Assembly (NCBI GenBank): GCA_903905065.1
Contig: CAIVEW010000050.1
Span: 1-64,000, forward strand
Length of the DNA: 64,000 nt
Direction of reading: 5' to 3'
From: an uncultured Bacteroidota bacterium
Lineage (GTDB): Bacteria > Bacteroidota > Bacteroidia > Chitinophagales > Chitinophagaceae
The notes under the pieces were generated by a model that was not told the origin of the DNA, did no database searches, and saw nothing but the letters and a program-made list of their open reading frames with translations. Position numbers and translations under genes: made by a program. Below are positions 1 to 64,000 of the stretch, one piece after another (within the stretch, counting starts at the first letter, position 1; every line of letters starts with the position of its first letter).

Positions 1-1319
1 TCCGTTAATGTCTTTTCTTTCTGCTGACTCCAAAACCCCTTAAGTATTTTTGCTTGGTCTTCGTTTGTGACCTTAATGTACTTCATGAATGCAGATTCTG
101 TCTTATGGCCAGTAATTGCCATTATAGAGAGAGTTGGTACTCCATTCAAATATTGATTAGTGGCAAATGACCTTCGCGCTGTATGCGTTGTGACCAGCTG
201 CCATTTTTCGGATATTTCTGTTTTTTCTACCCCGTCTTTTGTCGTTTTAGTTATTGTTTTAATTGTACGAGCTCCACCTTTAGTGATCTTAGAACTTATT
301 TTTTTCTTCAATGATGTTACTCTTTTAGCGAGGTCCTTCAAGGCTGCATTTGTCTTTTGGTTAGATATTGATTTAGGTAAATTACCATTATACTTCTTTA
401 ATATTTCTGTTACTTTATCATGTACTGGAATTACAACTTTGCCTCCTGTTTTGATTTGGGTAATGGTAATCATACCATTGCTGATTTGGTCTGGTGTTAA
501 TGCTGAAAGATCGGAGAACCTTAAACCGGTATGACATCCTATCAGGAATAAATCTCTTACTTTATCTAATCTCTGATTATCTGCGAGGTCTAATTCCGCT
601 ATTTCTTTTAATTCATCTTCTGGCAGGTAGATAGTGTCTGCCTCTTCCTTAATTGTCTTAAAGTTCCTGGCTGCAAAGTCCTCATTGACTGCTATCTTAA
701 AATGTTCTTTTGCATCCCTTAAAACTGTTTTTATAACTTTTATGTGCTTCCCAATATAGTTAGTAGATTGCTTAACCGTCAATGTAAGATATTTCGTAAA
801 GTCTGTATAGAAAGACATATCTATATTTTCGAAGTCAACTTTCGTTTTGGCATGTAGCTGATAGTTTTCAATGCATTTTTTAGTTGTATAGTAGGATTTA
901 ATTGTCCCCGGTGTTATTGGTTTTCCGTCAACTAAACGAAGGCCGGATTCACTGCGCTTTATAAACTCCTCATAAAACTGCATGAATGTTAATTTAGCCA
1001 CCTTTCCACCTTGCCTGATCGCAATGTCCAGTAACGGCTTTAGAATGGCCGGCGGTGGGTATTTGTGCTCGTGATCATTTACGTATTTTCTTATAGTGGT
1101 TTTGATAGCTGCCTCTATGTTATCCAGACGTGTATTAAATTCCGGGTACTCAACAAACTTTTTAGATTCTTTGGCTCGGTGTGTAGCACCATTCCAGAAT
1201 TTGGGTGCGATATTTTCCGGAGTGTAAAATTTCATTTTGTACCCCTCGTAACATATACGGGCAAAGATTACAGTGTTGTCAGTTGCTTTTGGCCTCTTGA
1301 GATAAAATGATACTTCCAT
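1..1319 (-). CDS. Tyrosine-type site-specific recombinase (integrase), cut by window edge
   Basis: Reading the minus strand from ATG at 1319 gives 439 residues with no stop before base 1, so the C-terminal end lies outside the window. The N-terminal ~100 residues look like the arm-type DNA-binding domain of Bacteroidota integrases (MEVSFYLKRPKATDNT), followed by a SAM-like core-binding domain and the catalytic domain. The catalytic set is visible: Arg in HTGLRFSDLSAL, the HTARRSF box, GHKTES, and the Tyr nucleophile in AFMKYIKV. It would insert and excise a mobile element by strand exchange at att sites. It faces left, with short repeats upstream (1362-1509) that could be its arm sites. The rest of the element lies to the left. 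Family assignment is firm; element type (conjugative, phage or island) is unknown. Confidence 0.93.
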   Translation of the reverse strand, partial: MEVSFYLKRPKATDNTVIFARICYEGYKMKFYTPENIAPKFWNGATHRAKESKKFVEYPEFNTRLDNIEAAIKTTIRKYVNDHEHKYPPPAILKPLLDIAIRQGGKVAKLTFMQFYEEFIKRSESGLRLVDGKPITPGTIKSYYTTKKCIENYQLHAKTKVDFENIDMSFYTDFTKYLTLTVKQSTNYIGKHIKVIKTVLRDAKEHFKIAVNEDFAARNFKTIKEEADTIYLPEDELKEIAELDLADNQRLDKVRDLFLIGCHTGLRFSDLSALTPDQISNGMITITQIKTGGKVVIPVHDKVTEILKKYNGNLPKSISNQKTNAALKDLAKRVTSLKKKISSKITKGGARTIKTITKTTKDGVEKTEISEKWQLVTTHTARRSFATNQYLNGVPTLSIMAITGHKTESAFMKYIKVTNEDQAKILKGFWSQQKEKTLT

Positions 1320-1361
1320 CTTCTAATTAGTTGGATGTAAAGGTAAGCAGAAAGTAAATAT

Positions 1362-1509
1362 GGGGTACACTTGGGGGTACACTTTTTTTATCTTTTCCTA
1401 TACTTTTCTATACTTATGTATTTTTTGTAATAACGCGTAAGCCTTTACTGTCAATGGTTTAATAGAGTAAATTGACACAATGGGATATAATTAAGTATAG
1501 TAGGTACAC
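1362..1509. repeat. Short direct and inverted repeats, possible integrase arm-type sites
   Basis: The gene-free stretch 1320-1671 begins with repeated words. GGGGTACACTT occurs at 1362-1372 and 1374-1384, with a third GGTACAC at 1503-1509. CTATACTT occurs at 1398-1405 and 1408-1415, with its inverse AAGTATAG at 1493-1500. Clustered short repeats directly upstream of an integrase gene are typical of arm-type and excisionase sites; that role is inferred. The core att sequence cannot be named because the other element end is not present. Confidence 0.45.
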
Positions 1510-1533
1510 GTCCGCTTTCGACCTCCTTATATT

Positions 1534-1577
1534 ACAAAGCATTGCGACGTATTTGTTTGCAATGCTTTGTTTTTTTC
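1534..1577 (+). terminator. Rho-independent terminator with no gene before it
   Basis: A perfect 12-bp stem (ACAAAGCATTGC at 1534-1545, GCAATGCTTTGT at 1559-1570) with a 13-base loop is followed by a run of T up to 1577. It reads rightward, yet no plus-strand gene ends upstream in the window. The gene it served may have been separated by the inserted element. Confidence 0.75.
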
Positions 1578-1639
1578 AGTAAACCTTTCCTCTTACTGCT
1601 TTTATACGCAATATCAATGCAGGAAATGCGTTATTTCTT

Positions 1640-1647
1640 TACTTTTG
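1640..1647 (+). promoter_or_regulatory. Candidate -7 box for porZ
   Basis: TACTTTTG matches the Bacteroidota -7 consensus TAnnTTTG. A transcript starting about 6 bases after it (near 1653) would have a ~19-base leader before the TTG start at 1672. No clear TTG -33 element is seen at the usual spacing. Confidence 0.4.
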
Positions 1648-1671
1648 GCCATATAATTAACTCATACCATT

Positions 1672-3975
1672 TTGAAGCGCACATATTGTTTTTTAATTGT
1701 TTTTATTTTATTCGCGGGCGTGTTAAAAGGGCAAGATAAGCCTGTTGGGTATTGGGACTCCTATCTACCTTACAATTCCTCATTGGGTATGGCCACTGAT
1801 GGCAGTACTATTTTTAATATATGCAATCAGGGTTTTTACACGTTCAATCCAACGACCAATGTCACAGAAACCTACAGCAAAGTGAATGGTATGTCGGATA
1901 TTGGTATGGCTTGCGTAGGGTATGATGCGGCCACGTCGATGACGGTATTGGTGTATAAGGATTGCAATATAGATCTCTTTAAAAATAATACCTTTTATAA
2001 TATTCCAGACCTGAAACTGAAAACTATATCGGGTACAAAAGCAGTTTATCATGTCTATACGGAAAACGGCACTGCCTACCTGAGTACGTCGATCGGTGTG
2101 GTCGTAGTAGACCTTGCCTCGCACAACATTTTGCAGACCTATCAGTTCACTGTGAACGGTGGGATAGCGCCTGTAAAGGATTTTATCGGCGTCGGGGATT
2201 CTTTTTATGCAGTCACCGGATCAGGACTTTTTCGCGCAAATAAGAACAACTCGGAATTGCAAGACTTTGCTGTCTGGCAACTGATGGATAGTAACAAGCA
2301 TGTTTTTAACAATATAGCCGCGGCAGGTAATTCCGTGTTTTTGTCAAATACGAGTACGGTTTATAAAATTGTAAATGATACGGCGCAGGCTGTTTTTGTA
2401 TCTGACTCAACGATAGAACATATTGACGGCTATACGGATAGTTTGTTTATAACCATGTACATCAGAACCATATACAGCGGGAAAGTCAAAGTAATGGAAC
2501 CGGGGACTTGCGCGCTGATCGATTCGATCCCTGTTTCGGGAATACCTGTGCAGACCTTGAAGTTGTCTAATAGTCAGATATGGATATCAGACTCCTACCG
2601 GGGACTAGAAAGAAGATTCGTGGACACTGGAAGATACCAGGCATATTATGATGTGCCAGCCGGCCCGGACGATGAGTATTCATTTGACATTTATGCAAAT
2701 AATGGCGACTTATGGGTGGCGCATGGTGGGTTTAATGATAAATACGGTGCGGATTTTAACCGTGATGGATTTTCCCACTTGAATAACGGTAACTGGACAC
2801 AATATTCGCTGGGCGTTAATATTGCTTTTGACACGGTACATGACATATGTACGATAGCGAAAGATGAAAAAGACGGGACAATATACGCGGGGTCATTTCT
2901 TGATGGGCTGGTCGTTTTAAAGACGGACAAAACACTGAATGTACTAAAACAGAACTCGATATTTGATTCAAGTGTCAGTTATTTTGGCGCCGGGCAAAAA
3001 CAGATCATCGGTAGTGCTTTTGATGCAAATGATAATTTATGGCTCAGTTCGTTTAGTGCACGGGACTTGCTGTATGTAAGAACTCCCTTGCCAGACAGCA
3101 GTTGGTACAAATTTTATGTTCCCGGCGTACCCAATGGTGGGCCTTTGGCGATAGACGATAACGGGCAAGTATGGGTGGCCTGCGCTTACGGTGGTGGGGC
3201 GCTTGTGTACAATGCGAATGGCACGCTGACCGACCCGACCGACGACAAGTATTATAAGTTGTCGACCGGGGTTGGAAATGGAAACCTGCCGAGCAATACT
3301 GTATACTGCGTTGCTAAAGACAAAAACAACAATATCTGGATCGGCACAGACAATGGTATTGGAATAGTCAGCAATTGTTATGCGCCATTTACAGGGACCC
3401 CGCCATGTGACGCACAGATACCCATAGTGCAGTATGACCAATACGCCGGCTACCTGTTTGCCGGCAGTAATGTAAGGACAATTGCAGTAGATGGCGCCAA
3501 CCGGAAGTGGGTGGGAACGGATGCAGGCGTATGGCTGTTATCGCCGGATGCCAGCCAGATCGTTTACCGGTTTACCCAGGACAATAGTCCTCTTCCATCA
3601 GACCATATTGAGAAGATAACCGTGGATCCGGTAACCGGAGAGGTATACGTTGGCACTGACCAGGGGCTGGTAAGTTATAGAAGTACCGCGACGGACGGGA
3701 ACGAATCCAATTCGAACGTATTGATATTCCCCGATCCGGTGCCAAGCGGATATAGCGGCACGATAGCTATAAAGGGCCTGACTGCCAATGCCGATGTGCG
3801 CATCACAGATGTTACCGGTCAGCTCGTCTATCGCACCAAGGCGCTGGGTGGGCAGGCGGTATGGAATGGTGTGGACTATAAAGGGCACAGGCCGCAAAGC
3901 GGCGTGTATCTTGTCTTTGCTTCCAGTAGCGATGGCTCACAGGTATATTCAGGGAAAATGGTTTTTCTGCAATAA
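1672..3975 (+). CDS. porZ: PorZ-like T9SS beta-propeller protein
   Basis: 767 residues starting with a clear signal peptide (MKRTYCFLIVFILFAG). The start codon is TTG; ATT at 1669 is the only nearby alternative. The body is a double beta-propeller: the N-terminal part has the PorZ-type pattern (YWDSYLPYNSSLGMA, KVNGMSDIG) and later blades show WIGTDNGIG, KWVGTDAGVW and YVGTDQGLVSY. The last ~80 residues form an Ig-like T9SS sorting domain (VLIFPDPVPSGYSG... YSGKMVFLQ). PorZ of Porphyromonas gingivalis (about 776 residues) is a cell-surface part of the T9SS attachment complex involved in delivering A-LPS to cargo. The length, signal peptide, sorting domain and recO as the next gene all fit; to my knowledge porZ and recO are often neighbours in this phylum. 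A generic regulator-propeller protein is the alternative. Confidence 0.82.
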   Translation: MKRTYCFLIVFILFAGVLKGQDKPVGYWDSYLPYNSSLGMATDGSTIFNICNQGFYTFNPTTNVTETYSKVNGMSDIGMACVGYDAATSMTVLVYKDCNIDLFKNNTFYNIPDLKLKTISGTKAVYHVYTENGTAYLSTSIGVVVVDLASHNILQTYQFTVNGGIAPVKDFIGVGDSFYAVTGSGLFRANKNNSELQDFAVWQLMDSNKHVFNNIAAAGNSVFLSNTSTVYKIVNDTAQAVFVSDSTIEHIDGYTDSLFITMYIRTIYSGKVKVMEPGTCALIDSIPVSGIPVQTLKLSNSQIWISDSYRGLERRFVDTGRYQAYYDVPAGPDDEYSFDIYANNGDLWVAHGGFNDKYGADFNRDGFSHLNNGNWTQYSLGVNIAFDTVHDICTIAKDEKDGTIYAGSFLDGLVVLKTDKTLNVLKQNSIFDSSVSYFGAGQKQIIGSAFDANDNLWLSSFSARDLLYVRTPLPDSSWYKFYVPGVPNGGPLAIDDNGQVWVACAYGGGALVYNANGTLTDPTDDKYYKLSTGVGNGNLPSNTVYCVAKDKNNNIWIGTDNGIGIVSNCYAPFTGTPPCDAQIPIVQYDQYAGYLFAGSNVRTIAVDGANRKWVGTDAGVWLLSPDASQIVYRFTQDNSPLPSDHIEKITVDPVTGEVYVGTDQGLVSYRSTATDGNESNSNVLIFPDPVPSGYSGTIAIKGLTANADVRITDVTGQLVYRTKALGGQAVWNGVDYKGHRPQSGVYLVFASSSDGSQVYSGKMVFLQ

Positions 3976-3983
3976 CTTAGTGA

Positions 3984-4057
3984 TAAGTCGCCTGCCTTCG
4001 TTGAAGCTACGGCAGGTAAATAAGTCGCCTGCCTTCGCTGAAGCTACGACAGGTAAA
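3984..4057. repeat. Two tandem copies of a 37-bp palindromic repeat
   Basis: Copies at 3984-4020 and 4021-4057 differ at two bases. Each holds CCTGCCTTCG, a short spacer and TGAAGCTACGGCAGG, which can fold into a nested hairpin, then GTAAATAAGTCG. A third, broken copy leads into GTCGCGAGTCGTGAGCCGTGAG. Related units occur inside rnpB (41557-41581) and after the DUF3078 gene (55616-55652). Confidence 0.8.
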
Positions 4058-4174
4058 TAAGTCGCGAGTCGTGAGCCGTGAGTATAGAGCTTAGCGACGT
4101 GGGTGATGATAAAAATAAAGAGTTGCCATCCAATCCTAATTCCATCACCCTAATTCCCAATTCCATAAAAGACA

Positions 4175-4906
4175 ATGTTGCAGAAGACGAATGGAATAGT
4201 GTTGCGATCGGTAAAATATGGTGAGACCAGCCTGGTTGTTACTATGTTTACCGAGATCTACGGTGTGCAAACCTACATGGTGCGCGGAGTAAGGGCTGTT
4301 AAGGCAAAACAGAATCGTGCCGTTTTCTTTCAGCCGGGTACGTTACTGGATATGGTGGTGTATCACCAGCCGCAAAAAACCATGCAGCACATTCGTGAGT
4401 TCCAGGCGGCTCATATCTATAGCGGCTTGCAGGAAGACGTGGTGAAAAACAGCATTGTGTTGTTCTCTGTGGAACTGCTTCTGCGCCTGTTGCCCGAGTT
4501 AGGGCCGCTGCCTTCTCTTTTTGCCCTGACTTTCGAATATTTTATGGCCCTTGATAAAATGTCGCATCATGATGTTGCTAATTTCCCCTTGTTTTTCATC
4601 ATGGAATGTAGCCGCGAATTAGGTTATCCGCTCAAGGGGAGCTATACAGGCGAAACACCTTATCTCAATATGACCGAAGGTGGATTTACGGATCATGCGC
4701 CTGCCGAATCGGGCATCAGCAATGAGGACGCACAAGTATTGAGCCTTTTATTGCAGGTAACCAGCATAGATACTTTGCAACAAGTAGCAATGAATGCAGA
4801 GATGCGGCTACGGCTTATAGACTGGTATGTGGGCTACCTGCAGCAACACACACAGCACATGGGCAATATCCGGTCGCTATCTGTGTTGCGGGCAATACTG
4901 CATTAA
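4175..4906 (+). CDS. recO: DNA repair protein RecO
   Basis: 243 residues, the usual length for RecO. The N-terminal OB-fold is recognisable (MLQKTNGIVLRSVKYGETS, then TMFTEIYGVQTYMVRGVR), followed by the helical domain. RecO acts with RecF and RecR in recombinational repair, loading RecA on SSB-coated single-stranded DNA and annealing strands. The Cys4 zinc motif of some RecO proteins is not evident here, as in many Bacteroidota. It lies downstream of porZ, separated by the 37-bp repeats, and converges on the nucleotidyltransferase gene. Confidence 0.93.
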   Translation: MLQKTNGIVLRSVKYGETSLVVTMFTEIYGVQTYMVRGVRAVKAKQNRAVFFQPGTLLDMVVYHQPQKTMQHIREFQAAHIYSGLQEDVVKNSIVLFSVELLLRLLPELGPLPSLFALTFEYFMALDKMSHHDVANFPLFFIMECSRELGYPLKGSYTGETPYLNMTEGGFTDHAPAESGISNEDAQVLSLLLQVTSIDTLQQVAMNAEMRLRLIDWYVGYLQQHTQHMGNIRSLSVLRAILH

Positions 4907-5005
4907 ATAGTTCTCGCGAGGATGGTCTCTCGCAAAGTCGCAAAGCCCGCAATTCTTTCTTATTTCGTTTTTAAGACCGCAAGAGTATTTACCAGGCAAG
5001 GGTTT

Positions 5006-5722
5006 CTATTGAAAGAGGTACTCTGCTTTTTCTATGCTGCCGGGCTTGCCCACATCAATAAAAATGTTGCCGGTATGGTCATAGCCTTTGAGCACATGCG
5101 TTTTTGCAAGGTGGAGGTAAAGGTCGATAAGCGAGAATTTGCCATCGAAGGGAATATCCTGCAGCACTGCCTGCGAGAGGACCTGGATGCCGCTAAAAGC
5201 AAAAGGATTCAGCGATGACACCGGCCTGGAAATTCTTTCTTCTTTGGTGCTGTTATTGATCCATCCGCACAAAGTCATTTCGTCGTCAAATAGCAACTGG
5301 CGCGATGAATCTCGTTTCATTACAGCGAGCGTGGCAATTGCACTGCCTGAGTTTTGTGCAGCGATCATTTTTTCAAGATCAAGGTTGGTGAGTACATCCA
5401 CATTCATGACCACAAAGTTGGCCTCTCCTTCAAAAAAGTGGGCTGCTTTTTTAAGGCCGCCTCCGGTTTCCAGTACTTCCGGCCGCTCGTCTGAAATGGT
5501 TATCTCGGAACCAAAATTATCGTGCTCAAACAAGGCATCTTCTATCATATCGGCGAAGTGATGCACATTTATGATCACGTCATATATACCGAAGCGCTGC
5601 AGGTACCTGATATTGTGTTCCAGCAGCGACTTACCATTAACTTCAGCCAATGCCTTGGGGGCATGGTCTGTGAATGGTTTCAGGCGTGAGCCTAGCCCTG
5701 CGGCAAAAAGCATTGCTTTCAT
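5006..5722 (-). CDS. Sugar-1-phosphate nucleotidyltransferase (MurU/NDP-sugar pyrophosphorylase family)
   Basis: 238 residues with the Rossmann-like nucleotidyltransferase fold. The N-terminal signature MKAMLFAAGLGSRLKPFTDH and PKAL give the NTP-binding loop, NVDVLTN carries the metal-binding Asp, and FIDVGKPGSIEKAEYLF is the C-terminal IDVG(T/K)P motif. Such enzymes join a sugar-1-phosphate to UTP, dTTP or GTP to make an NDP-sugar. The short length without a C-terminal beta-helix resembles MurU (MurNAc-1-P uridylyltransferase), but the sugar cannot be told from sequence. Its start sits 12 bases after the start predicted from a TACTTTTG box. Confidence 0.85.
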   Translation of the reverse strand: MKAMLFAAGLGSRLKPFTDHAPKALAEVNGKSLLEHNIRYLQRFGIYDVIINVHHFADMIEDALFEHDNFGSEITISDERPEVLETGGGLKKAAHFFEGEANFVVMNVDVLTNLDLEKMIAAQNSGSAIATLAVMKRDSSRQLLFDDEMTLCGWINNSTKEERISRPVSSLNPFAFSGIQVLSQAVLQDIPFDGKFSLIDLYLHLAKTHVLKGYDHTGNIFIDVGKPGSIEKAEYLFQ

Positions 5723-5739
5723 GTTGCAAAGTAAAAATT

Positions 5740-5747
5740 CAAAAGTA
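5740..5747 (-). promoter_or_regulatory. Candidate -7 box before the nucleotidyltransferase gene
   Basis: On the minus strand TACTTTTG matches TAnnTTTG, 17 bases before the ATG at 5722. It is part of a low-complexity phrase (TTTTTACTTTTGAATTTT) that also precedes scpA and, in variant form, the gene at 18255. Confidence 0.35.
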
Positions 5748-5780
5748 AAAAGTAAAAAAGCAATACCAAAAGCCAGCTAA

Positions 5781-6209
5781 TTATATCTTTCCCCTCACAG
5801 CCTTTACTTCATCTGCGGTTACTGTAGTTCCTCCGTTTCCGAAATTGCCATAGACATAGGTGAGTACCGCCGCCACTTCTTCGTCGTTGAGCTGCTGTGC
5901 GGGCATAGCGCTGTTATATTTCTTGCCATTCACCGTTAGCTCACCTGAGTAGCCCTTAATTACCTGCGCTATGGTTTTTTCTTTATCAGCAATAAAATCA
6001 GATTTAGCGAGTGGGGGGTAAGTATTGGGTATCCCTTCCCCGTTTGTCTGGTGGCAGGTGATGCAGGTTTTTTTATACACAACATCACCGGTTACTTTAG
6101 ACGGTGTGGCAGGCGAACTTGTAGTTTCGGTTGGATTGGAGGTACCGCCACATGAGTAAATTGATACAGTGGCAATAAATGCCAACATTACTAAAGCTAT
6201 TTTTTTCAT
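5781..6209 (-). CDS. Lipoprotein cytochrome c, class I type
   Basis: About 142 residues from MKKIALVML (an ATG three codons earlier, at 6218, is also possible). A lipoprotein signal ends in SIYSC, placing the protein at a membrane facing the periplasm. One heme site CITCH is present, with TYPPLAKSDF and a likely distal Met in NSAMPAQQL, as in small class I cytochromes c. It would carry electrons between a periplasmic dehydrogenase and a terminal oxidase. It is divergent from the sulfite-dehydrogenase-like gene at 6311, which suggests a role as electron partner, but the link is only positional. Confidence 0.88.
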   Translation of the reverse strand: MKKIALVMLAFIATVSIYSCGGTSNPTETTSSPATPSKVTGDVVYKKTCITCHQTNGEGIPNTYPPLAKSDFIADKEKTIAQVIKGYSGELTVNGKKYNSAMPAQQLNDEEVAAVLTYVYGNFGNGGTTVTADEVKAVRGKI

Positions 6210-6310
6210 TGTTTGCATTTGCCGGTAAAATAAGTAAATTTATAAGGATTTAGTAAAAATTGCGGATCCCTATAATATTATGACGGAAACCGAATCATTA
6301 ATCCAAACTG

Positions 6311-7480
6311 ATGTTTAAAAGAATATCCATTTACTTTACCATTTTCATTGTTTATACTACTTTATTTTCCTGCGGAAATAATGCAGGTAGCAATGGTCCT
6401 GAATTGGTGAAATACCCTGAGAAAAAGGAAATGATATTGCTCACGGACCGTCCGCCGCAGTTGGAAACGCCGTTGAAAGCGTTTAGAGAAGACATTACAC
6501 CAAACGATCTTTTTTTTGTGCGCTGGCATCTTTCCCAGGTACCCACCAGGATAGACATTGATACGTTCCGTCTGCGCATAGATGGCACCGTTGATAAGTC
6601 ACTGGCGCTTTCGATGAATGATCTTAAAACAAAATTTGCAGCGGATTCTATGATCGCGCTCGCAATATGTGCTGGTAACTCCAGGTCAACCTTTAACCCG
6701 AAAGTTCCGGGCAGCCAATGGAATAATGGGGCTATGGGCAATGCGAAGTGGAAGGGCGTAAAGCTCAAAGACATACTGGCAATGGCGGGGGTTAAGAAAG
6801 GGTCCATAGAAGTTACGTTTCAGGGGCTGGATAGGGGGGCGCTGCCTGACATTCCCGCCTTCGTTAAGTCGCTGGACGTGAGCCATGCGATGGACGGAGA
6901 GGTGATGGTGGCCTATGAGATGAACGGCCAGCCATTACCGATGCTTAACGGCTATCCGCTGAAACTGGTGGTGCCCGGCTGGTACGCTACCTACTGGGTA
7001 GGGGCGCTTGCAAACGTTAATGTATTGACGGACACATTCAAGGGATTCTGGATGAAGAATGCTTATCGCGTTCCTTCGACGGGGCCGAACGAAAAACCGG
7101 ACAGCCTTGCCAAAGTCACTGTGCCAATTTCAAACATTAACATGCACTCTATTTTTGTGGAACCAGACACCAGCGAAACGGTTGCGGCGCATAAACCGTG
7201 TCTCGTGGAAGGGCTGGCATTTAATGATGGTACAGGTATCAAAAAAGTGGAACTGTCATTTGATGATGGCAAAACGTGGGTTGATGCCCCGTTGAATCCG
7301 GAACTGGGCAAGTATTCATGGAGAAGATGGAAATATACCTGGACGCCGGAAACTAAAGGGCAATACCATCTGAAAGTAAGAGCTACCGATAATGCGGGGC
7401 ATATGCAAACCGACAAGCAGTGGAACCGGAGCGGGTATGCCAGAGGGTTTATCGAAATGCTGGACGTGAATGTGGAGTAG
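6311..7480 (+). CDS. Sulfite oxidase/dehydrogenase-family molybdopterin enzyme
   Basis: 389 residues. The N-terminus is a lipoprotein signal (TTLFSC, Cys21). The molybdopterin-binding domain follows, with NDLFFVRWHLSQVP and the Mo-ligand Cys120 in AICAGNSRSTF, matching the CAGNxR motif of sulfite oxidases. VPGWYATYWVGAL is the downstream conserved segment, and residues ~275-389 form the Mo-cofactor dimerisation domain (GLAFNDGTGIKKVELSFDDG). It probably oxidises sulfite to sulfate at the periplasmic face and passes electrons to a cytochrome c, like SorA. Two single-heme cytochromes flank it, and the one at 7551 resembles SorB. Other substrates in this superfamily cannot be excluded. Confidence 0.85.
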   Translation: MFKRISIYFTIFIVYTTLFSCGNNAGSNGPELVKYPEKKEMILLTDRPPQLETPLKAFREDITPNDLFFVRWHLSQVPTRIDIDTFRLRIDGTVDKSLALSMNDLKTKFAADSMIALAICAGNSRSTFNPKVPGSQWNNGAMGNAKWKGVKLKDILAMAGVKKGSIEVTFQGLDRGALPDIPAFVKSLDVSHAMDGEVMVAYEMNGQPLPMLNGYPLKLVVPGWYATYWVGALANVNVLTDTFKGFWMKNAYRVPSTGPNEKPDSLAKVTVPISNINMHSIFVEPDTSETVAAHKPCLVEGLAFNDGTGIKKVELSFDDGKTWVDAPLNPELGKYSWRRWKYTWTPETKGQYHLKVRATDNAGHMQTDKQWNRSGYARGFIEMLDVNVE

Positions 7481-7550
7481 TCGTGAGTCGTCAGTCATAA
7501 GTCGTAAGTCCGTGAGTTGCGGGTTTTAGTCATTAATTAGCTAATAATTT

Positions 7551-7922
7551 ATGAATAAATACTGGGTATATATTGTTTTAGTTGCCTGCTGTGTTGAGGT
7601 GGTAGTATATGGGTGTAACCGTGCGCCGCAGGAAGTTGCCAACGCACCAGAGAACACTTTTACCGTTAAGGGCAGCGTGCGTGAAATGGATTTAAATCCG
7701 GCCCCGCCACCTGCATTTCCTGAACATGATGGGAGGACTGAATTCATTTCCTATTGTGCCATTTGCCATTCGTTAAAATATATTAGTACCCAGCCCGATT
7801 TCCCGCAAAAGACGTGGGAGGCTGAGGTGAACAAAATGATCGGCAAGTATCACGCGCCTATTGATTCTGTTACGGCAAAAAAAATTGTCACTTATCTAGT
7901 TGCAGTAAAGGGTAAGAAGTAG
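7551..7922 (+). CDS. Single-heme cytochrome c lipoprotein, SorB-like partner
   Basis: 123 residues with a lipoprotein signal (VVVYGC, Cys22) and one heme site CAICH at residues 69-73. The layout, with a proline-rich stretch (LNPAPPPAFPEHDG) before a late heme motif and a C-terminal AKKIVTYL helix, resembles the small cytochrome subunit of sulfite dehydrogenases. It follows the molybdoenzyme by 70 bases on the same strand, so it is probably its electron acceptor. The heme site is seen directly; pairing with the upstream enzyme is inferred from order. Confidence 0.82.
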   Translation: MNKYWVYIVLVACCVEVVVYGCNRAPQEVANAPENTFTVKGSVREMDLNPAPPPAFPEHDGRTEFISYCAICHSLKYISTQPDFPQKTWEAEVNKMIGKYHAPIDSVTAKKIVTYLVAVKGKK

Positions 7923-7927
7923 GGAGC

Positions 7928-7985
7928 CCTCACCCCGCGAGCTGCGCTCCTTCGCTGGCGCAAACCCACAAAGGAGAGGGTGAGG
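7928..7985. repeat. Inverted repeat in the gap before the PfkB gene
   Basis: CCTCACCC (7928-7935) is inverted as GGGTGAGG (7978-7985) around a GC-rich middle. A phrase of similar wording occurs near 37932-37970. It could fold after the cytochrome transcript but has no T-run. Confidence 0.45.
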
Positions 7986-8089
7986 TCGAATGAGGTTGGG
8001 GCATTTCAATCCCAATTCCCAGCATACCTCGGCAGAGGTTCCAAAATCCAAACCATATCCATTACATTTGCTGCAAATTTTAAACACTT

Positions 8090-9010
8090 ATGTCTTTATT
8101 GTTAGTAGGCACCATGGCATTTGATGCGCTGGAATCTCCATTTGGTAAGGTAGAACGCATCATAGGCGGCTCCGCCACATACGCTGCGTGGGCGGCATCC
8201 AGCTTTACAAAACCTATACATCTCATTTCCATTGTGGGCGGGGATTTTCCGCCAGAAGAGAAAACGGAACTGGAAGCCCGCAATGTAACCTTTGAGGGTG
8301 TAGAAGTGGTGCCCGACGGTAAGTGTTTTTTCTGGAGTGGCCGCTATCATCTCGACTTGAATACACGTGATACACTGGTTACCGAGCTTAACGTACTGGC
8401 TGATTTTAATCCCAAGGTACCGGCCAGCTATCAGGGTGCTGATTATGTGATGCTTGGCAACCTGGCGCCGGCAATACAGATAAGCGTACTAAACCAACTG
8501 AGCAAGCGCCCGAAACTGGTGATCATGGATACCATGAATTACTGGATAGATACAGCCATAGATGACCTGAAAAAGGTATTTGGCATGATAGACTTGCTGA
8601 TGGTGAATGACAGTGAAGCGCGCCAGTTAACCGGGGAACATTCACTGGTTAAAGCTGCCAAATCCATTCAGAAAATGGGACCAAAATATGTGATCATTAA
8701 AAAAGGAGAGCATGGTGCCCTGCTGTTTTATGAAAACAAAATATTCGCAGCCCCGGCTATGCCACTTGAGGATGTATTTGACCCCACGGGCGCGGGCGAT
8801 ACGTTTGCCGGCGGATTTATCGGTTACCTGGCAAGGATAAATGACATATCGTTCGAGAGCATGAAGGCGGCTATCATAATGGGTTCTGCGCTTGCATCTT
8901 ATTGTGTGGAGAAATTCGGGCCGATAAGGATGAAGGAAATAAATGTAGCAGATATAGATGCGAGGGTAAATGAATTTATAAATCTGGCGAATTTTGAAAT
9001 AAGAAATTGA
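8090..9010 (+). CDS. PfkB-family carbohydrate/nucleoside kinase
   Basis: 306 residues of the ribokinase/PfkB fold. IGGSATYAAWAAS near the N-terminus corresponds to the first substrate-binding signature, and DPTGAGDTFAGGFIGYL is the C-terminal PfkB signature with the catalytic Asp and anion hole. LMVNDSEARQLTG and VIIKKGEHGALL are the usual mid-domain motifs. It phosphorylates a sugar or nucleoside with ATP in the cytoplasm. The substrate (ribose, adenosine, or a sugar acid) cannot be assigned from sequence. The gene stands alone between two repeats. Confidence 0.88.
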   Translation: MSLLLVGTMAFDALESPFGKVERIIGGSATYAAWAASSFTKPIHLISIVGGDFPPEEKTELEARNVTFEGVEVVPDGKCFFWSGRYHLDLNTRDTLVTELNVLADFNPKVPASYQGADYVMLGNLAPAIQISVLNQLSKRPKLVIMDTMNYWIDTAIDDLKKVFGMIDLLMVNDSEARQLTGEHSLVKAAKSIQKMGPKYVIIKKGEHGALLFYENKIFAAPAMPLEDVFDPTGAGDTFAGGFIGYLARINDISFESMKAAIIMGSALASYCVEKFGPIRMKEINVADIDARVNEFINLANFEIRN

Positions 9011-9030
9011 TTAGTTTTTTCGTAGATGGT

Positions 9031-9058
9031 GTAGAGACGCAATGCATTGCGTCTCTAC
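9031..9058. repeat. Perfect 28-bp palindrome
   Basis: GTAGAGACGCAATG (9031-9044) is followed at once by its exact reverse complement (9045-9058). Palindromes of the form GTAGAGAC...GTCTCTAC recur in many bacterial genomes as dispersed repeats. Here it lies 3' of the PfkB gene, 14 bases before the next ATG, and has no T-run, so a plain terminator role is doubtful. Confidence 0.8.
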
Positions 9059-9072
9059 GAAATTAATAGAGA

Positions 9073-9954
9073 ATGAAGATAATACCTGGAGAAATTAAGA
9101 CGGCCCAGTTACACGCCTATTTGCTGGGTTCAATAGCACCGCGGCCTATTTGTTTTGCCAGCACCATAGATAAGGACGGCAATGCCAATCTTGCCCCTTT
9201 CAGCTTCTTTAATGTATTCGGCAGCAAGCCGCCGATCTGCATTTTTTCTCCGGCGCGCAGGGTGCGCGATAACACCATTAAGCATACGCTGGAGAATGTT
9301 TACGAGACTAAGGAAGTAGTGATAAATGTTGTGAACTATAACATAGTGCAACAGACTAACCTCGCTAGCTGTGAATACCCAAAAGGTGTGGATGAATTTG
9401 TGAAGGCGGGATTTACACCGGTTAAGTCGGACCTGGTAAGGCCGTTCCGCGTGAAGGAATCACCTGTACAACTGGAGTGCAAGTTGCTCCAAGTAATTGA
9501 AACAGGCAAAGAGGGTGGGGCAGCCAATCTTATCATCTGTGAGGTGGTGTGCATGCACATAGACGATAATGTGCTGGATGAACACGGCAAAATAGATCCC
9601 AATAAAATAGATCTCGTAGCGCGTATGGGGGCTGACTATTACTGCCGTGCGTCTGGCAGCGCAATATTTGAAGTGCACAAACCAAATGTGGAGCTTGGTA
9701 TAGGTGTAGATGCACTACCGGCCTATATACGCCACAGTAGCATACTAACCGGCAACAACCTGGGTATGCTGGGCAACTGCACTACCGTACCAGTAGTTGG
9801 CGAGTTGCTTCAAGACGAGCGGTTGGCAAATATTATGAGGACTTATACTCATGATGAGACCGCCAAAAAAGAAGCACTCCATCAATATGCTAAAGAATTG
9901 CTCGATGCAAAGGACGTAGATAAAGCGTGGCAAGTACTTTTGTCAGGAGAATAG
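9073..9954 (+). CDS. Flavin reductase-like FMN-binding protein
   Basis: 293 residues with the split-barrel flavin reductase domain in the first ~190: LLGSIAPRPICFASTID and NLAPFSFFNVFGSKPP are the flavin-binding segments, and DNTIKHTLENV and FVVN-like VVINVVNY follow. The C-terminal ~100 residues are an extension seen in the longer Bacteroidota members. Proteins of this family bind FMN and reduce flavin with NAD(P)H, or act as flavin-dependent oxidoreductases. No partner gene is adjacent, so the physiological role is open. Confidence 0.85.
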   Translation: MKIIPGEIKTAQLHAYLLGSIAPRPICFASTIDKDGNANLAPFSFFNVFGSKPPICIFSPARRVRDNTIKHTLENVYETKEVVINVVNYNIVQQTNLASCEYPKGVDEFVKAGFTPVKSDLVRPFRVKESPVQLECKLLQVIETGKEGGAANLIICEVVCMHIDDNVLDEHGKIDPNKIDLVARMGADYYCRASGSAIFEVHKPNVELGIGVDALPAYIRHSSILTGNNLGMLGNCTTVPVVGELLQDERLANIMRTYTHDETAKKEALHQYAKELLDAKDVDKAWQVLLSGE

Positions 9955-9997
9955 AAGTTGAGTACGCCTGTTTTATTAAAACCGGGCTGAACTACCG

Positions 9998-10291
9998 TTA
10001 TGCGGCTTTGATTATATTTCTGATTCCTTTAAGCTCGATTTTCTTTCCGGCATTCCACAGGTCAAAATCACGTTGCATATTCATCCAGAGTTCCGGAGAG
10101 GTGTTAAGAGCTTTTGACAATCGTAACGCCATTTCCGCGCTCACACCCGAATGTCCGTTAATGATAAGGGATATGGTTCTACGGCCGACGCCAAGGACTG
10201 CACTAAAATCCGAAATTCCAATACCCAGCGGCTCAATATACATCTCTTTCAATATTTCGCCAGGATGTACTGGGGGCATTTCTCTTTTCAT
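9998..10291 (-). CDS. higA: HigA-family antitoxin (XRE helix-turn-helix)
   Basis: 97 residues beginning MKREMPPVHPGEILKEMYI, the HigA signature, followed by an XRE-type HTH (ISDFSAVLGVGRRTISLIIN) and the conserved SAEMALRLSKALNTSPELW. It binds HigB to block toxicity and represses the operon through the palindrome at 10592-10610. It lies 13 bases downstream of higB on the same strand, the inverted toxin-first order usual for higBA. Confidence 0.93.
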   Translation of the reverse strand: MKREMPPVHPGEILKEMYIEPLGIGISDFSAVLGVGRRTISLIINGHSGVSAEMALRLSKALNTSPELWMNMQRDFDLWNAGKKIELKGIRNIIKAA

Positions 10292-10304
10292 TTCTATCGT
10301 TTTT

Positions 10305-10583
10305 TTAATGATAATCTAAATAATCTATTAAATGAGCATCCCCATTTTCAATGCGAAAAATTATTCTGTAATTTCCCGTCACAGTAACAGACCAGAATCC
10401 CTTTAGCTCTCCTTTTAATGGATGTAGGTCCGCGCCTGGAAAATTCATGTCTTCTGCTTTTGACGCACCGTTGAGAAGCGTTAATATATTTCTGATTTTT
10501 TTTACTTGGTTTTGGGCCAACTTTGTAGCATCATTTTTCGTCCATAGCAGTTTTAAACCTTTATGACTAATGCTGACGATCAT
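10305..10583 (-). CDS. higB: HigB-family toxin (RelE-like mRNA interferase)
   Basis: 92 residues from MIVSISHKGLKLLW; an upstream in-frame ATG at 10628 would read through the operator, so the shorter start is preferred. DATKLAQNQVKKIRNILTLL, LHPLKGELKGFWSVTV and NYRIIFRIENGDAHLIDYLDYH match the HigB/RelE fold, a ribosome-dependent mRNA endonuclease. It is paired with higA and lies just below a palindromic operator. Confidence 0.92.
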   Translation of the reverse strand: MIVSISHKGLKLLWTKNDATKLAQNQVKKIRNILTLLNGASKAEDMNFPGADLHPLKGELKGFWSVTVTGNYRIIFRIENGDAHLIDYLDYH

Positions 10584-10591
10584 TCTGCAAA

Positions 10592-10610
10592 TGTAACAAC
10601 TATTGTTACA
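10592..10610 (-). promoter_or_regulatory. Probable HigA operator
   Basis: TGTAACAA-CTA-TTGTTACA is a perfect 8-bp inverted repeat ending 8 bases before the higB start. Its size and place are typical of the site bound by a dimeric HigA for autorepression. The palindrome is seen; binding by HigA is inferred. Confidence 0.75.
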
Positions 10611-10661
10611 TTTTGGAAATAATTCCAATTATATAAATTCAATTAGTACCAGAAAGGATCA

Positions 10662-12344
10662 TCATCGCTTCACTACTTTCAGCACCTGTTGCTGTGTGCC
10701 GGAGTTTGCTTTGAGCATATAGACACCAGCTGGTAGCTCCGGAACGGGAATGGCAAATGGTGAGTTGTAGCCCTTGAGCAGATAGTACTGTTCAGAAAAT
10801 ACCTGCCTGCCAGCCATATCCATAAGTCGGAAATCAATATTGCCCGATGCGTTGGGAGAAACAGAAAGAGTTAGCTCATCAGTAAATGGATTTGGAGTTG
10901 CTATTACCCATTTCCCTGGTGCAAATGGGGTAGGGGTATCCCGCACATTAAGCAACTGCGCCGTGCACTCAAAGTTTGGTACACCAAAACCTATCTGGTT
11001 TCCGGGCGTAGTGTATTGACTGGCACATTTTATGATTGCATTCCTGATCTGTGCAGGTGTGGCTGCCGGGGTCCCCTCCCAAAGGCAAGTGGCCCAGCCC
11101 GCTACTTGCGGCGTAGAAAAAGAGGTGCCATCAGCAGAGGTATACGAACCGCTGTTAAGTACTACGGCCGCGCTTCCCATAGCGCTTACATCAGGCTTCA
11201 TCACTCCCGCCGCATTAGGTCCGTATCCGCTGAAAGGGGATACGGTGCCGGCATTATCGGTAGAGCCGATGGTCAGTGCACTGTCGGCATCCCCGGGCGT
11301 GAGTATATGTGTGCCCCAGCCTGGTACGGAACTGCCATCATTACCCGCAGTAGCAACAAAGAGCATCCCTTTGCTGGTAGCAATATTTGCGGCTTTTGCG
11401 GCTATAGTTGTCGCTCCGTCAAGCTGTGAAAATACCTGCCCCGAACCGGGCGGATAGTTAAAAATGTCGTAACCCAGGGATTCCGTAATTACATCCGCGC
11501 CTATGCTATCAGCGCGTTCGGCCGCACAAAGCATGTTGTCGAGTTCCAACGGTTGATCGTCCGGATTGTACTCAGTGAGATAAAGAGCATACGATGCCTT
11601 GGGCGCTGAGCCTACAAATGTTCCCGGCCAGTAGCCCGCCATTTCTGACAGAACCATGGCGCCGTGACTGTCCTGCTGAAAGACATTAGCATTATTCCAG
11701 ACAAAGTCGAATGTATCCACTATCCTGCCGGCGGCCAACAAGCTGTCAAACCCCGGGTTGGTAAACACATCGATAAATCCCGCGTCAAATACGGCTATGA
11801 GTTTCCCTTCACCGTTGTAACCCTTGTCATGCAGGTAATTGCCGTTCACAAGTACGGTTTGGGGGCAGGTATTGCCATAATAGGAAAGATCACAAGTCTC
11901 GGTTGATCTGGAAGATGCTGAGGATAACGTTCCCGCAGTATTCGATGACCGATGATGAAGGCCGGTGGCGTAATAACCAACGAGCGTGATATTGCTGATA
12001 TAAGGTTTGCCGGTAAGCGAGAGTATCTGTGCGGAATCGGTAACCAGTACCATACACATATTCAGCCACTTAGAGGTCTCGTGCAGGACACCGCCTGTGA
12101 GGGTAATTACACTATCCACATAGGTTGCATTTACCGGCAGGTCAGTGCTGTCAATAGCTATGCCTTGTGTGGAGCGGCGCGCCAACGCGCGCGGTGACAA
12201 ATAGGCTGAAGGAGTACTTTGGCTGTAAGGGGTGTTGTTCTTATCAGTGAAGGTAACCTGGAAAGCAAATTGTTGCTGTGCATTTGTCCGATATGCCTGC
12301 ATTAATGCGAGCATAACAAACAGCCATTTCACTTTCCTGAACAT
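10662..12344 (-). CDS. Secreted S8 (subtilisin-like) serine protease with T9SS sorting domain
   Basis: 560 residues. A signal peptide (MFRKVKWLFVMLALMQAYRTNA) precedes the protease. The catalytic triad is in order: Asp in IAVFDAGFIDV, His in DSHGAMVLSEMAG, Ser in GTSFSTPQVAGWATCLW. The final ~85 residues are a T9SS sorting domain (WVIATPNPFTDELTLSVS ... PAGVYMLKANSG), so the enzyme is exported across the outer membrane and released or anchored at the surface. It starts 2 bases after the stop of the lipoprotein gene at 12347 on the same strand, which points to translational coupling. Confidence 0.92.
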   Translation of the reverse strand: MFRKVKWLFVMLALMQAYRTNAQQQFAFQVTFTDKNNTPYSQSTPSAYLSPRALARRSTQGIAIDSTDLPVNATYVDSVITLTGGVLHETSKWLNMCMVLVTDSAQILSLTGKPYISNITLVGYYATGLHHRSSNTAGTLSSASSRSTETCDLSYYGNTCPQTVLVNGNYLHDKGYNGEGKLIAVFDAGFIDVFTNPGFDSLLAAGRIVDTFDFVWNNANVFQQDSHGAMVLSEMAGYWPGTFVGSAPKASYALYLTEYNPDDQPLELDNMLCAAERADSIGADVITESLGYDIFNYPPGSGQVFSQLDGATTIAAKAANIATSKGMLFVATAGNDGSSVPGWGTHILTPGDADSALTIGSTDNAGTVSPFSGYGPNAAGVMKPDVSAMGSAAVVLNSGSYTSADGTSFSTPQVAGWATCLWEGTPAATPAQIRNAIIKCASQYTTPGNQIGFGVPNFECTAQLLNVRDTPTPFAPGKWVIATPNPFTDELTLSVSPNASGNIDFRLMDMAGRQVFSEQYYLLKGYNSPFAIPVPELPAGVYMLKANSGTQQQVLKVVKR

Positions 12345-12346
12345 AA

Positions 12347-13132
12347 TTAGTTATAATCTATCGCCTTCATGATCACGGAATATCCATTCCAGCAACTGGC
12401 GTCATTGGCATTCCAGGTGTAGTGCGTCCATTCCTTATAGATCATACCTACGTTATAGGCATATACTTCTTTTGCAAACGTACGATACCCGGTAACTGCA
12501 GAATCAACATTGGTATAGTTAACGTTTTCATTGTCCTCAAGTACACTAACGGTATTATCAAAATTGATCTGGCCGTTGAAATAGGACATGTGGTAGTTCT
12601 GATAAGAATAATTCCAGTTTTGCAGGTAAGTGAAAGTAGGGTTACCAATTTGCGCATATTGGTTGCCCTTCCAGGTGTAACCATTGCTGATAGGGAAGAT
12701 CATTTTCACATACTGTGTACCATCCTGCGTATAAAGCAAACTCTGAGTCACTGGTGCGTTAAGGTCTGTCACGGGTGTTTCAGTCGGCGTCAGCAGGATA
12801 ACGCTGCTTCCTTGCCAATATCCGCCGTCGTAAGGGCGATAATACACATCCATAATGTATGATAAACGATTCTGATCATCCCTGAACGTATCTGTTACTG
12901 CATACTTCAACTGGCATTTCACTTCATACCTTACGCAAGTATCGAACCCGAAAAAATTATTTCCAGCGCCGATATAGTACACGGAGTCAACCGAATAAGT
13001 AACATAGTGTCCGAATTTTATCGGAAAATAATTCATCGTTGCGTCGGCAGTGCTTTTGTTACTTTTTCTGCAAGAAAATGCGGCAAAGCAGATCGTCACT
13101 AACAATAAACCAGTTAAGATTTTTTTATACAT
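12347..13132 (-). CDS. Lipoprotein of unknown function, coupled to the protease gene
   Basis: 261 residues from MYKKILTGLLLVTICFAAFSC; an ATG eight codons upstream is less likely because it would lengthen the n-region of the lipoprotein signal. The mature protein is rich in Tyr, Asn and Thr (NWNYSYQNYHMSYFNG) with no domain I recognise; it reads like a beta-sandwich surface lipoprotein. Its stop is 2 bases from the start of the T9SS subtilase, so the two are probably made together. Confidence 0.72.
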   Translation of the reverse strand: MYKKILTGLLLVTICFAAFSCRKSNKSTADATMNYFPIKFGHYVTYSVDSVYYIGAGNNFFGFDTCVRYEVKCQLKYAVTDTFRDDQNRLSYIMDVYYRPYDGGYWQGSSVILLTPTETPVTDLNAPVTQSLLYTQDGTQYVKMIFPISNGYTWKGNQYAQIGNPTFTYLQNWNYSYQNYHMSYFNGQINFDNTVSVLEDNENVNYTNVDSAVTGYRTFAKEVYAYNVGMIYKEWTHYTWNANDASCWNGYSVIMKAIDYN

Positions 13133-13310
13133 AATATACCGGCTGTGATATTTCACGTAAATATAAATAAAGAATCGAAATTAGCTAAAAATACTTGGGA
13201 AAAAGGTAACAAGTTGATAAGGATATGTGGATAAGTAGCGGTATGCGGATAAAACCTGATCAAACTATCAATAATGTATCACTCAACTTGTCGACCTATC
13301 AACTTATCTC

Positions 13311-14414
13311 TTACCCCATCTTCTGAATGATTCCACCGGCTACTACGTCATCTCCCTCATAGATCACTGCCGACTGCCCCGGGGCTATACTGCTCACCGC
13401 ATGCCTGAAATTCACATGCACCCCGCCCGGCACATTAGTTAGTATGCTTTCCGTTCCCGGATCACGATACCTGATCTTGGTAATTGCTTCCATATTATCC
13501 GGTATCGAGTCATATTTTACCATATTTAGACCGCGAACGAGCATTTCGCTCCCCTGCAGTTCATGAATTTCACCTAGCACCACTGTATTTGTTTCCGGCA
13601 GTATGTTGGTAACATACATTGGCCTGCCCATCGCTACCTCCAGGCCCTTTCGCTGCCCTATGGTATAAAATGGATAACCGCTATGCTTGCCTACTTTAGT
13701 GCCGTCTGTAAGCACAAAGTCACCGCCATTCACTCTTTCTTCCAGTCCGGCCACATTCCTTTTCAGGAAGCCCCTATAGTCATTATCCGGCACAAAGCAG
13801 ATTTCGTAGCTCTCCGCTTTTTTTGCGAGATCTTCGTAGCCCATGTCGAAGGCTATCTGGCGCACTTCCGTTTTCAGCAGATCGCCGAGTGGATAAATAC
13901 TGCGGCTGAGGCAGTCCTGGCCCAGTCCCCACAGCACATAACTCTGGTCCTTGGTCAGGTCTTTCGCCCTGGATAGGACATGCCGGTTGTTTTCTTCACG
14001 CACTTTTACGTAATGCCCGGTAGCTATATAGTCACAATCCAGCGAATTAGCGCGCTTCAGCAACGCGGCCCACTTGATGTGGGTATTGCACAGCACACAT
14101 GGATTTGGCGTGCGCCCGGCAATGTATTCTTCTACGAAATTATCTACAACATGATTTCCGAATTCTTCCCTTATATCCAGCACATAATGCGGGAATCCAT
14201 GCTGAACGGCGGCCATCCGTGCATCGTTGAACGAGTCCAGGTTGCAGCAGCCGGTTTCTTTCTTCCCCTTGCCACCACCACCGGCTGAAGCATAATCCCA
14301 GGTCTTCATCGTAATGCCCACCACTTCGTAGCCCTGGTCATGCAGCATAAGTGCGCTCACAGTACTATCTATACCGCCGCTCATAGCCACTAAAACCTTC
14401 CCTCTCTTACTCAT
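13311..14414 (-). CDS. mnmA: tRNA-specific 2-thiouridylase MnmA
   Basis: 367 residues from MSKRGKVLVAMSGGIDST; a start four codons upstream (14426) is possible. The PP-loop SGGIDST binds ATP. NPCVLCNTHIKW holds the first catalytic Cys and SYEICFVPDNDY the second, which together deliver sulfur to U34 of tRNA-Lys, -Glu and -Gln. GQRKGLEVAMGRPMYV and the C-terminal beta-barrel are intact. Length and motifs match the family throughout. Confidence 0.95.
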   Translation of the reverse strand: MSKRGKVLVAMSGGIDSTVSALMLHDQGYEVVGITMKTWDYASAGGGGKGKKETGCCNLDSFNDARMAAVQHGFPHYVLDIREEFGNHVVDNFVEEYIAGRTPNPCVLCNTHIKWAALLKRANSLDCDYIATGHYVKVREENNRHVLSRAKDLTKDQSYVLWGLGQDCLSRSIYPLGDLLKTEVRQIAFDMGYEDLAKKAESYEICFVPDNDYRGFLKRNVAGLEERVNGGDFVLTDGTKVGKHSGYPFYTIGQRKGLEVAMGRPMYVTNILPETNTVVLGEIHELQGSEMLVRGLNMVKYDSIPDNMEAITKIRYRDPGTESILTNVPGGVHVNFRHAVSSIAPGQSAVIYEGDDVVAGGIIQKMG

Positions 14415-14555
14415 AATGAGGCGCAAAGGTACGAATTACAAAAGAAATGCTTATTCGATACGTTTATAGGCCAATAGGACCACAACTCCGCTGATAATAA
14501 TCATATTTTTTGACCCTCCGGCGTGATAATTTTGATACGGCAATCAAATACCTAT

Positions 14556-14975
14556 ATGGCATACAAACGCAAAACCTGGGAGGAAAAAATGAATAACGGC
14601 CACTCGTGGAAAGTGGAAGTTGTTGACCACAAATTTGCGGATATTCCGGAAGGATCGACTATGTTGGTCCCTACGCCAGAGATCGTGGATACATACATCC
14701 GTTCTATTCCGGAAGGCATTGGTGCAACATTACAGCAAATGCGAAAAGACCTGGCAGCCGACTATCATGCCCAATATTGCTGTCCTATAACATCCGGTAT
14801 TTTTTTACGGATAGCAGCGGAGGCTGCATATGAACAATTTGCAGCGGGCAAATCAATGAAAAAAATAACACCATTCTGGCGAATTATAGATAGCAAGGCT
14901 CCTGTCGCAAAGAAACTCACTTTTGGAACGGAATTTGTAAAACAGCAGCGCGCAAAAGAGGGGTTGAAGTTCTGA
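14556..14975 (+). CDS. MGMT-family protein lacking the PCHR active site
   Basis: 139 residues from MAYKRKTWEEKMNNGHSW; the longer reading from 14523 adds 11 residues without support. STMLVPTPEIVDTYIRSIPEG and CCPITSGIFLRIAAEAA match a small family usually labelled MGMT family protein, related to the DNA-binding domain of alkyltransferases. The methyl-accepting PCHR motif is absent; a CPIT sequence stands in its region. It may bind DNA without alkyl transfer, like alkyltransferase-like proteins, but no activity can be stated. Confidence 0.7.
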   Translation: MAYKRKTWEEKMNNGHSWKVEVVDHKFADIPEGSTMLVPTPEIVDTYIRSIPEGIGATLQQMRKDLAADYHAQYCCPITSGIFLRIAAEAAYEQFAAGKSMKKITPFWRIIDSKAPVAKKLTFGTEFVKQQRAKEGLKF

Positions 14976-14985
14976 TCAATAATTC

Positions 14986-15339
14986 TCAGTACATCGTCTG
15001 CTGCTTGCTCTTGTTCTGCCAGCCGGCGTCGCTCTTGTACTCGGTGAAATAAATGACCAGCTCTGCATCACTTTTATAGTCTGTGAAGTAGATCTTCTTT
15101 TTAGCATCGCTTTGGTATTCTGTGAAGTACCAGATGCCATTATTTCCATCTGCATCGCTCTTGTATTGTGTTTTATACACGACCAGGTCGGCATCGCTTT
15201 TGTACTTGGTAACATACACTTTCACATTCGCATCACTGGAATACTTGGTTGAATAGACAACTTGTCCATATGACATAAGGTTGAATGTGGAAATAATCAT
15301 AATAAAAAGAAATCTGTAAGAATACTTTTGTAATGACAT
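14986..15339 (-). CDS. DUF6150-family secreted repeat protein
   Basis: 117 residues from MSLQKYSYRFLFIMIISTF, a signal peptide ending near SYGQ. The rest is six copies of a ~13-16 residue unit built on V(Y)xTxYKSDADLxVY, e.g. VYVTKYKSDADL and IYFTDYKSDAEL. This is the pattern of DUF6150, common in Bacteroidota and of unknown function. Upstream in-frame codons to 15540 overlap ispD on the other strand and have no signal character, so the start at 15339 is used. It is divergent from ispD. Confidence 0.8.
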   Translation of the reverse strand: MSLQKYSYRFLFIMIISTFNLMSYGQVVYSTKYSSDANVKVYVTKYKSDADLVVYKTQYKSDADGNNGIWYFTEYQSDAKKKIYFTDYKSDAELVIYFTEYKSDAGWQNKSKQQTMY

Positions 15340-15387
15340 AGGAAATGCGTTTTTTTGTGTGCTGTAAGCCCAATAAAAGTAAACACT

Positions 15388-16068
15388 ATGAGTGACATCA
15401 GGAAATACGCAGTAGTAGTAGCAGGTGGCCGCGGCCTGCGCATGGGCGCGGCGGTTCCAAAACAGTTTCTGCCGCTGCTGGGCAAGCCGCTGCTGTGTTA
15501 CGCGATCCAGGCATTTGCGGCCACATTGAGGGGTATCCACATTATTCTTGTGTTGCCAACCGACCAGCTCAACAGCGCCAAAACTGTGCTCAAATCATAC
15601 CTCGGCAACATAGATGTTACAACCGTAGCGGGTGGTGATACCCGTTATGAAAGTGTGCAAAATGGCCTTTCAAAAGTTAACGATGATGGAGTGGTATTTG
15701 TGCATGATGGTGTACGTCCTTTGCTTTCACCGGAACTGATTCAGCGTTGCTATCAGCAGACTTTAGAAAAGGGTAGTGCCATTCCGGTAATTCCGGTTAT
15801 GGAGAGCATACGTATTATTGACGTTGATGGCTCAAAGTCTATCAACAGGGAGCAATTGCGTATCATACAGACGCCGCAAACATTCCTCACTAAGATAATC
15901 CTTCCGGCGTTCCAGCAGTCATTTCAGCCTTCTTTCACTGACGAAGCAAATGTTGTAGAGTCCTATGGCACGCCCATTCATCTTATTGACGGCGCTTTAG
16001 AGAATATCAAAGTAACCACTCCAGAAGATATGCTGATAGCAGAAACGCTGCTGAAAGCAAGTTCTTAA
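15388..16068 (+). CDS. ispD: 2-C-methyl-D-erythritol 4-phosphate cytidylyltransferase
   Basis: 226 residues from MSDIRKYAVVVAGGRGLRMG; the in-frame ATG at 15355 is unlikely. The CTP-binding loop AGGRGLRMGAAVPKQFLPL, VVFVHDGVRPLLS and INREQLRIIQTPQTF are the IspD motifs. It makes CDP-ME in the non-mevalonate isoprenoid pathway, supplying undecaprenyl carriers and menaquinone side chains; menaquinone methylation is represented by the gene at 18879. Confidence 0.94.
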   Translation: MSDIRKYAVVVAGGRGLRMGAAVPKQFLPLLGKPLLCYAIQAFAATLRGIHIILVLPTDQLNSAKTVLKSYLGNIDVTTVAGGDTRYESVQNGLSKVNDDGVVFVHDGVRPLLSPELIQRCYQQTLEKGSAIPVIPVMESIRIIDVDGSKSINREQLRIIQTPQTFLTKIILPAFQQSFQPSFTDEANVVESYGTPIHLIDGALENIKVTTPEDMLIAETLLKASS

Positions 16069-16154
16069 AAAGTTTAACGAGGCAATAGGTTAATAAGTCT
16101 GTCACCCTACCAGTGCCGTTTCTCACACTGGCAAATCCTGCGTATTTTTATGGA

Positions 16155-17123
16155 ATGGCTTTGCAGACCGGCTTTTCGTTATCACTTTTGAAAAAGCAAC
16201 TGAGTAAAATATCGGTTTATTTTTCGATACTCGCCATAATCTTTCTTTTTCCCCCGGATTGCTATGCGCAATTACAGGATACAGCAAGCGTGTTCAAACT
16301 GCCTATCTCACTGGACACATTTACGGTGAAAAGTGGTTTTGATGTGGATGCGTTTATTCGAAGAGTGCGATCCGACACTACATTCTACAAAGCGTTCAAA
16401 AGCATGCACCTGGTACCATATACTGCCGTAAACAGTATGAGTGTTTTCGGCAAAAGGGAAAATGTTATTGCATCGATGAACAGCAAAACGCAACAGTTGC
16501 GCGCGAATGGCTGCCGTACTACCAAGGTACTGGATCAGAAAATAACAGGAGATTTTTTTAAGGAAAACGGACAGTATAATTATTATACTGCGGAGCTTTT
16601 TGATTACCTTTTCTTTGCGTCCGAACCTGTATGCAATGAAACCGACGTTGTGGCCGGCTCAATGGACGTAAAGGGTAGGGGGCAAAATGAAAAGAGCAAG
16701 GATGAGCTGAAGCAACTTATCTTCAACCCTGGATCTAAAGTAAGCGGCGTGCCGCTGATGGGCGACCGCGCATCTATTTTTGAGGCTGGCGAGGCTGAGA
16801 AATATAACTTCAAAATAGAGGAGCGGGAGTATGATGGGCAGGACTGCTATGTGTTCTCGATAACACCGAAGCCCGGTTATCAACATTTGGTTATTTACGA
16901 CAACCTGACAACCTGGTTCCGGAGAAGTGATTATAGTATCCTGGCACGCGATTATTCGTTATCCTACCACACTTTCGTTTATGATTTTGATGTGCAAATG
17001 AAAGTGCGTACAAAGCAAATAGGAGACAGGCTGTTCCCTACCAGCATTAGTTATGACGGCAACTGGCACGTGCTGACTAAAAAAAGAGAACGGGTGAAGT
17101 TCAACGTTGAAATAACGTACTAA
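16155..17123 (+). CDS. Exported protein of unknown function
   Basis: 322 residues from ATG 16155. A TTG at 16188 would give a cleaner signal peptide (KKQLSKISVYFSILAIIFLF, ending CYAQ), and an ATG at 16113 is also open. The mature part holds SDTTFYKAFKSMHLVPYTAVNS, DQKITGDFFKENGQYNYYTAELFDYLFF and a C-terminal segment YDGNWHVLTKKRERVKFNVEITY, suggesting an outer-membrane or periplasmic beta-rich protein. I do not recognise a named family. It follows ispD after 86 bases. Confidence 0.75.
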   Translation: MALQTGFSLSLLKKQLSKISVYFSILAIIFLFPPDCYAQLQDTASVFKLPISLDTFTVKSGFDVDAFIRRVRSDTTFYKAFKSMHLVPYTAVNSMSVFGKRENVIASMNSKTQQLRANGCRTTKVLDQKITGDFFKENGQYNYYTAELFDYLFFASEPVCNETDVVAGSMDVKGRGQNEKSKDELKQLIFNPGSKVSGVPLMGDRASIFEAGEAEKYNFKIEEREYDGQDCYVFSITPKPGYQHLVIYDNLTTWFRRSDYSILARDYSLSYHTFVYDFDVQMKVRTKQIGDRLFPTSISYDGNWHVLTKKRERVKFNVEITY

Positions 17124-17329
17124 CAGCGGTAACAACCACAGCCCCCTGAAGGGAGACCCTGCTTGCAAAGCCTTTCTGATGTAGTTGTATTTCCGTGGCC
17201 AAAAGCCGGTGTTGTTAGCGTCTATAACTTGTGGTATCCGTTGTTTATTGAAAAGTTAAAACACCGTAAAAAACACTCGGATTTCACCTGTATATACGTA
17301 ACTTTACGTAACAATTTTCTAAAAAACGT

Positions 17330-18109
17330 ATGAATAACTACAATCAACAGGACTTCTCTGACTATACAGTTGTTGATAGTCACCAGGTAAGCGGCACCGG
17401 TGTCGTCGCTAAAAAATTTATGGCTAATGTGTTTGCGTGGATGTTTGTGGCGCTGGGCATATCCACTCTTTTTGCCATTTTGTTCACTTATGACGCGTCT
17501 CTAAGCAGCTTGATGTATCACGACGCAATTTTACGGAATGGGTCGGTTGGCAAAAGCATGACAGGCCTCGGCATGTTCATCTCATTTGCCCCCATCGTCT
17601 TTGTATTGATCATGTCATTTGCATTCCAGCGCTTGTCGGCTCCGGCGCTTACTTTATTCTTCCTCCTTTATGCTACCACGATGGGCATGAGCCTTAGCGT
17701 GTTGCTGTTTATTTATACCACCAGCTCAGTGATCGGCTGTTTTGGTGCTGCTGCTGCAATGTTTGGTGTGATGGCGGTGATGGGATATACTACAGACAAA
17801 GATCTTACGTCCATGGGGCGCTTGCTTATGATGGGCTTGGTTGGTATCATTATCGCCAGCCTGATAAATATGTTCATCGGCAGTTCCGGCATGAACTGGA
17901 TCATTAGTATCGTTGGCGTGGCTGTTTTTACAGGCCTTACAGCTTATGATACGCAAAAATTAAAGCGTATCGGTGCAGGCCTTGAGTATGAGGGTACATC
18001 GGCTAATGACACGAAGAAGCTGGCCTTAATGGGTGCGCTGAGCCTTTACCTCGATTTTATCAACCTTTTTATTATGTTGATGAGGCTTTTCGGTGACAGG
18101 AGGAACTAA
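17330..18109 (+). CDS. Bax inhibitor-1/YccA family membrane protein
   Basis: 259 residues with about seven membrane segments, e.g. VFAWMFVALGISTLFAILF, FAPIVFVLIMSFAF, GLVGIIIASLINMFI and the C-terminal TAYDTQKLKRIGAG motif typical of BI-1/YccA proteins. Family members are proposed pH-sensitive calcium leak channels or regulators of membrane proteases. The 206-base gap upstream holds no gene I can see. A strong terminator follows at 18161. Confidence 0.9.
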   Translation: MNNYNQQDFSDYTVVDSHQVSGTGVVAKKFMANVFAWMFVALGISTLFAILFTYDASLSSLMYHDAILRNGSVGKSMTGLGMFISFAPIVFVLIMSFAFQRLSAPALTLFFLLYATTMGMSLSVLLFIYTTSSVIGCFGAAAAMFGVMAVMGYTTDKDLTSMGRLLMMGLVGIIIASLINMFIGSSGMNWIISIVGVAVFTGLTAYDTQKLKRIGAGLEYEGTSANDTKKLALMGALSLYLDFINLFIMLMRLFGDRRN

Positions 18110-18160
18110 TTTAAAACTCAAAAGTAACAATTCACAAATCAAAATTTTGAAATCGAATTC

Positions 18161-18193
18161 CGGGTCATCTTGTAAAGATGGCCCGTTTTTTTT
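18161..18193 (+). terminator. Rho-independent terminator after the YccA-family gene
   Basis: CGGGTCATCTT pairs with AAGATGGCCCG across a GTA loop (one G-T wobble), followed directly by eight T. Confidence 0.88.
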
Positions 18194-18254
18194 GTGTACA
18201 AATTATCGGATAAATTTTCCTATGTTTTTGATTTTTGACTTTTGAATTTGCAGC

Positions 18255-18818
18255 ATGCTGAACCTGAAAATTATTATCGCAAGTACTCGCCCGGGCCGCA
18301 AGGCGCCAATCATAGCTAGCTGGTTTACGGAAATAGCAATGAAGCATCCCGATTTTAATGTTGAGGTCCTCGATCTTGCGGTTATTAATCTGCCTTTTCT
18401 CGATGAGCCAGAACACCCGCGATTTCAGCGATACCAGCATCAGCACACCAAGGACTGGAGTGCTACTATTAATGCGGCAGATGCCTTTGTGATCGTAACC
18501 TCAGAGTACAACTATGGCTATCCGGCAACGATCAAGAACGCTATTGACTTTCTCTCAAAAGAATGGCAATACAAGGCAGTGGGCTTTGTGAGCTATGGTG
18601 GTGTATCCGGAGGTACCAGGGCTGTACAGATGCTGAAGGGCGTGATCACAGCGGTAGACATGATGCCGATATCCATGGCCGTGCATATCCCTGCTTTTAC
18701 AAAACATATTGACGAAAACGGCAAATTTATAAATGACCCCGGCCTGGATAAGTCAGCGGATATGATGCTCAATGAGCTGTATAAATGGGCTGGGGCGCTA
18801 AAGACGATGAGGGGGTAG
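18255..18818 (+). CDS. NADPH-dependent FMN reductase-family oxidoreductase
   Basis: 187 residues of flavodoxin-like fold. IIIASTRPGRKAPIIASWF is the phosphate-binding loop for FMN, and VTSEYNYGYPATIKNAIDFL is the conserved flavin-binding segment of this family (NADPH-dependent quinone or azo reductases). It would reduce quinones or similar electrophiles using NADPH. The phrase before the ATG (TTTTGAATTTG) resembles that before scpA. Confidence 0.9.
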   Translation: MLNLKIIIASTRPGRKAPIIASWFTEIAMKHPDFNVEVLDLAVINLPFLDEPEHPRFQRYQHQHTKDWSATINAADAFVIVTSEYNYGYPATIKNAIDFLSKEWQYKAVGFVSYGGVSGGTRAVQMLKGVITAVDMMPISMAVHIPAFTKHIDENGKFINDPGLDKSADMMLNELYKWAGALKTMRG

Positions 18819-18878
18819 CTAATTTTCAGAAGATTTCTCCGTTTGGTTCGCTGCGCTCTCTTCACTGCGGAATGACCG

Positions 18879-19622
18879 TCACTTTTCAGCAGCATAAAGT
18901 GTCGTCACCCCAAAAGTCAGCGGCCGTGCTTTTGCATCTTTAAAGCCGCACTGCAGCAGTATCTCACAAAACTTTTTTCCTTCAGGGAAGGCCATTACTG
19001 ATTCCGGCAAGTATGTGTAGGCTTTGCTATGTTTGGAGACGAGCTTGCCGAGTGTAGGCAGTATGTAACGAAAGTAGAAGCTGTATAATTGTTTTATTCC
19101 CGGGCGGGTGGGGTGTGAGAATTCCAGTATCACCACTTTGCCTCCGGGGCGCAATACACGGCACATCTCGGTAAGGCCAGCTTCCAGGTGCTCAAAGTTG
19201 CGGACACCGTAGGCGCACATTACCGCATCGAATTCTCCGTTCGCGAACGGCATAGATTCACTGTCGCCGGTTTGCAGGGATATGACTTGTTGCAGGTTTT
19301 TATCAGCTATTTTCTTACGGCCCACATCCAGCATGCCTGTGGCTATGTCCACACCTGTTATTCGTTTAGGCCGTATTGTTCTGGCTGCAGCTATGGCCAT
19401 GTCTCCGGTGCCGGTGGCTACATCCAGTATGGCCTGGGGTTTTATTTGAGCTACTTCGGCAATCGCTTTTTTGCGCCAGCCTTTGTCGATGCCCATCGAC
19501 AAAAAATGGTTCAGGAAATCGTAGCGGCCGGCTATATTATTAAACATATCGGCTACTTGCGCTTTCTTGCTTAAATTTGAGGCCGCATCAGGTACTATTT
19601 TGGCAGCAGGATTGGATTGCAT
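18879..19622 (-). CDS. ubiE: Demethylmenaquinone methyltransferase UbiE/MenG
   Basis: 247 residues. FNNIAGRYDFLNHFLSMGIDKGWRK, split by this family's signature, starts the domain. LDVATGTGDMAIAAA is the SAM-binding motif I, GVDIATGMLDVG motif II, and MCAYGVRNFEHLEAGL plus VILEFSHPTRPGI complete the UbiE pattern. It methylates demethylmenaquinone in the last step of menaquinone synthesis. Bacteroidota normally use menaquinone only, so MenG activity is the likely one. Confidence 0.93.
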   Translation of the reverse strand: MQSNPAAKIVPDAASNLSKKAQVADMFNNIAGRYDFLNHFLSMGIDKGWRKKAIAEVAQIKPQAILDVATGTGDMAIAAARTIRPKRITGVDIATGMLDVGRKKIADKNLQQVISLQTGDSESMPFANGEFDAVMCAYGVRNFEHLEAGLTEMCRVLRPGGKVVILEFSHPTRPGIKQLYSFYFRYILPTLGKLVSKHSKAYTYLPESVMAFPEGKKFCEILLQCGFKDAKARPLTFGVTTLYAAEK

Positions 19623-19662
19623 GGCTGCAAAAGTACGGTTTATGTGTTTTAACCGCGCAAGA

Positions 19663-19797
19663 ATGTCTCCCGCAAAGACGCAAAGGCGCGCGTTCTCTTA
19701 TGTCGTATTTAAGGGCGCAAACATTGAGCGTTGGCGGTCTTGAAAAAAAATAAATAGTATCTCGGGAAAAATGCGCTTCTGAGCCTTTGCGAGAAAT
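19663..19797. repeat. Inverted copies of a CGCAAAGG phrase between ubiE and engB
   Basis: CTCCCGCAAAGACGCAAAGG (from 19664) is answered in inverse by GAGCCTTTGCGAGA (near 19780-19793). The same wording appears at 4925-4943 and, degraded, near 37535-37555. These look like members of a dispersed repeat rather than gene parts. Confidence 0.45.
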
Positions 19798-19809
19798 CTT
19801 TACGTAACA

Positions 19810-20445
19810 ATGGAAATAACAACCGCGAAATATATCATCAGCAGCCCCAAGGTGGAAGGATGCCCCAAGCCGGACATGCCGGAGTATGCCTTTATTGGCC
19901 GCTCTAACGTGGGGAAGTCGTCGCTGATTAATATGCTCACTAACCAGAGCAAACTGGCCAAGACCTCTAATACCCCAGGTAAGACACAGCTTATCAATCA
20001 TTTCCTCATCAACAACTCGTTCTATATTGTGGACCTGCCGGGCTATGGTTTTGCAAAGGTTTCCCAAAACACCCGCTCCACCTGGGAGAAGATGATAGCC
20101 GGCTACCTGCAGCAGCGCACCAATCTTGTTACCGTATTCGTACTTATAGATAGCCGTCACGAGCCACAAAACATAGACCTTGCCTTCCTGCGTAAGCTAG
20201 GCGCATGGGGTGTGCCATTCAATGTCATATTCACCAAGGCCGATAAAAGCACCCAGCGCGAGGCTGCCAAACACGCCCGCCAGTTTATAGAGGCTATGAA
20301 GCAGGAATGGGAGTTCATCCCCCGCAGCTTTATAACGAGCGCCATAAAATTCCTTGGCCGTAAAGAAATACTTGCTTTTATCGACGAAATGAACAAAGAT
20401 TTTAAGCTGGAGGAGATCGTAAAGCCGGAGAAAGAAGATAAGTGA
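19810..20445 (+). CDS. engB: Ribosome biogenesis GTPase EngB (YihA/YsxC)
   Basis: 211 residues. G1 GRSNVGKSSLI, the switch region with NTPGKTQLINHF, G3 DLPGYG and G4 FTKADK are all present in the EngB arrangement. This essential GTPase helps assemble the large ribosomal subunit. Its stop overlaps a GTG that could start tsaD, so the two are probably cotranscribed. Confidence 0.94.
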   Translation: MEITTAKYIISSPKVEGCPKPDMPEYAFIGRSNVGKSSLINMLTNQSKLAKTSNTPGKTQLINHFLINNSFYIVDLPGYGFAKVSQNTRSTWEKMIAGYLQQRTNLVTVFVLIDSRHEPQNIDLAFLRKLGAWGVPFNVIFTKADKSTQREAAKHARQFIEAMKQEWEFIPRSFITSAIKFLGRKEILAFIDEMNKDFKLEEIVKPEKEDK

Positions 20446-20462
20446 TAAAAAGTTATATACCC

Positions 20463-21476
20463 ATGCCTTCAGAAACAATAAACATATTAGCCATTGAGTC
20501 ATCCTGCGATGAAACGAGCGCTGCCGTCATACAAAATGGCAAGGTGCTGAGTAATACGATTGCCACGCAAAAAGTACATGAGCGTTACGGGGGCGTAGTA
20601 CCGGAATTGGCCTCGCGCGCCCATATGCAAAACATTGTGCCGGTGGTAGATGCCGCGCTGGCTGATGCCGGAGTAAATAAAGCAGAAATTACAGCGGTAG
20701 CATTTACCCAGGCTCCCGGATTGATAGGGTCTTTGCTGGTAGGGACGTGTTTTGCAAAAGCCTTTGCGCAAGCGTTGCATTTGCCGCTCATAGCCGTACA
20801 TCACATGCAGGCGCATGTATTGGCGCATTTTATTGAAGATAAGCCGGACTTCCCTTTTTTATGTCTCACTGTTTCGGGAGGACATACGCAGATCGTGCTC
20901 TGCCGCGATTACCTGGATATGGAAGTGCTGGGAGAGACCATAGATGATGCCGCGGGAGAGGCATTTGATAAAGTAGCCAAAATGATGGGGCTGCCATATC
21001 CAGGTGGGCCGCTCATTGACAAGTACGCAGCGGAGGGCGATCCTCTGCGTTTTAAATTTCCGATGTCAGAGATGAAGGATTATGAATTCAGCTTTAGCGG
21101 CGTTAAGACCTCTGTGCTGTACTTTTTACAGGCGCAACGAAAGATCGACCCGGATTTTGCAGAAAAGAACAGGAACGACATTTGCGCCTCTGTGCAGCAC
21201 ACGATCGTTAATATGCTGATGGCCAAGCTGCGCAAAGCCGCGAAAGAACTGAATATAAAACAGGTAGGTATTGCCGGCGGTGTATCGGCCAATAGCGGCT
21301 TGCGCAAGGCAATAAAAGAAGCTGGAGAAAAATACGGATGGAAGGTATATATCCCCCGTTTTGAATACTGCACAGACAATGCCGCCATGATAGGTATAAC
21401 GGGCTATCATAAATTCCTTAAAGGTGACTTTGCAGATATGTCGGTAACGCCTACCGCACGGGCAACATGGCATTAA
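20463..21476 (+). CDS. tsaD: tRNA t6A synthesis protein TsaD
   Basis: 337 residues from MPSETINILAIESSCDETSA. A GTG at 20442 overlapping the engB stop would add seven residues and is a possible coupled start. ESSCDETS, the metal-binding HHMQAH, SGGHTQIVL, DDAAGEAFDKVAKM and GGVSANSGLR are the TsaD/Kae1 motifs. With TsaB, TsaC and TsaE it adds threonylcarbamoyl to A37 of tRNAs reading ANN codons. Length is typical. Confidence 0.95.
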   Translation: MPSETINILAIESSCDETSAAVIQNGKVLSNTIATQKVHERYGGVVPELASRAHMQNIVPVVDAALADAGVNKAEITAVAFTQAPGLIGSLLVGTCFAKAFAQALHLPLIAVHHMQAHVLAHFIEDKPDFPFLCLTVSGGHTQIVLCRDYLDMEVLGETIDDAAGEAFDKVAKMMGLPYPGGPLIDKYAAEGDPLRFKFPMSEMKDYEFSFSGVKTSVLYFLQAQRKIDPDFAEKNRNDICASVQHTIVNMLMAKLRKAAKELNIKQVGIAGGVSANSGLRKAIKEAGEKYGWKVYIPRFEYCTDNAAMIGITGYHKFLKGDFADMSVTPTARATWH

Positions 21477-21485
21477 CCGGCGATT

Positions 21486-22193
21486 ATGAGCAATAATTAT
21501 TTCCAATTCAGGCAATTCCGGATAGAGCAGGACAGGTGCGCCATGAAGGTAACTACTGATGCCTGTATACAGGGCGCATGGACGCCACTAATGCCGGAAG
21601 TAAAGCGGGTACTGGACATCGGTGCCGGAACAGGCTTGCTGTCTTTGATGCTTGCACAGAGAAATGGCGACATTACCGTTGAAGCAGTAGAGTTCGATAA
21701 ACCGGCTGCTATGCAAGCTGCGGAAAACATCAACGCTTCGCCGTGGAAAGACCGTGTAAAGGTTATTGATCGGGACATTCGCGATCATATTGCCGGTAGC
21801 AAGTACGATCTGATCATCACCAATCCGCCATTTTTCAATAATAGCTTACTGGGGGATAAAAAAAGCCGGAATACTGCCCGGCATACACTTTCACTTACTT
21901 ATACTGAGCTATTAAAGTCCATCTCTGTCAACCTCAATGAGGATGGGTATTTCTCGATATTACTGCCAAATACTGAGTATATCCAGTGGAAAGAATTGGT
22001 TGGTTCCTCTTTCTATGAAGTTGGAAGATTGTCAGTTAGCCATACAGCTGATGCACCGGTAAAGAGGGTGGTGGGGCTGTTCGCTAGGAAGGATACAATT
22101 ATAACAAACGAACAGTTAGTGATAAAGGGCGGCGATAACAATTACACCCGGGCTTTCATAGATTTGCTTTCGCCGTTTTACCTTGATCTTTAA
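21486..22193 (+). CDS. trmN6: tRNA1(Val) (adenine(37)-N6)-methyltransferase TrmN6
   Basis: 235 residues. FRQFRIEQDRCAMKVTTDAC is the family's N-terminal pattern, LDIGAGTGLLSLMLAQR the SAM-binding motif and TNPPFFNN the adenine-N6 catalytic NPPF. It methylates A37 in valine tRNA. It starts 9 bases after tsaD, so the engB-tsaD-trmN6 run is probably one transcript with two tRNA-A37 modification enzymes. Its 3' end overlaps the convergent membrane protein gene by 38 bases. Confidence 0.9.
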   Translation: MSNNYFQFRQFRIEQDRCAMKVTTDACIQGAWTPLMPEVKRVLDIGAGTGLLSLMLAQRNGDITVEAVEFDKPAAMQAAENINASPWKDRVKVIDRDIRDHIAGSKYDLIITNPPFFNNSLLGDKKSRNTARHTLSLTYTELLKSISVNLNEDGYFSILLPNTEYIQWKELVGSSFYEVGRLSVSHTADAPVKRVVGLFARKDTIITNEQLVIKGGDNNYTRAFIDLLSPFYLDL

Positions 22194-22608
22194 CGTTTTC
22201 CGGTTTTTTCTTTTTGAACGAAAAGAACAGGCAGATCAGCATCCAGTCTATCCAGATCAGGTAAAAGCCATAGTGGAAGCGCCTCCCCAGCCATTTATGC
22301 GACAGGTCGTAGGTGAAATCGTCGTAAGTAAAATACAGTGCGGTTATTGCCGTCATCAGGGCCAGTATATGCAGCAATCGCGCTGTAATATGCGGCAATG
22401 TTTTTTGAACAATTGTATGCCCTACGAATAATATCAAAAGGAACAGGTACACTGCTATTGCGCCCTCCCACCATACTTTCAGCAGGTTGTATTCTTTATA
22501 AAAGAAGGTCATGCCCACCTTGCCGATCCACGATGCCTTGGACAACAAGTAGCCCGATAAAACCGAGAGGCCTGCCAGAAGCGTAAGGAATAGGACGGTG
22601 CGTTTCAT
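22156..22608 (-). CDS. Small integral membrane protein of unknown function
   Basis: 150 residues with four predicted membrane segments: TVLFLTLLAGLSVLSGYLL, AIAVYLFLLILFVGHTIV, LLHILALMTAITALYF and FYLIWIDWMLICLFFSF, then a basic tail (KKKKPENVKDQGK). No known family is recognised. Its ATG shares one base with the stop of the NYN-LOTUS gene (TAATG), so it is very likely translated by re-initiation from that gene. Confidence 0.7.
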   Translation of the reverse strand: MKRTVLFLTLLAGLSVLSGYLLSKASWIGKVGMTFFYKEYNLLKVWWEGAIAVYLFLLILFVGHTIVQKTLPHITARLLHILALMTAITALYFTYDDFTYDLSHKWLGRRFHYGFYLIWIDWMLICLFFSFKKKKPENVKDQGKTAKANL

Positions 22609-23408
22609 TATTTTCTCTTGGTAACTTTTTTATTGGGAACATTATTTTTATTCGCGGGCTTCACCTTAATGTACACCAGCTTTATATTGCTTTTATCTGT
22701 CTGCCGTTCGTCTATTTCAAAGTGCTGTGTGCTTTTGATTAGCTGGCCCAGCTTGTTGAATCCATAATTGCGCGGATCGAAGTCAGGCTCTTTTTTTAGC
22801 ATCATTTTCCCTACCTCACCCAGGAACGCCCAGCCCGATTCATCTGCCACATCACCCACACTGGATGCTATCAGTTGGATGGCTTTCTTGTCAAGGGGTT
22901 TAATGGTACTTCCCGTGGCGGGTTCTTCTTTTCGCTCTTCCTCTTCTTTTACAGTATCAACGGCCCGTTCGGCAAGTATTTCTATATAGATGAACTGGTC
23001 GCAGGCGGCAATAAAAGGGGAGGGGGTTTTCCGCTGGCCCATGCCTATTACCTTAACCCCAGCCTCACGCAGGCGCAGCGCCAGCCGGGTGAAATCACTG
23101 TCACTGGATATGATGCAAAAACCGTCTACTTTGCCGGTATAGAGTATATCCATTGCATCAATGATCATGGCAGAGTCGGTGGCATTTTTGCCCGTGGTGT
23201 AGCTATACTGTTGTATTGGCGTAATGGCGTTTTCCAGCAAAACAGATTTCCAGCCCGATACCGTTGGCTTTGTCCAGTCGCCATAAATTCTTTTAAACGT
23301 GGGGGTGCCGTACTTTGCTATCTCCGCCATCATTCCTTTTACGTTCGCATAAGGCACGTTATCGGCGTCAATAAGTACAGCGAACCGCAGTTCGTTTTGG
23401 TTAAGCAT
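22608..23408 (-). CDS. NYN-domain ribonuclease-like protein with OST-HTH/LOTUS domain
   Basis: 266 residues. The NYN (PIN-like) domain spans ~1-150, with acidic residues at FAVLIDADNVPY, GKNATDSAMIIDAMD and CIISSDSDFTRL as expected for a metal-dependent RNase. Residues ~180-250 form an OST-HTH/LOTUS domain (WAFLGEVGKMMLKKEPDFDP, NYGFNKLGQLIKS), an RNA-binding winged helix. The C-terminus is Lys-rich. Such proteins probably process or decay RNA; the target is unknown. It is translationally linked to the membrane protein at 22156. Confidence 0.88.
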   Translation of the reverse strand: MLNQNELRFAVLIDADNVPYANVKGMMAEIAKYGTPTFKRIYGDWTKPTVSGWKSVLLENAITPIQQYSYTTGKNATDSAMIIDAMDILYTGKVDGFCIISSDSDFTRLALRLREAGVKVIGMGQRKTPSPFIAACDQFIYIEILAERAVDTVKEEEERKEEPATGSTIKPLDKKAIQLIASSVGDVADESGWAFLGEVGKMMLKKEPDFDPRNYGFNKLGQLIKSTQHFEIDERQTDKSNIKLVYIKVKPANKNNVPNKKVTKRK

Positions 23409-23440
23409 GGCTTGGTTTGTTTAAGTAGTTGTAAGGTACA

Positions 23441-23471
23441 AAAAATAAAATCCGGCAAACAAGCCGGATTT
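23441..23471 (-). terminator. Terminator after fsa
   Basis: AAATCCGGC (23448-23456) pairs with GCCGGATTT (23463-23471). On the minus strand the stem is followed by a T-rich tract (AAAAAATAAAA on the plus strand), so it ends the fsa transcript. Confidence 0.8.
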
Positions 23472-23521
23472 TTAAATTATTTCTTCCTGGATTTTGATTT
23501 TGTCTCTGATTTTTTGATAGC

Positions 23522-24175
23522 TTATTGCATCGATTGCGCGTCCTTGAGGAACTGTTCCAGGCCAAGATCAGTCAATGGATGTTTGAGCAAACCTAAAATA
23601 GATGACAACGGACAAGTACAAACATCGGCACCGGCCTCCGCACAACGAACGATGTGCAGCGGATTGCGGATGGAAGCGGCAAGCACTTCGGTCATAAAGC
23701 CTTGCGAATTGTAGATGCCCACGATCTGCTCGATAAGCTGCACACCATCCCAACTGCTATCGTCTATGCGGCCTATGAACGGAGACACAAAAGTAGCACC
23801 CGCCTTGGCGGCCAGTATTGCCTGTCCGGCAGAAAATACGAGTGTACAATTGGTCCGGATGTGATTATCAGTGAACCATTTTATGGCTTTTATTCCGTCC
23901 TTGATCATAGGTACTTTCACCACTATGTTCTTATGGATCTGCACCAGTTTTTTTCCTTCTTCTATTATACCTTCAAAGGTAGTCCCCAGCACCTCGGCGC
24001 TGACCGGGCCGTCCACCATCTCGCAGATGGTCTTGTAATGTTGCATCACCGCATCATGTCCCTTGATGCCTTCTTTTGCCATCAGTGATGGGTTGGTAGT
24101 TACGCCGTCGAGGATACCGAGGTCATGTGCCTCTTTTATCTGTGCGAGGTTTGCTGTATCGATGAAAAATTTCAT
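23522..24175 (-). CDS. fsa: Fructose-6-phosphate aldolase / small transaldolase
   Basis: 217 residues, the short form of the transaldolase family. MKFFIDTANLAQIKEAHDLG and GVTTNPSLMAKEG are the N-terminal signature, and VVKVPMIKDGIKAIKWF carries the Schiff-base Lys. FVSPFIGRIDDSSWDG follows. It either cleaves fructose-6-phosphate or acts as a transaldolase in the pentose phosphate pathway; the short TalC-like proteins do one or the other and sequence alone does not decide. The gene is ended by a strong hairpin. Confidence 0.9.
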   Translation of the reverse strand: MKFFIDTANLAQIKEAHDLGILDGVTTNPSLMAKEGIKGHDAVMQHYKTICEMVDGPVSAEVLGTTFEGIIEEGKKLVQIHKNIVVKVPMIKDGIKAIKWFTDNHIRTNCTLVFSAGQAILAAKAGATFVSPFIGRIDDSSWDGVQLIEQIVGIYNSQGFMTEVLAASIRNPLHIVRCAEAGADVCTCPLSSILGLLKHPLTDLGLEQFLKDAQSMQ

Positions 24176-24194
24176 ATTTGTTCTGTTTCGTGGG

Positions 24195-24202
24195 CAAAGT
24201 TA
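24195..24202 (-). promoter_or_regulatory. Candidate -7 box for fsa
   Basis: TAACTTTG on the minus strand fits TAnnTTTG and predicts a start near 24189, 14 bases before the ATG. Confidence 0.45.
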
Positions 24203-24307
24203 ATCAAAACAATAGCTAAGTTAAGGTGAAGATATTCTAATGGGGATATTGTGTGCGGAAGTAAGAACATAAGGCGGAAAGCGTGCTTCGATTGAAGGCA
24301 AAAAAAA

Positions 24308-24405
24308 CCGGCAAGTTACTCACATCGCACCGCTACAACCAAACGCCCTTGCTGCATTCCTGCCCTGGGGGATTCATCGGGAGCTGGCCGTATAAGACTT
24401 GCCGG
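24308..24405 (-). ncRNA. ffs: Signal recognition particle RNA (4.5S type)
   Basis: On the minus strand the universally conserved domain IV hairpin is plain: CCCAGGGCAGGAATGCAGC followed by AAGGG. The ends pair (CCGGCAAGT at 24405-24397 with ACTTGCCGG), giving an RNA of about 98 bases without an Alu domain, as expected for small bacterial SRP RNA. It forms the SRP with Ffh for cotranslational targeting. A run of eight T follows the 3' end (24300-24307), and a TACTTTTG box ends 5 bases before the 5' end. It accounts for part of the 484-base gap between fsa and the ClC gene; 24421-24600 shows nothing clear. Confidence 0.93.
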
Positions 24406-24409
24406 GGCG

Positions 24410-24417
24410 CAAAAGTA
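24410..24417 (-). promoter_or_regulatory. -7 box of ffs
   Basis: TACTTTTG on the minus strand lies 5-6 bases before the 5' end of the SRP RNA deduced from end pairing, which is the expected distance for a TAnnTTTG promoter. Confidence 0.65.
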
Positions 24418-24635
24418 CATCAAAAAGAACAAAAAGTAAAAATAAAAGATCAAAATTGCTTTGAGTTTTTTGAGTATATTTTTAAAATTATTTTAATACA
24501 TGATGTAAGCGCTTTCTAATTATAAAAGGTTGGCTATAAATAGTTTCAGCCGCAGACTGCATGATATGCGTTTAGAATCGAAGATTTGTATGTTCCAAAC
24601 CTACTGACGACTCGGAAAAACTGTTTCTGCTGCAC

Positions 24636-24643
24636 TACCTTTG
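24636..24643 (+). promoter_or_regulatory. Candidate -7 box for the ClC gene
   Basis: TACCTTTG matches TAnnTTTG and is identical to the rnpB box. The predicted start near 24649 leaves an 11-base leader. Confidence 0.45.
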
Positions 24644-24659
24644 GCTTTCAATTCAGGGC

Positions 24660-26042
24660 ATGAGCACCGATTATAAAGTCAAGTTGTTTTTAAAAAAGTC
24701 CTTTGAGCGGATACGGAATGAGAAATTAAAATCTACCTTATTACAGGCCGTTCCATTTTGGATAGCCTCGCTTGTTACCGGTTTGGTCGCCGTACTTTAT
24801 ACAAAATTGTTTGCCGGTGCGGAGTCTGTTTCCAGATACTTTATACACCATCACATTTGGTGGCTGTTTCTAGTAACGCCTGCCTTATTTCTTATCGCTT
24901 ATTTTATTGTTGTCAGGTACGCGCCGTATGCCAGGGGTAGTGGCATACCCCAGGTTATGGCAGCCATAGACCTCGCCAATCCGAAGGATAATCATAAAGT
25001 GAAAAAGTTGCTCAGTATAAAGGTCATTGTTGTAAAGATCATTTCAAATATCCTGGTTGCTGTTGGTGGGGCCGCAACAGGCCGGGAAGGCCCCACGATA
25101 CAGATCGCAGGGTCTGTCTTCAGGAAGGTAAATCAATGGATACCTGATTCATGGCCGCGTATATCCCGGAGAAATATGATCATGACGGGCGCCGCCGCTG
25201 GTCTTGCCGCCGCGTTTAATACACCACTTGGGGGTATTGTATTCGCCGTAGAAGAGTTGACACGCACGCATATCCGGTACTATCGCACTGCCATTTTCTC
25301 GGCGGTAATTATTGCCGGCCTAACGGCACAGTACTTTTTGGGCTCCTATCTGTATCTTGGCTATCCTGATGTGAGCAAGCTAAGCGGCTACATATTCCTG
25401 GTCGTTATCATCGTTTCGGTTATTACCGGCGTGCTTGGCGCGCTCATGTGCAAGTTCATACTGGCTATTTTTCGCTGGAAGAACAGCTTTACAAAAGGCC
25501 AGACAGTAACTTATGTTACCGTTTGCGCGCTCATAATGGTATTGCTGGCCGTGGCCTGCAGCCCAGAAGTGATGGGTTCTGGCAAGGAATTAATGAATTC
25601 GGTGCTTTTCTCCGCTAACAAACGAATAGCCTGGTACATACCTTTTTTAAGATTCTCTGGGCCGGTAGTCTGTTTTACAACGGGTGTTTCGGGCGGTGTC
25701 TTCGCCCCTGCATTGAGTTCCGGTGCCAGTTTTGGAGCCCTTGTATCCGGTTGGTTTGATCTTTCCGCCACGAACACCAATCTCGTCATTTTGGCCGGCA
25801 TGGTTGGTTTTCTCACAGGCGTTACCCGCACTCCGTTCACTTCTGCCATTCTTGTCCTGGAGATGACCGACAGCCACAACGTTATCTTCCACCTGATGTT
25901 GGCTGGAATGATCGCGAGCGTGGTTGCCCTCATCGTTGACAAGCATTCTTTTTACGACCACATGAGGGCACAGTACGTAAGAAAGCTGGAACAGGAGGAA
26001 CTTGAAGAAGAGGCTGCGCAAAAACTACCCGCTACAGGATAG
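24660..26042 (+). CDS. ClC-family chloride channel/antiporter
   Basis: 460 residues with 10 or more membrane helices. The three selectivity-filter motifs are present: GSGIPQVM, GREGPTIQ (with the gating Glu) and GGVFAPALSSGASFG. The gating Glu in GREGP suggests a Cl-/H+ exchanger rather than a pure channel, though the internal proton Glu was not located. The C-terminus ends in an acidic EEQEELEEEAAQ-like tail without CBS domains. It converges with the phosphohexomutase gene, overlapping by 11 bases. Confidence 0.92.
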   Translation: MSTDYKVKLFLKKSFERIRNEKLKSTLLQAVPFWIASLVTGLVAVLYTKLFAGAESVSRYFIHHHIWWLFLVTPALFLIAYFIVVRYAPYARGSGIPQVMAAIDLANPKDNHKVKKLLSIKVIVVKIISNILVAVGGAATGREGPTIQIAGSVFRKVNQWIPDSWPRISRRNMIMTGAAAGLAAAFNTPLGGIVFAVEELTRTHIRYYRTAIFSAVIIAGLTAQYFLGSYLYLGYPDVSKLSGYIFLVVIIVSVITGVLGALMCKFILAIFRWKNSFTKGQTVTYVTVCALIMVLLAVACSPEVMGSGKELMNSVLFSANKRIAWYIPFLRFSGPVVCFTTGVSGGVFAPALSSGASFGALVSGWFDLSATNTNLVILAGMVGFLTGVTRTPFTSAILVLEMTDSHNVIFHLMLAGMIASVVALIVDKHSFYDHMRAQYVRKLEQEELEEEAAQKLPATG

Positions 26043-27435
26043 TCTTCTTTACGTCTTCCAGTATATCAAGCGTTTCTTCTTGGCTGTTACCTTCAGCGTA
26101 TACGCGCAATAATGGCTCTGTACCAGATGCGCGCAGCATCACCCATCCGCCGTTGTCAAGATGGTATTTTATGCCGTCTATGGTTTCTATACGATTAAAG
26201 CCATACTTGCCGAACTTGGTGTAGCCGCCGTCGGCCGCTTTTTTAATGATGGCGTTCTTCTTGTCGTTATCCAGGGTTAGGTCATTGCGGTCATAATGGA
26301 AATGGCCAACGATGGCATAGACCTCTTCACAAAGTTCTTTCAGCGTTTTGCCTGTTTTTGTCATGAATTCGTAGATCTCAAGCCCGTCATAAATGCCATC
26401 GCGTTCAGGGATGTGGCCCTTTACGGCTATACCGCCGCTTTCCTCGCCGCCTACCAGCACATCTTCATGCACCATTATCTCACTGATGTATTTAAAGCCT
26501 ATTGCAGTTACTTCTACTGGCAATCCATAATGCTCGCAAAGCTTCTTTACACGGTCGGTTACTGAAAACGCAATAACCACCTTGCCATTCATACCCTTGT
26601 ACTTATGCAGGTAATGGATGAGGAGGAGAATGATATTGTGAGCATCTACGAAATTCCCATCGCCATCGTACAAGCCTATGCGGTCAGCATCGCCATCTGT
26701 CGCAAGCCCTATTTTTATTTCGGGAGTTGTGGCTACCGTTCGCGCAAGCTCTTTTAAATTCTTATCGAGCGGCTCAGGTGCTTGCCCATGAAACCCCGGG
26801 TTATTGTCGCAATGCAATAACACAGCGCCTGGCAGCAGACGGCGTATCACGTTTTGCCCGGCGCCAAACATCGCATCATATGCCATCTTGAAAGGTGATT
26901 TCGACAGCGCTTCGAAGTCAAACTTCTCTTTCAGATAGTCAACGTACATATCTTCCAGGTTGATATACTCCAGCAAGCCTTTTTCTTCCCAATAAGACAA
27001 TGATTGAGCCGGAACATCCACCTCTTCCGGTATCAGTGCCTCCACGGCTGCAATGTCTTTGGGGCTGGATGGACCGCCGTGTGCGCCCTTTAGTTTATAA
27101 CCATTGTATGAAGGTGGGTTATGCGAAGCTGTGATGACAACGCCCTGGTGCGCTTTAAGCGTCAGTACACCCATAGAGATCATTGGTGTGCTGATGAAGC
27201 CTTTGGCAAGCAACACCTTTACACCATTGGCGCACAATACTTTAGTCGTAATTTCAGTAAATAACTGGCCGCCGAAGCGGCAATCGTGACCGACAACTAC
27301 CACCGGTTTTTCAAATTGCGGCAACAGCCATTCTGCAAGTCCCTTGCTAACGCGGGCTACATTGTAAACGGTAAAATCCTGTGCTATAATAGCTCTCCAT
27401 CCGTCTGTTCCGAATTTTATTTTTTCTGTTACCAT
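26032..27435 (-). CDS. Phosphoglucomutase/phosphomannomutase family protein
   Basis: 467 residues of the alpha-D-phosphohexomutase family. The phosphoserine loop is VITASHNPPSYNGYK, the metal-binding loop LATDGDADRIGLYDGDG, the sugar-binding loop GGEESGGIAV and the phosphate-binding loop RASGTEPLLRVYAE. It interconverts hexose 1- and 6-phosphates, feeding NDP-sugar and wall precursor synthesis. Whether glucose, mannose or glucosamine is preferred cannot be decided; the GGEESGG loop fits glucose/mannose enzymes. Confidence 0.92.
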   Translation of the reverse strand: MVTEKIKFGTDGWRAIIAQDFTVYNVARVSKGLAEWLLPQFEKPVVVVGHDCRFGGQLFTEITTKVLCANGVKVLLAKGFISTPMISMGVLTLKAHQGVVITASHNPPSYNGYKLKGAHGGPSSPKDIAAVEALIPEEVDVPAQSLSYWEEKGLLEYINLEDMYVDYLKEKFDFEALSKSPFKMAYDAMFGAGQNVIRRLLPGAVLLHCDNNPGFHGQAPEPLDKNLKELARTVATTPEIKIGLATDGDADRIGLYDGDGNFVDAHNIILLLIHYLHKYKGMNGKVVIAFSVTDRVKKLCEHYGLPVEVTAIGFKYISEIMVHEDVLVGGEESGGIAVKGHIPERDGIYDGLEIYEFMTKTGKTLKELCEEVYAIVGHFHYDRNDLTLDNDKKNAIIKKAADGGYTKFGKYGFNRIETIDGIKYHLDNGGWVMLRASGTEPLLRVYAEGNSQEETLDILEDVKKTIL

Positions 27436-27501
27436 CAGGTGTCGGTTTAATAGTGAGTGTCTGCTTTGTTAATTTATAAGCGGCAAATTTATAAAAACGT
27501 T

Positions 27502-27528
27502 TTGTACAGATAAGGTTAATTAATTTTG
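27502..27528 (+). promoter_or_regulatory. Candidate promoter of the aldehyde dehydrogenase gene
   Basis: TTG at 27502-27504 and TAATTTTG at 27521-27528 (16 bases apart, slightly short) predict a start near 27534 and a 12-base leader. Confidence 0.5.
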
Positions 27529-27545
27529 CTGCAAATTTTATTGAT

Positions 27546-28919
27546 ATGCCAGACAGATTAATGTCTATTAATCCCACCACAGGAAAAGAGATCGCTTCTT
27601 ACGAAATACATGACGAGAAAGAGGTCGAAAGAGCGTTGAAACAATCCAGGAAAACTTTTGAAGAGTGGCGTCTTTTGCCGTTCAGCAAAAGAGCAGTGGT
27701 GCTCAAGAATATCGCTAAGGAAATAAGAAAAGAAAAAGACCGGTTGGTAAAACTCGCTGTGATGGAAATGGGGAAGCCGATCTCTCAGGGATATTATGAG
27801 GTCGAGAAATGTGCTGCAACGCTGGAATTCTATGCAAATCATGGCGCTAAATTCCTGGCTGATGAAATAGTGAAAACGGATGCGCGCAAAAGCTATGTTT
27901 CTTATCAGCCGCTGGGTGTGATACTGGCGATAATGCCGTGGAACTTCCCTTATTGGCAGGTGTTCCGGGCTATGGCGCCCACTACTATGGCAGGCAATGT
28001 CATCATTTTGAAACATGCCTCTAATGTAAGTGGATGCGCAACGGCGATAGAAAAACTGATATTGAAAGCCGGTGCGCCCAAAGGGTTGCTGCAAACGCTG
28101 TTGATACCATCGTCGCGCGTGGAAAAACTGATCGATGATCCGCGCATAGCCGCTGTGACGCTTACCGGCAGCACTGCGGCGGGCAGTAAAGTCGCCGAGG
28201 CGGCGGGGCGTAACCTGAAGAAACAAGTGCTGGAGCTAGGTGGCAGCGATGCATATGTGATACTTGCTGATGCTGACCTTAATGTGGCGGTTGAAATTGC
28301 GGTACGAGGCCGATTAGTAAATAGTGGTCAAAGCTGTATTGCAGCCAAGCGGTTCGTAGTTGTAAAGGAGGTCTATAAGGAATTCGTAGAGCGGTATGCC
28401 GAGCAAATGAAGAAGGCTACTTATGGCGACCCCATGGACGAAAATAGCAGGATAGGCCCTATGGCGCGAGTGGACTTGAGAGACCAGCTTCATGAGCAAG
28501 TGTTAAGAAGTGTTGAAAAAGGTGCGAAGATTTTGTGCGGCGGATTTATTCCAGATGGCCCTGGTGCATTTTATCCGCCCACTGTTCTTACTAAAGTAAA
28601 GAAAGGCATGCCCGCCTATGACGATGAGTTATTTGGCCCCGTGGCTGCGATCATCGAAGCAAAAGATGAAAAAGATGCGATTCGTATTGCCAACGATAGT
28701 ATTTATGGGCTTGGTGCAGGCATCATTTCAAAGAACCGGGCAAAAGCGGAGAAACTTGCGGCTGAAGAATTGCAGGCGGGCAGTTGCTTTGTAAACGACT
28801 TTGTTCATTCGGATCCTCATTTACCGTTTGGCGGTACCAAACAGAGTGGCTATGGCCGCGAGTTAGGCAGCTTTGGCATACATGAGTTTGTGAACATTAA
28901 GACGGTTTATGTGAAGTAG
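27546..28919 (+). CDS. NAD(P)-dependent aldehyde dehydrogenase (succinate-semialdehyde type)
   Basis: 457 residues, the short form typical of Bacteroidota succinate-semialdehyde dehydrogenases. PWNFPYWQVFRAMAP binds the cofactor, LTGSTAAGSKVAEAAG is the Rossmann turn, LELGGSDAYVIL has the general-base Glu and NSGQSCIAAKRFVV the nucleophilic Cys. PFGGTKQSGYGRELG is the C-terminal signature. It oxidises an aldehyde to the acid; succinate semialdehyde is likely from overall similarity but not proven. Confidence 0.9.
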   Translation: MPDRLMSINPTTGKEIASYEIHDEKEVERALKQSRKTFEEWRLLPFSKRAVVLKNIAKEIRKEKDRLVKLAVMEMGKPISQGYYEVEKCAATLEFYANHGAKFLADEIVKTDARKSYVSYQPLGVILAIMPWNFPYWQVFRAMAPTTMAGNVIILKHASNVSGCATAIEKLILKAGAPKGLLQTLLIPSSRVEKLIDDPRIAAVTLTGSTAAGSKVAEAAGRNLKKQVLELGGSDAYVILADADLNVAVEIAVRGRLVNSGQSCIAAKRFVVVKEVYKEFVERYAEQMKKATYGDPMDENSRIGPMARVDLRDQLHEQVLRSVEKGAKILCGGFIPDGPGAFYPPTVLTKVKKGMPAYDDELFGPVAAIIEAKDEKDAIRIANDSIYGLGAGIISKNRAKAEKLAAEELQAGSCFVNDFVHSDPHLPFGGTKQSGYGRELGSFGIHEFVNIKTVYVK

Positions 28920-28975
28920 TGTTTGTTTTCTCGGAAATTGGTACTTTGTTCTTGCTTTTTTAATTTCTGACTTAT

Positions 28976-29581
28976 ATGTATTCTTACTTAGCGCTTGGCG
29001 ATTCTTACACCATTGGGGAGCAGGTTCCCATCCATGATAACTTCCCTAACCAAACTGTTCAATTACTGCGCAAACAACAATTTGATGTAGCGGACCCGGT
29101 GATCATTGCTACCACAGGCTGGACGACGGATGAACTTGCAGCGGCTATTCGTGAGCATAACATCCACGAAAGCTTTTCATTTGTAACGCTGCTTATCGGC
29201 GTCAACAATCAATATCGTGGGCGCAGCCTCGAGAACTACCGGCTGGAATTTGTTCAATTGCTTGACCAGGCAATTGTGTTCGCGAAGGGTATTGCGAAAA
29301 ATGTATTTGTGCTGTCTATTCCCGATTGGGGTGCGACACCATTTGCAGAGGGCAGGGACCGGGAGACAGTGGGGAAAGAGATCGACGGATATAACGCTGC
29401 ATGCAAGGAAATTACGCGGGATCATAAATGCCAGTATTTAGAGATCACACAAAGTACCCGGGAACATGCTATGATACCGGGCTTCCTGGCTGGAGACGGA
29501 TTGCATCCTTCTGCCAAGGAATATGAAATCTGGGCGGAGCGATTGGCGGGGCTGGTTGCCGCCACGCTTAAAGACAAGTAG
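28976..29581 (+). CDS. SGNH/GDSL hydrolase, cytoplasmic-looking copy
   Basis: 201 residues. YLALGDSYTIGEQV is block I with the nucleophilic Ser, TLLIGVNNQYRG block III with the Asn, and DGLHPSAKEYEIW block V with Asp and His. It is an esterase or lipase-like hydrolase. No signal peptide is seen. The next gene (29598) is a paralogue with the same blocks and spacing, so the pair arose by tandem duplication. Confidence 0.9.
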   Translation: MYSYLALGDSYTIGEQVPIHDNFPNQTVQLLRKQQFDVADPVIIATTGWTTDELAAAIREHNIHESFSFVTLLIGVNNQYRGRSLENYRLEFVQLLDQAIVFAKGIAKNVFVLSIPDWGATPFAEGRDRETVGKEIDGYNAACKEITRDHKCQYLEITQSTREHAMIPGFLAGDGLHPSAKEYEIWAERLAGLVAATLKDK

Positions 29582-29597
29582 CAAAACCACTGACCTT

Positions 29598-30305
29598 ATG
29601 AAAGGGATGAAGCTTACAGTTATGCTATTTGGAATTGCTTTGTTGTTTATTGCTTCAGCCATTTATTTCGTATTTAAGCCCGTACCTCACAAGTTATCCT
29701 ACCTCGCGCTAGGTGATTCTTATACGTTCGGCTCTGGTGTAAAGTATGACGAGAACTACCCGAACCAGCTAGTTAGTTATCTCAAAGGGCAGGGGTTTGA
29801 TGTTGGTCCCCCTGTTTTTATGGCACGTCCCGGCTGGACATCAACTGACCTGTGCAAAGCTGTACGCAGGAAAAGCCTCCAGGACACAGTCACTTTTGTC
29901 ACACTGCTTATAGGCGCTAACAATCAACTTCGCGGGCTCGATTTGAACAATTTCCGGCAGCAATTCGCGGAGATTCTTGACAAGGCCATAGGTTACGTGA
30001 ATGGCCATACTGAACGTGTATTCGTACTTTCTGTGCCCGACTGGAGCGCATCTCCTCACTTTGAAGGATTGGACCGGCAAAAGATGGCGCTTGGCGTAGC
30101 TGCCTACAATACCGCTATAAAAGGAATGACGCTTGATAAAAAGTGTAAATATGTAGATATATCCGGCATACTGCGCGACAAGGCGCGGGACAGTTCCCTT
30201 TTTATCAATGATTTTGTACATCCATCTTCGATAGGGTATGCGCTTTGGGTAGAAAGACTGGCGCCTGAAGTCGCAACCGTACTCAGGCAGGGGATAGCGC
30301 AATGA
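29598..30305 (+). CDS. SGNH/GDSL hydrolase, membrane-anchored paralogue
   Basis: 235 residues from MKGMKLTVMLFGIALLF. An N-terminal hydrophobic segment (residues ~4-26) acts as anchor or signal. LGDSYTFGSGVKYDENYPNQ, TLLIGANNQLRG and NDFVHPSSIGYALW are the catalytic blocks, aligned one to one with the upstream protein. It starts 16 bases after that gene's stop. One copy inside and one outside the membrane suggests divergence in location of the same chemistry. Confidence 0.88.
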   Translation: MKGMKLTVMLFGIALLFIASAIYFVFKPVPHKLSYLALGDSYTFGSGVKYDENYPNQLVSYLKGQGFDVGPPVFMARPGWTSTDLCKAVRRKSLQDTVTFVTLLIGANNQLRGLDLNNFRQQFAEILDKAIGYVNGHTERVFVLSVPDWSASPHFEGLDRQKMALGVAAYNTAIKGMTLDKKCKYVDISGILRDKARDSSLFINDFVHPSSIGYALWVERLAPEVATVLRQGIAQ

Positions 30306-30394
30306 AGCCTTTCTATCGGCAGATATTGGCAATTTTGAATTTCCATTTTCGGAATTTGCAGCCGCAGGGCTTTTAACTTTTAACTGAATAATGT

Positions 30395-30411
30395 TATATT
30401 TGGCCAAATAT
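30395..30411 (+). promoter_or_regulatory. -7 box overlapped by a perfect palindrome, before the NHL gene
   Basis: TATATTTG (30395-30402) fits TAnnTTTG, with a predicted start near 30408. ATATTTGGCCAAATAT (30396-30411) is a perfect 16-bp palindrome covering the box and start point, placed like a repressor site. Confidence 0.5.
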
Positions 30412-30416
30412 TTCCT

Positions 30417-31766
30417 ATGAAGTGTACGTTTTCTTTATTGATCTCTGGCCTGTTAATGCTATCACTGCCTTCCTACGGGCAGTTAAGGATAATAAAAACT
30501 ATTGGGGGTGATGGTATTGAGGGATACAGCGGCGATGGTACTGCTGCTACCGGAGCCGAGGTTTATGGTCCGGTCAGTGTAGCGCTTGACCCCAGTGGCA
30601 ATGTGTATTTTGCCGACTATTTCAATATCCGGGTACGCAAAATAAATACCGCTACCGGGATCATCACTACAGTTGCCGGAACCGGAATGGGTGGTGACAC
30701 TGGCGACAGCAGCCTTGCAACCAGTGCCGACGTAGATCCACAGGGAATTGCGTTTGACAAGCATGGTAATATGTATATTGCTGATGGTGTGTCTTCAGTG
30801 ATCCGTAAAGTGAATACCCTGGGTATTATTACCACGATTGCAGGCCAGAAAGGAGTGCATAGTTATACCGGTGATAACGGCCCTGCCCGCAATGCAACCT
30901 TTGGTGCACCACGTGGTGTTGCCGTGGATACTTTTGGCAATATTTTTGTTGCCGATGCTACAAACAATGTAGTGCGCATGATCAACACTGCCGGTGTCAT
31001 TAGCACGGTAGCGGGCAACGATACACTTGGCTACAGAGGCGATGGCTTCCTTGCTGTGAATGCCGAACTGGATTCTCCTTATGCCGTTGCTGTTGACCGT
31101 GCGGGCAACCTGTATATAGCCGACTACAACAACGATGTCATCCGTAAAGTAGACGACACCGGCGGTATCAGCACCTTTGCAGGTAATGGGACCTATGGAT
31201 ATAGCGGTGATAACGGGCCTGCTTCCGCAGCTACGCTCAATCATCCCTCGGGCATAGCAACGGATACCGCAGGTAATCTTTACATAGCCGATGCGCACAA
31301 CAACGTGATCAGGATGGTAAATACTGCCGGTACCATTACTACCGTAGCAGGGAATGGTTCTGCCGGCTTTGGCGGGGATCTTGGTAACGCCCTTGGTGCC
31401 AGTCTGCTTGTGCCTTTCAGCGTTGCGACCGATGTATCGGGTAATATCTATATCGCTGATGCTGACAACGAACGCATACGGGAAGTTTACCTGGTTGCCC
31501 TTGGTGTGAGCAGCGTTTTCACCCATAACGACGTTGAAATGTATCCTAATCCTTCATCAAACACCGTGACGCTGAGTACACTTTCTATGAATGACAAGGT
31601 ATGCTTGTATGATGTGGTGGGCCGCCAGGTAGGTGAGCCCTGGATTGTAATGGCAGATGGTGCGCAAACCTTCAACATCCAGTCACTTGCTACAGGGGTT
31701 TATGTGTTGCAGGTGTTCGATGCAAGTGGCAACAAAAAGGCTGTGGCACAGTTGGTAAAAGAATAA
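30417..31766 (+). CDS. Secreted NHL-repeat beta-propeller with T9SS sorting domain
   Basis: 449 residues. A signal peptide (MKCTFSLLISGLLMLSL, ending SYGQ) is followed by about six NHL-type repeats, each with the pattern GNxYIADxxNxxIRxVN and then ITTVAGNG (e.g. GNLYIADYNNDVIRKVD). Residues ~370-449 are a T9SS sorting domain (DVEMYPNPSSNTVTLSTL ... ATGVYVLQVFD). It is probably a surface-exposed propeller that binds protein or sugar; no catalytic residues are evident. A strong two-way terminator follows. Confidence 0.9.
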   Translation: MKCTFSLLISGLLMLSLPSYGQLRIIKTIGGDGIEGYSGDGTAATGAEVYGPVSVALDPSGNVYFADYFNIRVRKINTATGIITTVAGTGMGGDTGDSSLATSADVDPQGIAFDKHGNMYIADGVSSVIRKVNTLGIITTIAGQKGVHSYTGDNGPARNATFGAPRGVAVDTFGNIFVADATNNVVRMINTAGVISTVAGNDTLGYRGDGFLAVNAELDSPYAVAVDRAGNLYIADYNNDVIRKVDDTGGISTFAGNGTYGYSGDNGPASAATLNHPSGIATDTAGNLYIADAHNNVIRMVNTAGTITTVAGNGSAGFGGDLGNALGASLLVPFSVATDVSGNIYIADADNERIREVYLVALGVSSVFTHNDVEMYPNPSSNTVTLSTLSMNDKVCLYDVVGRQVGEPWIVMADGAQTFNIQSLATGVYVLQVFDASGNKKAVAQLVKE

Positions 31767-31792
31767 GTTTAAAGTAGATACCGAAATTCAAG

Positions 31793-31825
31793 ATAGAAAA
31801 TGGCGCCATTGGCGCCATTTTCTAT
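31793..31825. terminator. Two-way terminator between convergent genes
   Basis: ATAGAAAATGGCGCCA (31793-31808), one T, then its exact reverse complement (31810-31825) form a 16-bp stem. A and T runs within the arms give a U-tract in either direction, serving the NHL gene and the FKBP gene. Confidence 0.8.
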
Positions 31826-31845
31826 GTGTATTTTCAGCGCTGTTA

Positions 31846-32274
31846 TTAGCCTATAGATACGAGTTCTATATCGAAAACGAGGTCCATACCGGCAAGGGGA
31901 TGATTTGCGTCGAGCACAAGGGTGTGCTCCCTTATTTCTGTGATCACTACATTGAAGAGGTTTCCCTGGTTGTTGCTCATTTGCAGTTCCATGCCTACTT
32001 CCGGCTTCTGGTCAGCGGGGAAGTCGGTGAGGGGCAATTCGATGATCATGCTGTTATCGCGGTCGCCATATGCGTCTGCTACCGGGATGTGCACGGTCTT
32101 TTTGTCGCCCACATTCATGCCAATCACTGCGTTGTCGAAGCCTGCTATTACCTGGCCGCTGCCTGCTGTAAAGGCCAGTGGCGCACGGCCTTCGCTGCTA
32201 TCAAATGTGGTGCCGTCTTCCAGTTTTCCGTGATAATGTACGTTTACTTTATCTCCTGCTTTTACTTGTTCCAT
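31846..32274 (-). CDS. slyD: FKBP-type peptidyl-prolyl isomerase, SlyD-like
   Basis: 142 residues from MEQVKAGDKVNVHYHGKL; upstream in-frame codons to 32379 are AT-rich leader. GTTFDSSEGRAPLAFTAGSG and VIGMNVGDKKTVHIPVADAYG are the FKBP halves and the inserted IF chaperone domain lies at residues ~70-125 (PEVGMELQMSNNQGN). It isomerises prolyl bonds and acts as a folding helper. The His-rich metal-binding tail of E. coli SlyD is absent, as in most relatives outside Enterobacteria. Confidence 0.88.
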   Translation of the reverse strand: MEQVKAGDKVNVHYHGKLEDGTTFDSSEGRAPLAFTAGSGQVIAGFDNAVIGMNVGDKKTVHIPVADAYGDRDNSMIIELPLTDFPADQKPEVGMELQMSNNQGNLFNVVITEIREHTLVLDANHPLAGMDLVFDIELVSIG

Positions 32275-32629
32275 AAAGTTGGTTTGAAAAAAATAAATAA
32301 TTTTTGCAAAGTAAATCAGATTTTTCTGAAAGCGGATGATTTTTTTTGTGCGGGGTGGTGCTACCCGCATCGCGGGCAATGTCCCATTATTTTCAAATTT
32401 TTTTGGTGCATATATGGGGCATTGTTGTTTCCTGGTTAATTGCTGTAAGCCTTTGCTGATAACGCTTTCGCTTATTTATTACGGTTTTTATTAATTTCCC
32501 ATTATGCCCTGCGGGGGGACTGTTTGGGGCATGGGTGGGGTGGTTATTGATAAAGTGTTTTGTCAGGTTCAGCACCCTGGAAAATTACCCAAATTGTGCC
32601 CCGGTATACCCCAAACCAGTTTGTAGTGT

Positions 32630-32749
32630 TCAGTCGGCAGTTGCCTTTATAGGCCGGGATTTACCGATCAACGGGTACTTTGATTTTATTTGAGGAGTTT
32701 GCAGTTTTCAGTCGGCAGTTGCCTTTATAGGCCGGGATTTACCGATCAT
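32630..32749. repeat. 78-bp-period tandem repeat in a long non-coding gap
   Basis: A 42-base block starting TTCAGTCGGCAGTTGCCTTT and ending TTACCGATCA occurs at 32630-32671 and again, identical, at 32708-32749. Flanks (AGTTTGYAGT before, GGTACTTT after) are also shared, so the unit is about 78 bases. It lies in the 793-base gap 32275-33067, which otherwise has a G-rich stretch (32340-32610), the palindrome at 32916 and no convincing gene. Confidence 0.85.
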
Positions 32750-32915
32750 ATGGTACTTTAATTTGATTCCGGGAATGAAAAATGCGGAGTGGAATAACTG
32801 CAATTTCTGGTACAAAGGTCTATAAATAATAGATGCGAGCCAAGACGAAATTTCTACTTATAGTAAGAGAAAAGCTATCGGGTAAGGGCGTTGCAAGAGC
32901 GGTGCGTTTGATCCT

Positions 32916-32933
32916 TCCCGAAAGCTTTCGGGA
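32916..32933. repeat. 18-bp palindrome TCCCGAAAGCTTTCGGGA
   Basis: Perfect palindrome in the gap upstream of the 33068 gene. A close relative, TCCCGATAGCTATCGGGA, is at 46391-46408, and the terminator stem at 42721-42746 has the same ends. Confidence 0.7.
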
Positions 32934-33041
32934 CAGGCTATTGCAGCCGAGGACCAGTGGGATGTTAGGACATCAAGTTTCCGACATTGACCACACTATA
33001 GAAATTAGTGGCAGAGAAACAAGATAATCAACCGAACTTGT

Positions 33042-33049
33042 TAGTTTTG
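33042..33049 (+). promoter_or_regulatory. Candidate -7 box for the 33068 gene
   Basis: TAGTTTTG fits TAnnTTTG; the predicted start near 33055 gives a 13-base leader to ATG 33068 and supports that start over 33008. Confidence 0.45.
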
Positions 33050-33067
33050 GGCTCCGAATTGAGACCT

Positions 33068-34618
33068 ATGAACTTTAAGAGATTGATGCCGTTGCTTTTA
33101 TCTACACTGTTGCTGTGCGCCAGCGCGCTTACTGCGCAGGAATTCCATGTTACAAAGAGCGATGTATTTGAGGAGCCCGAACCTGGGTGGAACCATTTGC
33201 TGCAGCTTAAGAATGGCAATACTTTCTTGTTTCATATCGCAGATAAAGGCAGTATAGATGTTACGGTTTTTAATAAAAACCGGAAACTTAACGGTACAAA
33301 AAATGTTACCAGCAAGTTGTGCGATGTAGCCGATGTGGTTAAGGAATGGCTTTATGAAATAAACGGAGAGGCTGTGCTGTTCTTCAATGTACGTGATCAT
33401 AGTCAATACATGATGGTACGCCTAAGATTCAATGCCTCAGATGGCACTTTGATAAGCGAAGAAGTCTTGGCGAAGGTAGGCCTGCCCAAAAGCAACGCTG
33501 CTGAAATCGGCTCCGTGGACCTCGCGAAAGATCCGGCGTCAGACTATTATGCGGTGGTCTCCAGCGTACGGGATAGAAATTTTCAGGACAAAATAAAAGT
33601 TGTTCATTTCGATGGTGAACATAAAAAGATAAATGAAGCAGATTATAAAGTAGGGGATCCGAGTGGCTTCAGGTTCACGGTCTACAATTCGGCAATGGTC
33701 GAGGGCAATAAGCGGATCTATCTGATCTTGTGTGGTTACAAAGAGAAACCAAAATATGATGGAACCGGAAGGCCTGTTCTTATTGGCGATTGCGAGGTAA
33801 TAATATCTAGACTTAACGCGGGAGAAAAAACGTTTTCGAATAAGACGCTGGAACTTAATGTAGATATGAGCGAGATAACGTCACAGATGTTATACAATCG
33901 GAACACCAACAAGGTTCAGTTGCGCACCAGGTCTCTTTCTGAATCGAAGAAAAAAATAATGTCCACAATTACAACCCGTTACTATTTGTCGCTGGTCACT
34001 TACTTTGATCCTGAGACGCTTGGAATAGAGCAAGTAAAACCTGTTTCTGTGCAAAAAGTGAACGAATACGGGGCGTTGCACATTGACAAGGATTATGCGT
34101 TTCAAGGCCTGCCGAGCAGGATGGTTCTAAATAAAGATAATACCACAACCATTTTAATGCAAAAAACTACAAGTTGGATGGAAAATGCGCTTGATGGCGA
34201 CATAGGGATATCTGTTATGTCTGATACAGGTGCCGAACTAAACGGTTACGCCATACAAAAATCGCAGAAGGAAACGAAAGACGACCATAACGAATTCTTA
34301 TCTTACGATTACATAAGTACACGCAGGGGAAACTTTGTACTGATCAACGACCTGGCGTCTAATTTTAGTAAGGATGAGGACGATTCAAAGCACAAAAAAG
34401 TGAGATCAGTTTCTGCGACCAATACGGTCGCGTACAAATTGAATGCGGGTAGCTTTGAGAAGTTTTTATTTTTCGGAAAACCTGATGATGATTCCAATAT
34501 TTTCAGTTACATGGACGGTACTGATTATTGCGATATTACCAATACATATGCAACAGTCATAATGGAATGCAAAGGTCGCGACAAAGTGGCGCGGGTAGCG
34601 TGGGTGACTTTTGATTAG
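33068..34618 (+). CDS. Exported protein of unknown function
   Basis: 516 residues from MNFKRLMPLLLSTLLLCASA, a signal peptide ending ALTAQ. The ATG at 33008 would place 20 polar residues before it and is rejected. The mature protein has no domain I can name; repeated strands such as SDYYAVVSSVRDRNFQDKIKV, RIYLILCGYKEKPKYDG and NFVLINDLASNFSKDEDD suggest a beta-propeller or beta-sandwich. There is no T9SS tail. It stands alone with a candidate promoter. Confidence 0.75.
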   Translation: MNFKRLMPLLLSTLLLCASALTAQEFHVTKSDVFEEPEPGWNHLLQLKNGNTFLFHIADKGSIDVTVFNKNRKLNGTKNVTSKLCDVADVVKEWLYEINGEAVLFFNVRDHSQYMMVRLRFNASDGTLISEEVLAKVGLPKSNAAEIGSVDLAKDPASDYYAVVSSVRDRNFQDKIKVVHFDGEHKKINEADYKVGDPSGFRFTVYNSAMVEGNKRIYLILCGYKEKPKYDGTGRPVLIGDCEVIISRLNAGEKTFSNKTLELNVDMSEITSQMLYNRNTNKVQLRTRSLSESKKKIMSTITTRYYLSLVTYFDPETLGIEQVKPVSVQKVNEYGALHIDKDYAFQGLPSRMVLNKDNTTTILMQKTTSWMENALDGDIGISVMSDTGAELNGYAIQKSQKETKDDHNEFLSYDYISTRRGNFVLINDLASNFSKDEDDSKHKKVRSVSATNTVAYKLNAGSFEKFLFFGKPDDDSNIFSYMDGTDYCDITNTYATVIMECKGRDKVARVAWVTFD

Positions 34619-34687
34619 GTGGATTTTAGATTTGTAATAGTTTGTGTCCGATTCGCAAATCGTCACGGGCATCCCTGCCTCTATCTT

Positions 34688-35101
34688 TTAATGGCTCACT
34701 ATCCTCACCGTTCGCTCATCCCGCTCACCGCCGAAAAACTTATCCAGAACTTTTTGAAAAACGGGGTGCGTATTTTCGAGGAAAGAGAATAGTGTCATGG
34801 CCGACTTTAATTTCATACTGTCGGTATGTCCAAATATTTTTATGGGGTCGTTGTTATCCAGCAGTAGCAATGTTTCGCTGATGGCCACCAGCCGCGCACC
34901 TAAAACCGGGTGGGCTAAATATTGTGCTGCTTCGGCCCGGTCTTTAATGGCGTAGTACTTTGCTGTTTCGCTAAGGCCCAAACCCTGTATCTGCGGGAAT
35001 ATAAACCACATCCAGTGACTGGTTTTCCGGCCATTGCTGACTTCGGCCAGGGCGGTTTCGTAAACCCCTTTTTGTGCTTCAAGGAATCTGTCCAGGCTCA
35101 T
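34688..35101 (-). CDS. DUF1810-family protein
   Basis: 137 residues from MSLDRFLEAQKGVYETAL. KTSHWMWFIFPQIQGLGLSE and AKYYAIKDRAEAAQYLAHPVLG are the DUF1810 (calpastatin-like) signature. The function is unknown. Its ATG overlaps the TGA of the GNAT gene (ATGA), so the pair is translationally coupled; the longer in-frame start at 35152 would run inside that gene. Confidence 0.88.
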   Translation of the reverse strand: MSLDRFLEAQKGVYETALAEVSNGRKTSHWMWFIFPQIQGLGLSETAKYYAIKDRAEAAQYLAHPVLGARLVAISETLLLLDNNDPIKIFGHTDSMKLKSAMTLFSFLENTHPVFQKVLDKFFGGERDERTVRIVSH

Positions 35102-35640
35102 ATCAATGTGTCCCATTCTTCTTTTGTGATCTTCAACCAATCGCAGACCCATTCGTTCTTGTAAAGGAATTGCTCAACGAACTTTAGCCCGCATTTTTCC
35201 AGAACCCGGCGCGAGGCTTTGTTTTCCTCATGGCAAGTGCCAATAACTTCTTTTACTTGAAGGGTATTAAAAGCGAACGCCAGTGCTGCTTTTGTGGATT
35301 CAGTAGCATAGCCTTTGCCCCAGTATCGCGGCACGAAACGATAGCCCACATCGTAATAATTGGTATGGTTATTTTCCGCTGCAGTGACGTATTTCAACCC
35401 ACTCCAGCCAATAAAATTGCCGGAAGATCTTTCAATGGTCGCCCAGCGCCCAATCCCATTGTCCTCATATTGCTGACGAACAATTCCAATAACTTCGCGA
35501 GCCTGTTCGATGGTATGTATGGGGTTATTTCCCAGGTACCGGTGAACATCCGCATTCGAGTCGAGGTCAAACATCCCCTTATCATCGGTTGTCAGCAAGT
35601 CGCGCAGGATCAATCTTTCTGTTTCGATGTAGAATTTCAT
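35098..35640 (-). CDS. GNAT-family N-acetyltransferase (RimJ/RimL type)
   Basis: 180 residues. IETERLILRDLLTTD is the usual N-terminal strand, FRFVPRYWGKGYATE-like YRFVPRYWGKGYATEST carries the acetyl-CoA-binding loop, and CHEENKASRRVLEKCGLKF the C-terminal motif. It transfers acetyl from acetyl-CoA to an N-terminal or side-chain amine; the acceptor is unknown. It is upstream of and overlaps the DUF1810 gene. Confidence 0.9.
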   Translation of the reverse strand: MKFYIETERLILRDLLTTDDKGMFDLDSNADVHRYLGNNPIHTIEQAREVIGIVRQQYEDNGIGRWATIERSSGNFIGWSGLKYVTAAENNHTNYYDVGYRFVPRYWGKGYATESTKAALAFAFNTLQVKEVIGTCHEENKASRRVLEKCGLKFVEQFLYKNEWVCDWLKITKEEWDTLI

Positions 35641-35699
35641 TGCTTTGCTTAATAAAGGTCGGAAATTTTTGCAATCGTGAACATCCGTTAATCCTTTAA

Positions 35700-37514
35700 T
35701 TAAGACTCCGATGGATTAAAATAACTCCACACCACTCTTGCTTTTGAGGCGCCGATAACGCGGGTAAGCTCGCGCTCGGTAAGTGTTTTTATGTTTTTTA
35801 CAGAACGGAATTCTTTGAGGAGCAGGGTAGCGGTGCTCTCACCAATGCCCGGGATATCTTCCAGTTCGTTTTTTATGGTACCCTTGCTGCGCACCTGCCG
35901 GTGGAAGGTGATGCCAAAGCGGTGCACCTCATCGCGGATGCGGCGGATGAGCAGGTGGGCGGGGGTGGAGAACGATAATTGCAGTGGCTCGGTGTCATTG
36001 GGGAAGAAGAGCGATTCCTCGCGCTTGGCGAGGCCCACCAGGGTCATGCGCCCGGTGAGCCCGAGGCGTTCAATACTCTCCATAGCTGAGCTGAGCTGGC
36101 CCTTGCCGCCGTCTATAATTACGAGTTGGGGGAGGGGTTGCTGCTCGTCCATCAGGCGTTTGTAGCGGCGGTATACCACCTCACTCATAGAGGCAAAGTC
36201 GTTGATGCCCTGCACGGTCTTGATGTGATAATGGCGGTACTCCTTGTTGGCCGGTATACCGTTCCTGAAGCACACCATGGCAGCAACGGGGAAGGCACCC
36301 TGGAAGTTGGAGTTATCGAAGCACTCTATATGCAAGGGTAGCTCTGATAGCTGCAGGGCTTCCTGCAGTTCCTCGAGTACCTGTATATTATTCTCGCGGG
36401 TTTTCTCGGTAAGCAGCAGGGTGCTTTTCTTGCGCATATCCTGCATAAATATCTCTGCATTCTTCATGCTGAGATCGAGTAGTTGTTTTTTGTCGCCGGC
36501 CTTGGGGATGGTCACTCTAATCGTTGTATCGGTAACGTCTACCGGCACGGGTACGATCACCTCTTTGGCGAGGCTCTGGTAGCGCTCCATGAGATTATCC
36601 AGCGCGAGGGATAGCACATCACTGTCTTCCTCCTCCTCTATGTACTTCTCTATCTGTATGGTATTGGAATGGATGACGCTGCCGGCGGTGATCATCATAT
36701 AGTTGATATAGAAGTGGTGCTCATCCTGTACTATGGAGGCTACGTCCACACTGTCCAGCCGCGGGTTAACCACAGTGCTTTTAGCCTGGTAGCTGTGCAG
36801 CGACTCTATCTTCTTCTTCACGATCTGCGCCCGTTCGAACTGCATGTCGGCTGCGTAGGCGGTCATTTCGCCCTTCAGGTGTTTTATCACATCGCCTATG
36901 TTGCCCTTGAGTACATGGCGCACCTGTTGGAGGTTTTCTTTATAGTCTTCTTCAGTCTGGAAGCCCTGGCATGGGCCCTTACAGTTGCCCAGGTGGTACT
37001 CGAGGCACACTTTGAATTTGCCGCGTTTTATGTTGTAGTCAGTGAGATTGAGGTTGCAGGTGCGCAGCGGGATATTTTGTTTAACAAGTTCCAGCAGCTC
37101 TTTTACCCGCATAAGCCCGGTAAACGGGCCGAGGTATTCGGAGCCGTCCTTGATAACCCGGCGGGTGAAGAACACGCGCGGGAACGGCTCTTTTTTGATA
37201 ACAATAAAGGGGTATGACTTATCATCCTTCAACGAAATGTTGAAGCGCGGCTGATAATGCTTTATGAGCGAGTTCTCCAGTAAGAAAGCGTCATGCTCCG
37301 AATCGGTGACAGTGAAGTCGAGCGCATGGATAAGTGTAACGAGTTTGCGTGTCTTAAAGTTGTCGACAGTTTTGTTGAAGTAGGAACTGACACGTTTGCG
37401 GAGGTCTTTGGCCTTGCCTACGTAGAGGAGTTCCTGCTCCTTGCTGTAATACTTATAGCAGCCCGGCTGGTGCGGTATGGATTGAACTATTTTAGAGAAT
37501 TCTTCGCGGGTCAT
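35700..37514 (-). CDS. uvrC: Excinuclease ABC subunit C
   Basis: 604 residues from MTREEFSKIVQSIPHQPGCY; the open frame extends to 37598 but adds non-conserved residues. The GIY-YIG nuclease (GCYKYYSKEQELLYVGKAKD) makes the 3' incision. The Cys-rich link (CLEYHLGNCKGPCQGF), UVR motif (~200-235), RNase H-like domain (HIECFDNSNFQGAFPVAAMV, VIIDGGKGQLSSA) for the 5' incision and C-terminal helix-hairpin-helix (LEDIPGIGESTATLLLKEF) are complete. It acts with UvrA and UvrB in nucleotide excision repair. Confidence 0.96.
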   Translation of the reverse strand: MTREEFSKIVQSIPHQPGCYKYYSKEQELLYVGKAKDLRKRVSSYFNKTVDNFKTRKLVTLIHALDFTVTDSEHDAFLLENSLIKHYQPRFNISLKDDKSYPFIVIKKEPFPRVFFTRRVIKDGSEYLGPFTGLMRVKELLELVKQNIPLRTCNLNLTDYNIKRGKFKVCLEYHLGNCKGPCQGFQTEEDYKENLQQVRHVLKGNIGDVIKHLKGEMTAYAADMQFERAQIVKKKIESLHSYQAKSTVVNPRLDSVDVASIVQDEHHFYINYMMITAGSVIHSNTIQIEKYIEEEEDSDVLSLALDNLMERYQSLAKEVIVPVPVDVTDTTIRVTIPKAGDKKQLLDLSMKNAEIFMQDMRKKSTLLLTEKTRENNIQVLEELQEALQLSELPLHIECFDNSNFQGAFPVAAMVCFRNGIPANKEYRHYHIKTVQGINDFASMSEVVYRRYKRLMDEQQPLPQLVIIDGGKGQLSSAMESIERLGLTGRMTLVGLAKREESLFFPNDTEPLQLSFSTPAHLLIRRIRDEVHRFGITFHRQVRSKGTIKNELEDIPGIGESTATLLLKEFRSVKNIKTLTERELTRVIGASKARVVWSYFNPSES

Positions 37515-37607
37515 TGCCCGCAAAATTAAGGGTTTCGCGCAAAGGCGCAGAGGTGCGGTTTCCCTCCATATGTTTTCAAGGGCGGAAAAAATGAGCAAGT
37601 GTTATCG

Positions 37608-37856
37608 CTATTTTGTCACGCAGTTGACCTGCTTGGCGCCGCTGGTGGTGAGACTTGCGCCATCATCTATGCACTCCGACTGAGAAACCAACTTTGATTG
37701 CCGGGGGAAAGTAGCCTGGGTATCGTTTGTGTAATAGGTGCCGTTGAGCTCGTAGTTGCAAACACAACTATAAATACCGGTAGGATCACTCTTAGAACAG
37801 GAGAACCCTAAAACACATATTATAACAACAATCAGTATCCAGGTAATCTTTTTCAT
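37608..37856 (-). CDS. Small lipoprotein of unknown function
   Basis: 82 residues. A lipoprotein signal (WILIVVIICVLGFSC, Cys20) is followed by a short domain with four further Cys residues (YSCVCNYELNG, QSECIDDG, QVNCVTK) that could form two disulfides. Function unknown. It lies between uvrC and the TMTC-like gene. Confidence 0.72.
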   Translation of the reverse strand: MKKITWILIVVIICVLGFSCSKSDPTGIYSCVCNYELNGTYYTNDTQATFPRQSKLVSQSECIDDGASLTTSGAKQVNCVTK

Positions 37857-37971
37857 TTGTAGTGCTTTATTAAGAACTCGCTAAAATCGTGCCAATTGGT
37901 GTTTCTGGTCGAACAGATAACTCATTCTACTTCACCTTCTCTTTTAGTGCGGGATGGGGAGAGGCCCTTTG

Positions 37972-38001
37972 TTGGGGGTTTACCGTTAATTATTATCTTT
38001 A
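37972..38001 (+). promoter_or_regulatory. Candidate promoter of the TMTC-like gene
   Basis: TTG at 37972-37974, 19 bases, then TATCTTTA at 37994-38001 (TAnnTTTG with the last base off). The predicted start near 38007 leaves a 13-base leader. Confidence 0.5.
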
Positions 38002-38019
38002 TCGTGCAATAAAAAATAC

Positions 38020-40314
38020 ATGGCAAAAAAACCGAACAAACAACCCGTAGCGAAGGTTGTACCCAAACCTGCAGTAGTAAGTAAAGCCGAAGAGCATAAA
38101 CCACAGGCGGCGGAAAGAAAGTCAATGTCAGTTACCACGAAGCTCTGCTTTATCCTTGCTATACTTTCATTTGCAGTTTACTTTAATACCTTATGGAATG
38201 GCTATGTGCTGGATGATTCCATGGTGCTGTCCAAGAATACGATCGTTACGCAGGGGTTTAAGGGTATACTAGAGCTGCTGAGGACGCCCCGCCTTAAAGG
38301 TTTTGGGTATTTGAAGAATGAGAACTACCGCCCTTTGTCTTTGACGGTGTTTGCCGCGGAGTACCAGATATTTGGTGACAGGCCGGGTGCCAGCCACTTC
38401 TTCAACGTTGTTTTTTTTGCGGGTTGTGTTATCCTGCTATTCCTGTTCCTGGATAAACTTTTTGACCGTAAACGAACAGGCGTTGCGTTCATTGCCTCGG
38501 TTTTATTTGCCCTCCATCCCATACATACAGAAGTGGTAGCCAATATTAAGAGCCTTGATGAGATACTCTGCTTTTTCTTTGCCTTTGCGGCGATGAATGT
38601 ATTTGTGGCTTACCAGAAGAGCGGGAAGATATGGCAGTTGCTGGCCGGAGTGGCGATGATCTTTCTGTCGTTCCTTTCTAAGGAGACCGTCATTACATTC
38701 CTGTTCATTATTCCTTTTGTGTTTTTCTTTTATCAGAAAAACGAGGACAAAAAGAAGACCGTATTGCATGCTTCACTGATGACGGTGGGGGCGGGTATTG
38801 CTGCCGGCATATATCTTATTATACGCGGTAAAATATTAAGCGACTATGGGGCCAGCACGAGCGCAGTGGAGTTTATTGACAATGCGCTTTCCACCACTGT
38901 ATATGGCGGGCACACCTATGGCCCGCCGAATGTGGCCATGCGTTTTGCTACCGCTATATTTGGCCTTGGCATGTATATTAAGTTGCTGATCCTGCCGTAC
39001 CCACTTAACTGTGATTATTGTTACAACAGCATTCCTTTTGTTGGTTTTGGAAATGTTTGGGTGCTGCTGTCGCTTGCTATTTATTTATTCCTAGGCCTGT
39101 TCGGCATATATCGTTTCATAAAAGACCAGAAAGATCCCTGGGCATTTGGTATGCTTTACTTCCTTGCAACTATGGCGTTGTTTACCAATGTGTTCTTTCT
39201 TATGGGTGCGCAGCTTGGTGAGCGCTTTACTTTTTTTGCCTCGGCAGGATTTTGCTGGCTTATCGCGCTAGCCTTGGAGAAATGGCTGGTGAGGGGAGAT
39301 ATCACTTATCCGGCGTTGCTGAAAAACGTAAAACTGATGGCTGTGATGGTGCCGGTATGCCTTATTTTTTCCGGGCTTACCATGGCGCGGAATGCCGACT
39401 GGCGGACCAATCATTCGCTTTATAAAGTGGATGCCGAAAAAGCGCCTAATGATGGCAGGCTCAACTACTACCTGGGCAATGACCTGATCGAGAATGAATA
39501 TACGCTGGAAAAAGATACGGCCAAACAGCGGCAGATGCTACAGGAAAGTATCGGTTATCTGAGCAAGGCTACGACAATACTGCCCGACTATGCCGACGCA
39601 CATACAGAGGCGGGCAATGCGTGGTTCCGCGTGCCTAACTATGACTCTGCCGAAATGCATTTTAAACGTGCCATCGCGCTGAGTGATTATTCATCTATCG
39701 CAGCCAATAACCTGGGCACCGTGTATATGCGCACCGGCAGGCTACGGGAAGCAGTGCCCTACTATTTGCTGGCGATAAAGATAAAGGGCGATTTTACACA
39801 GGCATTGTACAACATTGGCTGCTGCTACCTGAACCTGCATTCATTTGACTCCGCGCTCGCCTATTTTAATGCGGCGATGACATACGACCCTAATACGCCG
39901 GACGTACACCAGCAGATAGGTCTTGTTTATTATTTTACAAATCGTTTCAATCTTGCGGAGCCGGAATTTATAAAAGCATTACAGATAAATCCAAATGACC
40001 TGAATGCCGGCAACAACCTGGCAGCGACTTATCTCTATGAGCAAAAATATCAACAGGCGGTGGACATACTGAACAAACTGATAGCAGCGAATCCGAATTT
40101 TGTAAACGCCTACTCTAACCTGGGTCACTGCTATTATAATATGAAACAATATGAACAGTGTATACAAGCAATAAGTCATGCGCTGCAACTGGACCCAAAG
40201 GATGTGAAGGATATACCTTATATAGCGCTGTCCTATAAGGGGCTTGGGAAAATGGATATGGCATTGAAGTATGAGGCTATCGCGAAGCAGTATTATCCGA
40301 CGTTCAAATTGTAA
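38020..40314 (+). CDS. TMTC-like polytopic membrane protein with C-terminal TPR repeats
   Basis: 764 residues. A basic, Ala/Pro-rich N-terminus leads into about ten membrane segments (~45-460), with NGYVLDDSMVLS in the first extracytoplasmic loop as in GT-C glycosyltransferases. Residues ~485-764 hold six or seven TPR units (SIAANNLGTVYMRTGRLREA, NAYSNLGHCYYNMKQYEQC). This GT-C plus TPR layout resembles eukaryotic TMTC protein O-mannosyltransferases and bacterial relatives, so lipid-linked sugar transfer to exported proteins is plausible. The substrate is unknown and catalysis is inferred from layout alone. Confidence 0.82.
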   Translation: MAKKPNKQPVAKVVPKPAVVSKAEEHKPQAAERKSMSVTTKLCFILAILSFAVYFNTLWNGYVLDDSMVLSKNTIVTQGFKGILELLRTPRLKGFGYLKNENYRPLSLTVFAAEYQIFGDRPGASHFFNVVFFAGCVILLFLFLDKLFDRKRTGVAFIASVLFALHPIHTEVVANIKSLDEILCFFFAFAAMNVFVAYQKSGKIWQLLAGVAMIFLSFLSKETVITFLFIIPFVFFFYQKNEDKKKTVLHASLMTVGAGIAAGIYLIIRGKILSDYGASTSAVEFIDNALSTTVYGGHTYGPPNVAMRFATAIFGLGMYIKLLILPYPLNCDYCYNSIPFVGFGNVWVLLSLAIYLFLGLFGIYRFIKDQKDPWAFGMLYFLATMALFTNVFFLMGAQLGERFTFFASAGFCWLIALALEKWLVRGDITYPALLKNVKLMAVMVPVCLIFSGLTMARNADWRTNHSLYKVDAEKAPNDGRLNYYLGNDLIENEYTLEKDTAKQRQMLQESIGYLSKATTILPDYADAHTEAGNAWFRVPNYDSAEMHFKRAIALSDYSSIAANNLGTVYMRTGRLREAVPYYLLAIKIKGDFTQALYNIGCCYLNLHSFDSALAYFNAAMTYDPNTPDVHQQIGLVYYFTNRFNLAEPEFIKALQINPNDLNAGNNLAATYLYEQKYQQAVDILNKLIAANPNFVNAYSNLGHCYYNMKQYEQCIQAISHALQLDPKDVKDIPYIALSYKGLGKMDMALKYEAIAKQYYPTFKL

Positions 40315-40321
40315 AACGCCA

Positions 40322-40450
40322 AACCCCCTGAAGGGGCTTAGCTTGAGGAAGAGACATTTAGCGGTAGCTATTTACTGGGCAGCTATATCAGAACTTAGTT
40401 TATGTACTATGCTGAGAACATATTCACCAGCGAACCCCCTTTAGGGGTTT
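40322..40450. repeat. Two CCCC/GGGG mini-hairpins
   Basis: AACCCCCTGAAGGGGCTT near 40322-40339 and AACCCCCTTTAGGGGTTT at 40433-40450 flank the gap after the TPR gene. A third, AAACCCCTAAAGGGGCTTTT, follows rnpB (41808-41827). They look like one dispersed repeat type; any role as weak terminators is inferred. Confidence 0.5.
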
Positions 40451-40455
40451 AGGGT

Positions 40456-41331
40456 TTATTTTATAGGTTGTAGGGTATATCCATCCTTCCTCAAAAGATT
40501 AATCACTCCATTATCACCCCACAAATGCCCTGCGCCTACTGCAAAGAAAACAGATGACTTATTCATTTTGTCGGACATGCGCGGTATCCATTTTTTGTTC
40601 CTCACGTCCAGGAACTCGCCCATGTCGTCGTTAAGGCTCTTGGAGTCAGTGATCATTTTGTAGAGGGCGGGGATGTCCTGTTGTTTGTAGGCAAGGATCA
40701 GTTTTTGATATTCTTCGTCACCTTCTTTTTTGCGTAGTGTTATTTCTTCAAGCAGTTTACTAATTACAGTATCCACTGGTATGGTTTCCAATACTTTTAG
40801 TTGTTCTGCCGGATCTTCAAGGCCCAGTATTTCTTTATTGTCTTTTTGGGCATCCTTCATTATGTTCTCTTCATAGGATACCGGGTTATTACAGTTTACG
40901 TCTTTCAGGCTCATCATGGTCTGCAGCATTACCGGTTTCATTTTTTGAAACATAATTATGTCCAGGCCAAGGCTATCCTTAATATATTGTTTTACAAGCT
41001 TATACTGATCAGGTGTAAAGTAATCTTTCAATTCTTTGCCACTCTTGTCGATCATGCCGTTGGTTACGGCCATCATCATGCCCGGATCGTCCATATCCAT
41101 TTCGAAACAAACCTTTTCGCTTTTATCCAGGCTGTTTTTCATCTTGTCTGTCCATATATAGTCGTCCTGGCAAATCTGGTGCATGGTACCAAAAAGGTAA
41201 GAGGGTTTGGATAGGCCTTTGCCTGTTATCTGCCAGAGCAGGGATCTGTTGTCGGTGTTTTGCTGGGCGCCTGCGGTGAAATTTATGAGCAGCGCGAGCG
41301 ATGCTGTTAGAAAGGCTATGATTCTTTTCAT
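40456..41331 (-). CDS. TraB/GumN-family exported protein
   Basis: 291 residues with a signal peptide (MKRIIAFLTASLALLINFTA, cut near GAQ). LLWQITGKGLSKPSYLFGTM and HQICQDDYIW give the N-terminal GTMH motif; VFFAVGAGHLWGDNG the C-terminal GAGHL. These motifs define the TraB/GumN (Tiki-like) fold, whose eukaryotic members are metalloproteases. A periplasmic protease role is possible but unproven in bacteria. Confidence 0.88.
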   Translation of the reverse strand: MKRIIAFLTASLALLINFTAGAQQNTDNRSLLWQITGKGLSKPSYLFGTMHQICQDDYIWTDKMKNSLDKSEKVCFEMDMDDPGMMMAVTNGMIDKSGKELKDYFTPDQYKLVKQYIKDSLGLDIIMFQKMKPVMLQTMMSLKDVNCNNPVSYEENIMKDAQKDNKEILGLEDPAEQLKVLETIPVDTVISKLLEEITLRKKEGDEEYQKLILAYKQQDIPALYKMITDSKSLNDDMGEFLDVRNKKWIPRMSDKMNKSSVFFAVGAGHLWGDNGVINLLRKDGYTLQPIK

Positions 41332-41396
41332 CTTGTAAAATTAGGATTAATGTCAGGTACTTTTTGGTTTTCACTTTTAACCTTTAACTTTTACCA

Positions 41397-41404
41397 TACC
41401 TTTG
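41397..41404 (+). promoter_or_regulatory. -7 box of rnpB
   Basis: TACCTTTG matches TAnnTTTG and ends 5 bases before the 5' end of RNase P RNA (41410) deduced from P1 pairing. No TTG -33 element stands at the usual spacing. Confidence 0.65.
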
Positions 41405-41409
41405 TCCCG

Positions 41410-41795
41410 CTACAAAACCGGGTTATCGCCTGTATATAGATATAGGAGGAAAGTCCGGACAGCAAAGAGCAGCGCACTACCTAACGGGTAGGTCCCGCCC
41501 TGGCGGGAACAGACAGTGCCACAGAAAATAACCGTCAGTCATAGATTTAGTAAGGTTCGCCTTCGCTGAAGCTATGGCGGATAAGGGTGAAAAAGTAGTG
41601 TAAGAGACTACGGTATGCATTGGCAACAATGTGTAGGGGTAAACCTTGCGTGCTGAAATGCCAAATAAGCGTGCGCTTGAGGACGGCTCGTCCGATGTGC
41701 GTGGGTTGGCAGCTCGAGGTGTTGCGCGAGCAACATCCCAGATAAATGATAGCCACTTCTTCGGGGGTACAGGATCCGGCTTACAGGTTTTGTAG
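41410..41795 (+). ncRNA. rnpB: RNase P RNA, bacterial type A
   Basis: About 386 bases. Helix P1 is formed by CTACAAAACC (41410-41419) and GGTTTTGTAG (41786-41795). The conserved GAGGAAAGTCCGGAC (P4 region), GACAGTGCCACAGAAAATAACC, TAAGGGTGAAAAAGTAGTGTAAGAG and GGATCCGGCTTAC blocks are in order. The ribozyme cleaves 5' leaders from pre-tRNAs. A T-run directly after P1 (41796-41801) ends the transcript. Helix P12, between ACAGAAA and GGGTGAAA, carries a palindromic repeat (41557-41581). Confidence 0.96.
41557..41581. repeat. Palindromic repeat inside P12 of rnpB
   Basis: TCGCCTTCGCTGAAGCTATG followed by GCGGA matches the dispersed unit at 4028-4052 (GCCTTCGCTGAAGCTACG) and the variant at 55621. 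It folds as CGCC/GGCG with an inner CTTC-GCT-GAAG hairpin, so it lengthens P12 without disturbing the core. Confidence 0.7.
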
Positions 41796-41874
41796 TTTTT
41801 TAAGCCCAAACCCCTAAAGGGGCTTTTCGTCGTTTCGTAACGCGGTTGGTCTCCCTAGGGTTTTGGGATAAAAA

Positions 41875-41902
41875 AGGAAGGCGGTTTTTAGCCGCCATTC
41901 CT
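41875..41902 (-). terminator. Terminator after the small heat shock gene
   Basis: AGGAAGGCGG pairs with CCGCC-A-TTCCT across TTTTTAG. On the minus strand the stem is followed by a U-run (AAAAAA at 41870-41875), so it ends the hsp20 transcript and also separates it from rnpB. Confidence 0.75.
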
Positions 41903-41937
41903 TTCTTCTTTACTCACATCCCCCGTTTTGCACAATC

Positions 41938-42381
41938 TTAGTTCACCGAAATTTCTTGCTTGGCAGGCTCGCTTACTTCTTTTTTAGGCAAAGTCACGAG
42001 TAACACTCCGTCGGCATATTTAGCGGCAATGTTGCCTGCGTCCACTTTTTCATTCAGCGAAAAGCTTCTCTTGAATGACTTCATGCGGTATTCGCTTCTC
42101 AGCCATTTTTCTTTTGGCTGTTCTTTGTTTTCCTCTTTTTGCTCGCCATGCTGGTAGGAGATCGTCAGGATATCCTTTTCGAGGTTTATCTTAAAGTCTT
42201 CCTTTTTCAGGCCTGGAGCTACCAGGTGCAAGTCGTAGCTTGTCTCTGTTTCCTGGATATTTACCGGGGCAACAAATGAATTTACTTCTTCATTTAACCT
42301 GGTCCAACCGTTCTGAACCATGTCTTCCATTAATCCGCCAAAGGTGCGTGGCATTACGCCGTAGTTTCTCTTGTAGTACAT
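41938..42381 (-). CDS. Hsp20/alpha-crystallin small heat shock protein
   Basis: 147 residues from MYYKRNYGVMPRTFGG; an ATG eight codons upstream lies in the control region and is not used. The alpha-crystallin domain runs ~40-135 (NIQETETSYDLHLVAPGLKK, LTISYQHGEQ, FKRSFSLNEKVDAGNIAAKY, ADGVLLVTLPKKE), and a short tail EISVN holds the I-x-V assembly motif. It binds unfolding proteins under stress as an ATP-independent holdase. An inverted repeat sits 17 bases upstream of the start. Confidence 0.92.
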   Translation of the reverse strand: MYYKRNYGVMPRTFGGLMEDMVQNGWTRLNEEVNSFVAPVNIQETETSYDLHLVAPGLKKEDFKINLEKDILTISYQHGEQKEENKEQPKEKWLRSEYRMKSFKRSFSLNEKVDAGNIAAKYADGVLLVTLPKKEVSEPAKQEISVN

Positions 42382-42397
42382 ATTTTTTAGTTTTAGT

Positions 42398-42419
42398 GTT
42401 TGCAAATACTATTGCAAAC
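42398..42419 (-). promoter_or_regulatory. Inverted repeat upstream of the small heat shock gene
   Basis: GTTTGCAA-ATACTA-TTGCAAAC is a perfect 8-bp inverted repeat 17 bases before the ATG, overlapping the likely transcription start. It is placed like an operator; the regulator is unknown. Confidence 0.55.
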
Positions 42420-42468
42420 TGCGTACCTTTCCATAAAATAGGTAATTATGGCGCATTTCGATTTTATA

Positions 42469-42519
42469 AAATGCCTAATTGGCAGTTTTATTTTGAAATA
42501 TTTGCCAATTCAGGCATTT
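42469..42519. repeat. Long inverted repeat in the hsp20-DUF2911 gap
   Basis: AAATGCCTAATTGGCA (42469-42484) is inverted at 42503-42519 with one extra base, around an 18-base AT-rich loop. No T-run follows. The 515-base gap 42382-42896 also holds the hsp20 operator, a candidate small RNA and its terminator. Confidence 0.65.
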
Positions 42520-42692
42520 ATTATGAAATAGTGCACGAATAAGTCTTCTGTTACCTACATATGACCTTTCCGTCGAAGGTGGGGGAAAGAGGTTGTACGC
42601 TTCGCCTGGGTTGTTGAAAAGATTCTAAACTAGATTAAGTATATTTAAAATATTTATTTTAAAATGCAGATTTTTTATGTAGATTTGCTATA

Positions 42693-42755
42693 CAATGATG
42701 GGTTAGTAAGCTCAGTCCTTTCCCGATGCCGTTAGCGGTATCGGGACTTTTTTTT
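42693..42755 (+). ncRNA. Candidate small RNA or leader of ~60 nucleotides
   Basis: TAGATTTG (42680-42687) fits the -7 consensus and predicts a start near 42693. A strong terminator ends at 42755, so transcription would give a ~60-base RNA with no reading frame of note. It lies 140 bases before the DUF2911 start on the same strand and could instead be an attenuating leader. No known RNA family is recognised. Confidence 0.35.
42721..42755 (+). terminator. Strong intrinsic terminator with no annotated gene before it
   Basis: TCCCGATGCCG (42721-42731), loop TTAG, CGGTATCGGGA (42736-42746) with one G-T pair, then eight T from 42748. The nearest upstream gene faces the other way, which is the main argument for a small transcript here. 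Confidence 0.8.
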
Positions 42756-42896
42756 GTCCGCAAATTCGTGCATCATTATGAAGCAGTCTTCACCATCATC
42801 ACGATTTTTTTGCAGCCAGGTCCCGTAACATTTCGACAGTGGCATTTCAACTTATCAACTTACTTCGTATTTTGCGGTCTCAAAAAACAACAGCTC

Positions 42897-43772
42897 ATGA
42901 AACAATTTTTCGTTTCCGTATTATTTGTTGCAGCATCGCTCGTGGGTTATGCTCAAAGTTCACTGAAACTTCCGGCGCTGAGCCCAACAGCAAAGATTTC
43001 CCAGGACTTCTCTATCTCTAATATCGAGATCAACTACAGCCGCCCGTCTATGAGGGGTCGTAAAATATTTGGCGATGTGGTGCCCTATGGCAAGATATGG
43101 CGCACAGGTGCTAACGCCGCTACCAAAATAAAATTCGGTGAAGACGTGGAAATTGCCGGACAGAAAATAAAGGCAGGAGAATATGCCATGTATTCTATGC
43201 CGGATAAAGATCAGTGGAGAATAATACTCAATACTGGTACCGGCAACTGGGGCGCCGATGGATATTCTAAAGAAAATGATGTGGCCCGCTTTACGGTGAA
43301 GTCAATAGCAATGGAAACTGAAGTACAGACGTTCACTATAGAAGTTAGTGACATTACATTCACTACCTGTAAGATAGAACTGATGTGGGAAAAGACAAAA
43401 GTGGTGCTCCCGGTAACTGCTCACAATGGCGAGGCTGTTGAAACCAACATTGACAAAGCAATAAACCACCCACAGCCGCTGCCTTATTTCCAGGCGGCTA
43501 ACTACTATTACGAAACAAATCAGAAGACTGACATTGCCAGCAGCTATGTAAACAAGGCGCTGGAGCAGGATTCGAAGGCATTTTATGTATGGTACCTGAA
43601 GGCACGTATTGAAAGAAGGAAAGGCAATAACGACGAAGCTATATCGGCTGCTAAAAAATCTATGGAGATGGCAAAAGGCTCCGCTAATGAAGCTGAGTAT
43701 ATAGCTAACAATACAAAGCTTATTGATGAGATCAATGCTTCTATCCGTCACAAGCAGGATATAGAAAAGTAG
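42897..43772 (+). CDS. DUF2911-family exported protein with TPR-like tail
   Basis: 291 residues from MKQFFVSVLFVAASLVGYAQ; the open frame reaches back to 42726, but that part covers the terminator. DUF2911 spans ~25-190 (IEINYSRPSMRGRKIFGDVV, PYGKIWRTGANAATKIKF, GEYAMYSMPDKDQWRIIL). Residues ~195-285 form two TPR-like helical hairpins (ASSYVNKALEQDSKAFYVWY). DUF2911 is common in Bacteroidota and of unknown function; the protein is periplasmic by its signal peptide. Confidence 0.9.
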   Translation: MKQFFVSVLFVAASLVGYAQSSLKLPALSPTAKISQDFSISNIEINYSRPSMRGRKIFGDVVPYGKIWRTGANAATKIKFGEDVEIAGQKIKAGEYAMYSMPDKDQWRIILNTGTGNWGADGYSKENDVARFTVKSIAMETEVQTFTIEVSDITFTTCKIELMWEKTKVVLPVTAHNGEAVETNIDKAINHPQPLPYFQAANYYYETNQKTDIASSYVNKALEQDSKAFYVWYLKARIERRKGNNDEAISAAKKSMEMAKGSANEAEYIANNTKLIDEINASIRHKQDIEK

Positions 43773-43797
43773 GAGCAAAGGTTAATGATAATAGTTT

Positions 43798-43837
43798 CCG
43801 GCAATTTGGCTATAGCCAGATTGCCGGTTTTGTTTTG
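43798..43837 (+). terminator. Terminator after the DUF2911 gene
   Basis: CCGGCAATTTGGC and GCCAGATTGCCGG pair around TATA (one mismatch), followed by TTTTGTTTTGG. Confidence 0.8.
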
Positions 43838-43881
43838 GTACAATACAGTAAATTCGTGCACCATTTACCAACCACACATCG

Positions 43882-46353
43882 ATGAGAAAAATAGTTTCGT
43901 GTTTTTTGCTGGCCAGTTTCGCCTTTAATGCAAATGCGCAACAGGTTCGCCCGGCTAATTCTGAGAAGATATACCATGAAATGGAGGAGTTGCAGCACCT
44001 TGTAAATGTGCTGTATGTAGCCGCCCATCCCGACGACGAGAATACGGGCCTGCTTGCCTGGCTGGTAAACGATCAGCATATCCGCACTGCCTATCTTTCT
44101 CTTACCCGGGGAGATGGTGGACAAAACATATTGGGCAGTGAACAGGGTGACGCACTTGGTCTCATTCGTACGCATGAGCTCATGGAGGCACGTAAGATCG
44201 ACTGCGCCGAGCAGTTTTTTTCGCGAGCTATAGATTTTGGTTTTTCTAAAACAAACGAAGAAACCTTTAAGCACTGGCCAAAATACCTGCTTACCTATGA
44301 TGCTGTGTGGGTGATGCGCAAATACCGGCCGGATATAGTTATTTGTCGCTTCCCGCCGAACACACAGGCAGGGCACGGACAACATGCGGCGTCAGCAATA
44401 ATCGCGGCGGATGCGTTTAAAGTAACCGGCGATAAACAGCAGTATACAGAGCAGCTAAAATATTATGATGCATGGCAGCCAAAAAGATTGCTCTTCAACG
44501 CTTACAAATTTGGCAGCTTCAGTACCCAGTCCGAAGATATGTTTAAAATGACTGTAGGCAACTATGAACCAACGCTGGGATATGGTACAGGTGAGATCGC
44601 CGGTATCAGCCGCAGTGTACATAAGAGCCAGGGGGCGGGAACCGCAAGCGTTCCCGGCGTTAAGGTGGAATATTTTAAGCTAACTGCCGGTGATTCGTTT
44701 TCTACATCTTTGTTTGATGGAATTGATATGACCTGGGGCAGGGTAGGGCGCCCCGATATAGGCACAGACCTAAAGCAGATAGCCGATTATTTTGATTTTA
44801 AGAAGCCCGAGGCTAGTCTTATCGCATTGTTCTCAGTGCGCAAGAAAATAGAGCAAGTAAAGGATGATTATTGGCGCAACGAAAAACTAAAGGAGATAGA
44901 TCAGGTGATATTGGATTGCACCGGGCTTATGGCGGAGGTGTATGCCAGGCAGCCGCAGACTGTAGCTGGTGTTTCCCTACCGTTTACTTTGCGCGTAATT
45001 GCCAGATCGCAAATGCCCGTGAGTTTGAATAGCATTCAGTGGGGTAATACAGATACGGCAACAAATATGACCTTACCTATGGATACTTTGTTGACCTTTG
45101 ACCACAGCATTTCTATTCCTGCCAATGCACCTTTGACACAGCCTTACTGGCTGGCAAATCCGCACCCGGAAAATGATATGTTTTCGATTCCCAATGATAC
45201 ACTCGTTGGCCTGCCGGAAACGCCGAACAACCTGAATATAACCCTGAAGTTGCGCATAAATGATGTCGATTTTTCGTTGCCGGTACCGCTGTCTTATAAG
45301 AAAACAGACCCCATAAAAGGGGATGTAGTGGAGCAGTTGCGGATAGTGCCGGGTGCTACCGTAGCATTTAACAGTGGGCTCATTATTACCAACCCAGACG
45401 GGTCAGTGCAGGCAGAGGTAAGGCTACATACATATAAGGACATTAAAGACGGAACACTGGACCTCATAAGCACCAAATCGCCGAAGCCGGTTGCGTCTGT
45501 ACATGGGCTCAATTTAAGTTCAGCCACCGATACGATAATCTCTGTTCATATAGATGCAAAAGCACTTGCCGTTGAGGGAAACAATGATTTTTTCCTGAAT
45601 GCACAATTGACCACCGGGGCTGAAGTATACAAGAAATCAATGCATCTCATTCAATACAGCCACCTGCCTTCATTACAGTATTTTACAGAGCCATTTGCGA
45701 AAGTGCTGCGTTCTAACTGGAAATGCACGGTGAAAAGGATCGGATATATAGATGGTGCGGGTGATTATATACCTACCTTCCTGCGCCTTGCGGGCCTGGA
45801 AGTGGATGTGCTGAAAGAAAGCGATCTTACCAATGCTGCGAAGCTGAAAAAGTATGATGCCATAATTACCGGAATACGAGCTGTGAATGTGGAAAAACGA
45901 ATGTCTTATTGGTTGCCGGTTCTCTTTGAGTATGCTCAAAACGGTGGCACGCTAGTAATGCAATACAACACTACCCAGGATCTCGCGACAACCAAAGTAG
46001 GGCCGTATCCTTTCACTATCACATCCGACCGTGTGACTGAAGAAGATGCGAAAGTGGATTTTGTGGACCCCAAAGCCCGGCTGCTCAACTACCCGAATGT
46101 TATAACTCAGGCAGATTTTGCAGACTGGGTGCAGGAGCGCGGCCTCTACTTCGCATCCAAGTGGGATGAAAAGTACAAGACATTATTCTCCATGCACGAT
46201 GAAGGGGAAAAACCGCTCGAAGGCGGTACGCTCTACGCCAAAGTAGGTAAAGGCAACTATGTTTATACATCATTGTCCTTCAGCCGCCAGATACCAGCGG
46301 GGAATAAGGGCGCGATAAGGCTGCTGATGAATATGCTTAGCGTGGGGAAGTAG
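43882..46353 (+). CDS. PIG-L family deacetylase, large secreted form
   Basis: 823 residues with a signal peptide (MRKIVSCFLLASFAFNANA). The LmbE/PIG-L domain (~30-290) has the zinc-binding AAHPDDENTGLLAW and a later GHGQHAASAIIAADAF with the third ligand. These enzymes remove acetyl groups from GlcNAc-type substrates. The long C-terminal part (~300-823) is beta-rich, including an NPCBM/NEW2-like middle and a glutamine-amidotransferase-like end (KKYDAIITGIRAVNVEKRM), a layout seen in large Bacteroidota PIG-L proteins. The natural substrate is unknown. Confidence 0.9.
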   Translation: MRKIVSCFLLASFAFNANAQQVRPANSEKIYHEMEELQHLVNVLYVAAHPDDENTGLLAWLVNDQHIRTAYLSLTRGDGGQNILGSEQGDALGLIRTHELMEARKIDCAEQFFSRAIDFGFSKTNEETFKHWPKYLLTYDAVWVMRKYRPDIVICRFPPNTQAGHGQHAASAIIAADAFKVTGDKQQYTEQLKYYDAWQPKRLLFNAYKFGSFSTQSEDMFKMTVGNYEPTLGYGTGEIAGISRSVHKSQGAGTASVPGVKVEYFKLTAGDSFSTSLFDGIDMTWGRVGRPDIGTDLKQIADYFDFKKPEASLIALFSVRKKIEQVKDDYWRNEKLKEIDQVILDCTGLMAEVYARQPQTVAGVSLPFTLRVIARSQMPVSLNSIQWGNTDTATNMTLPMDTLLTFDHSISIPANAPLTQPYWLANPHPENDMFSIPNDTLVGLPETPNNLNITLKLRINDVDFSLPVPLSYKKTDPIKGDVVEQLRIVPGATVAFNSGLIITNPDGSVQAEVRLHTYKDIKDGTLDLISTKSPKPVASVHGLNLSSATDTIISVHIDAKALAVEGNNDFFLNAQLTTGAEVYKKSMHLIQYSHLPSLQYFTEPFAKVLRSNWKCTVKRIGYIDGAGDYIPTFLRLAGLEVDVLKESDLTNAAKLKKYDAIITGIRAVNVEKRMSYWLPVLFEYAQNGGTLVMQYNTTQDLATTKVGPYPFTITSDRVTEEDAKVDFVDPKARLLNYPNVITQADFADWVQERGLYFASKWDEKYKTLFSMHDEGEKPLEGGTLYAKVGKGNYVYTSLSFSRQIPAGNKGAIRLLMNMLSVGK

Positions 46354-46390
46354 TAGTTTATTTCACGCGAAGACCACGAATAAAAACAGG

Positions 46391-46408
46391 TCCCGATAGC
46401 TATCGGGA
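46391..46408. repeat. 18-bp palindrome TCCCGATAGCTATCGGGA
   Basis: Perfect palindrome in the gap before the 46464 gene, sister of the one at 32916-32933. Confidence 0.7.
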
Positions 46409-46463
46409 CGCAAATAATTTTTTTGAGTATAAGGATTCCGATTTATTAGTATTTTTATCCCCA

Positions 46464-46904
46464 ATGAGATATTCTGTTGCCTGCCTGCTGCTGTTTTCTG
46501 CCTGCTTAATACAAGGCTGCAAGAAGCCTTATCAATACGATAAGTTCGGGATGCAGCGGATGGTGGGCACACACGCATGGAGCGCCACTTTTCAAAGGCA
46601 TTATCATAATGGGTCGCTGGTCATAGATAGTAGGCACGCCCTGCCGGATACTTCTTTTCTTATTTCTGTGCTTGATAAAGGCATCGTAGAAGTAGGCGGA
46701 GTGAAACTGAATATTGTCGATGAATATGCTGCAGGCGGGACAATAGTATTTGTAAACGACACTGGTCTGTACTGTGGCCCGTCGTGCCGTAAGATAACGC
46801 TGAACTATAACTACAATGCAAATACCATCAACCTTACAGATGGTATTTACAATATCAATTACGTAGATGATACAGTGATCAGCTATGATACAACCGGGAA
46901 TTAA
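46464..46904 (+). CDS. Small lipoprotein of unknown function
   Basis: 146 residues. MRYSVACLLLFSACLIQGCK is a lipoprotein signal (Cys19). The mature part is rich in Tyr, Asn, Thr and Asp (LNYNYNANTINLTDGIYN) and looks beta-rich, like Bacteroidota surface lipoproteins. Two Cys (LYCGPSCRK) may pair. No family is recognised. A 35-residue membrane peptide gene follows after 10 bases. Confidence 0.72.
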   Translation: MRYSVACLLLFSACLIQGCKKPYQYDKFGMQRMVGTHAWSATFQRHYHNGSLVIDSRHALPDTSFLISVLDKGIVEVGGVKLNIVDEYAAGGTIVFVNDTGLYCGPSCRKITLNYNYNANTINLTDGIYNINYVDDTVISYDTTGN

Positions 46905-46914
46905 TTCACCTCCT

Positions 46915-47022
46915 ATGAGTCTCCCTGAAAAACACTCTTACAAGGCCTGGTACATAGCGGTTGTCGTTGTATTGGCCGCGCAGATCGTTTTGTACTATTG
47001 GTTCACACAGCATTACAAATGA
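46915..47022 (+). CDS. 35-residue single-span membrane peptide
   Basis: ATG 46915 to TGA 47022 encodes 35 residues: a short polar start (MSLPEKHSYKAWY), one membrane helix (IAVVVVLAAQIVLYYWF) and the tail TQHYK. Similar tiny proteins with a YYWFT-like end are frequent in Bacteroidota, often unannotated. It lies 10 bases after the lipoprotein gene on the same strand. Function unknown. Confidence 0.65.
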   Translation: MSLPEKHSYKAWYIAVVVVLAAQIVLYYWFTQHYK

Positions 47023-47127
47023 GTGATTTATCAAAAACTGAAATTGCACAAAAAATATTGCCCCGGTGGCCGATTTGCGCTTATATTTCCCTGTTTAAGT
47101 AATACTTTTAACGCCTAAATCGTGCCC

Positions 47128-48672
47128 ATGAAACCTGTTCCCCTGGAACAATTTCTTCCCTTTGCTCCTGTAGAAAGCAGCATTACCGGGGAAAACCGAA
47201 GAGCCTATTTGGTATATTATTTATGCTGGATGTGGGCCGCGATTGTAACCATACTGCTTGTGATCAGAATGTTGATCAACCATGCATTCCTGGTACATGA
47301 TCTTAGTATTATTCTTACGCTGGATATAACCTTTACTATTACTTTATTGGTCAACAGAAAAGGCAACTCGCCGACTGCGGCATATTTGTTTATCTGTACG
47401 TGTATCGGGCTGACTACAATTGCAGCCTTTATTTCAGGTGGCGTAACCACACCGGCAATGATGACTTATCCACCAGCCATTTTTGCCGGCGGTATATTGT
47501 TTGGGAAAAGAGGCGGGCTCATAACAGCTGCGGTTTGTATTTCTATCACGCTTATCATGCTTGTGCTCCAGGTAAACGGTTTCGTGCCGGTGTCGCCGCT
47601 TTTTAAAAATCCCATCGCGTACTGGCTGGGTTTTGTAACGGCTGCGCTTGTGATGGGCGTTTTGCAATACATAGTCAATCATCAGACTAGCCTTGCATTT
47701 GAAAAAATAAGCCACCAGGAAGAACGCTACCATTCGCTTATCGAGCAAGCCAGTGACCCGATATTGCTGATGAACGACGATACGTCGATCATTGAAGTAA
47801 ACAGCAGCGCGTGTAAAGCGTTGGGATATTCGCGTGACGAACTGTTGCAGATGAAGCTTGCAGATCTTTTTGCTTTGGAGGAAATCGAAACGCGCCCTTT
47901 GCAGACGGAATATCTCAGGCAACATAAAACATTATTGACCGAACGGCAATGGAGGGCAAAGGACGGCAAAATACTGGCGATGGAGGTGCATACCAAGGTA
48001 CTTGAAGGGCAAGGGTATCTGGCTATAGCGCGCGATATTACTGAACGTAAATCAATAGAAAAAAAGTTGCGGGAAAGCGAGGAAAAGCACCGGGCCTTGA
48101 CGGAAAACCTGACCGATGCAATAGTGCTCATTGACAAAAACGGTAAGATTACCTACCAGAGTGCTGCAGTAGGACGCATTGGCGGGTACACATCAGAGGA
48201 AATAAAGGACGAAACAATATTTGAATTCATTCACCCGGAGGATGTGCCTCGTAGTATAGAATTGTTCAAGAAAGCCCAGGCTCTGCCCGGTGTGCCACTG
48301 AATGGCCAGTATCGCTCTCTGCACAAGGATGGCAGCTATATCTGGATAGAAGGGACAATTACGAACTTGCTCCACAATGAAAGTGTGAAAGCATACATCA
48401 TCAACTACCACGATATAACCGAACGGGTAAAATATCTAAGTGACATCGAGGCGCAAAATAAAAAACTGCGGGAAATAGCATGGGTGCAATCGCATGTTGT
48501 GCGAGCGCCACTGGCAAGAATGATGGGGCTTGTGAATGTACTGCGGGAAATAGATATGGGCTCTGAAGAGTTCGATAGATGGGTCGGTTATTTTGATGCC
48601 ACTGCGGATGAACTTGATAATATCGTGCATGACATTAGCGTTAAAGCGAAAGATATACCTGTAGAGCAATAA
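47128..48672 (+). CDS. Membrane PAS-PAS sensor ending in an orphan DHp-like module (no ATPase domain)
   Basis: 514 residues from ATG 47128; a GTG two codons earlier is also open. Six membrane helices (~30-195, e.g. IVTILLVIRMLI and LITAAVCISITLIMLVLQV) form an unusual sensor domain, followed by two PAS domains (ERYHSLIEQASDPILLMNDD, ending ARDITERKSIEKKL; HRALTENLTDAIVLIDKNG, ending NYHDITERVKYL). The C-terminus is a DHp-like hairpin with His456 in AWVQSHVVRAPLARMMGLVN, then the protein stops. No HATPase_c domain follows and the next gene is unrelated. The same module ends the receiver protein at 57145. Confidence 0.85.
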   Translation: MKPVPLEQFLPFAPVESSITGENRRAYLVYYLCWMWAAIVTILLVIRMLINHAFLVHDLSIILTLDITFTITLLVNRKGNSPTAAYLFICTCIGLTTIAAFISGGVTTPAMMTYPPAIFAGGILFGKRGGLITAAVCISITLIMLVLQVNGFVPVSPLFKNPIAYWLGFVTAALVMGVLQYIVNHQTSLAFEKISHQEERYHSLIEQASDPILLMNDDTSIIEVNSSACKALGYSRDELLQMKLADLFALEEIETRPLQTEYLRQHKTLLTERQWRAKDGKILAMEVHTKVLEGQGYLAIARDITERKSIEKKLRESEEKHRALTENLTDAIVLIDKNGKITYQSAAVGRIGGYTSEEIKDETIFEFIHPEDVPRSIELFKKAQALPGVPLNGQYRSLHKDGSYIWIEGTITNLLHNESVKAYIINYHDITERVKYLSDIEAQNKKLREIAWVQSHVVRAPLARMMGLVNVLREIDMGSEEFDRWVGYFDATADELDNIVHDISVKAKDIPVEQ

Positions 48673-48783
48673 TTATCTTTGACCGTTTCGCGGACGTTAT
48701 TTGTGATAGTAATTTATTATTGATCCACACGTTATTAGAAATGAATACGTATCCCTAACTTTATATTAAACGGCAATGTTTTT

Positions 48784-49440
48784 ATGAAAACCGGATGTCC
48801 TTTTGGATTTTTATTTGTTTTTTCGATTGTATGTTTTGTTTTTTTGAACAGTTGTAAGAAACAAACTGACTCAACATTGGATTTTAATTACAGTGTTACT
48901 GCCGAACTAACGTATACAGAAGGCTGTTTTCAGACAACCATCAAACTAGACAGTGATTACTTATGGGATTTTGGTGATGGAACTATTTCGGCAGATTCGA
49001 CTAACTTTTGCCACGTTTATCGCTCTGGTGGTACATATGAGGTGAAATTATTCTCAAATAAAACCCCGTCTCTGATTAAAAAAAATATTTCGGTACCTTC
49101 CCCAAAATACAGAGCACTGATGGCCGGCACAAGACTTTGGCATCACTTTTCTGTATCAGGGACTTATGGTGGTAGCCTCCCTCCGGATACGGTAATAAAT
49201 TCGGATGTCTCCTTTTCAATAAACTTTATAAATGACACATCGATTTTGTTCTATAACTCACAAACGCTTATTGGAAATAGAAATCAATACCAAAATATTT
49301 ATGAAGTTGATTTTGAAAATAATAATAATTATAATACAACGATAAGCCTGGTTTACTATTTTTCCGATAATAGCCTCTATTATATCGAAAATATTGGAGG
49401 GTCAGGCGGATATGAAAAAGACATCTATCAGACTTTTTGA
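48784..49440 (+). CDS. PKD-domain lipoprotein, AT-rich
   Basis: 218 residues. A lipoprotein signal (FVFSIVCFVFLNSC, Cys24) is followed by a PKD-like domain with the hallmark YLWDFGDGTISADS and CHVYRSGGTYEVKLF. The rest (~110-218) is Asn- and Tyr-rich beta structure (YEVDFENNNNYNTTISL). PKD domains mediate surface protein or sugar contacts. Its base composition is clearly more AT-rich than the neighbours, which could mark recent transfer or weak selection. Confidence 0.8.
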   Translation: MKTGCPFGFLFVFSIVCFVFLNSCKKQTDSTLDFNYSVTAELTYTEGCFQTTIKLDSDYLWDFGDGTISADSTNFCHVYRSGGTYEVKLFSNKTPSLIKKNISVPSPKYRALMAGTRLWHHFSVSGTYGGSLPPDTVINSDVSFSINFINDTSILFYNSQTLIGNRNQYQNIYEVDFENNNNYNTTISLVYYFSDNSLYYIENIGGSGGYEKDIYQTF

Positions 49441-49471
49441 TGTGAATCTTTCCGGAAAATAATTTTTGCGT

Positions 49472-49503
49472 TTGGAACGTCAATATAAATACGATTATCT
49501 TTC
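49472..49503 (+). promoter_or_regulatory. Candidate promoter of the symporter gene
   Basis: TTG at 49472-49474, 21 bases, then TATCTTTC at 49496-49503 (one base off TAnnTTTG). The predicted start near 49509 gives a 13-base leader. Confidence 0.5.
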
Positions 49504-49521
49504 CAATCAGACCTGCCATTT

Positions 49522-51246
49522 ATGAGCACCCCCGATTGGATCGTATTATTCGTCACACTCGCCACAATGATAGCCTATGGGCTGCACAAGGGCAGGGGGC
49601 AGAGCGGTGCGCATTCTTATCTGCTGGCAGATAAGCAAATGCCGTGGTATGTGGTGCTGCTGGGCATTATGGCCACGCAGGCCAGCGCTATTACTTTTCT
49701 TTCGGCGCCGGGGCAGGCTTATATCGATGGGATGCGGTTTGTGCAGTACTACTTTGGCCTGCCTATCGCTATGATCGTGATCTGTGTCACATTCATCCCC
49801 ATCTTTAGGAGGCTGAATGTATATACCGCTTATCAATACCTGGAGGAGCGTTTCGACCGCAAGACCCGGCTGCTTACCTCATCTTTGTTTTTGTTGTCAC
49901 GCGGTTTGTCTACGGGTATCAGTATTTATGCGCCGGCTATTATTCTTTCCTCCATTCTTGGCTGGAATATTTACCTCACTAATGTGGTGATGGGAGGGCT
50001 GCTGCTTATATACACTTATGCGGGCGGTGCTAAGGCCGTGGCACATACACAGAAGTTGCAGTTCCTCATCATCCTCGGCTCTATGGGGGTAGCGGGATTT
50101 CTTGTTGTTCATCGTTTGCCGCCGGGTATAGGCATGAAGGATGCGCTATACATTGCTGGCAAGAGTGGTAAGCTCAATGTCATTACCACTCATTTCGATT
50201 GGAAGGATAAATATAATATCTGGAGTGGCCTTATCGGTGGGTTCTTTCTTGCGCTGTCTTATTTCGGAACTGACCAAAGCCAGGTAGGCAGGTACATCAC
50301 CGGCAAGGATGACCGGGAAAGCAAACTAGGTCTCTTACTGAACGGCCTCGTGAAGATACCCATGCAGTTTTGCATATTGCTTATAGGTGCGCTGGTCTTT
50401 GCTTTTTATAGCTTTCAGCCTGCGCCGGTGTATTTTAATACTGCGGCGTATGATGCTTACAGAGCCCATGAACCGGAGTCTGCCGCAAGTGAAACTGCTT
50501 ATTACCAGATGCTTCGCACGATGAATGAGGGTAATGTGAAGCGTATAGCTGAGATGCGGAAAAATGCCGAAACGCGGAACAGTCGTCGGAATACTGCGAT
50601 AGACTCCCTGCTTGGCGATAAACAAATGGACGATGCCGTTTATGAGTTTGCATCCGTTCAGCACCAGATAGAGCGCCACCGGGAAAAGGTTTCAGAGATG
50701 ATGTACACACATCATTATACACCTGATAAGAATGACACTAACTATATCTTTCTATATTTTGTAAAGAATGCCTTGCCTGTGGGGGTTGTGGGTTTGTTAT
50801 TTGCGGTTATCATACTTGCATCGTGGGGCTCTATATCTGCGGCGCTTAATTCTCTTACGGCATGCTCACTTATGGATGTGCAGTTGATAGCGGGCAAAAC
50901 GATCACCGAAAAACAGGAGTTGCGTTATGGCCGCTTGCACACGCTCTGTTGGGGAGTATTTTGCATTTGCATCGCCATGTTTGCGGCCCGGCTTGGGTCG
51001 CTGATAGAAGCAGTAAATATTCTGGGCTCTCTTTTCTATGGCACTATACTAGGGATATTCCTTGTAGCATTCTATATGAAGCGTGCTAATGGGAATACCG
51101 TTTTTACGGCAGCATTAATTGCAGAGGTAAGTGTGATAATCATTTATTGGTTGGACATTGTTTCTTTTCTATGGCTGAATGTAATTGGGGCGTTGCTGGT
51201 GGTGATGATAAGTTTGGGATGTTATTTCAAAAAGACGATGGAATAA
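49522..51246 (+). CDS. Sodium/solute symporter (SSS family)
   Basis: 574 residues with 13 or so membrane segments. QASAITFLSAPGQAYIDG, YTAYQYLEERFDRKTRLL and ALSYFGTDQSQVGRYITGKD are SSS (SLC5-like) signatures, the last including the conserved Gln-Arg pair of helix 6-7. A polar insert of ~100 residues (~300-400, AYRAHEPESAASETAYYQML to REKVSEMMYTHHY) lies between membrane segments, longer than in typical members. It imports an organic solute, probably a sugar or carboxylate, with Na+. The substrate is not evident. Confidence 0.92.
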   Translation: MSTPDWIVLFVTLATMIAYGLHKGRGQSGAHSYLLADKQMPWYVVLLGIMATQASAITFLSAPGQAYIDGMRFVQYYFGLPIAMIVICVTFIPIFRRLNVYTAYQYLEERFDRKTRLLTSSLFLLSRGLSTGISIYAPAIILSSILGWNIYLTNVVMGGLLLIYTYAGGAKAVAHTQKLQFLIILGSMGVAGFLVVHRLPPGIGMKDALYIAGKSGKLNVITTHFDWKDKYNIWSGLIGGFFLALSYFGTDQSQVGRYITGKDDRESKLGLLLNGLVKIPMQFCILLIGALVFAFYSFQPAPVYFNTAAYDAYRAHEPESAASETAYYQMLRTMNEGNVKRIAEMRKNAETRNSRRNTAIDSLLGDKQMDDAVYEFASVQHQIERHREKVSEMMYTHHYTPDKNDTNYIFLYFVKNALPVGVVGLLFAVIILASWGSISAALNSLTACSLMDVQLIAGKTITEKQELRYGRLHTLCWGVFCICIAMFAARLGSLIEAVNILGSLFYGTILGIFLVAFYMKRANGNTVFTAALIAEVSVIIIYWLDIVSFLWLNVIGALLVVMISLGCYFKKTME

Positions 51247-51306
51247 AAACTGCCACAAGGCATGACCTCATGGCAGCATTTTCAGATTATTCCCTCTTTT
51301 CAAATT

Positions 51307-52482
51307 TTACATCGGCACCTTTTCATCTACGGTTACTTCCGTCTTTGTTATCCGTGCTACCTTTTCTTCTTTACGTTCGGCTTTTCTCATTTTCCTTTCG
51401 GCTCTCATATAAGCGTGCCTTTTTATCAATTTGTACTGATCAGTTGGTTGGGCAGGGTTATAACCGGCATAACCAGATATTTTTTCCACGTTGATGTTGG
51501 CATTAACCACTGCCGCTGAGTCAGGGCAAACGGTAATGTTCTGGTCTTGGTCATTAACGGTTACTTTGTAAGTTTCCGGAACCACATCTGTTTTCATTGT
51601 GGTGTTCAGCAATAAGGGTTTAGAAGGGTTTGCATCAGCGATGGCTGCATTTGCATATTTAGGGTGTTTGTGATGCCTTCTCATATGGTAGTATACAAAT
51701 ACCTTGTCGGTAACTTCACTCTTCTGGCCGCTAGCAGTTATTTCCACTGGTTTAGAGGTTATGTTAACTGGTGCGGTGATACAAGCTGTTCCACCCTTTC
51801 CACTATTGGGGTAAAAGGCGTTCCCGCAAGCAGCCAGGAAGTACACATAGCCAGTTGAACCGGTAACCTTCCATGCTTTAACTCCGTCATCGCCAAGATC
51901 CAGTTTTGAATAAGAGGCAGTATAGGTACCATCGCCCATATTACCCATTGTGCCGCTTGGTATGGTTGCAGAAGTGACATCTGCCTGGCGTACATCTTTA
52001 GCTCCATTTGCAAACCCAATCGCCATCAGTATATTGTTAAATTCCGACATCTGGTGGTTGTCCTTGTCTGCGTTCCTTTTGATTGCCTGGTATACCTGTG
52101 CCGCAGAGGCTTTGTGCTGTAAGAATGGGAATTCCGGATCGGTACCTAATTTTTGTATATTCTTAGGAGTACCGACATTGCTAAAGTTGAAATATGGGCT
52201 ACGATACCCTTCATACGATTTGCTTCGGTTGACGCCATTTTGGTCGGTTGTTGCCACACCGTTTTGGTTTGTCATTGTTGTATTTTGGTCGGTCATTGTG
52301 CCGCTTTGATCAGTTGTTCTTGTTTTTTGTGTTCCGGCGTTATCAACTGGCTCGTTCTGCTCTCTCTTCACCGCATCTTGCTGGATCTGATCCAGGGTTT
52401 TTCCTGTCTGCAGGGTGTCGTCTTGTGCGAAGAGTGGGTAGCCTGCCGTCATAAGTGCGAGAATTACTAATATCCGTTTCAT
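51307..52482 (-). CDS. Exported protein with Asn/Gln/Thr repeat region, function unknown
   Basis: 391 residues with a signal peptide (MKRILVILALMTAGYPLFA). Residues ~55-85 are a degenerate repeat of TDQNGxxT type (TTDQSGTMTDQNTTMTNQNG). The middle (~105-300) may be globular (PEFPFLQHKASAAQVYQAIK, YTASYSKLDLGDDGVKAWKV, YFLAACGNAFYPNSG). The C-terminal end is Lys/Arg/Glu-rich (RAERKMRKAERKEEKVA). No known domain is recognised. It converges with the symporter gene. Confidence 0.72.
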   Translation of the reverse strand: MKRILVILALMTAGYPLFAQDDTLQTGKTLDQIQQDAVKREQNEPVDNAGTQKTRTTDQSGTMTDQNTTMTNQNGVATTDQNGVNRSKSYEGYRSPYFNFSNVGTPKNIQKLGTDPEFPFLQHKASAAQVYQAIKRNADKDNHQMSEFNNILMAIGFANGAKDVRQADVTSATIPSGTMGNMGDGTYTASYSKLDLGDDGVKAWKVTGSTGYVYFLAACGNAFYPNSGKGGTACITAPVNITSKPVEITASGQKSEVTDKVFVYYHMRRHHKHPKYANAAIADANPSKPLLLNTTMKTDVVPETYKVTVNDQDQNITVCPDSAAVVNANINVEKISGYAGYNPAQPTDQYKLIKRHAYMRAERKMRKAERKEEKVARITKTEVTVDEKVPM

Positions 52483-52662
52483 AGTATCTTGTTTTTAGTT
52501 TTAAGTTTTACTTTCCGCTGTTAATCTTAAAAATACAATGCCAATATGTGTGCAGGTTTGTTAAAAAACTATAAGCACCCGCGTTGCTTTTTTTGTTGTC
52601 CGCCGGTATCGAAACACAAGTGATTGAAAAGTGTGTTGTTAACTATTTCGATGTTTTTTGCG

Positions 52663-52670
52663 TATGTTTG
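52663..52670 (+). promoter_or_regulatory. Candidate -7 box for ricT
   Basis: TATGTTTG fits TAnnTTTG, predicting a ~127-base leader before ATG 52804. The gap 52483-52803 otherwise holds only a short GCACCCGCGTTGCTTTTTTT stretch near 52576 and AT-rich sequence. Confidence 0.35.
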
Positions 52671-52803
52671 TACCTGTGACTATTTTTTAACAATTGGCTT
52701 GATAGTGCAATTAAACGTGTGGTGTGGTACAACGATAGTTGGTGTCTGTTATATATAAATCGATAAGTTTTCTTGCACGCTTGCTCTATATAAACGTATT
52801 TAG

Positions 52804-54486
52804 ATGGGATGTGGCAGTTGCGGATCGGGTGCCAGTGGCAAACCGGGCGGGTGCAAAGGTAATGGTGGGTGCAGCACGGGCGGATGTAACCGCCTGAATG
52901 TTTTTGACTGGCTAAACGCCCTGCCCCTGCACGATGGGGCAAAACCTTACCCAATAATAGAGGTGTCTTTTAGTAAAGGCAGCCGGAAGGAATTCTTTAA
53001 GAACAATACCCACTACATGCTCGAAAAGGGCGATTGGCTTGCTGTAGAAGGCCTGGGTGGATACGATATTGGCCAGGTGAGCCTTACAGGTGAGCTGGTG
53101 AAATTGCAGCTAAAGAAATACGGTGTCAAGGAAGCAGAGGTGAGCAAGCGTGTGCTGCACCCTGCTACCGAGGAAGAACTGGAAGCTGCGGCCAAACAAA
53201 AAGAGCGCGAACCGGAACTGCTCACGCGTTCCAGGGCCATCGCACGCAGTCTGAAGCTGGATATGAAACTCTGCGAAGTGGAAGTGCAGGCAGACAGCAA
53301 AAAAGGGACTTTTTTCTACACCGCGGACCAGCGCGTGGATTTCCGCGAACTGATACGCGTATATGCCACCGACTTCAAAATGAAGGTGGAGATGAAGCAA
53401 ATAGGCGCCCGGCAGGAAAGTGGCAAAGTGGGCGGTATAGGGTCCTGTGGACGCGAACTATGCTGCAGTACCTGGCTTACCGATTTCAAATCTGTGAATA
53501 CCACGGCTGCGCGTTACCAGAACCTGTCAATAAACCAGACAAAGCTCAGCGGCCAATGCGGCAGGCTGAAATGCTGCCTGAATTATGAACTGGACACCTA
53601 TATGGATGCGTTGTCCATATTTCCTGATCAGGCCGAACGCCTGGAAACAGAGAAGGGAATAGCCCAGTTGCAAAAAAAGGACATCTTCAAAAGCCTGATG
53701 TGGTACAGCTATTCTGATAATAATAAGCAGTATCCACTGACTATAGCGCGTGTAAAAGAGATCCAAAAATTAAATAAGCAGGGCCAGAAAGCAGGCGAGT
53801 TACAGCCTGTGGAGCTGGAAACCAGGGAAAGCAAGGCCGGGATAAAGCCGGATATGGGCTATGTAAATGATGTGGGCCAGATAACGTTGAAGAACCTGGA
53901 GAATAAGAACAAAAAGAAGAAGAAGTCTGGCGGTGGCAAGGGTGGAGGCGGTTCGCAGGAGGCAGGAGGCAGGCCGCAGCAGGCAGCGCGCAGTTCACAG
54001 GATGCGGGAGGCAGTGAACAGGCCGCCAGGCCACAACAAGGAAATAAAGGCCCACGCCCCCAACAGCAGGGCGGTGGCCCGCAAGGCAATAAGGGGCCAA
54101 GGCCGCAAGGTGGAGGACCCGTCCGAACGGATCATCCGGGCGGGCAGCCGCAGGGTAATAAGGGAGGCGGCCAACCGCAGGGTAACAGGCCGCAACAACC
54201 CAAAAACCCAAACCAGGGAGGCCAGCCAAGACCTCCCCGGCCTGAGGGTGGACAATCAAGGCCGCCACGCCCGGAACAGCAGAACCGGCCACCAAAGCCG
54301 CCGGTGGACGGTGCGCAACCTTCAGGGGATAATCCGGGTGGGCAGCCACGACAGGAACGCCCACAGGGACAGCAACAAAGAAGGGACCGGCCAAACCGGC
54401 CGCAGCAACAGCGCAGGGACCGGCCAGAAGGCGAGAGCAGAGAACCCCGTAAGCAGGGTGGTGAGCCCGCGCCCCCAACTGAATAG
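52804..54486 (+). CDS. ricT: RicT/YaaT-family PSP1 protein with long disordered tail
   Basis: 560 residues. The N-terminus is Cys-rich (MGCGSCGSGASGKPGGCKGN, then CSTGGCN), a feature of Bacteroidota members. The PSP1/RicT core spans ~45-310: ARSLKLDMKLCEVEVQADSK, FTADQRVDFRELIRVYAT-like, IGSCGRELCCSTWLTDF and LSGQCGRLKCCLNYELDTY with the Fe-S-type Cys pairs. In Bacillus RicT with RicA and RicF matures RNAs and affects RNase Y. From ~370 to the end the protein is a low-complexity Gly/Gln/Pro/Arg tail (GGGPQGNKGPRPQGGG), probably RNA-binding or disordered. A terminator separates it from the next gene. Confidence 0.9.
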   Translation: MGCGSCGSGASGKPGGCKGNGGCSTGGCNRLNVFDWLNALPLHDGAKPYPIIEVSFSKGSRKEFFKNNTHYMLEKGDWLAVEGLGGYDIGQVSLTGELVKLQLKKYGVKEAEVSKRVLHPATEEELEAAAKQKEREPELLTRSRAIARSLKLDMKLCEVEVQADSKKGTFFYTADQRVDFRELIRVYATDFKMKVEMKQIGARQESGKVGGIGSCGRELCCSTWLTDFKSVNTTAARYQNLSINQTKLSGQCGRLKCCLNYELDTYMDALSIFPDQAERLETEKGIAQLQKKDIFKSLMWYSYSDNNKQYPLTIARVKEIQKLNKQGQKAGELQPVELETRESKAGIKPDMGYVNDVGQITLKNLENKNKKKKKSGGGKGGGGSQEAGGRPQQAARSSQDAGGSEQAARPQQGNKGPRPQQQGGGPQGNKGPRPQGGGPVRTDHPGGQPQGNKGGGQPQGNRPQQPKNPNQGGQPRPPRPEGGQSRPPRPEQQNRPPKPPVDGAQPSGDNPGGQPRQERPQGQQQRRDRPNRPQQQRRDRPEGESREPRKQGGEPAPPTE

Positions 54487-54522
54487 CATAGACTAATACA
54501 AGCATAATTTGGAAAATATATA

Positions 54523-54561
54523 CGCCTTGTTGCTGCAAATGCAACAAGGCGCACTATTTTT
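54523..54561 (+). terminator. Terminator after ricT
   Basis: CGCCTTGTTGC (54523-54533) pairs perfectly with GCAACAAGGCG (54541-54551) around TGCAAAT; CACTATTTTT follows. Its 3' part is shared with the next gene's promoter. Confidence 0.82.
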
Positions 54562-54562
54562 G
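54530..54562 (+). promoter_or_regulatory. Candidate promoter of the DUF3078 gene, inside the ricT terminator
   Basis: TTG at 54530-54532, 22 bases, then TATTTTTG at 54555-54562. The predicted start near 54568 leaves a 19-base leader. The -33 element is in the terminator stem and the -7 box is its T-run. Confidence 0.5.
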
Positions 54563-54586
54563 CGCAACTTTTAAAAAATCGCACGA

Positions 54587-55615
54587 ATGAAAAAATTGTT
54601 TTTACCCGTTGTGTTTTGCCTTTCTTTTTGCTGTTCTGCGCAGGGCCAGATAAGTAAGAATGTAGACGACCTGAAAAAATCGCTGGAAACTACTAATAAG
54701 GATACCGTGGCATGGCTTCACGAAGGCCTGTTCTCCATTGGCATCAACGAAGGTTTTTTGCACAACTGGGCAGCGGGTGGTGAAATAGCTTCATTGGCCG
54801 TGAACAGTCTTTTTCAGGGCAACCTTACTTACGTTAACCATGGTAGTATCTGGAGCAACACGCTTGACCTGGCCTATGGCCTCAACTACGCTTACTCCAA
54901 TAGCTTTGTTCCACGTAAAACAGACGACCGCATAGATTTCACCTCTAAATTTGGCAGCAGGCTTAATAAGTCGACCGACTTTTATTACTCTGCCTTGTTC
55001 AATTTTAAATCGCAATTCACAAAAGGCTACGATTATACCATCCCGGGCTGGCAGCATGCGCCTACCTCCGATTTTATGTCTCCGGCTTATATGACACTGG
55101 CGCTAGGTATGGAATATAGGAAGGGTGCAGATATCAGTTTCTTCCTTTCTCCGGTTGCTGCACGCGAGGTATTGGCTAATTCCATATATACTTCTTTATC
55201 TCCACAAGGGGCTTTTGGTATTGATTCCGGCAAGACTAACAAGTTTCAGTTGGGCGCGTATTTTTCCGGCCGGTACAAAGTGGATGTGAAAAAGAACATG
55301 ACCTTTACCACCCGTCTTGATCTTTACAGCAACTACCTGGCAAAAAACACCACCAATGCCGCCGGTGTGATCGTGAAAAAAGACAATCCCGGAAACATTC
55401 AGTGCTTGTGGGATAACTTATTTGTGCTGAAAGCATACAAGGCTTTAAGCCTCACTTTTGGGCTTACCATTGTCTATGATAACAACTTCCCTTATAGTTC
55501 CACTTATGTGGACAAGACCACAGGCCTTACTGTAAATAAAAACCAACCCGGTGAAGGCCTCGGCTGGGCACAGGTAAGCCAGGTGTTTACTTTCGGGATA
55601 GCGTACAAATTCTAA
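54587..55615 (+). CDS. DUF3078-family outer-membrane-type protein
   Basis: 342 residues with a signal peptide (MKKLFLPVVFCLSFCCSAQG). GLFSIGINEGFLHNWAAGG is the DUF3078 signature, and alternating strands (SNTLDLAYGLNYAYSN, FYYSALFNFKSQFTKGYD, TFTTRLDLYSNYLAKN) ending in an aromatic C-terminus (VFTFGIAYKF) indicate a beta-barrel in the outer membrane. Function unknown; such proteins are near universal in Bacteroidota. Confidence 0.88.
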   Translation: MKKLFLPVVFCLSFCCSAQGQISKNVDDLKKSLETTNKDTVAWLHEGLFSIGINEGFLHNWAAGGEIASLAVNSLFQGNLTYVNHGSIWSNTLDLAYGLNYAYSNSFVPRKTDDRIDFTSKFGSRLNKSTDFYYSALFNFKSQFTKGYDYTIPGWQHAPTSDFMSPAYMTLALGMEYRKGADISFFLSPVAAREVLANSIYTSLSPQGAFGIDSGKTNKFQLGAYFSGRYKVDVKKNMTFTTRLDLYSNYLAKNTTNAAGVIVKKDNPGNIQCLWDNLFVLKAYKALSLTFGLTIVYDNNFPYSSTYVDKTTGLTVNKNQPGEGLGWAQVSQVFTFGIAYKF

Positions 55616-55685
55616 TCGCCCTCCTTCGCTGAAATAGCTTCGGCGGGTAAATAAGTCGTGAGTCATAAGTCGTAAGTCGTAAGTC
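55616..55685. repeat. Phrase repeats after the DUF3078 gene
   Basis: CCTCCTTCGCTGAAATAGCT followed by TCGGCGGGTAAATAAGTCG is a variant of the 37-bp unit at 3984. It runs into GTGAGTCATAAGTCGTAAGT, a 7-8-base iteration also seen at 7482-7516 and 4058-4083. Confidence 0.6.
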
Positions 55686-55842
55686 AGCGAGGGTCTGAGT
55701 TTAATTGCGCTTGCCTTGTCTGTTCGTTTTATGTAATGGTATAATATGTGTTTCGCCTATTGGATTTTCGACAAATAACTGCGTTTTTAAAGTTATTTTT
55801 GTCCCCCTCACGCACGAAACAACAAGTGAGTTTTTGATTTTT

Positions 55843-55850
55843 TACTTTTG
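55843..55850 (+). promoter_or_regulatory. Candidate -7 box for scpA
   Basis: TACTTTTG predicts a start near 55856, only three bases before the ATG at 55859, so the transcript may be nearly leaderless. Confidence 0.35.
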
Positions 55851-55858
55851 AATTTTAA

Positions 55859-56695
55859 ATGTCCGCATCTTACCAGATAAAGCTGCCCCAGTTTGAAGGG
55901 CCATTCGACCTGCTGCTATTCTTCATAGAGCGGGACGAGCTGGATATTTACAACATTCCTATTGCCAAGATCACTAACGAATTTCTTAGTTACATACATA
56001 CGCTGGAGAATCTGAATATAGAGCTGGCAAGCGAATTCATCCTATTTGTGTCCACCCTCATGCGCATAAAGGCGCGTATGTTGCTGCCGCGCCGCGAGGT
56101 AGACGCTACCGGAAAGGAGATTGACCCCCGCCAGGAACTTGTGGACAAAATACTGGAGTATAAGCGGTTCAAAGAGGCATCTGAGATGATGATGGTGATG
56201 GAAGCCGACCGACTAATGCAGCAGAAACGCGGAAACATAAAGCTGGAAATGGACCGGCTGGGAGAGTCGTATGCAGAGGGTACAGAGATACAGACGGTGA
56301 CGATGTACAAGCTGCTGCAGGCATATGAGAAGGTGGTTAAGAAATTCAACGAGCGCAACCTGAAGCCACAGCACGTGGTAGTAAAATACAACTACAGCCT
56401 GGAAGGGCAGCGTACTTTCCTGATAGACCACCTACAGGAGAAAAAGCGCGTGCCTTTTGAAATGTTGTTTGCTGCCTGTGAAAACAGGATACATGCTATT
56501 TTTACGTTCCTGGCCATGCTGGAACTCATTCAGCAGAAATTCATGGCCATACTTATAGGCACGGGCAGAAATAACTTCATTGTGGAATGGAACCCGGAAG
56601 GGGAGCGGCAAGATGTGCCTCTCGCAGAGGAGCGTAACGAGGGCATGCTACCACCGGCAGATGAAAGCGAAACTGGCACAGAAATTGTAGTATAG
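55859..56695 (+). CDS. scpA: Segregation and condensation protein A
   Basis: 278 residues. MSASYQIKLPQFEGPFDLLL starts the kleisin N-terminal domain, and IAKITNEFLSYIHTLENLNI, ASEFILFVSTLMRIKARMLL and RQELVDKILEYKRFKEASE are the ScpA signatures. The C-terminal winged helix is near RIHAIFTFLAMLELIQQKF. ScpA bridges SMC heads and, with ScpB, helps chromosome segregation. smc and scpB are not in the window. Confidence 0.93.
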   Translation: MSASYQIKLPQFEGPFDLLLFFIERDELDIYNIPIAKITNEFLSYIHTLENLNIELASEFILFVSTLMRIKARMLLPRREVDATGKEIDPRQELVDKILEYKRFKEASEMMMVMEADRLMQQKRGNIKLEMDRLGESYAEGTEIQTVTMYKLLQAYEKVVKKFNERNLKPQHVVVKYNYSLEGQRTFLIDHLQEKKRVPFEMLFAACENRIHAIFTFLAMLELIQQKFMAILIGTGRNNFIVEWNPEGERQDVPLAEERNEGMLPPADESETGTEIVV

Positions 56696-56834
56696 TATGT
56701 GCAGGCAAACTGCACGAAATTTCCCCCAATGCGCTGTCGGACAGTAGCTCCCGGGGATTTTTAGTTTTTATACCAATTGGAGATTAACATTAACAGCATA
56801 CTCAACGAAGCTCTTATATACTGCTCTTATATCC

Positions 56835-56933
56835 TTACTTTCTTTTTGCTTCGCCAAAAAGAAAGTAACAAACCTGCCTGCCGGCAGGCAGGGAAAAAGG
56901 CGAGTTTTGGCCAAAGGCTCCGCCGGCCAAAAC
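56835..56933. repeat. Composite of three inverted repeats in the scpA-receiver gap
   Basis: TTACTTTCTTTTTG-CTTCGC-CAAAAAGAAAGTAA (14-bp arms, 56835-56868), CCTGCCTGCCGGCAGGCAGG (56873-56892) and GTTTTGGCC/GGCCAAAAC (56904-56933) stand in a row. A block with this wording recurs in many Bacteroidota genomes and is often miscalled as a small protein. It fills part of the 449-base gap 56696-57144; the remainder shows no gene. Confidence 0.75.
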
Positions 56934-57144
56934 AGGGCTCTACGCGGTTATCTCACAGCATCTATCATCACCATGGCGCTGAAATTCTGCCTATCCGTGC
57001 TCTATTAAACTATTCGATCGTATCAGCTCAACGCTAGAAATTAGACTACTGAATTCGTATCTACGACAGCCTTAAGGCGCCATCATAGGCTCAACTTCAC
57101 ACCAACTATCGTCTACATTATTGTGTTTTGAACGCTATTTGGTA

Positions 57145-57789
57145 TTACGCCACCATAGCCTTTATTTCATTGGTCTTTTCAACGATGGAGTAGATCACAT
57201 CGTCGAAGGCAAGGGTAGCTACCTGCAGGTTTTTGATTATGTCCGTATTTATCGGGTCATTTGGATCCTCGAAATTAAACAGGTTGATGAGGCCCAAAAT
57301 ACTGGCTATAGGCCCCCGCACCTGGTGAGACTGGAGTGAAGCTATCTCGAACAAAGCCTTATATTGTTTTCTTAATATCTCGTCGGCTATTCTTTTTTCT
57401 TTCATTTTTTGCGCATCTTCAAGTGCGCGGGCTATTTTGGGTATGAGCGTAAATAATTTATCCTTAAGTACGTAATCAGTAGCGCCATTTTTAATCAGTT
57501 GTACGGCGTTTTCCTCGCCGATGGTACCCGATACCAGGATAAACGGAATATCAGGATTTTTCTCCTGTTTGATCTGCAATGCAGTCAATCCATCGAACGA
57601 AGGAAGTGCAAAATCGGATAGTATTATATCAGGCGTAAATTTTTCAAGTGCGCTTTCAAAAGCTTCTCGGGTTTGAACGTGTTCAGAAACGTATGGAAGC
57701 TTGTTTCTTTTCAACTCAAAATACAGCAGATCAATATCTGATGCCAGGTCCTCTATAAAAAGAATTTTCAATACTTTATCCATGTTCAC
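57145..57789 (-). CDS. Receiver domain fused to an orphan DHp-like module
   Basis: 214 residues. The receiver (1-~125) has acidic FIEDLASD, the phosphoacceptor Asp59 in DIILSDFALPSFDG, Ser/Thr in ILVSGTIGEENA and Lys109 in YVLKDKLFTL. A helical linker leads to ~141-210, where His155 lies in IASLQSHQVRGPIASILGLI, followed by a second helix (LATLAFDDVIYSIVEKTNEI-like). This copies the C-terminal module of the PAS protein at 47128 and resembles the dimerisation/phosphotransfer part of a histidine kinase, yet no ATPase domain follows. The gene is divergent from the hybrid kinase at 58067. Confidence 0.85.
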   Translation of the reverse strand: MNMDKVLKILFIEDLASDIDLLYFELKRNKLPYVSEHVQTREAFESALEKFTPDIILSDFALPSFDGLTALQIKQEKNPDIPFILVSGTIGEENAVQLIKNGATDYVLKDKLFTLIPKIARALEDAQKMKEKRIADEILRKQYKALFEIASLQSHQVRGPIASILGLINLFNFEDPNDPINTDIIKNLQVATLAFDDVIYSIVEKTNEIKAMVA

Positions 57790-58066
57790 GAATTAACCCC
57801 AAGCCACACATTCATAATTATCTTCATAACCATGAAGCCATTAGATGGAATTGTGTAAATGGTTAACAACAAAAATAGGCCTTTTAGAGCTATTGATCAG
57901 GTGGGAAAAACACCCTTTTTTTGTGTGGTTTTGCCCGAATCGCGCCAGCTTTTTGGACGCAATAAAATCAATAAATTCTATTGGCTCGATTTTAGAGGTG
58001 TATGTTAACTATTACCCAAATAATATTTTATCTTTATTCTGCCTTTTACCACCTAACAAATTTCCC

Positions 58067-61000
58067 ATGAAAATGACACTCAGCCAGAAAATTCTGGCCG
58101 GCTTTCTTATTTGCACCGTTATCCTGGTTGCCACCGCCATATTTGCCATCCGCAACAACGAAAAATACAGCGATACGACACAGTGGGTAAATCATACCTA
58201 TGAGGTATTGCAGGAATTTGACATGGTGCAAGGAGCCGTGCTTGATGCCGAAACGGGTACCAGGGGGTATGTGATCGCAGGCAATGATGTGTTCCTGGAA
58301 CCTTATAATGCGGCTAAGAGCTCCATAAACGAGCATTTAAGCAGGGTCCGGACGCTGACACTGGACAATGCGGCACAGCAACAAAATATCCTTACGCTGC
58401 AAAAACAAATAGAAACTAACGAAAAATACCTGGAGGAACTGATAGGCCTGCGGAGGAAGGATTTTGAAAAAGCACGGGAACTGGTGGCTACGGGAACAGG
58501 GAAACAATTGATGGATGACATCAGGCGGACGATAGCGAGTTGCAAGGATATGGAAAATAAGCTGCTTACGGAGCGAAAGCAGGCTAGTGCCGATGATGCG
58601 CGAAGTTTCAACACCGTCTTTATAGCGCTACTGATCGTTATCGCGGTTGTGCTGATAAGTGTGTTTGTCGTTATTAACACGAATCTTCGCGCGCTAAAGA
58701 AAGCAGAACAGGAAGCGGCAGACCGGAACTGGATACTTACGGGCAATTTTGAGATGAATGAAAAGATAAGGGGAGAAAAAACCGAAGGGGAGATCGCACA
58801 GGCGATCATCAATCAGCTTTGCACTTTTTTGAACGCCCAGATTGGCGCCGTATATCTTTTAGACAACCAGGAGCTGAAATTATCCGGCACTTATGCGTAC
58901 AATTTCCGCAAACAGAATACAAAGGTTATACAAATAGGAGAAGGACTCGTAGGCCAGGCTGCCGCTGAGAAGAAAACAATTGTATTTACCGAAGTACCGG
59001 ACGACTATATAAGAATAAATTCGGGATTAGGGAACGTTGTGCCTAAGAACTTGCTCTTGTTGCCATTGCTGCAAGAGGATTCTCTGAGAGGTGTAGTGGA
59101 AATAGGTTCGGCCAAAGAGTTTTCTGCTTTGCAGATGGAACTCCTGGGGAAGATAGGGGAGAATATAGCCATCGTGATCAGTGCGGCACAATCCCGCACC
59201 AAATTAAAAGAACTACTGGAAGAAACGCAACGGCAGGCTGAGGAATTAGAAACACAGCAAGAGGAGTTGAAGCAGTCGAACGAAGAACTGCAGGAGAAAA
59301 CAGAAATGCTCGAAAAATCAGAATCAGCGTTGAAGACCCAGCAGGAAGAACTGCAGCAGACCAATGAAGAGCTGGAAGAGAAGGCCAATCTGCTGGAAGA
59401 GCAGAAGGAGAAACTGGAAAACGCGAAAATGGATATAGAGACCAAGGCGCGTGAACTGGAAGTAACCAGTAGGTATAAATCTGAATTCCTGGCTAATATG
59501 TCGCACGAACTGCGCACGCCACTTAACAGTGTTCTTATCCTCGCCCAGTTGCTCGCGGAAAATAAGAGTAAATCACTGGCTGAAAAAGAAGTGGAGTTTG
59601 CCAGGAATATATACAATTCCGGTACGGACCTGCTTGACCTGATCAACGAGATACTTGACCTTTCAAAAGTGGAGTCGGGCAAGATGGAGCTGGATATCGC
59701 AAATGTTTCGATGGCGGATATCAAAACAGATATCAGCGCAATGTTCTCGGAAGTCGCGAAAAATAAATCGATCGAGTTTGCATTTCAGCTAAACGAAAAA
59801 GAAGTACCCGGCGATATAGAAACTGACAAGCAACGACTGGAGCAGATACTCAGAAATCTTTTGTCCAATGCCTTCAAGTTTACCGGCAAGGGAGGCAAAG
59901 TGCAACTCGCGATAGATGAGGCTAATAAGAACGATCTCCTTTTTAAAAATCCTAAACTCTATCAATCGCCTGGAATTATTTCGTTTGCTGTTACTGATAC
60001 CGGCATAGGGATACCTAACGATAAACTCAATATTATATTTGAAGCATTCCAGCAGGCAGACGGATCCACAAAACGTAAGTATGGAGGTACGGGACTTGGC
60101 CTCTCTATCAGCCGCGAGCTTGCCAATGCGCTTGGCGGTGAGATACAACTGAAAAGCGAAGAAGGTAAGGGGAGTACATTTACACTCTATTTGCCCGTGA
60201 AGTTCGACGCCTCGATTACTGAACCTACGGCGCGTACTATAGAAGTAAAACAGAACAATGAGGGTGCGCCGCAAAAAAGCCGGAAAATTGAAAAACCTCA
60301 CGTGGTGGAAGGTGAAGTTATTGATGACCGTTACAGTATAGGTGAGAACGATAAGACGGTGCTGATCATGGAAGATGATAAGGAATTTGCGAAGGTGCTG
60401 CTGTCATTTGCACAGGAGCGCCAGTACAAAGGAATTATTGCTTACGAAGGAAATACTGGGCTCAGCTATGCGCGGCACTACAAGCCGGATGCGATAATCC
60501 TGGATATGAAACTGCCGGTAATGGATGGTACGGATGTGCTGAAACTGCTGAAGGCGGATCCTGAGCTGAGGCATATTCCGGTTCAGATCATCTCGGGATA
60601 TGACATGAAAAAGGAGGGACTAGAACTAGGTGCATTTGGTTTTATGCAAAAGCCGATCTCCCAAAACGACTTGCAGTCGGCGTTTACACGGATCGAAGAT
60701 TTTATCAGCAAAAAACTGAAAAAACTATTGATCGTTGAGGATAACAAAGAGCATAATGAAGCTATAAGGGAACTGATAGGTAATGGGGATGTAAAATGTT
60801 TCTCGGCTTATTCCGGGAACGAGGCGTATGAAATAATGTGCAAGGACAGTTTTGATTGTGTGATCGTTGATCTTGGTTTGCCGGATATGACGGGGTTTGC
60901 GCTCATGCAGAAAATAAAAGATAACAATGAGCTTAAAAACACGCCGATCATCGTTTATACGGGCAAAGACCTCTCGAAAGACGAAACCAGCCGCCTGAAC

Positions 61001-61522
61001 AAACTTGCAAATACGGTTGTGCTTAAAACGGTTGACTCAAAAGAGCGGTTGCTGGATGAAACGACGCTATTCCTGCACAGGGTAGAGTCGCGGCTGCCTA
61101 AAGAAAAACAGAACATTATCCGAAAGCTGCACAAAACCGACGAGGTACTAAAGAACAAGACGGCGCTCGTAGTAGATGATGACATCAGGAACATATATTC
61201 GCTTAACAATGCATTGGAGGAAGAGGGACTGAATTGCCTGACCGCAGAAAATGGGAAGGCTGCATTACAAATGCTGGCCGACCACCCCGAAATTGATATT
61301 GTGCTTATGGATATCATGATGCCGGAAATGGATGGTTATGACGCCACGAAGGAAATAAGGCGCATGAGCAAATTTGATAAACTGCCGATCATAGCGCTGA
61401 CAGCCAAAGCGATGAAGGGTGACCGGGAAAAATGCCTTGCTGCCGGTATGTCAGACTATGTTTCAAAGCCGGTAAACATTGAACAACTTTTATCTCTGAT
61501 GCGCGTATGGCTATACCGCTAA
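58067..61522 (+). CDS. CHASE3-GAF hybrid histidine kinase with three receivers
   Basis: 1151 residues from MKMTLSQKILAGFLICTVIL; the 74 extra codons upstream (57845) are not conserved in character and lie in the 277-base leader. Order: TM1, CHASE3 sensor (~35-180, VLDAETGTRGYVIAGND), TM2 (~187-207), GAF (~240-385), Gln/Glu-rich coiled coil (~385-470), HisKA with His480 in LANMSHELRTPLNSV, HATPase_c (NLLSNAFKFTGKGG, DTGIGIPNDKL, GGTGLGLSISREL) and receivers at ~763-880, ~886-1003 and ~1031-1148, each with its Asp (AIILDMKLPVMDG, CVIVDLGLPDMTG, IVLMDIMMPEMDG). It senses a periplasmic or membrane signal and starts a multistep phosphorelay. Confidence 0.93.
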   Translation: MKMTLSQKILAGFLICTVILVATAIFAIRNNEKYSDTTQWVNHTYEVLQEFDMVQGAVLDAETGTRGYVIAGNDVFLEPYNAAKSSINEHLSRVRTLTLDNAAQQQNILTLQKQIETNEKYLEELIGLRRKDFEKARELVATGTGKQLMDDIRRTIASCKDMENKLLTERKQASADDARSFNTVFIALLIVIAVVLISVFVVINTNLRALKKAEQEAADRNWILTGNFEMNEKIRGEKTEGEIAQAIINQLCTFLNAQIGAVYLLDNQELKLSGTYAYNFRKQNTKVIQIGEGLVGQAAAEKKTIVFTEVPDDYIRINSGLGNVVPKNLLLLPLLQEDSLRGVVEIGSAKEFSALQMELLGKIGENIAIVISAAQSRTKLKELLEETQRQAEELETQQEELKQSNEELQEKTEMLEKSESALKTQQEELQQTNEELEEKANLLEEQKEKLENAKMDIETKARELEVTSRYKSEFLANMSHELRTPLNSVLILAQLLAENKSKSLAEKEVEFARNIYNSGTDLLDLINEILDLSKVESGKMELDIANVSMADIKTDISAMFSEVAKNKSIEFAFQLNEKEVPGDIETDKQRLEQILRNLLSNAFKFTGKGGKVQLAIDEANKNDLLFKNPKLYQSPGIISFAVTDTGIGIPNDKLNIIFEAFQQADGSTKRKYGGTGLGLSISRELANALGGEIQLKSEEGKGSTFTLYLPVKFDASITEPTARTIEVKQNNEGAPQKSRKIEKPHVVEGEVIDDRYSIGENDKTVLIMEDDKEFAKVLLSFAQERQYKGIIAYEGNTGLSYARHYKPDAIILDMKLPVMDGTDVLKLLKADPELRHIPVQIISGYDMKKEGLELGAFGFMQKPISQNDLQSAFTRIEDFISKKLKKLLIVEDNKEHNEAIRELIGNGDVKCFSAYSGNEAYEIMCKDSFDCVIVDLGLPDMTGFALMQKIKDNNELKNTPIIVYTGKDLSKDETSRLNKLANTVVLKTVDSKERLLDETTLFLHRVESRLPKEKQNIIRKLHKTDEVLKNKTALVVDDDIRNIYSLNNALEEEGLNCLTAENGKAALQMLADHPEIDIVLMDIMMPEMDGYDATKEIRRMSKFDKLPIIALTAKAMKGDREKCLAAGMSDYVSKPVNIEQLLSLMRVWLYR

Positions 61523-61531
61523 AAAATAATC

Positions 61532-61912
61532 ATGGAAAAATTCAGGAACAAGACTGTATTGATCGTTGACGACGAAAGAAATAATGTATTTGCACTTAGT
61601 AGTTATCTGGATACGTTTGATATGAAGATCGTCACTGCTACGAATGGTGCGGAGGCCATAGCTATGATGGAAAAGACGCCAAAGCCGGACATTGTGCTGA
61701 TGGATATGATGATGCCTGTTATGGATGGTTATGAGGCGCTGGAGATCATGAAGCAGCGTTATGAACTTAAAGATATCCCGGTTATTGCCGTAACAGCGAG
61801 AGCAATGAAGGGCGACCAGGAGAGATGCCTGGCGGCGGGTGCATGGGATTATATTTCCAAACCTGTTGATTTAAAACTGCTTGTGGAAAAAATGAGCTCC
61901 TGGATAGTATAG
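61532..61912 (+). CDS. Single-domain response regulator
   Basis: 126 residues, a receiver only: DDERNNVF acidic pocket, phosphoacceptor Asp in IVLMDMMMPVMDG, Thr in VTARAMKGD and Lys in YISKPVDLKLL. It closely resembles the third receiver of the preceding kinase, suggesting duplication. It lies 9 bases after the kinase stop and 1 base before cheR, so all are in one operon. With no output domain it probably shuttles phosphate or acts through protein contacts. Confidence 0.93.
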   Translation: MEKFRNKTVLIVDDERNNVFALSSYLDTFDMKIVTATNGAEAIAMMEKTPKPDIVLMDMMMPVMDGYEALEIMKQRYELKDIPVIAVTARAMKGDQERCLAAGAWDYISKPVDLKLLVEKMSSWIV

Positions 61913-61913
61913 T

Positions 61914-62729
61914 ATGGAAACAGAAAATATAGCGTTTAAGGAACTACTCGACTCCATACGGCTGGTATATGGCTATGACTTCACGGACTATGCTGAGGCA
62001 TCTGTGAAAAGACGTGTCGTAAACTTTATGGCCAACCATAAGATAGCTGCCATAGACCACCTTGCGAAAATGATCTTAAAGGACGAAAAGTTATTTGAAG
62101 AGTTCGTACAGGAGTTGTCAGTTACCGTAACGGAAATGTTTCGGGATCCACCGTTCTACAAGAGCCTGCGCGAAAACGTGTTGAAGCGCCTTGCAACCTA
62201 TCCTATCATAAAGATATGGGTGGCGGGTTGTGCAACCGGTGAGGAAGTATATTCGATCGCTATTCTGTTTAAGGAGGAAGGGCTGTTGAACCGCACTTTG
62301 ATCTATGCAACGGACATTAATCAGAAGTCGCTGCAAACCGCAAAGGAAGGAATGTACCCGCTGGAGCATATGAAGCAGCATACGGCCAACTACCAGAAGG
62401 CCGGCGGCATCCAGTCGTTTTCAGAATACTATACAGCGAAATACAATACTGTTATGTTTGACAAATCGCTTAAACAAAACATAGTATTTGCCCCGCACAA
62501 CCTCGCTGTTGATAAGTCATTCAATGAATTTCAACTCGTCATCTGCAGGAATGTACTGATCTATTTTAATCAGAAACTCCAGAACCACGTCATCAACCTT
62601 TTTTATGAGAGCTTGTGCCCGTTTGGTTTTTTTGGGATGGGGAATAAAGAGTCGTTGTTGTTCTCGGATAAAAAGCAATTCTTTGAAGATGTGGACAGGA
62701 AACAAAAAATATTTATGAAAACTAAATGA
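61914..62729 (+). CDS. CheR-type protein-glutamate methyltransferase
   Basis: 271 residues. The N-terminal helical domain (FTDYAEASVKRRVVNFM) and SVTVTEMFRDPPFYKSLR are CheR features; WVAGCATGEEVYSIAILFKE is the SAM-binding motif and LVICRNVLIYFNQKLQ the NVLIYF signature. In chemotaxis it methylates receptor glutamates, but no receptor or flagellar gene is here. In Bacteroidota such CheR/CheB pairs sit with hybrid kinases and may modify their coiled coils. It overlaps cheB by 4 bases. Confidence 0.93.
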   Translation: METENIAFKELLDSIRLVYGYDFTDYAEASVKRRVVNFMANHKIAAIDHLAKMILKDEKLFEEFVQELSVTVTEMFRDPPFYKSLRENVLKRLATYPIIKIWVAGCATGEEVYSIAILFKEEGLLNRTLIYATDINQKSLQTAKEGMYPLEHMKQHTANYQKAGGIQSFSEYYTAKYNTVMFDKSLKQNIVFAPHNLAVDKSFNEFQLVICRNVLIYFNQKLQNHVINLFYESLCPFGFFGMGNKESLLFSDKKQFFEDVDRKQKIFMKTK

Positions 62730-63298
62730 TGCCCGCACAGAGAAAATATGAAGCCATAGTAATTGGGTCATCAGCCGGCGGACTGTCTGCGCTCACTGCA
62801 CTGCTTGCAGCGCTCCCAGTAAATTATCCCTTACCGATAATGATCGTTCAGCACAGGTATCGCGACCAGATGAATCTTTTGGAAGAAATACTGCAGAATA
62901 AATGTAAAATTCAAATCAGGCAAGTTGAAGAGAAGGAAAAAATAGAGCCCGGTATCGTTTATATAGCTCCTCCTGATTATCACTTGCTTGTTGAGGGTAA
63001 TCTGACATTCTCATTATCCAGTGACCCGCCGGTGTCGTTTAGCAGGCCTTCTATTGATGTGTTGTTTGAATCTGCAGCAGAGACCTATAAGCGGGCTCTT
63101 ATTGGCATAGTGCTGACCGGCGCAAATAAAGACGGAGCTGCCGGCTTGCTGGCAATAAAGAAAAACGGAGGGTTGACGATTGCCCAATCGCCGGCAGAGG
63201 CGGAATACCCGTATATGCCACAAGCTGCGATAGACAAAGGTGGTGCAGCACAGGTGCTGACGTTAACGGAGATCCACGCACGCATACTTAATATTTAA
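62726..63298 (+). CDS. CheB-type methylesterase domain without receiver
   Basis: 190 residues. The catalytic triad is visible: Ser in VIGSSAGGLSALTALL, His in IMIVQHRYRDQMN and Asp in VLTGANKDGAAGL. The usual N-terminal receiver of CheB is missing, so control must come from elsewhere, perhaps the separate receivers at 61532 and 63317. It would remove methyl esters (or amides) placed by CheR. ATGA overlap with cheR indicates coupled translation. Confidence 0.92.
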   Translation: MMPAQRKYEAIVIGSSAGGLSALTALLAALPVNYPLPIMIVQHRYRDQMNLLEEILQNKCKIQIRQVEEKEKIEPGIVYIAPPDYHLLVEGNLTFSLSSDPPVSFSRPSIDVLFESAAETYKRALIGIVLTGANKDGAAGLLAIKKNGGLTIAQSPAEAEYPYMPQAAIDKGGAAQVLTLTEIHARILNI

Positions 63299-63316
63299 CG
63301 ACTTTTTTCTCCAGCG

Positions 63317-64000
63317 ATGAAGCAAATCAGTAAGGCAGTGATCCTGATCGTTGATGATAAGCCGGCAAACTTGTTTGCGCTGGAGCACCTGCTTGCAGGT
63401 AAAGACAGGGTGATACTACAGGCTGCGGATGGCAAAAGCGCGCTAAAGATAGCACTGACTAAAAATATCAACCTGATCATCCTGGATGTTCAAATGCCTG
63501 ATATGGATGGTTTTGAAGTGGCCCAGATACTACAGTCGAACAACAAAACGAAGGAGATACCGATCATCTTCGCGACTGCGGAGCGCACCGAGCACCAGTT
63601 TATGATGCAGGGTTTCGGCGAAGGTGCCATAGACTATTTGTTTAAGCCGCTGGATCCCGAAGTGGTTAAAGCGAAGGTGAATGTTCATTTAAAAATGCAG
63701 CTCCAGAGAAGGGAGCTTATCGACAAGAATATTTCGCTGCAAAAGAGCGAACTGCTGATCAATAATTCGGCCGATATAATTGGTATCATCGACACTGCAA
63801 CTTTTAAGATAGAAGAGATCAACCTCGCGTTTCATTCCATAGTTGGCTACACACTTGAAGAGACCAGGGGTGTAGCGATCACATTTTTTTTGAGTAATGA
63901 GGACAGAGTATTGTTCAGCGATATGGCCCGGCAAACGAAAGATCGTCTTTCGTTTGATACCAGGATATATTGCAAGAACCGGAGCATTAAGTGGCTGGAA
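63317..64000 (+). CDS. Receiver-PAS protein, probably a histidine kinase, cut by window end
   Basis: 228 residues visible from MKQISKAVILIVDDKPANLF, open at base 64000. The receiver has Asp in LIILDVQMPDMDG, Thr in IFATAERTEHQ and Lys in YLFKPLDPEVV. A short linker (VHLKMQLQRRELIDKN) leads to a PAS domain (LLINNSADIIGIIDTATFKI) that runs off the window. N-terminal receiver plus PAS commonly precedes a kinase core in this phylum. It is 18 bases after cheB and ends the visible part of the operon. Confidence 0.9.
   Translation, partial: MKQISKAVILIVDDKPANLFALEHLLAGKDRVILQAADGKSALKIALTKNINLIILDVQMPDMDGFEVAQILQSNNKTKEIPIIFATAERTEHQFMMQGFGEGAIDYLFKPLDPEVVKAKVNVHLKMQLQRRELIDKNISLQKSELLINNSADIIGIIDTATFKIEEINLAFHSIVGYTLEETRGVAITFFLSNEDRVLFSDMARQTKDRLSFDTRIYCKNRSIKWLE

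Follow-up and report, generated by a model that had tools for sequence, protein, structure and literature searches.

Two-component signalling is usually read as a path from signal to kinase to receiver. Between receivers, phosphate can be carried by HPt domains, which hold it on a histidine without making it; the module described here would resemble them in this respect and differs in build, HPt being a single-chain helical bundle. Spo0B, ChpT and PhyT share with the module a kinase-type hairpin, a phosphoacceptor His and the lack of autokinase activity. According to PMC5898713, Spo0B and ChpT are termed degenerated kinases, and PhyT, which has a membrane anchor and a putative sensor domain, receives phosphate from the single-domain receiver SdrG, transfers it to PhyR and retains a degenerate ATPase domain. 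LvrB is laid out as Rec-DHp-CA, and in the study that describes it helix lengths are reported to favour multiples of seven (PMC13269768). Kinase-like proteins of the type 'HisKA, no HATPase', with up to seven genes per genome, are reported from archaea; like the module proteins they have PAS/GAF or REC inputs and a C-terminal HisKA-like domain with a conserved His, the likeness being one of description, and for those with a REC domain the authors state that no partner is known (PMC5847659). In the split kinases CheA3/CheA4 the phosphoacceptor and ATPase parts reside on separate proteins, the phosphoacceptor being CheA-type, unlike the module; moreover, 1556 of 42417 SMART HisKA proteins lack a HATPase domain, 711 of these with an HE/DxxN/T motif (PMC3591291).

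How does the present locus compare? The window, a stretch of 64,000 nucleotides from an uncultured member of the Chitinophagaceae, encodes two proteins, P0001 and P0002 (Table 1), which the initial annotation had described as sharing a C-terminal module around His456 and His155 and as stopping where HATPase_c should begin. Both points hold: BLASTP aligns the pair with 16/33 identities (E 2e-07, a single comparison), the chains run on for 58 residues beyond His456 and 59 beyond His155, and Pfam finds no HATPase_c in either. P0001 has PAS domains at residues 199-304 and 315-436, its frame offers an alternative GTG start at 47122, and it is itself one row of the profile against which its module scores 108.8 bits. 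The REC domain of P0002 reaches 49.3 bits in Pfam, above the cut-off; for HisKA both proteins stay below the cut-off of 26.9 bits (P0001 19.1, P0002 12.8), and neither matches HPt (PF01627) at E<=1. The minus-strand orientation of P0002 was absent from the initial annotation, as were single-domain receivers as partners. Divergent to P0002 lies the hybrid kinase P0003, a candidate partner, whose true start is probably near 58064-58067 as judged by eye.

Table 1. Positions of the module proteins, their parts and the genes beside P0002 in the window.
Feature	Position	Strand	Basis or remark
P0001, membrane-PAS-PAS-module protein, 514 aa	47128..48672	+	membrane part judged by eye; PAS from domain search
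DHp-type module of P0001, C-terminal, residues 437-514, stop next	48436..48672	+	8-row module profile, 108.8 bits
Predicted phosphoacceptor His456 of P0001, box SHVVRAP	48493..48495	+	column is His in 153/154 family members
P0002, REC-module protein, 214 aa, begins with GTG (alternative ATG, 57783)	57145..57789	-	REC over Pfam cut-off
DHp-type module of P0002, C-terminal, residues 139-214, stop next	57145..57375	-	profile search and AlphaFold2 model
Predicted phosphoacceptor His155 of P0002, box SHQVRGP	57325..57327	-	kept in 7/7 full-length REC-module proteins (P0002 and six others)
REC domain of P0002, residues 9-110	57460..57765	-	Asp59 and Lys109 assigned by eye
P0003, CHASE3-GAF-HisKA-HATPase_c-REC-REC-REC hybrid kinase, divergent to P0002	57845..61522	+	domain search
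Single-domain REC 3' of P0003	61532..61912	+	class I receiver profile, weak match (54.3 bits), outside top group

The module is a real family, shared by many proteins. The source genome encodes nine module proteins without HATPase, with REC, PAS, GAF or TPR inputs (labels partly by eye), in agreement with the earlier description of a DHp-type phosphoacceptor part fused to different inputs. Its elements are an SHxxRxP box with the His and a helical hairpin, as in HisKA (PF00512), which 79/80 modules match at E<=1 (best 1.3e-08); HPt did not appear for the 80 modules among 25 families listed of 35. A profile of the 80 modules matches HisKA kinases in the PDB with a best E of 9.7e-08. The top match is the histidine kinase chain of 7n0e, which we take to be the GacS-RetS complex, and the second chain of this entry and RetS entries match as well; DivL (4q20) is matched weakly (E 0.061). 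An AlphaFold2 model of P0002 residues 130-214, based on an 80-row alignment, has a mean pLDDT of 91.2 and helices at 2-27, 29-41 and 50-84 (model numbering); a single-sequence model of whole P0002 was set aside (best of five pLDDT 75, rest <50). Superposition of the module fold on HK853 (4jav) gives Z 9.2 and rmsd 2.1 with 81 aligned, and because many unrelated helical hairpins tie, up to Z 10.1, this indicates only a compatible fold; the best Foldseek match has E 0.34, with none at E 0.001.

HATPase_c, scored with a HATPase profile made in this analysis, is absent from 140/140 ORFs scoring at least 64 bits and from 23/26 ORFs at 50-64 bits in the loci collected, both locus searches having used HATPase-less module profiles, which biases them toward HATPase-less proteins. 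The chain ends 0-41 residues past the matched hairpin in 152/154 proteins, and a REC domain continues in the other 2, unlike in Spo0B, ChpT and PhyT with their degenerate ATPase domain; unlike these, the family also reaches up to about ten copies per genome with varied inputs. This ending is seen again across many species. HATPase-bearing relatives of the module exist, and on a tree of 116 hairpin rows (51/151 ordinary modules, 9 own ones, 11 fusions and 45 rows with HATPase) HATPase presence switches 3 times compared to a shuffled mean of 35.9, which, with 68 columns and 64/113 inner branches open, tells only that origins are few. Conservation was assessed on the best 60 profile places outside G000, 80/146 relatives, 6 own loci and both genes of the window, the 146 relatives having been selected by two peptide patterns, one with the His box. 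Another 20 loci, picked for suggested fusion or adjacency or for a borderline score, enter the counts of HATPase_c absence and REC fusion and are excluded from the 154-protein, residue and adjacency counts; L015 (27 bits) is excluded from the conservation counts. Alignment A6 comprises 78/84 listed modules and the two window modules, alignment A7 89/91 N-terminal parts.

In these modules the His is present in 153/154, Arg at H+3 in 153/154 and Pro at H+5 in 151/154; since one peptide pattern contains the His box, the His was also counted in modules chosen by profile without DNA pattern and is found in 62/62. HATPase_c behind the module of most homologues and a non-conserved His, two outcomes that the initial annotation had named as contradicting its proposal, were thus not observed. 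Work on CrdS and on three further HisKA kinases assigns autokinase activity to an acidic residue at H+1 and phosphatase activity to Thr/Asn at H+4, which HisKA proteins require for the latter (PMC3510030). Asp/Glu occupies H+1 in 38/154 modules versus 18/27 HATPase-bearing relatives. Thr/Asn at H+4 occurs in 0/154 modules versus 8/27 of these relatives, a loss not special to the module, as 19/27 relatives also lack the residue. The HE/DxxN/T motif is found in 0/154 modules, unlike in the 711 SMART HisKA proteins of PMC3591291. As far as sequences can tell, the module thus has the architecture of a HisKA hairpin without HATPase_c, with a conserved His, a missing phosphatase residue and a relaxed kinase residue.

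The linked partners of the module, judging from fusions and gene neighbourhood, are single-domain receivers. A C-terminal REC follows the hairpin in twelve proteins from 6 genomes (seven at >=50 bits, five at 34-42 bits; two of these near-copies). A same-strand single-domain REC adjoins 18/132 modules versus 4/562 control ORFs (Fisher p 1.4e-10), gene overlaps being measured between stop-to-stop frames so that true starts may not overlap; the remaining 114/132 modules have no adjacent receiver, which holds for all six counted in the source genome (0/6) and for both window genes. The downstream receiver class, found after full kinases as well, is present in 72/72 genomes of the class with a module match, kinase matches included, versus 41/126 others, and in 45/45 versus 68/153 genomes under a stricter module cut. 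This co-occurrence is confounded, as HPt domains follow modules too (67/72 versus 64/126 genomes, p 1.6e-10), and the test uses a profile built from receivers beside modules and ignores kinship, genome size and number of receivers. The idea that the module substitutes for missing HPt is not supported, HPt being present in 67 of the 72 module genomes; the source genome has 3 HPt domains, so that phosphotransfer there is independent of the module.

Full-length REC-module relatives of P0002, 50-62% identical, were found in 6/394 other genomes of the class, with at most seven candidates scored per genome, and stop 58-64 residues past the His. In 4/6 of these genomes the relative closes a gene row of kinase, single-domain receiver and REC-module protein, and in two more genomes a complete REC-HisKA-HATPase kinase occupies the REC-module place of this row; proteins of the P0002 type and such kinases have a gene slot in common. 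Five relatives have readable neighbours, four of them in this row; the fifth, L083, has a sigma-54 type regulator as divergent neighbour with a hybrid kinase behind it and comes closest to the layout of the window. A conserved pairing of P0002 with the three-receiver hybrid kinase at 58067, the partner suggested at the outset, is not supported: it was not seen among the five P0002 relatives with readable neighbours, four of which are linked to single-domain receivers.

We read the module, with a probability of about 0.6, as a sensor-coupled CA-less phosphotransfer domain that trades phosphate with single-domain receivers. A HisKA-type dimerisation and histidine-phosphotransfer hairpin, presumably left when a REC-kinase ancestor lost its ATPase half, would now be a stable independent C-terminal domain. 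The module proteins would dimerise via this hairpin and be unable to self-phosphorylate, and the His would accept a phosphoryl group from receiver domains or donate it to them. These partners, presumably in the source genome too, would be single-domain response regulators that receive their phosphate from ordinary kinases; for P0002 and its relatives the module His might also exchange with the REC domain of the same chain. The N-terminal PAS, GAF, TPR or REC domain would gate the exchange, so that signals would come in where phosphate is transferred, not where the kinase acts. By analogy, the module would work like Spo0B, ChpT or PhyT without belonging to those families; the likeness to Spo0B drawn in the initial annotation can be kept for function and has to be given up for membership, the degenerate ATPase domain of Spo0B-type proteins being absent. 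In some Bacteroidota, sensors with only the phosphate-carrying half of a kinase probably pass phosphate to and from small partner proteins and do not generate it on their own. It is conceivable, though less likely than not, that signalling in some Bacteroidota forms a distributed phosphorelay with many sensors devoid of kinase activity: a small number of kinases would load a common pool of single-domain receivers, and CA-less sensors, up to about ten per genome, would draw on this phosphate, route it or give it back as their own signals dictate. Within such a relay, and with the same reserve, P0002-type proteins would resemble a fusion of Spo0F with Spo0B, a receiver and a phosphotransfer hairpin sharing one polypeptide.

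Could the module instead depend directly on a kinase? In mixed dimers with an ordinary kinase hairpin, or bound to the ATPase domain of such a kinase, it could have its His phosphorylated by a kinase such as P0003 or inhibit that kinase, as in the pair RetS-GacS. The kinase chain of 7n0e as top PDB match and the matching RetS entries are consistent with this, as are the adjacent same-strand HATPase ORF at 6/132 modules, the divergent arrangement of P0002 and the hybrid kinase, and the possibility of dividing EnvZ into a HisKA chain and a HATPase chain, taken from work cited by Amin et al. (PMC3591291). However, such trans-phosphorylation appears unlikely, as a HATPase-only gene is found within 150 nt of 0/132 modules, which also argues against a split kinase with an adjoining HATPase-only gene, the two early-HATPase ORFs in the loci are cut by locus ends and at least 4 kb away, the acidic H+1 needed for autokinase activity is kept in 38/154 modules, and receivers account for the observed fusions and for more of the adjoining genes. 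Still less probable is a sensor-gated phosphatase that strips phosphate from its receivers, an activity that Galperin et al. proposed for archaeal proteins of like make (PMC5847659) and that would fit the links to receivers, but for which the required Thr/Asn (PMC3510030) is missing from every one of the 154 modules. Draining of phosphate by back-transfer to the His is conceivable and merges with the preferred reading of exchange with receivers.

A plain docking function, in which the hairpin joins sensors or receivers and is never phosphorylated, seems improbable: the modelled helical hairpin would suit it and DivL, the weak profile match, works without the His, but docking alone would not demand a His this conserved while H+1 varies. 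That the proteins are kinases truncated by gene breakage or assembly error has a negligible chance. HATPase_c-bearing relatives do exist, and no ORF in the loci collected up to that search proved to be a full-length relative of P0001, so that the evidence for its ending comes from the pattern in the family and not from orthologues; against breakage speak the identical ending in many species, the few HATPase switches on the tree, and the stretches past both stops, where no HATPase remnant is seen by eye. The next listed ORF begins 111 nt after the P0001 stop; about 450 nt separate the P0002 stop from the next gene, and by eye 0/17 listed stop-to-stop frames after it are ATPase-like. A frameshift, the third outcome that the initial annotation had named as contradicting its proposal, is excluded for P0002 by the full-length relatives in six genomes with the same ending, which refutes P0002 as a broken gene, and none was seen at the end of P0001.

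If phosphate exchange with receivers is the correct reading, signal input would move to the transfer step via sensors that possess the His and lack the kinase half, and Bacteroidota proteins filed as PAS proteins or receivers would be phosphorelay components. Fused domains and adjacent genes of the module name testable partners for a protein kind noted in archaea; among the open-licence PMC matches listed, no description of the bacterial module family was found. The top NCBIfam profile for P0002 is LvrB (residues 5-158, E 4.4e-41, below its cut-off), and unlike LvrB, neither P0002 nor any of its full-length relatives possesses a CA domain. As in LvrB-type kinases, the REC precedes the DHp in a fixed helix register: the spacing from the REC Lys to the His is 46 in 7/7 REC-module proteins; among the six HATPase-bearing relatives that fit the search pattern it is 46 in four, 53 in one, a single heptad more, and 56 in one. 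A further conserved residue of the module is an Asp at position 59.

P0001 (membrane-PAS-PAS-module) and P0002 (REC-module) both end in a HisKA-type (DHp) hairpin with a predicted phosphoacceptor histidine, and the C-terminal endings that the initial annotation had noted are borne out by the boxes around His456 and His155 and the stops that follow them. The two proteins align across the histidine box (E 2e-07), and a Pfam search finds PAS domains in P0001, REC in P0002, sub-threshold HisKA matches in both and HATPase_c (the CA half) in neither. No remnant of an ATPase domain was seen 3' of either stop in frames judged by eye. The palindrome downstream of P0002 occurs once in the window, compared to a mean of 0.00 across 100 shuffles.

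Coordinates of the two window proteins and of other features mentioned in the text
Feature	Position	Strand	Description
P0001 (514 aa)	window 47128-48672	+	His456 in SHVVRAP, 58 residues from the C-terminal end
P0002 (214 aa)	window 57145-57789	-	His155 in SHQVRGP, 59 residues from the C-terminal end
Palindrome CCTGCCTGCCGGCAGGCAGG	window 56873-56892		Perfect, 20 bases, non-coding
Hybrid kinase locus	window 57845-63295		Hybrid kinase (CHASE3-GAF, three RECs) followed by REC, CheR, CheB
Spirochaetaceae-titled MAG contig	L205:4708-6598		Module protein, class I receiver frame directly behind
Cytophagaceae MAG	L203:961-6330		Three module proteins in tandem

How widespread is this module? A profile built from the P0001 and P0002 modules finds nine HATPase-less module proteins in the 4.68 Mb genome, with inputs (labels partly by eye) of REC alone (P0002), membrane-PAS-PAS (P0001), REC-PAS-PAS-PAS, REC-PAS-PAS, PAS (two), GAF (one) and TPR plus membrane segment (two proteins, of which one has a divergent module); the closest HATPase_c-bearing relatives there are kinases with PAS domains whose boxes read SHNLR or SHSLR. 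Matches, some of them kinases, occur at E up to 1e-10 in 72 of 198 genomes of a class sample (Bacteroidia), and at E up to 1e-15 in 32 of 345 genomes of a phylum sample (Bacteroidota), 11 of these outside the class. A GTDB contig scan gave 146 relatives, and of the 80 retrieved 79 are titled Bacteroidota and one a Spirochaetaceae MAG, the latter reflecting either horizontal transfer or a misbinned contig. The N-terminal parts scanned (n = 89, alignment A7) contain PAS_9 (69), REC (27), ETR1_N (6), MASE11 (4) and GAF_2 (4), and the ETR1_N and MASE11 matches suggest that some inputs are probably membrane sensors. ETR1_N is an ethylene-receptor-like N-terminal domain.

In searches with profiles of HATPase-less modules, which favour such proteins, the ORFs without HATPase_c in the fetched loci amount to 140/140 at a module score of at least 64 bits, 23/26 at 50-64, 3/5 at 40-50, 4/9 at 30-40 and 1/10 at 15-30 bits. 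On a tree of 116 hairpins (68 columns, most forks unresolved) the HATPase label changes three times compared to a shuffled mean of 35.9, which argues that the CA half was lost in few origins. The histidine is kept in 153 of 154 modules, as are Arg at H+3 (153/154) and Pro at H+5 (151/154), and all three are found in 62/62 modules picked by profile only. In HisKA kinases an acid at H+1 is reported to be needed for autophosphorylation and Thr/Asn at H+4 for phosphatase activity, roles assigned by mutating CrdS and three further kinases (PMC3510030). Asp/Glu at H+1 is present in 38/154 modules versus 18/27 HATPase_c-bearing relatives and Thr/Asn at H+4 in 0/154 versus 8/27, most of the relatives compared thus also missing it. 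Judged from these residues, the predicted phosphate-carrying site is under strong selection, the kinase helper relaxed and the phosphatase helper absent. The sole module without histidine (SLEVRGP) is the middle one of the L203 tandem trio. Where a residue is present at module column 59 in the second helix, it is Asp in 152/153 modules versus 12/25 kinase relatives. The P0002 hairpin model has a mean pLDDT of 91 (input alignment of 80 rows), and a PDB search with the 80-row module profile matches HisKA kinases (best E 9.7e-08); structure search by itself does not distinguish the module from other helical hairpins.

The best reading, to which we assign a probability of about 0.6, is a relay in which a kinase would phosphorylate a receiver, the receiver would pass the phosphate to the module histidine, and from there it would move on, or return, to a receiver, the exchange being gated by the input domain of the module protein. 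Among systems that have been worked out, Pak-SdrG-PhyT-PhyR comes closest: there a protein derived from a kinase, its ATPase degenerate, is described as relaying phosphate from a single-domain receiver via its own histidine (PMC5898713). By analogy the module family would work like Spo0B, ChpT or PhyT, yet it is not a member of that group because their degenerate ATPase domain is absent. Hik36-Hik43 was rejected as a parallel, the pair being a split CheA (PMC7656254). HATPase-less HisKA proteins as a kind are already known, with 1556 of 42417 HisKA proteins in SMART (PMC3591291) and archaeal cases for which phosphoacceptor or phosphatase roles were suggested (PMC5847659; PMC1183210), whereas the bacterial module family seems undescribed, no resembling family being found in searches of the open-licence PMC library.

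Which neighbours could serve such a relay? A same-strand single-domain REC adjoins 18/132 modules versus 4/562 control ORFs of the same loci (Fisher p 1.4e-10); 114/132 modules have none. In the window's genome 0/6 modules tested have one, and neither P0001 nor P0002 does. The main rival, held less probable, is that modules form mixed dimers with kinases. A same-strand HATPase ORF, in each case with a long N-terminal part, adjoins 6/132 modules; none of the 132 has a HATPase-only gene closer than 150 nt. Receivers of class I (LDINMPxMxGW-like box and TSS-xxxx-D signature) are encoded immediately behind modules in frames of their own, which abut or overlap the module frames when taken stop to stop; in the nine aligned, the Asp pair, the phosphoacceptor Asp, the Ser and the Lys do not vary. 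The same class is fused C-terminally to an ATPase-less hairpin in 12 proteins from six genomes, two from the class sample (L082, L120; REC within about 30 residues of the hairpin) and ten (L231, L232, L233, L235, L236, L237, L238, L243, L244, L245) from loci picked for such fusion; hairpin scores are at least 50 bits in seven and 34-42 bits in five. L235 and L236, matching at 263/281 residues, could be copies of a single gene. In the class sample class I receivers (E up to 1e-20) occur in 72/72 genomes with a module match versus 41/126 others, but since HPt, taken as control, tracks modules too (67/72 versus 64/126, p 1.6e-10), a good part of this signal must be due to kinship, genome size or signalling-gene richness, which slightly reduced our confidence in the proposed relay. 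The window's genome has eight class I receivers at this threshold, three of them by coordinates directly behind ordinary kinases, which are plausible phosphate donors.

A second, Rcp1-like receiver class is found upstream of proteins of the REC-PAS-module and REC-module types. Full-length REC-module relatives of P0002 (50-62% identity), stopping 58-64 residues past the histidine, occur in 6/394 class genomes other than its own. In L281 (with one extra REC gene), L283, L288 and L289 the REC-module gene closes a row of kinase, Rcp1-like receiver and REC-module; the L282 locus is truncated where its contig stops, and in L083 the gene has an opposite-strand receiver on one side and a divergent sigma-54 type regulator, then a hybrid kinase, on the other. 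A complete REC-HisKA-HATPase relative fills the slot behind kinase and receiver in two of three loci examined (L284, L286) and lies outside it in the third (L285). The distance from the conserved REC Lys to the histidine is 46 residues in all seven REC-module proteins. Of six HATPase-bearing relatives fitting the pattern, four share this spacing, one has 53 residues (a heptad more) and one has 56; in the LvrB study, REC-controlled kinases are reported to favour helices whose lengths are multiples of seven (PMC13269768). From this common spacing P0002 looks like a REC-controlled kinase without its ATPase, whose REC could still steer the hairpin. Its proposed pairing with the divergent three-receiver hybrid kinase at 58067 finds no support, as the relatives do not keep such a neighbour. 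CheR and CheB in that locus are chemotaxis-type modifying enzymes, with no receptor in view nearby, and beyond the window CheB is followed by a REC-HATPase protein (L287).
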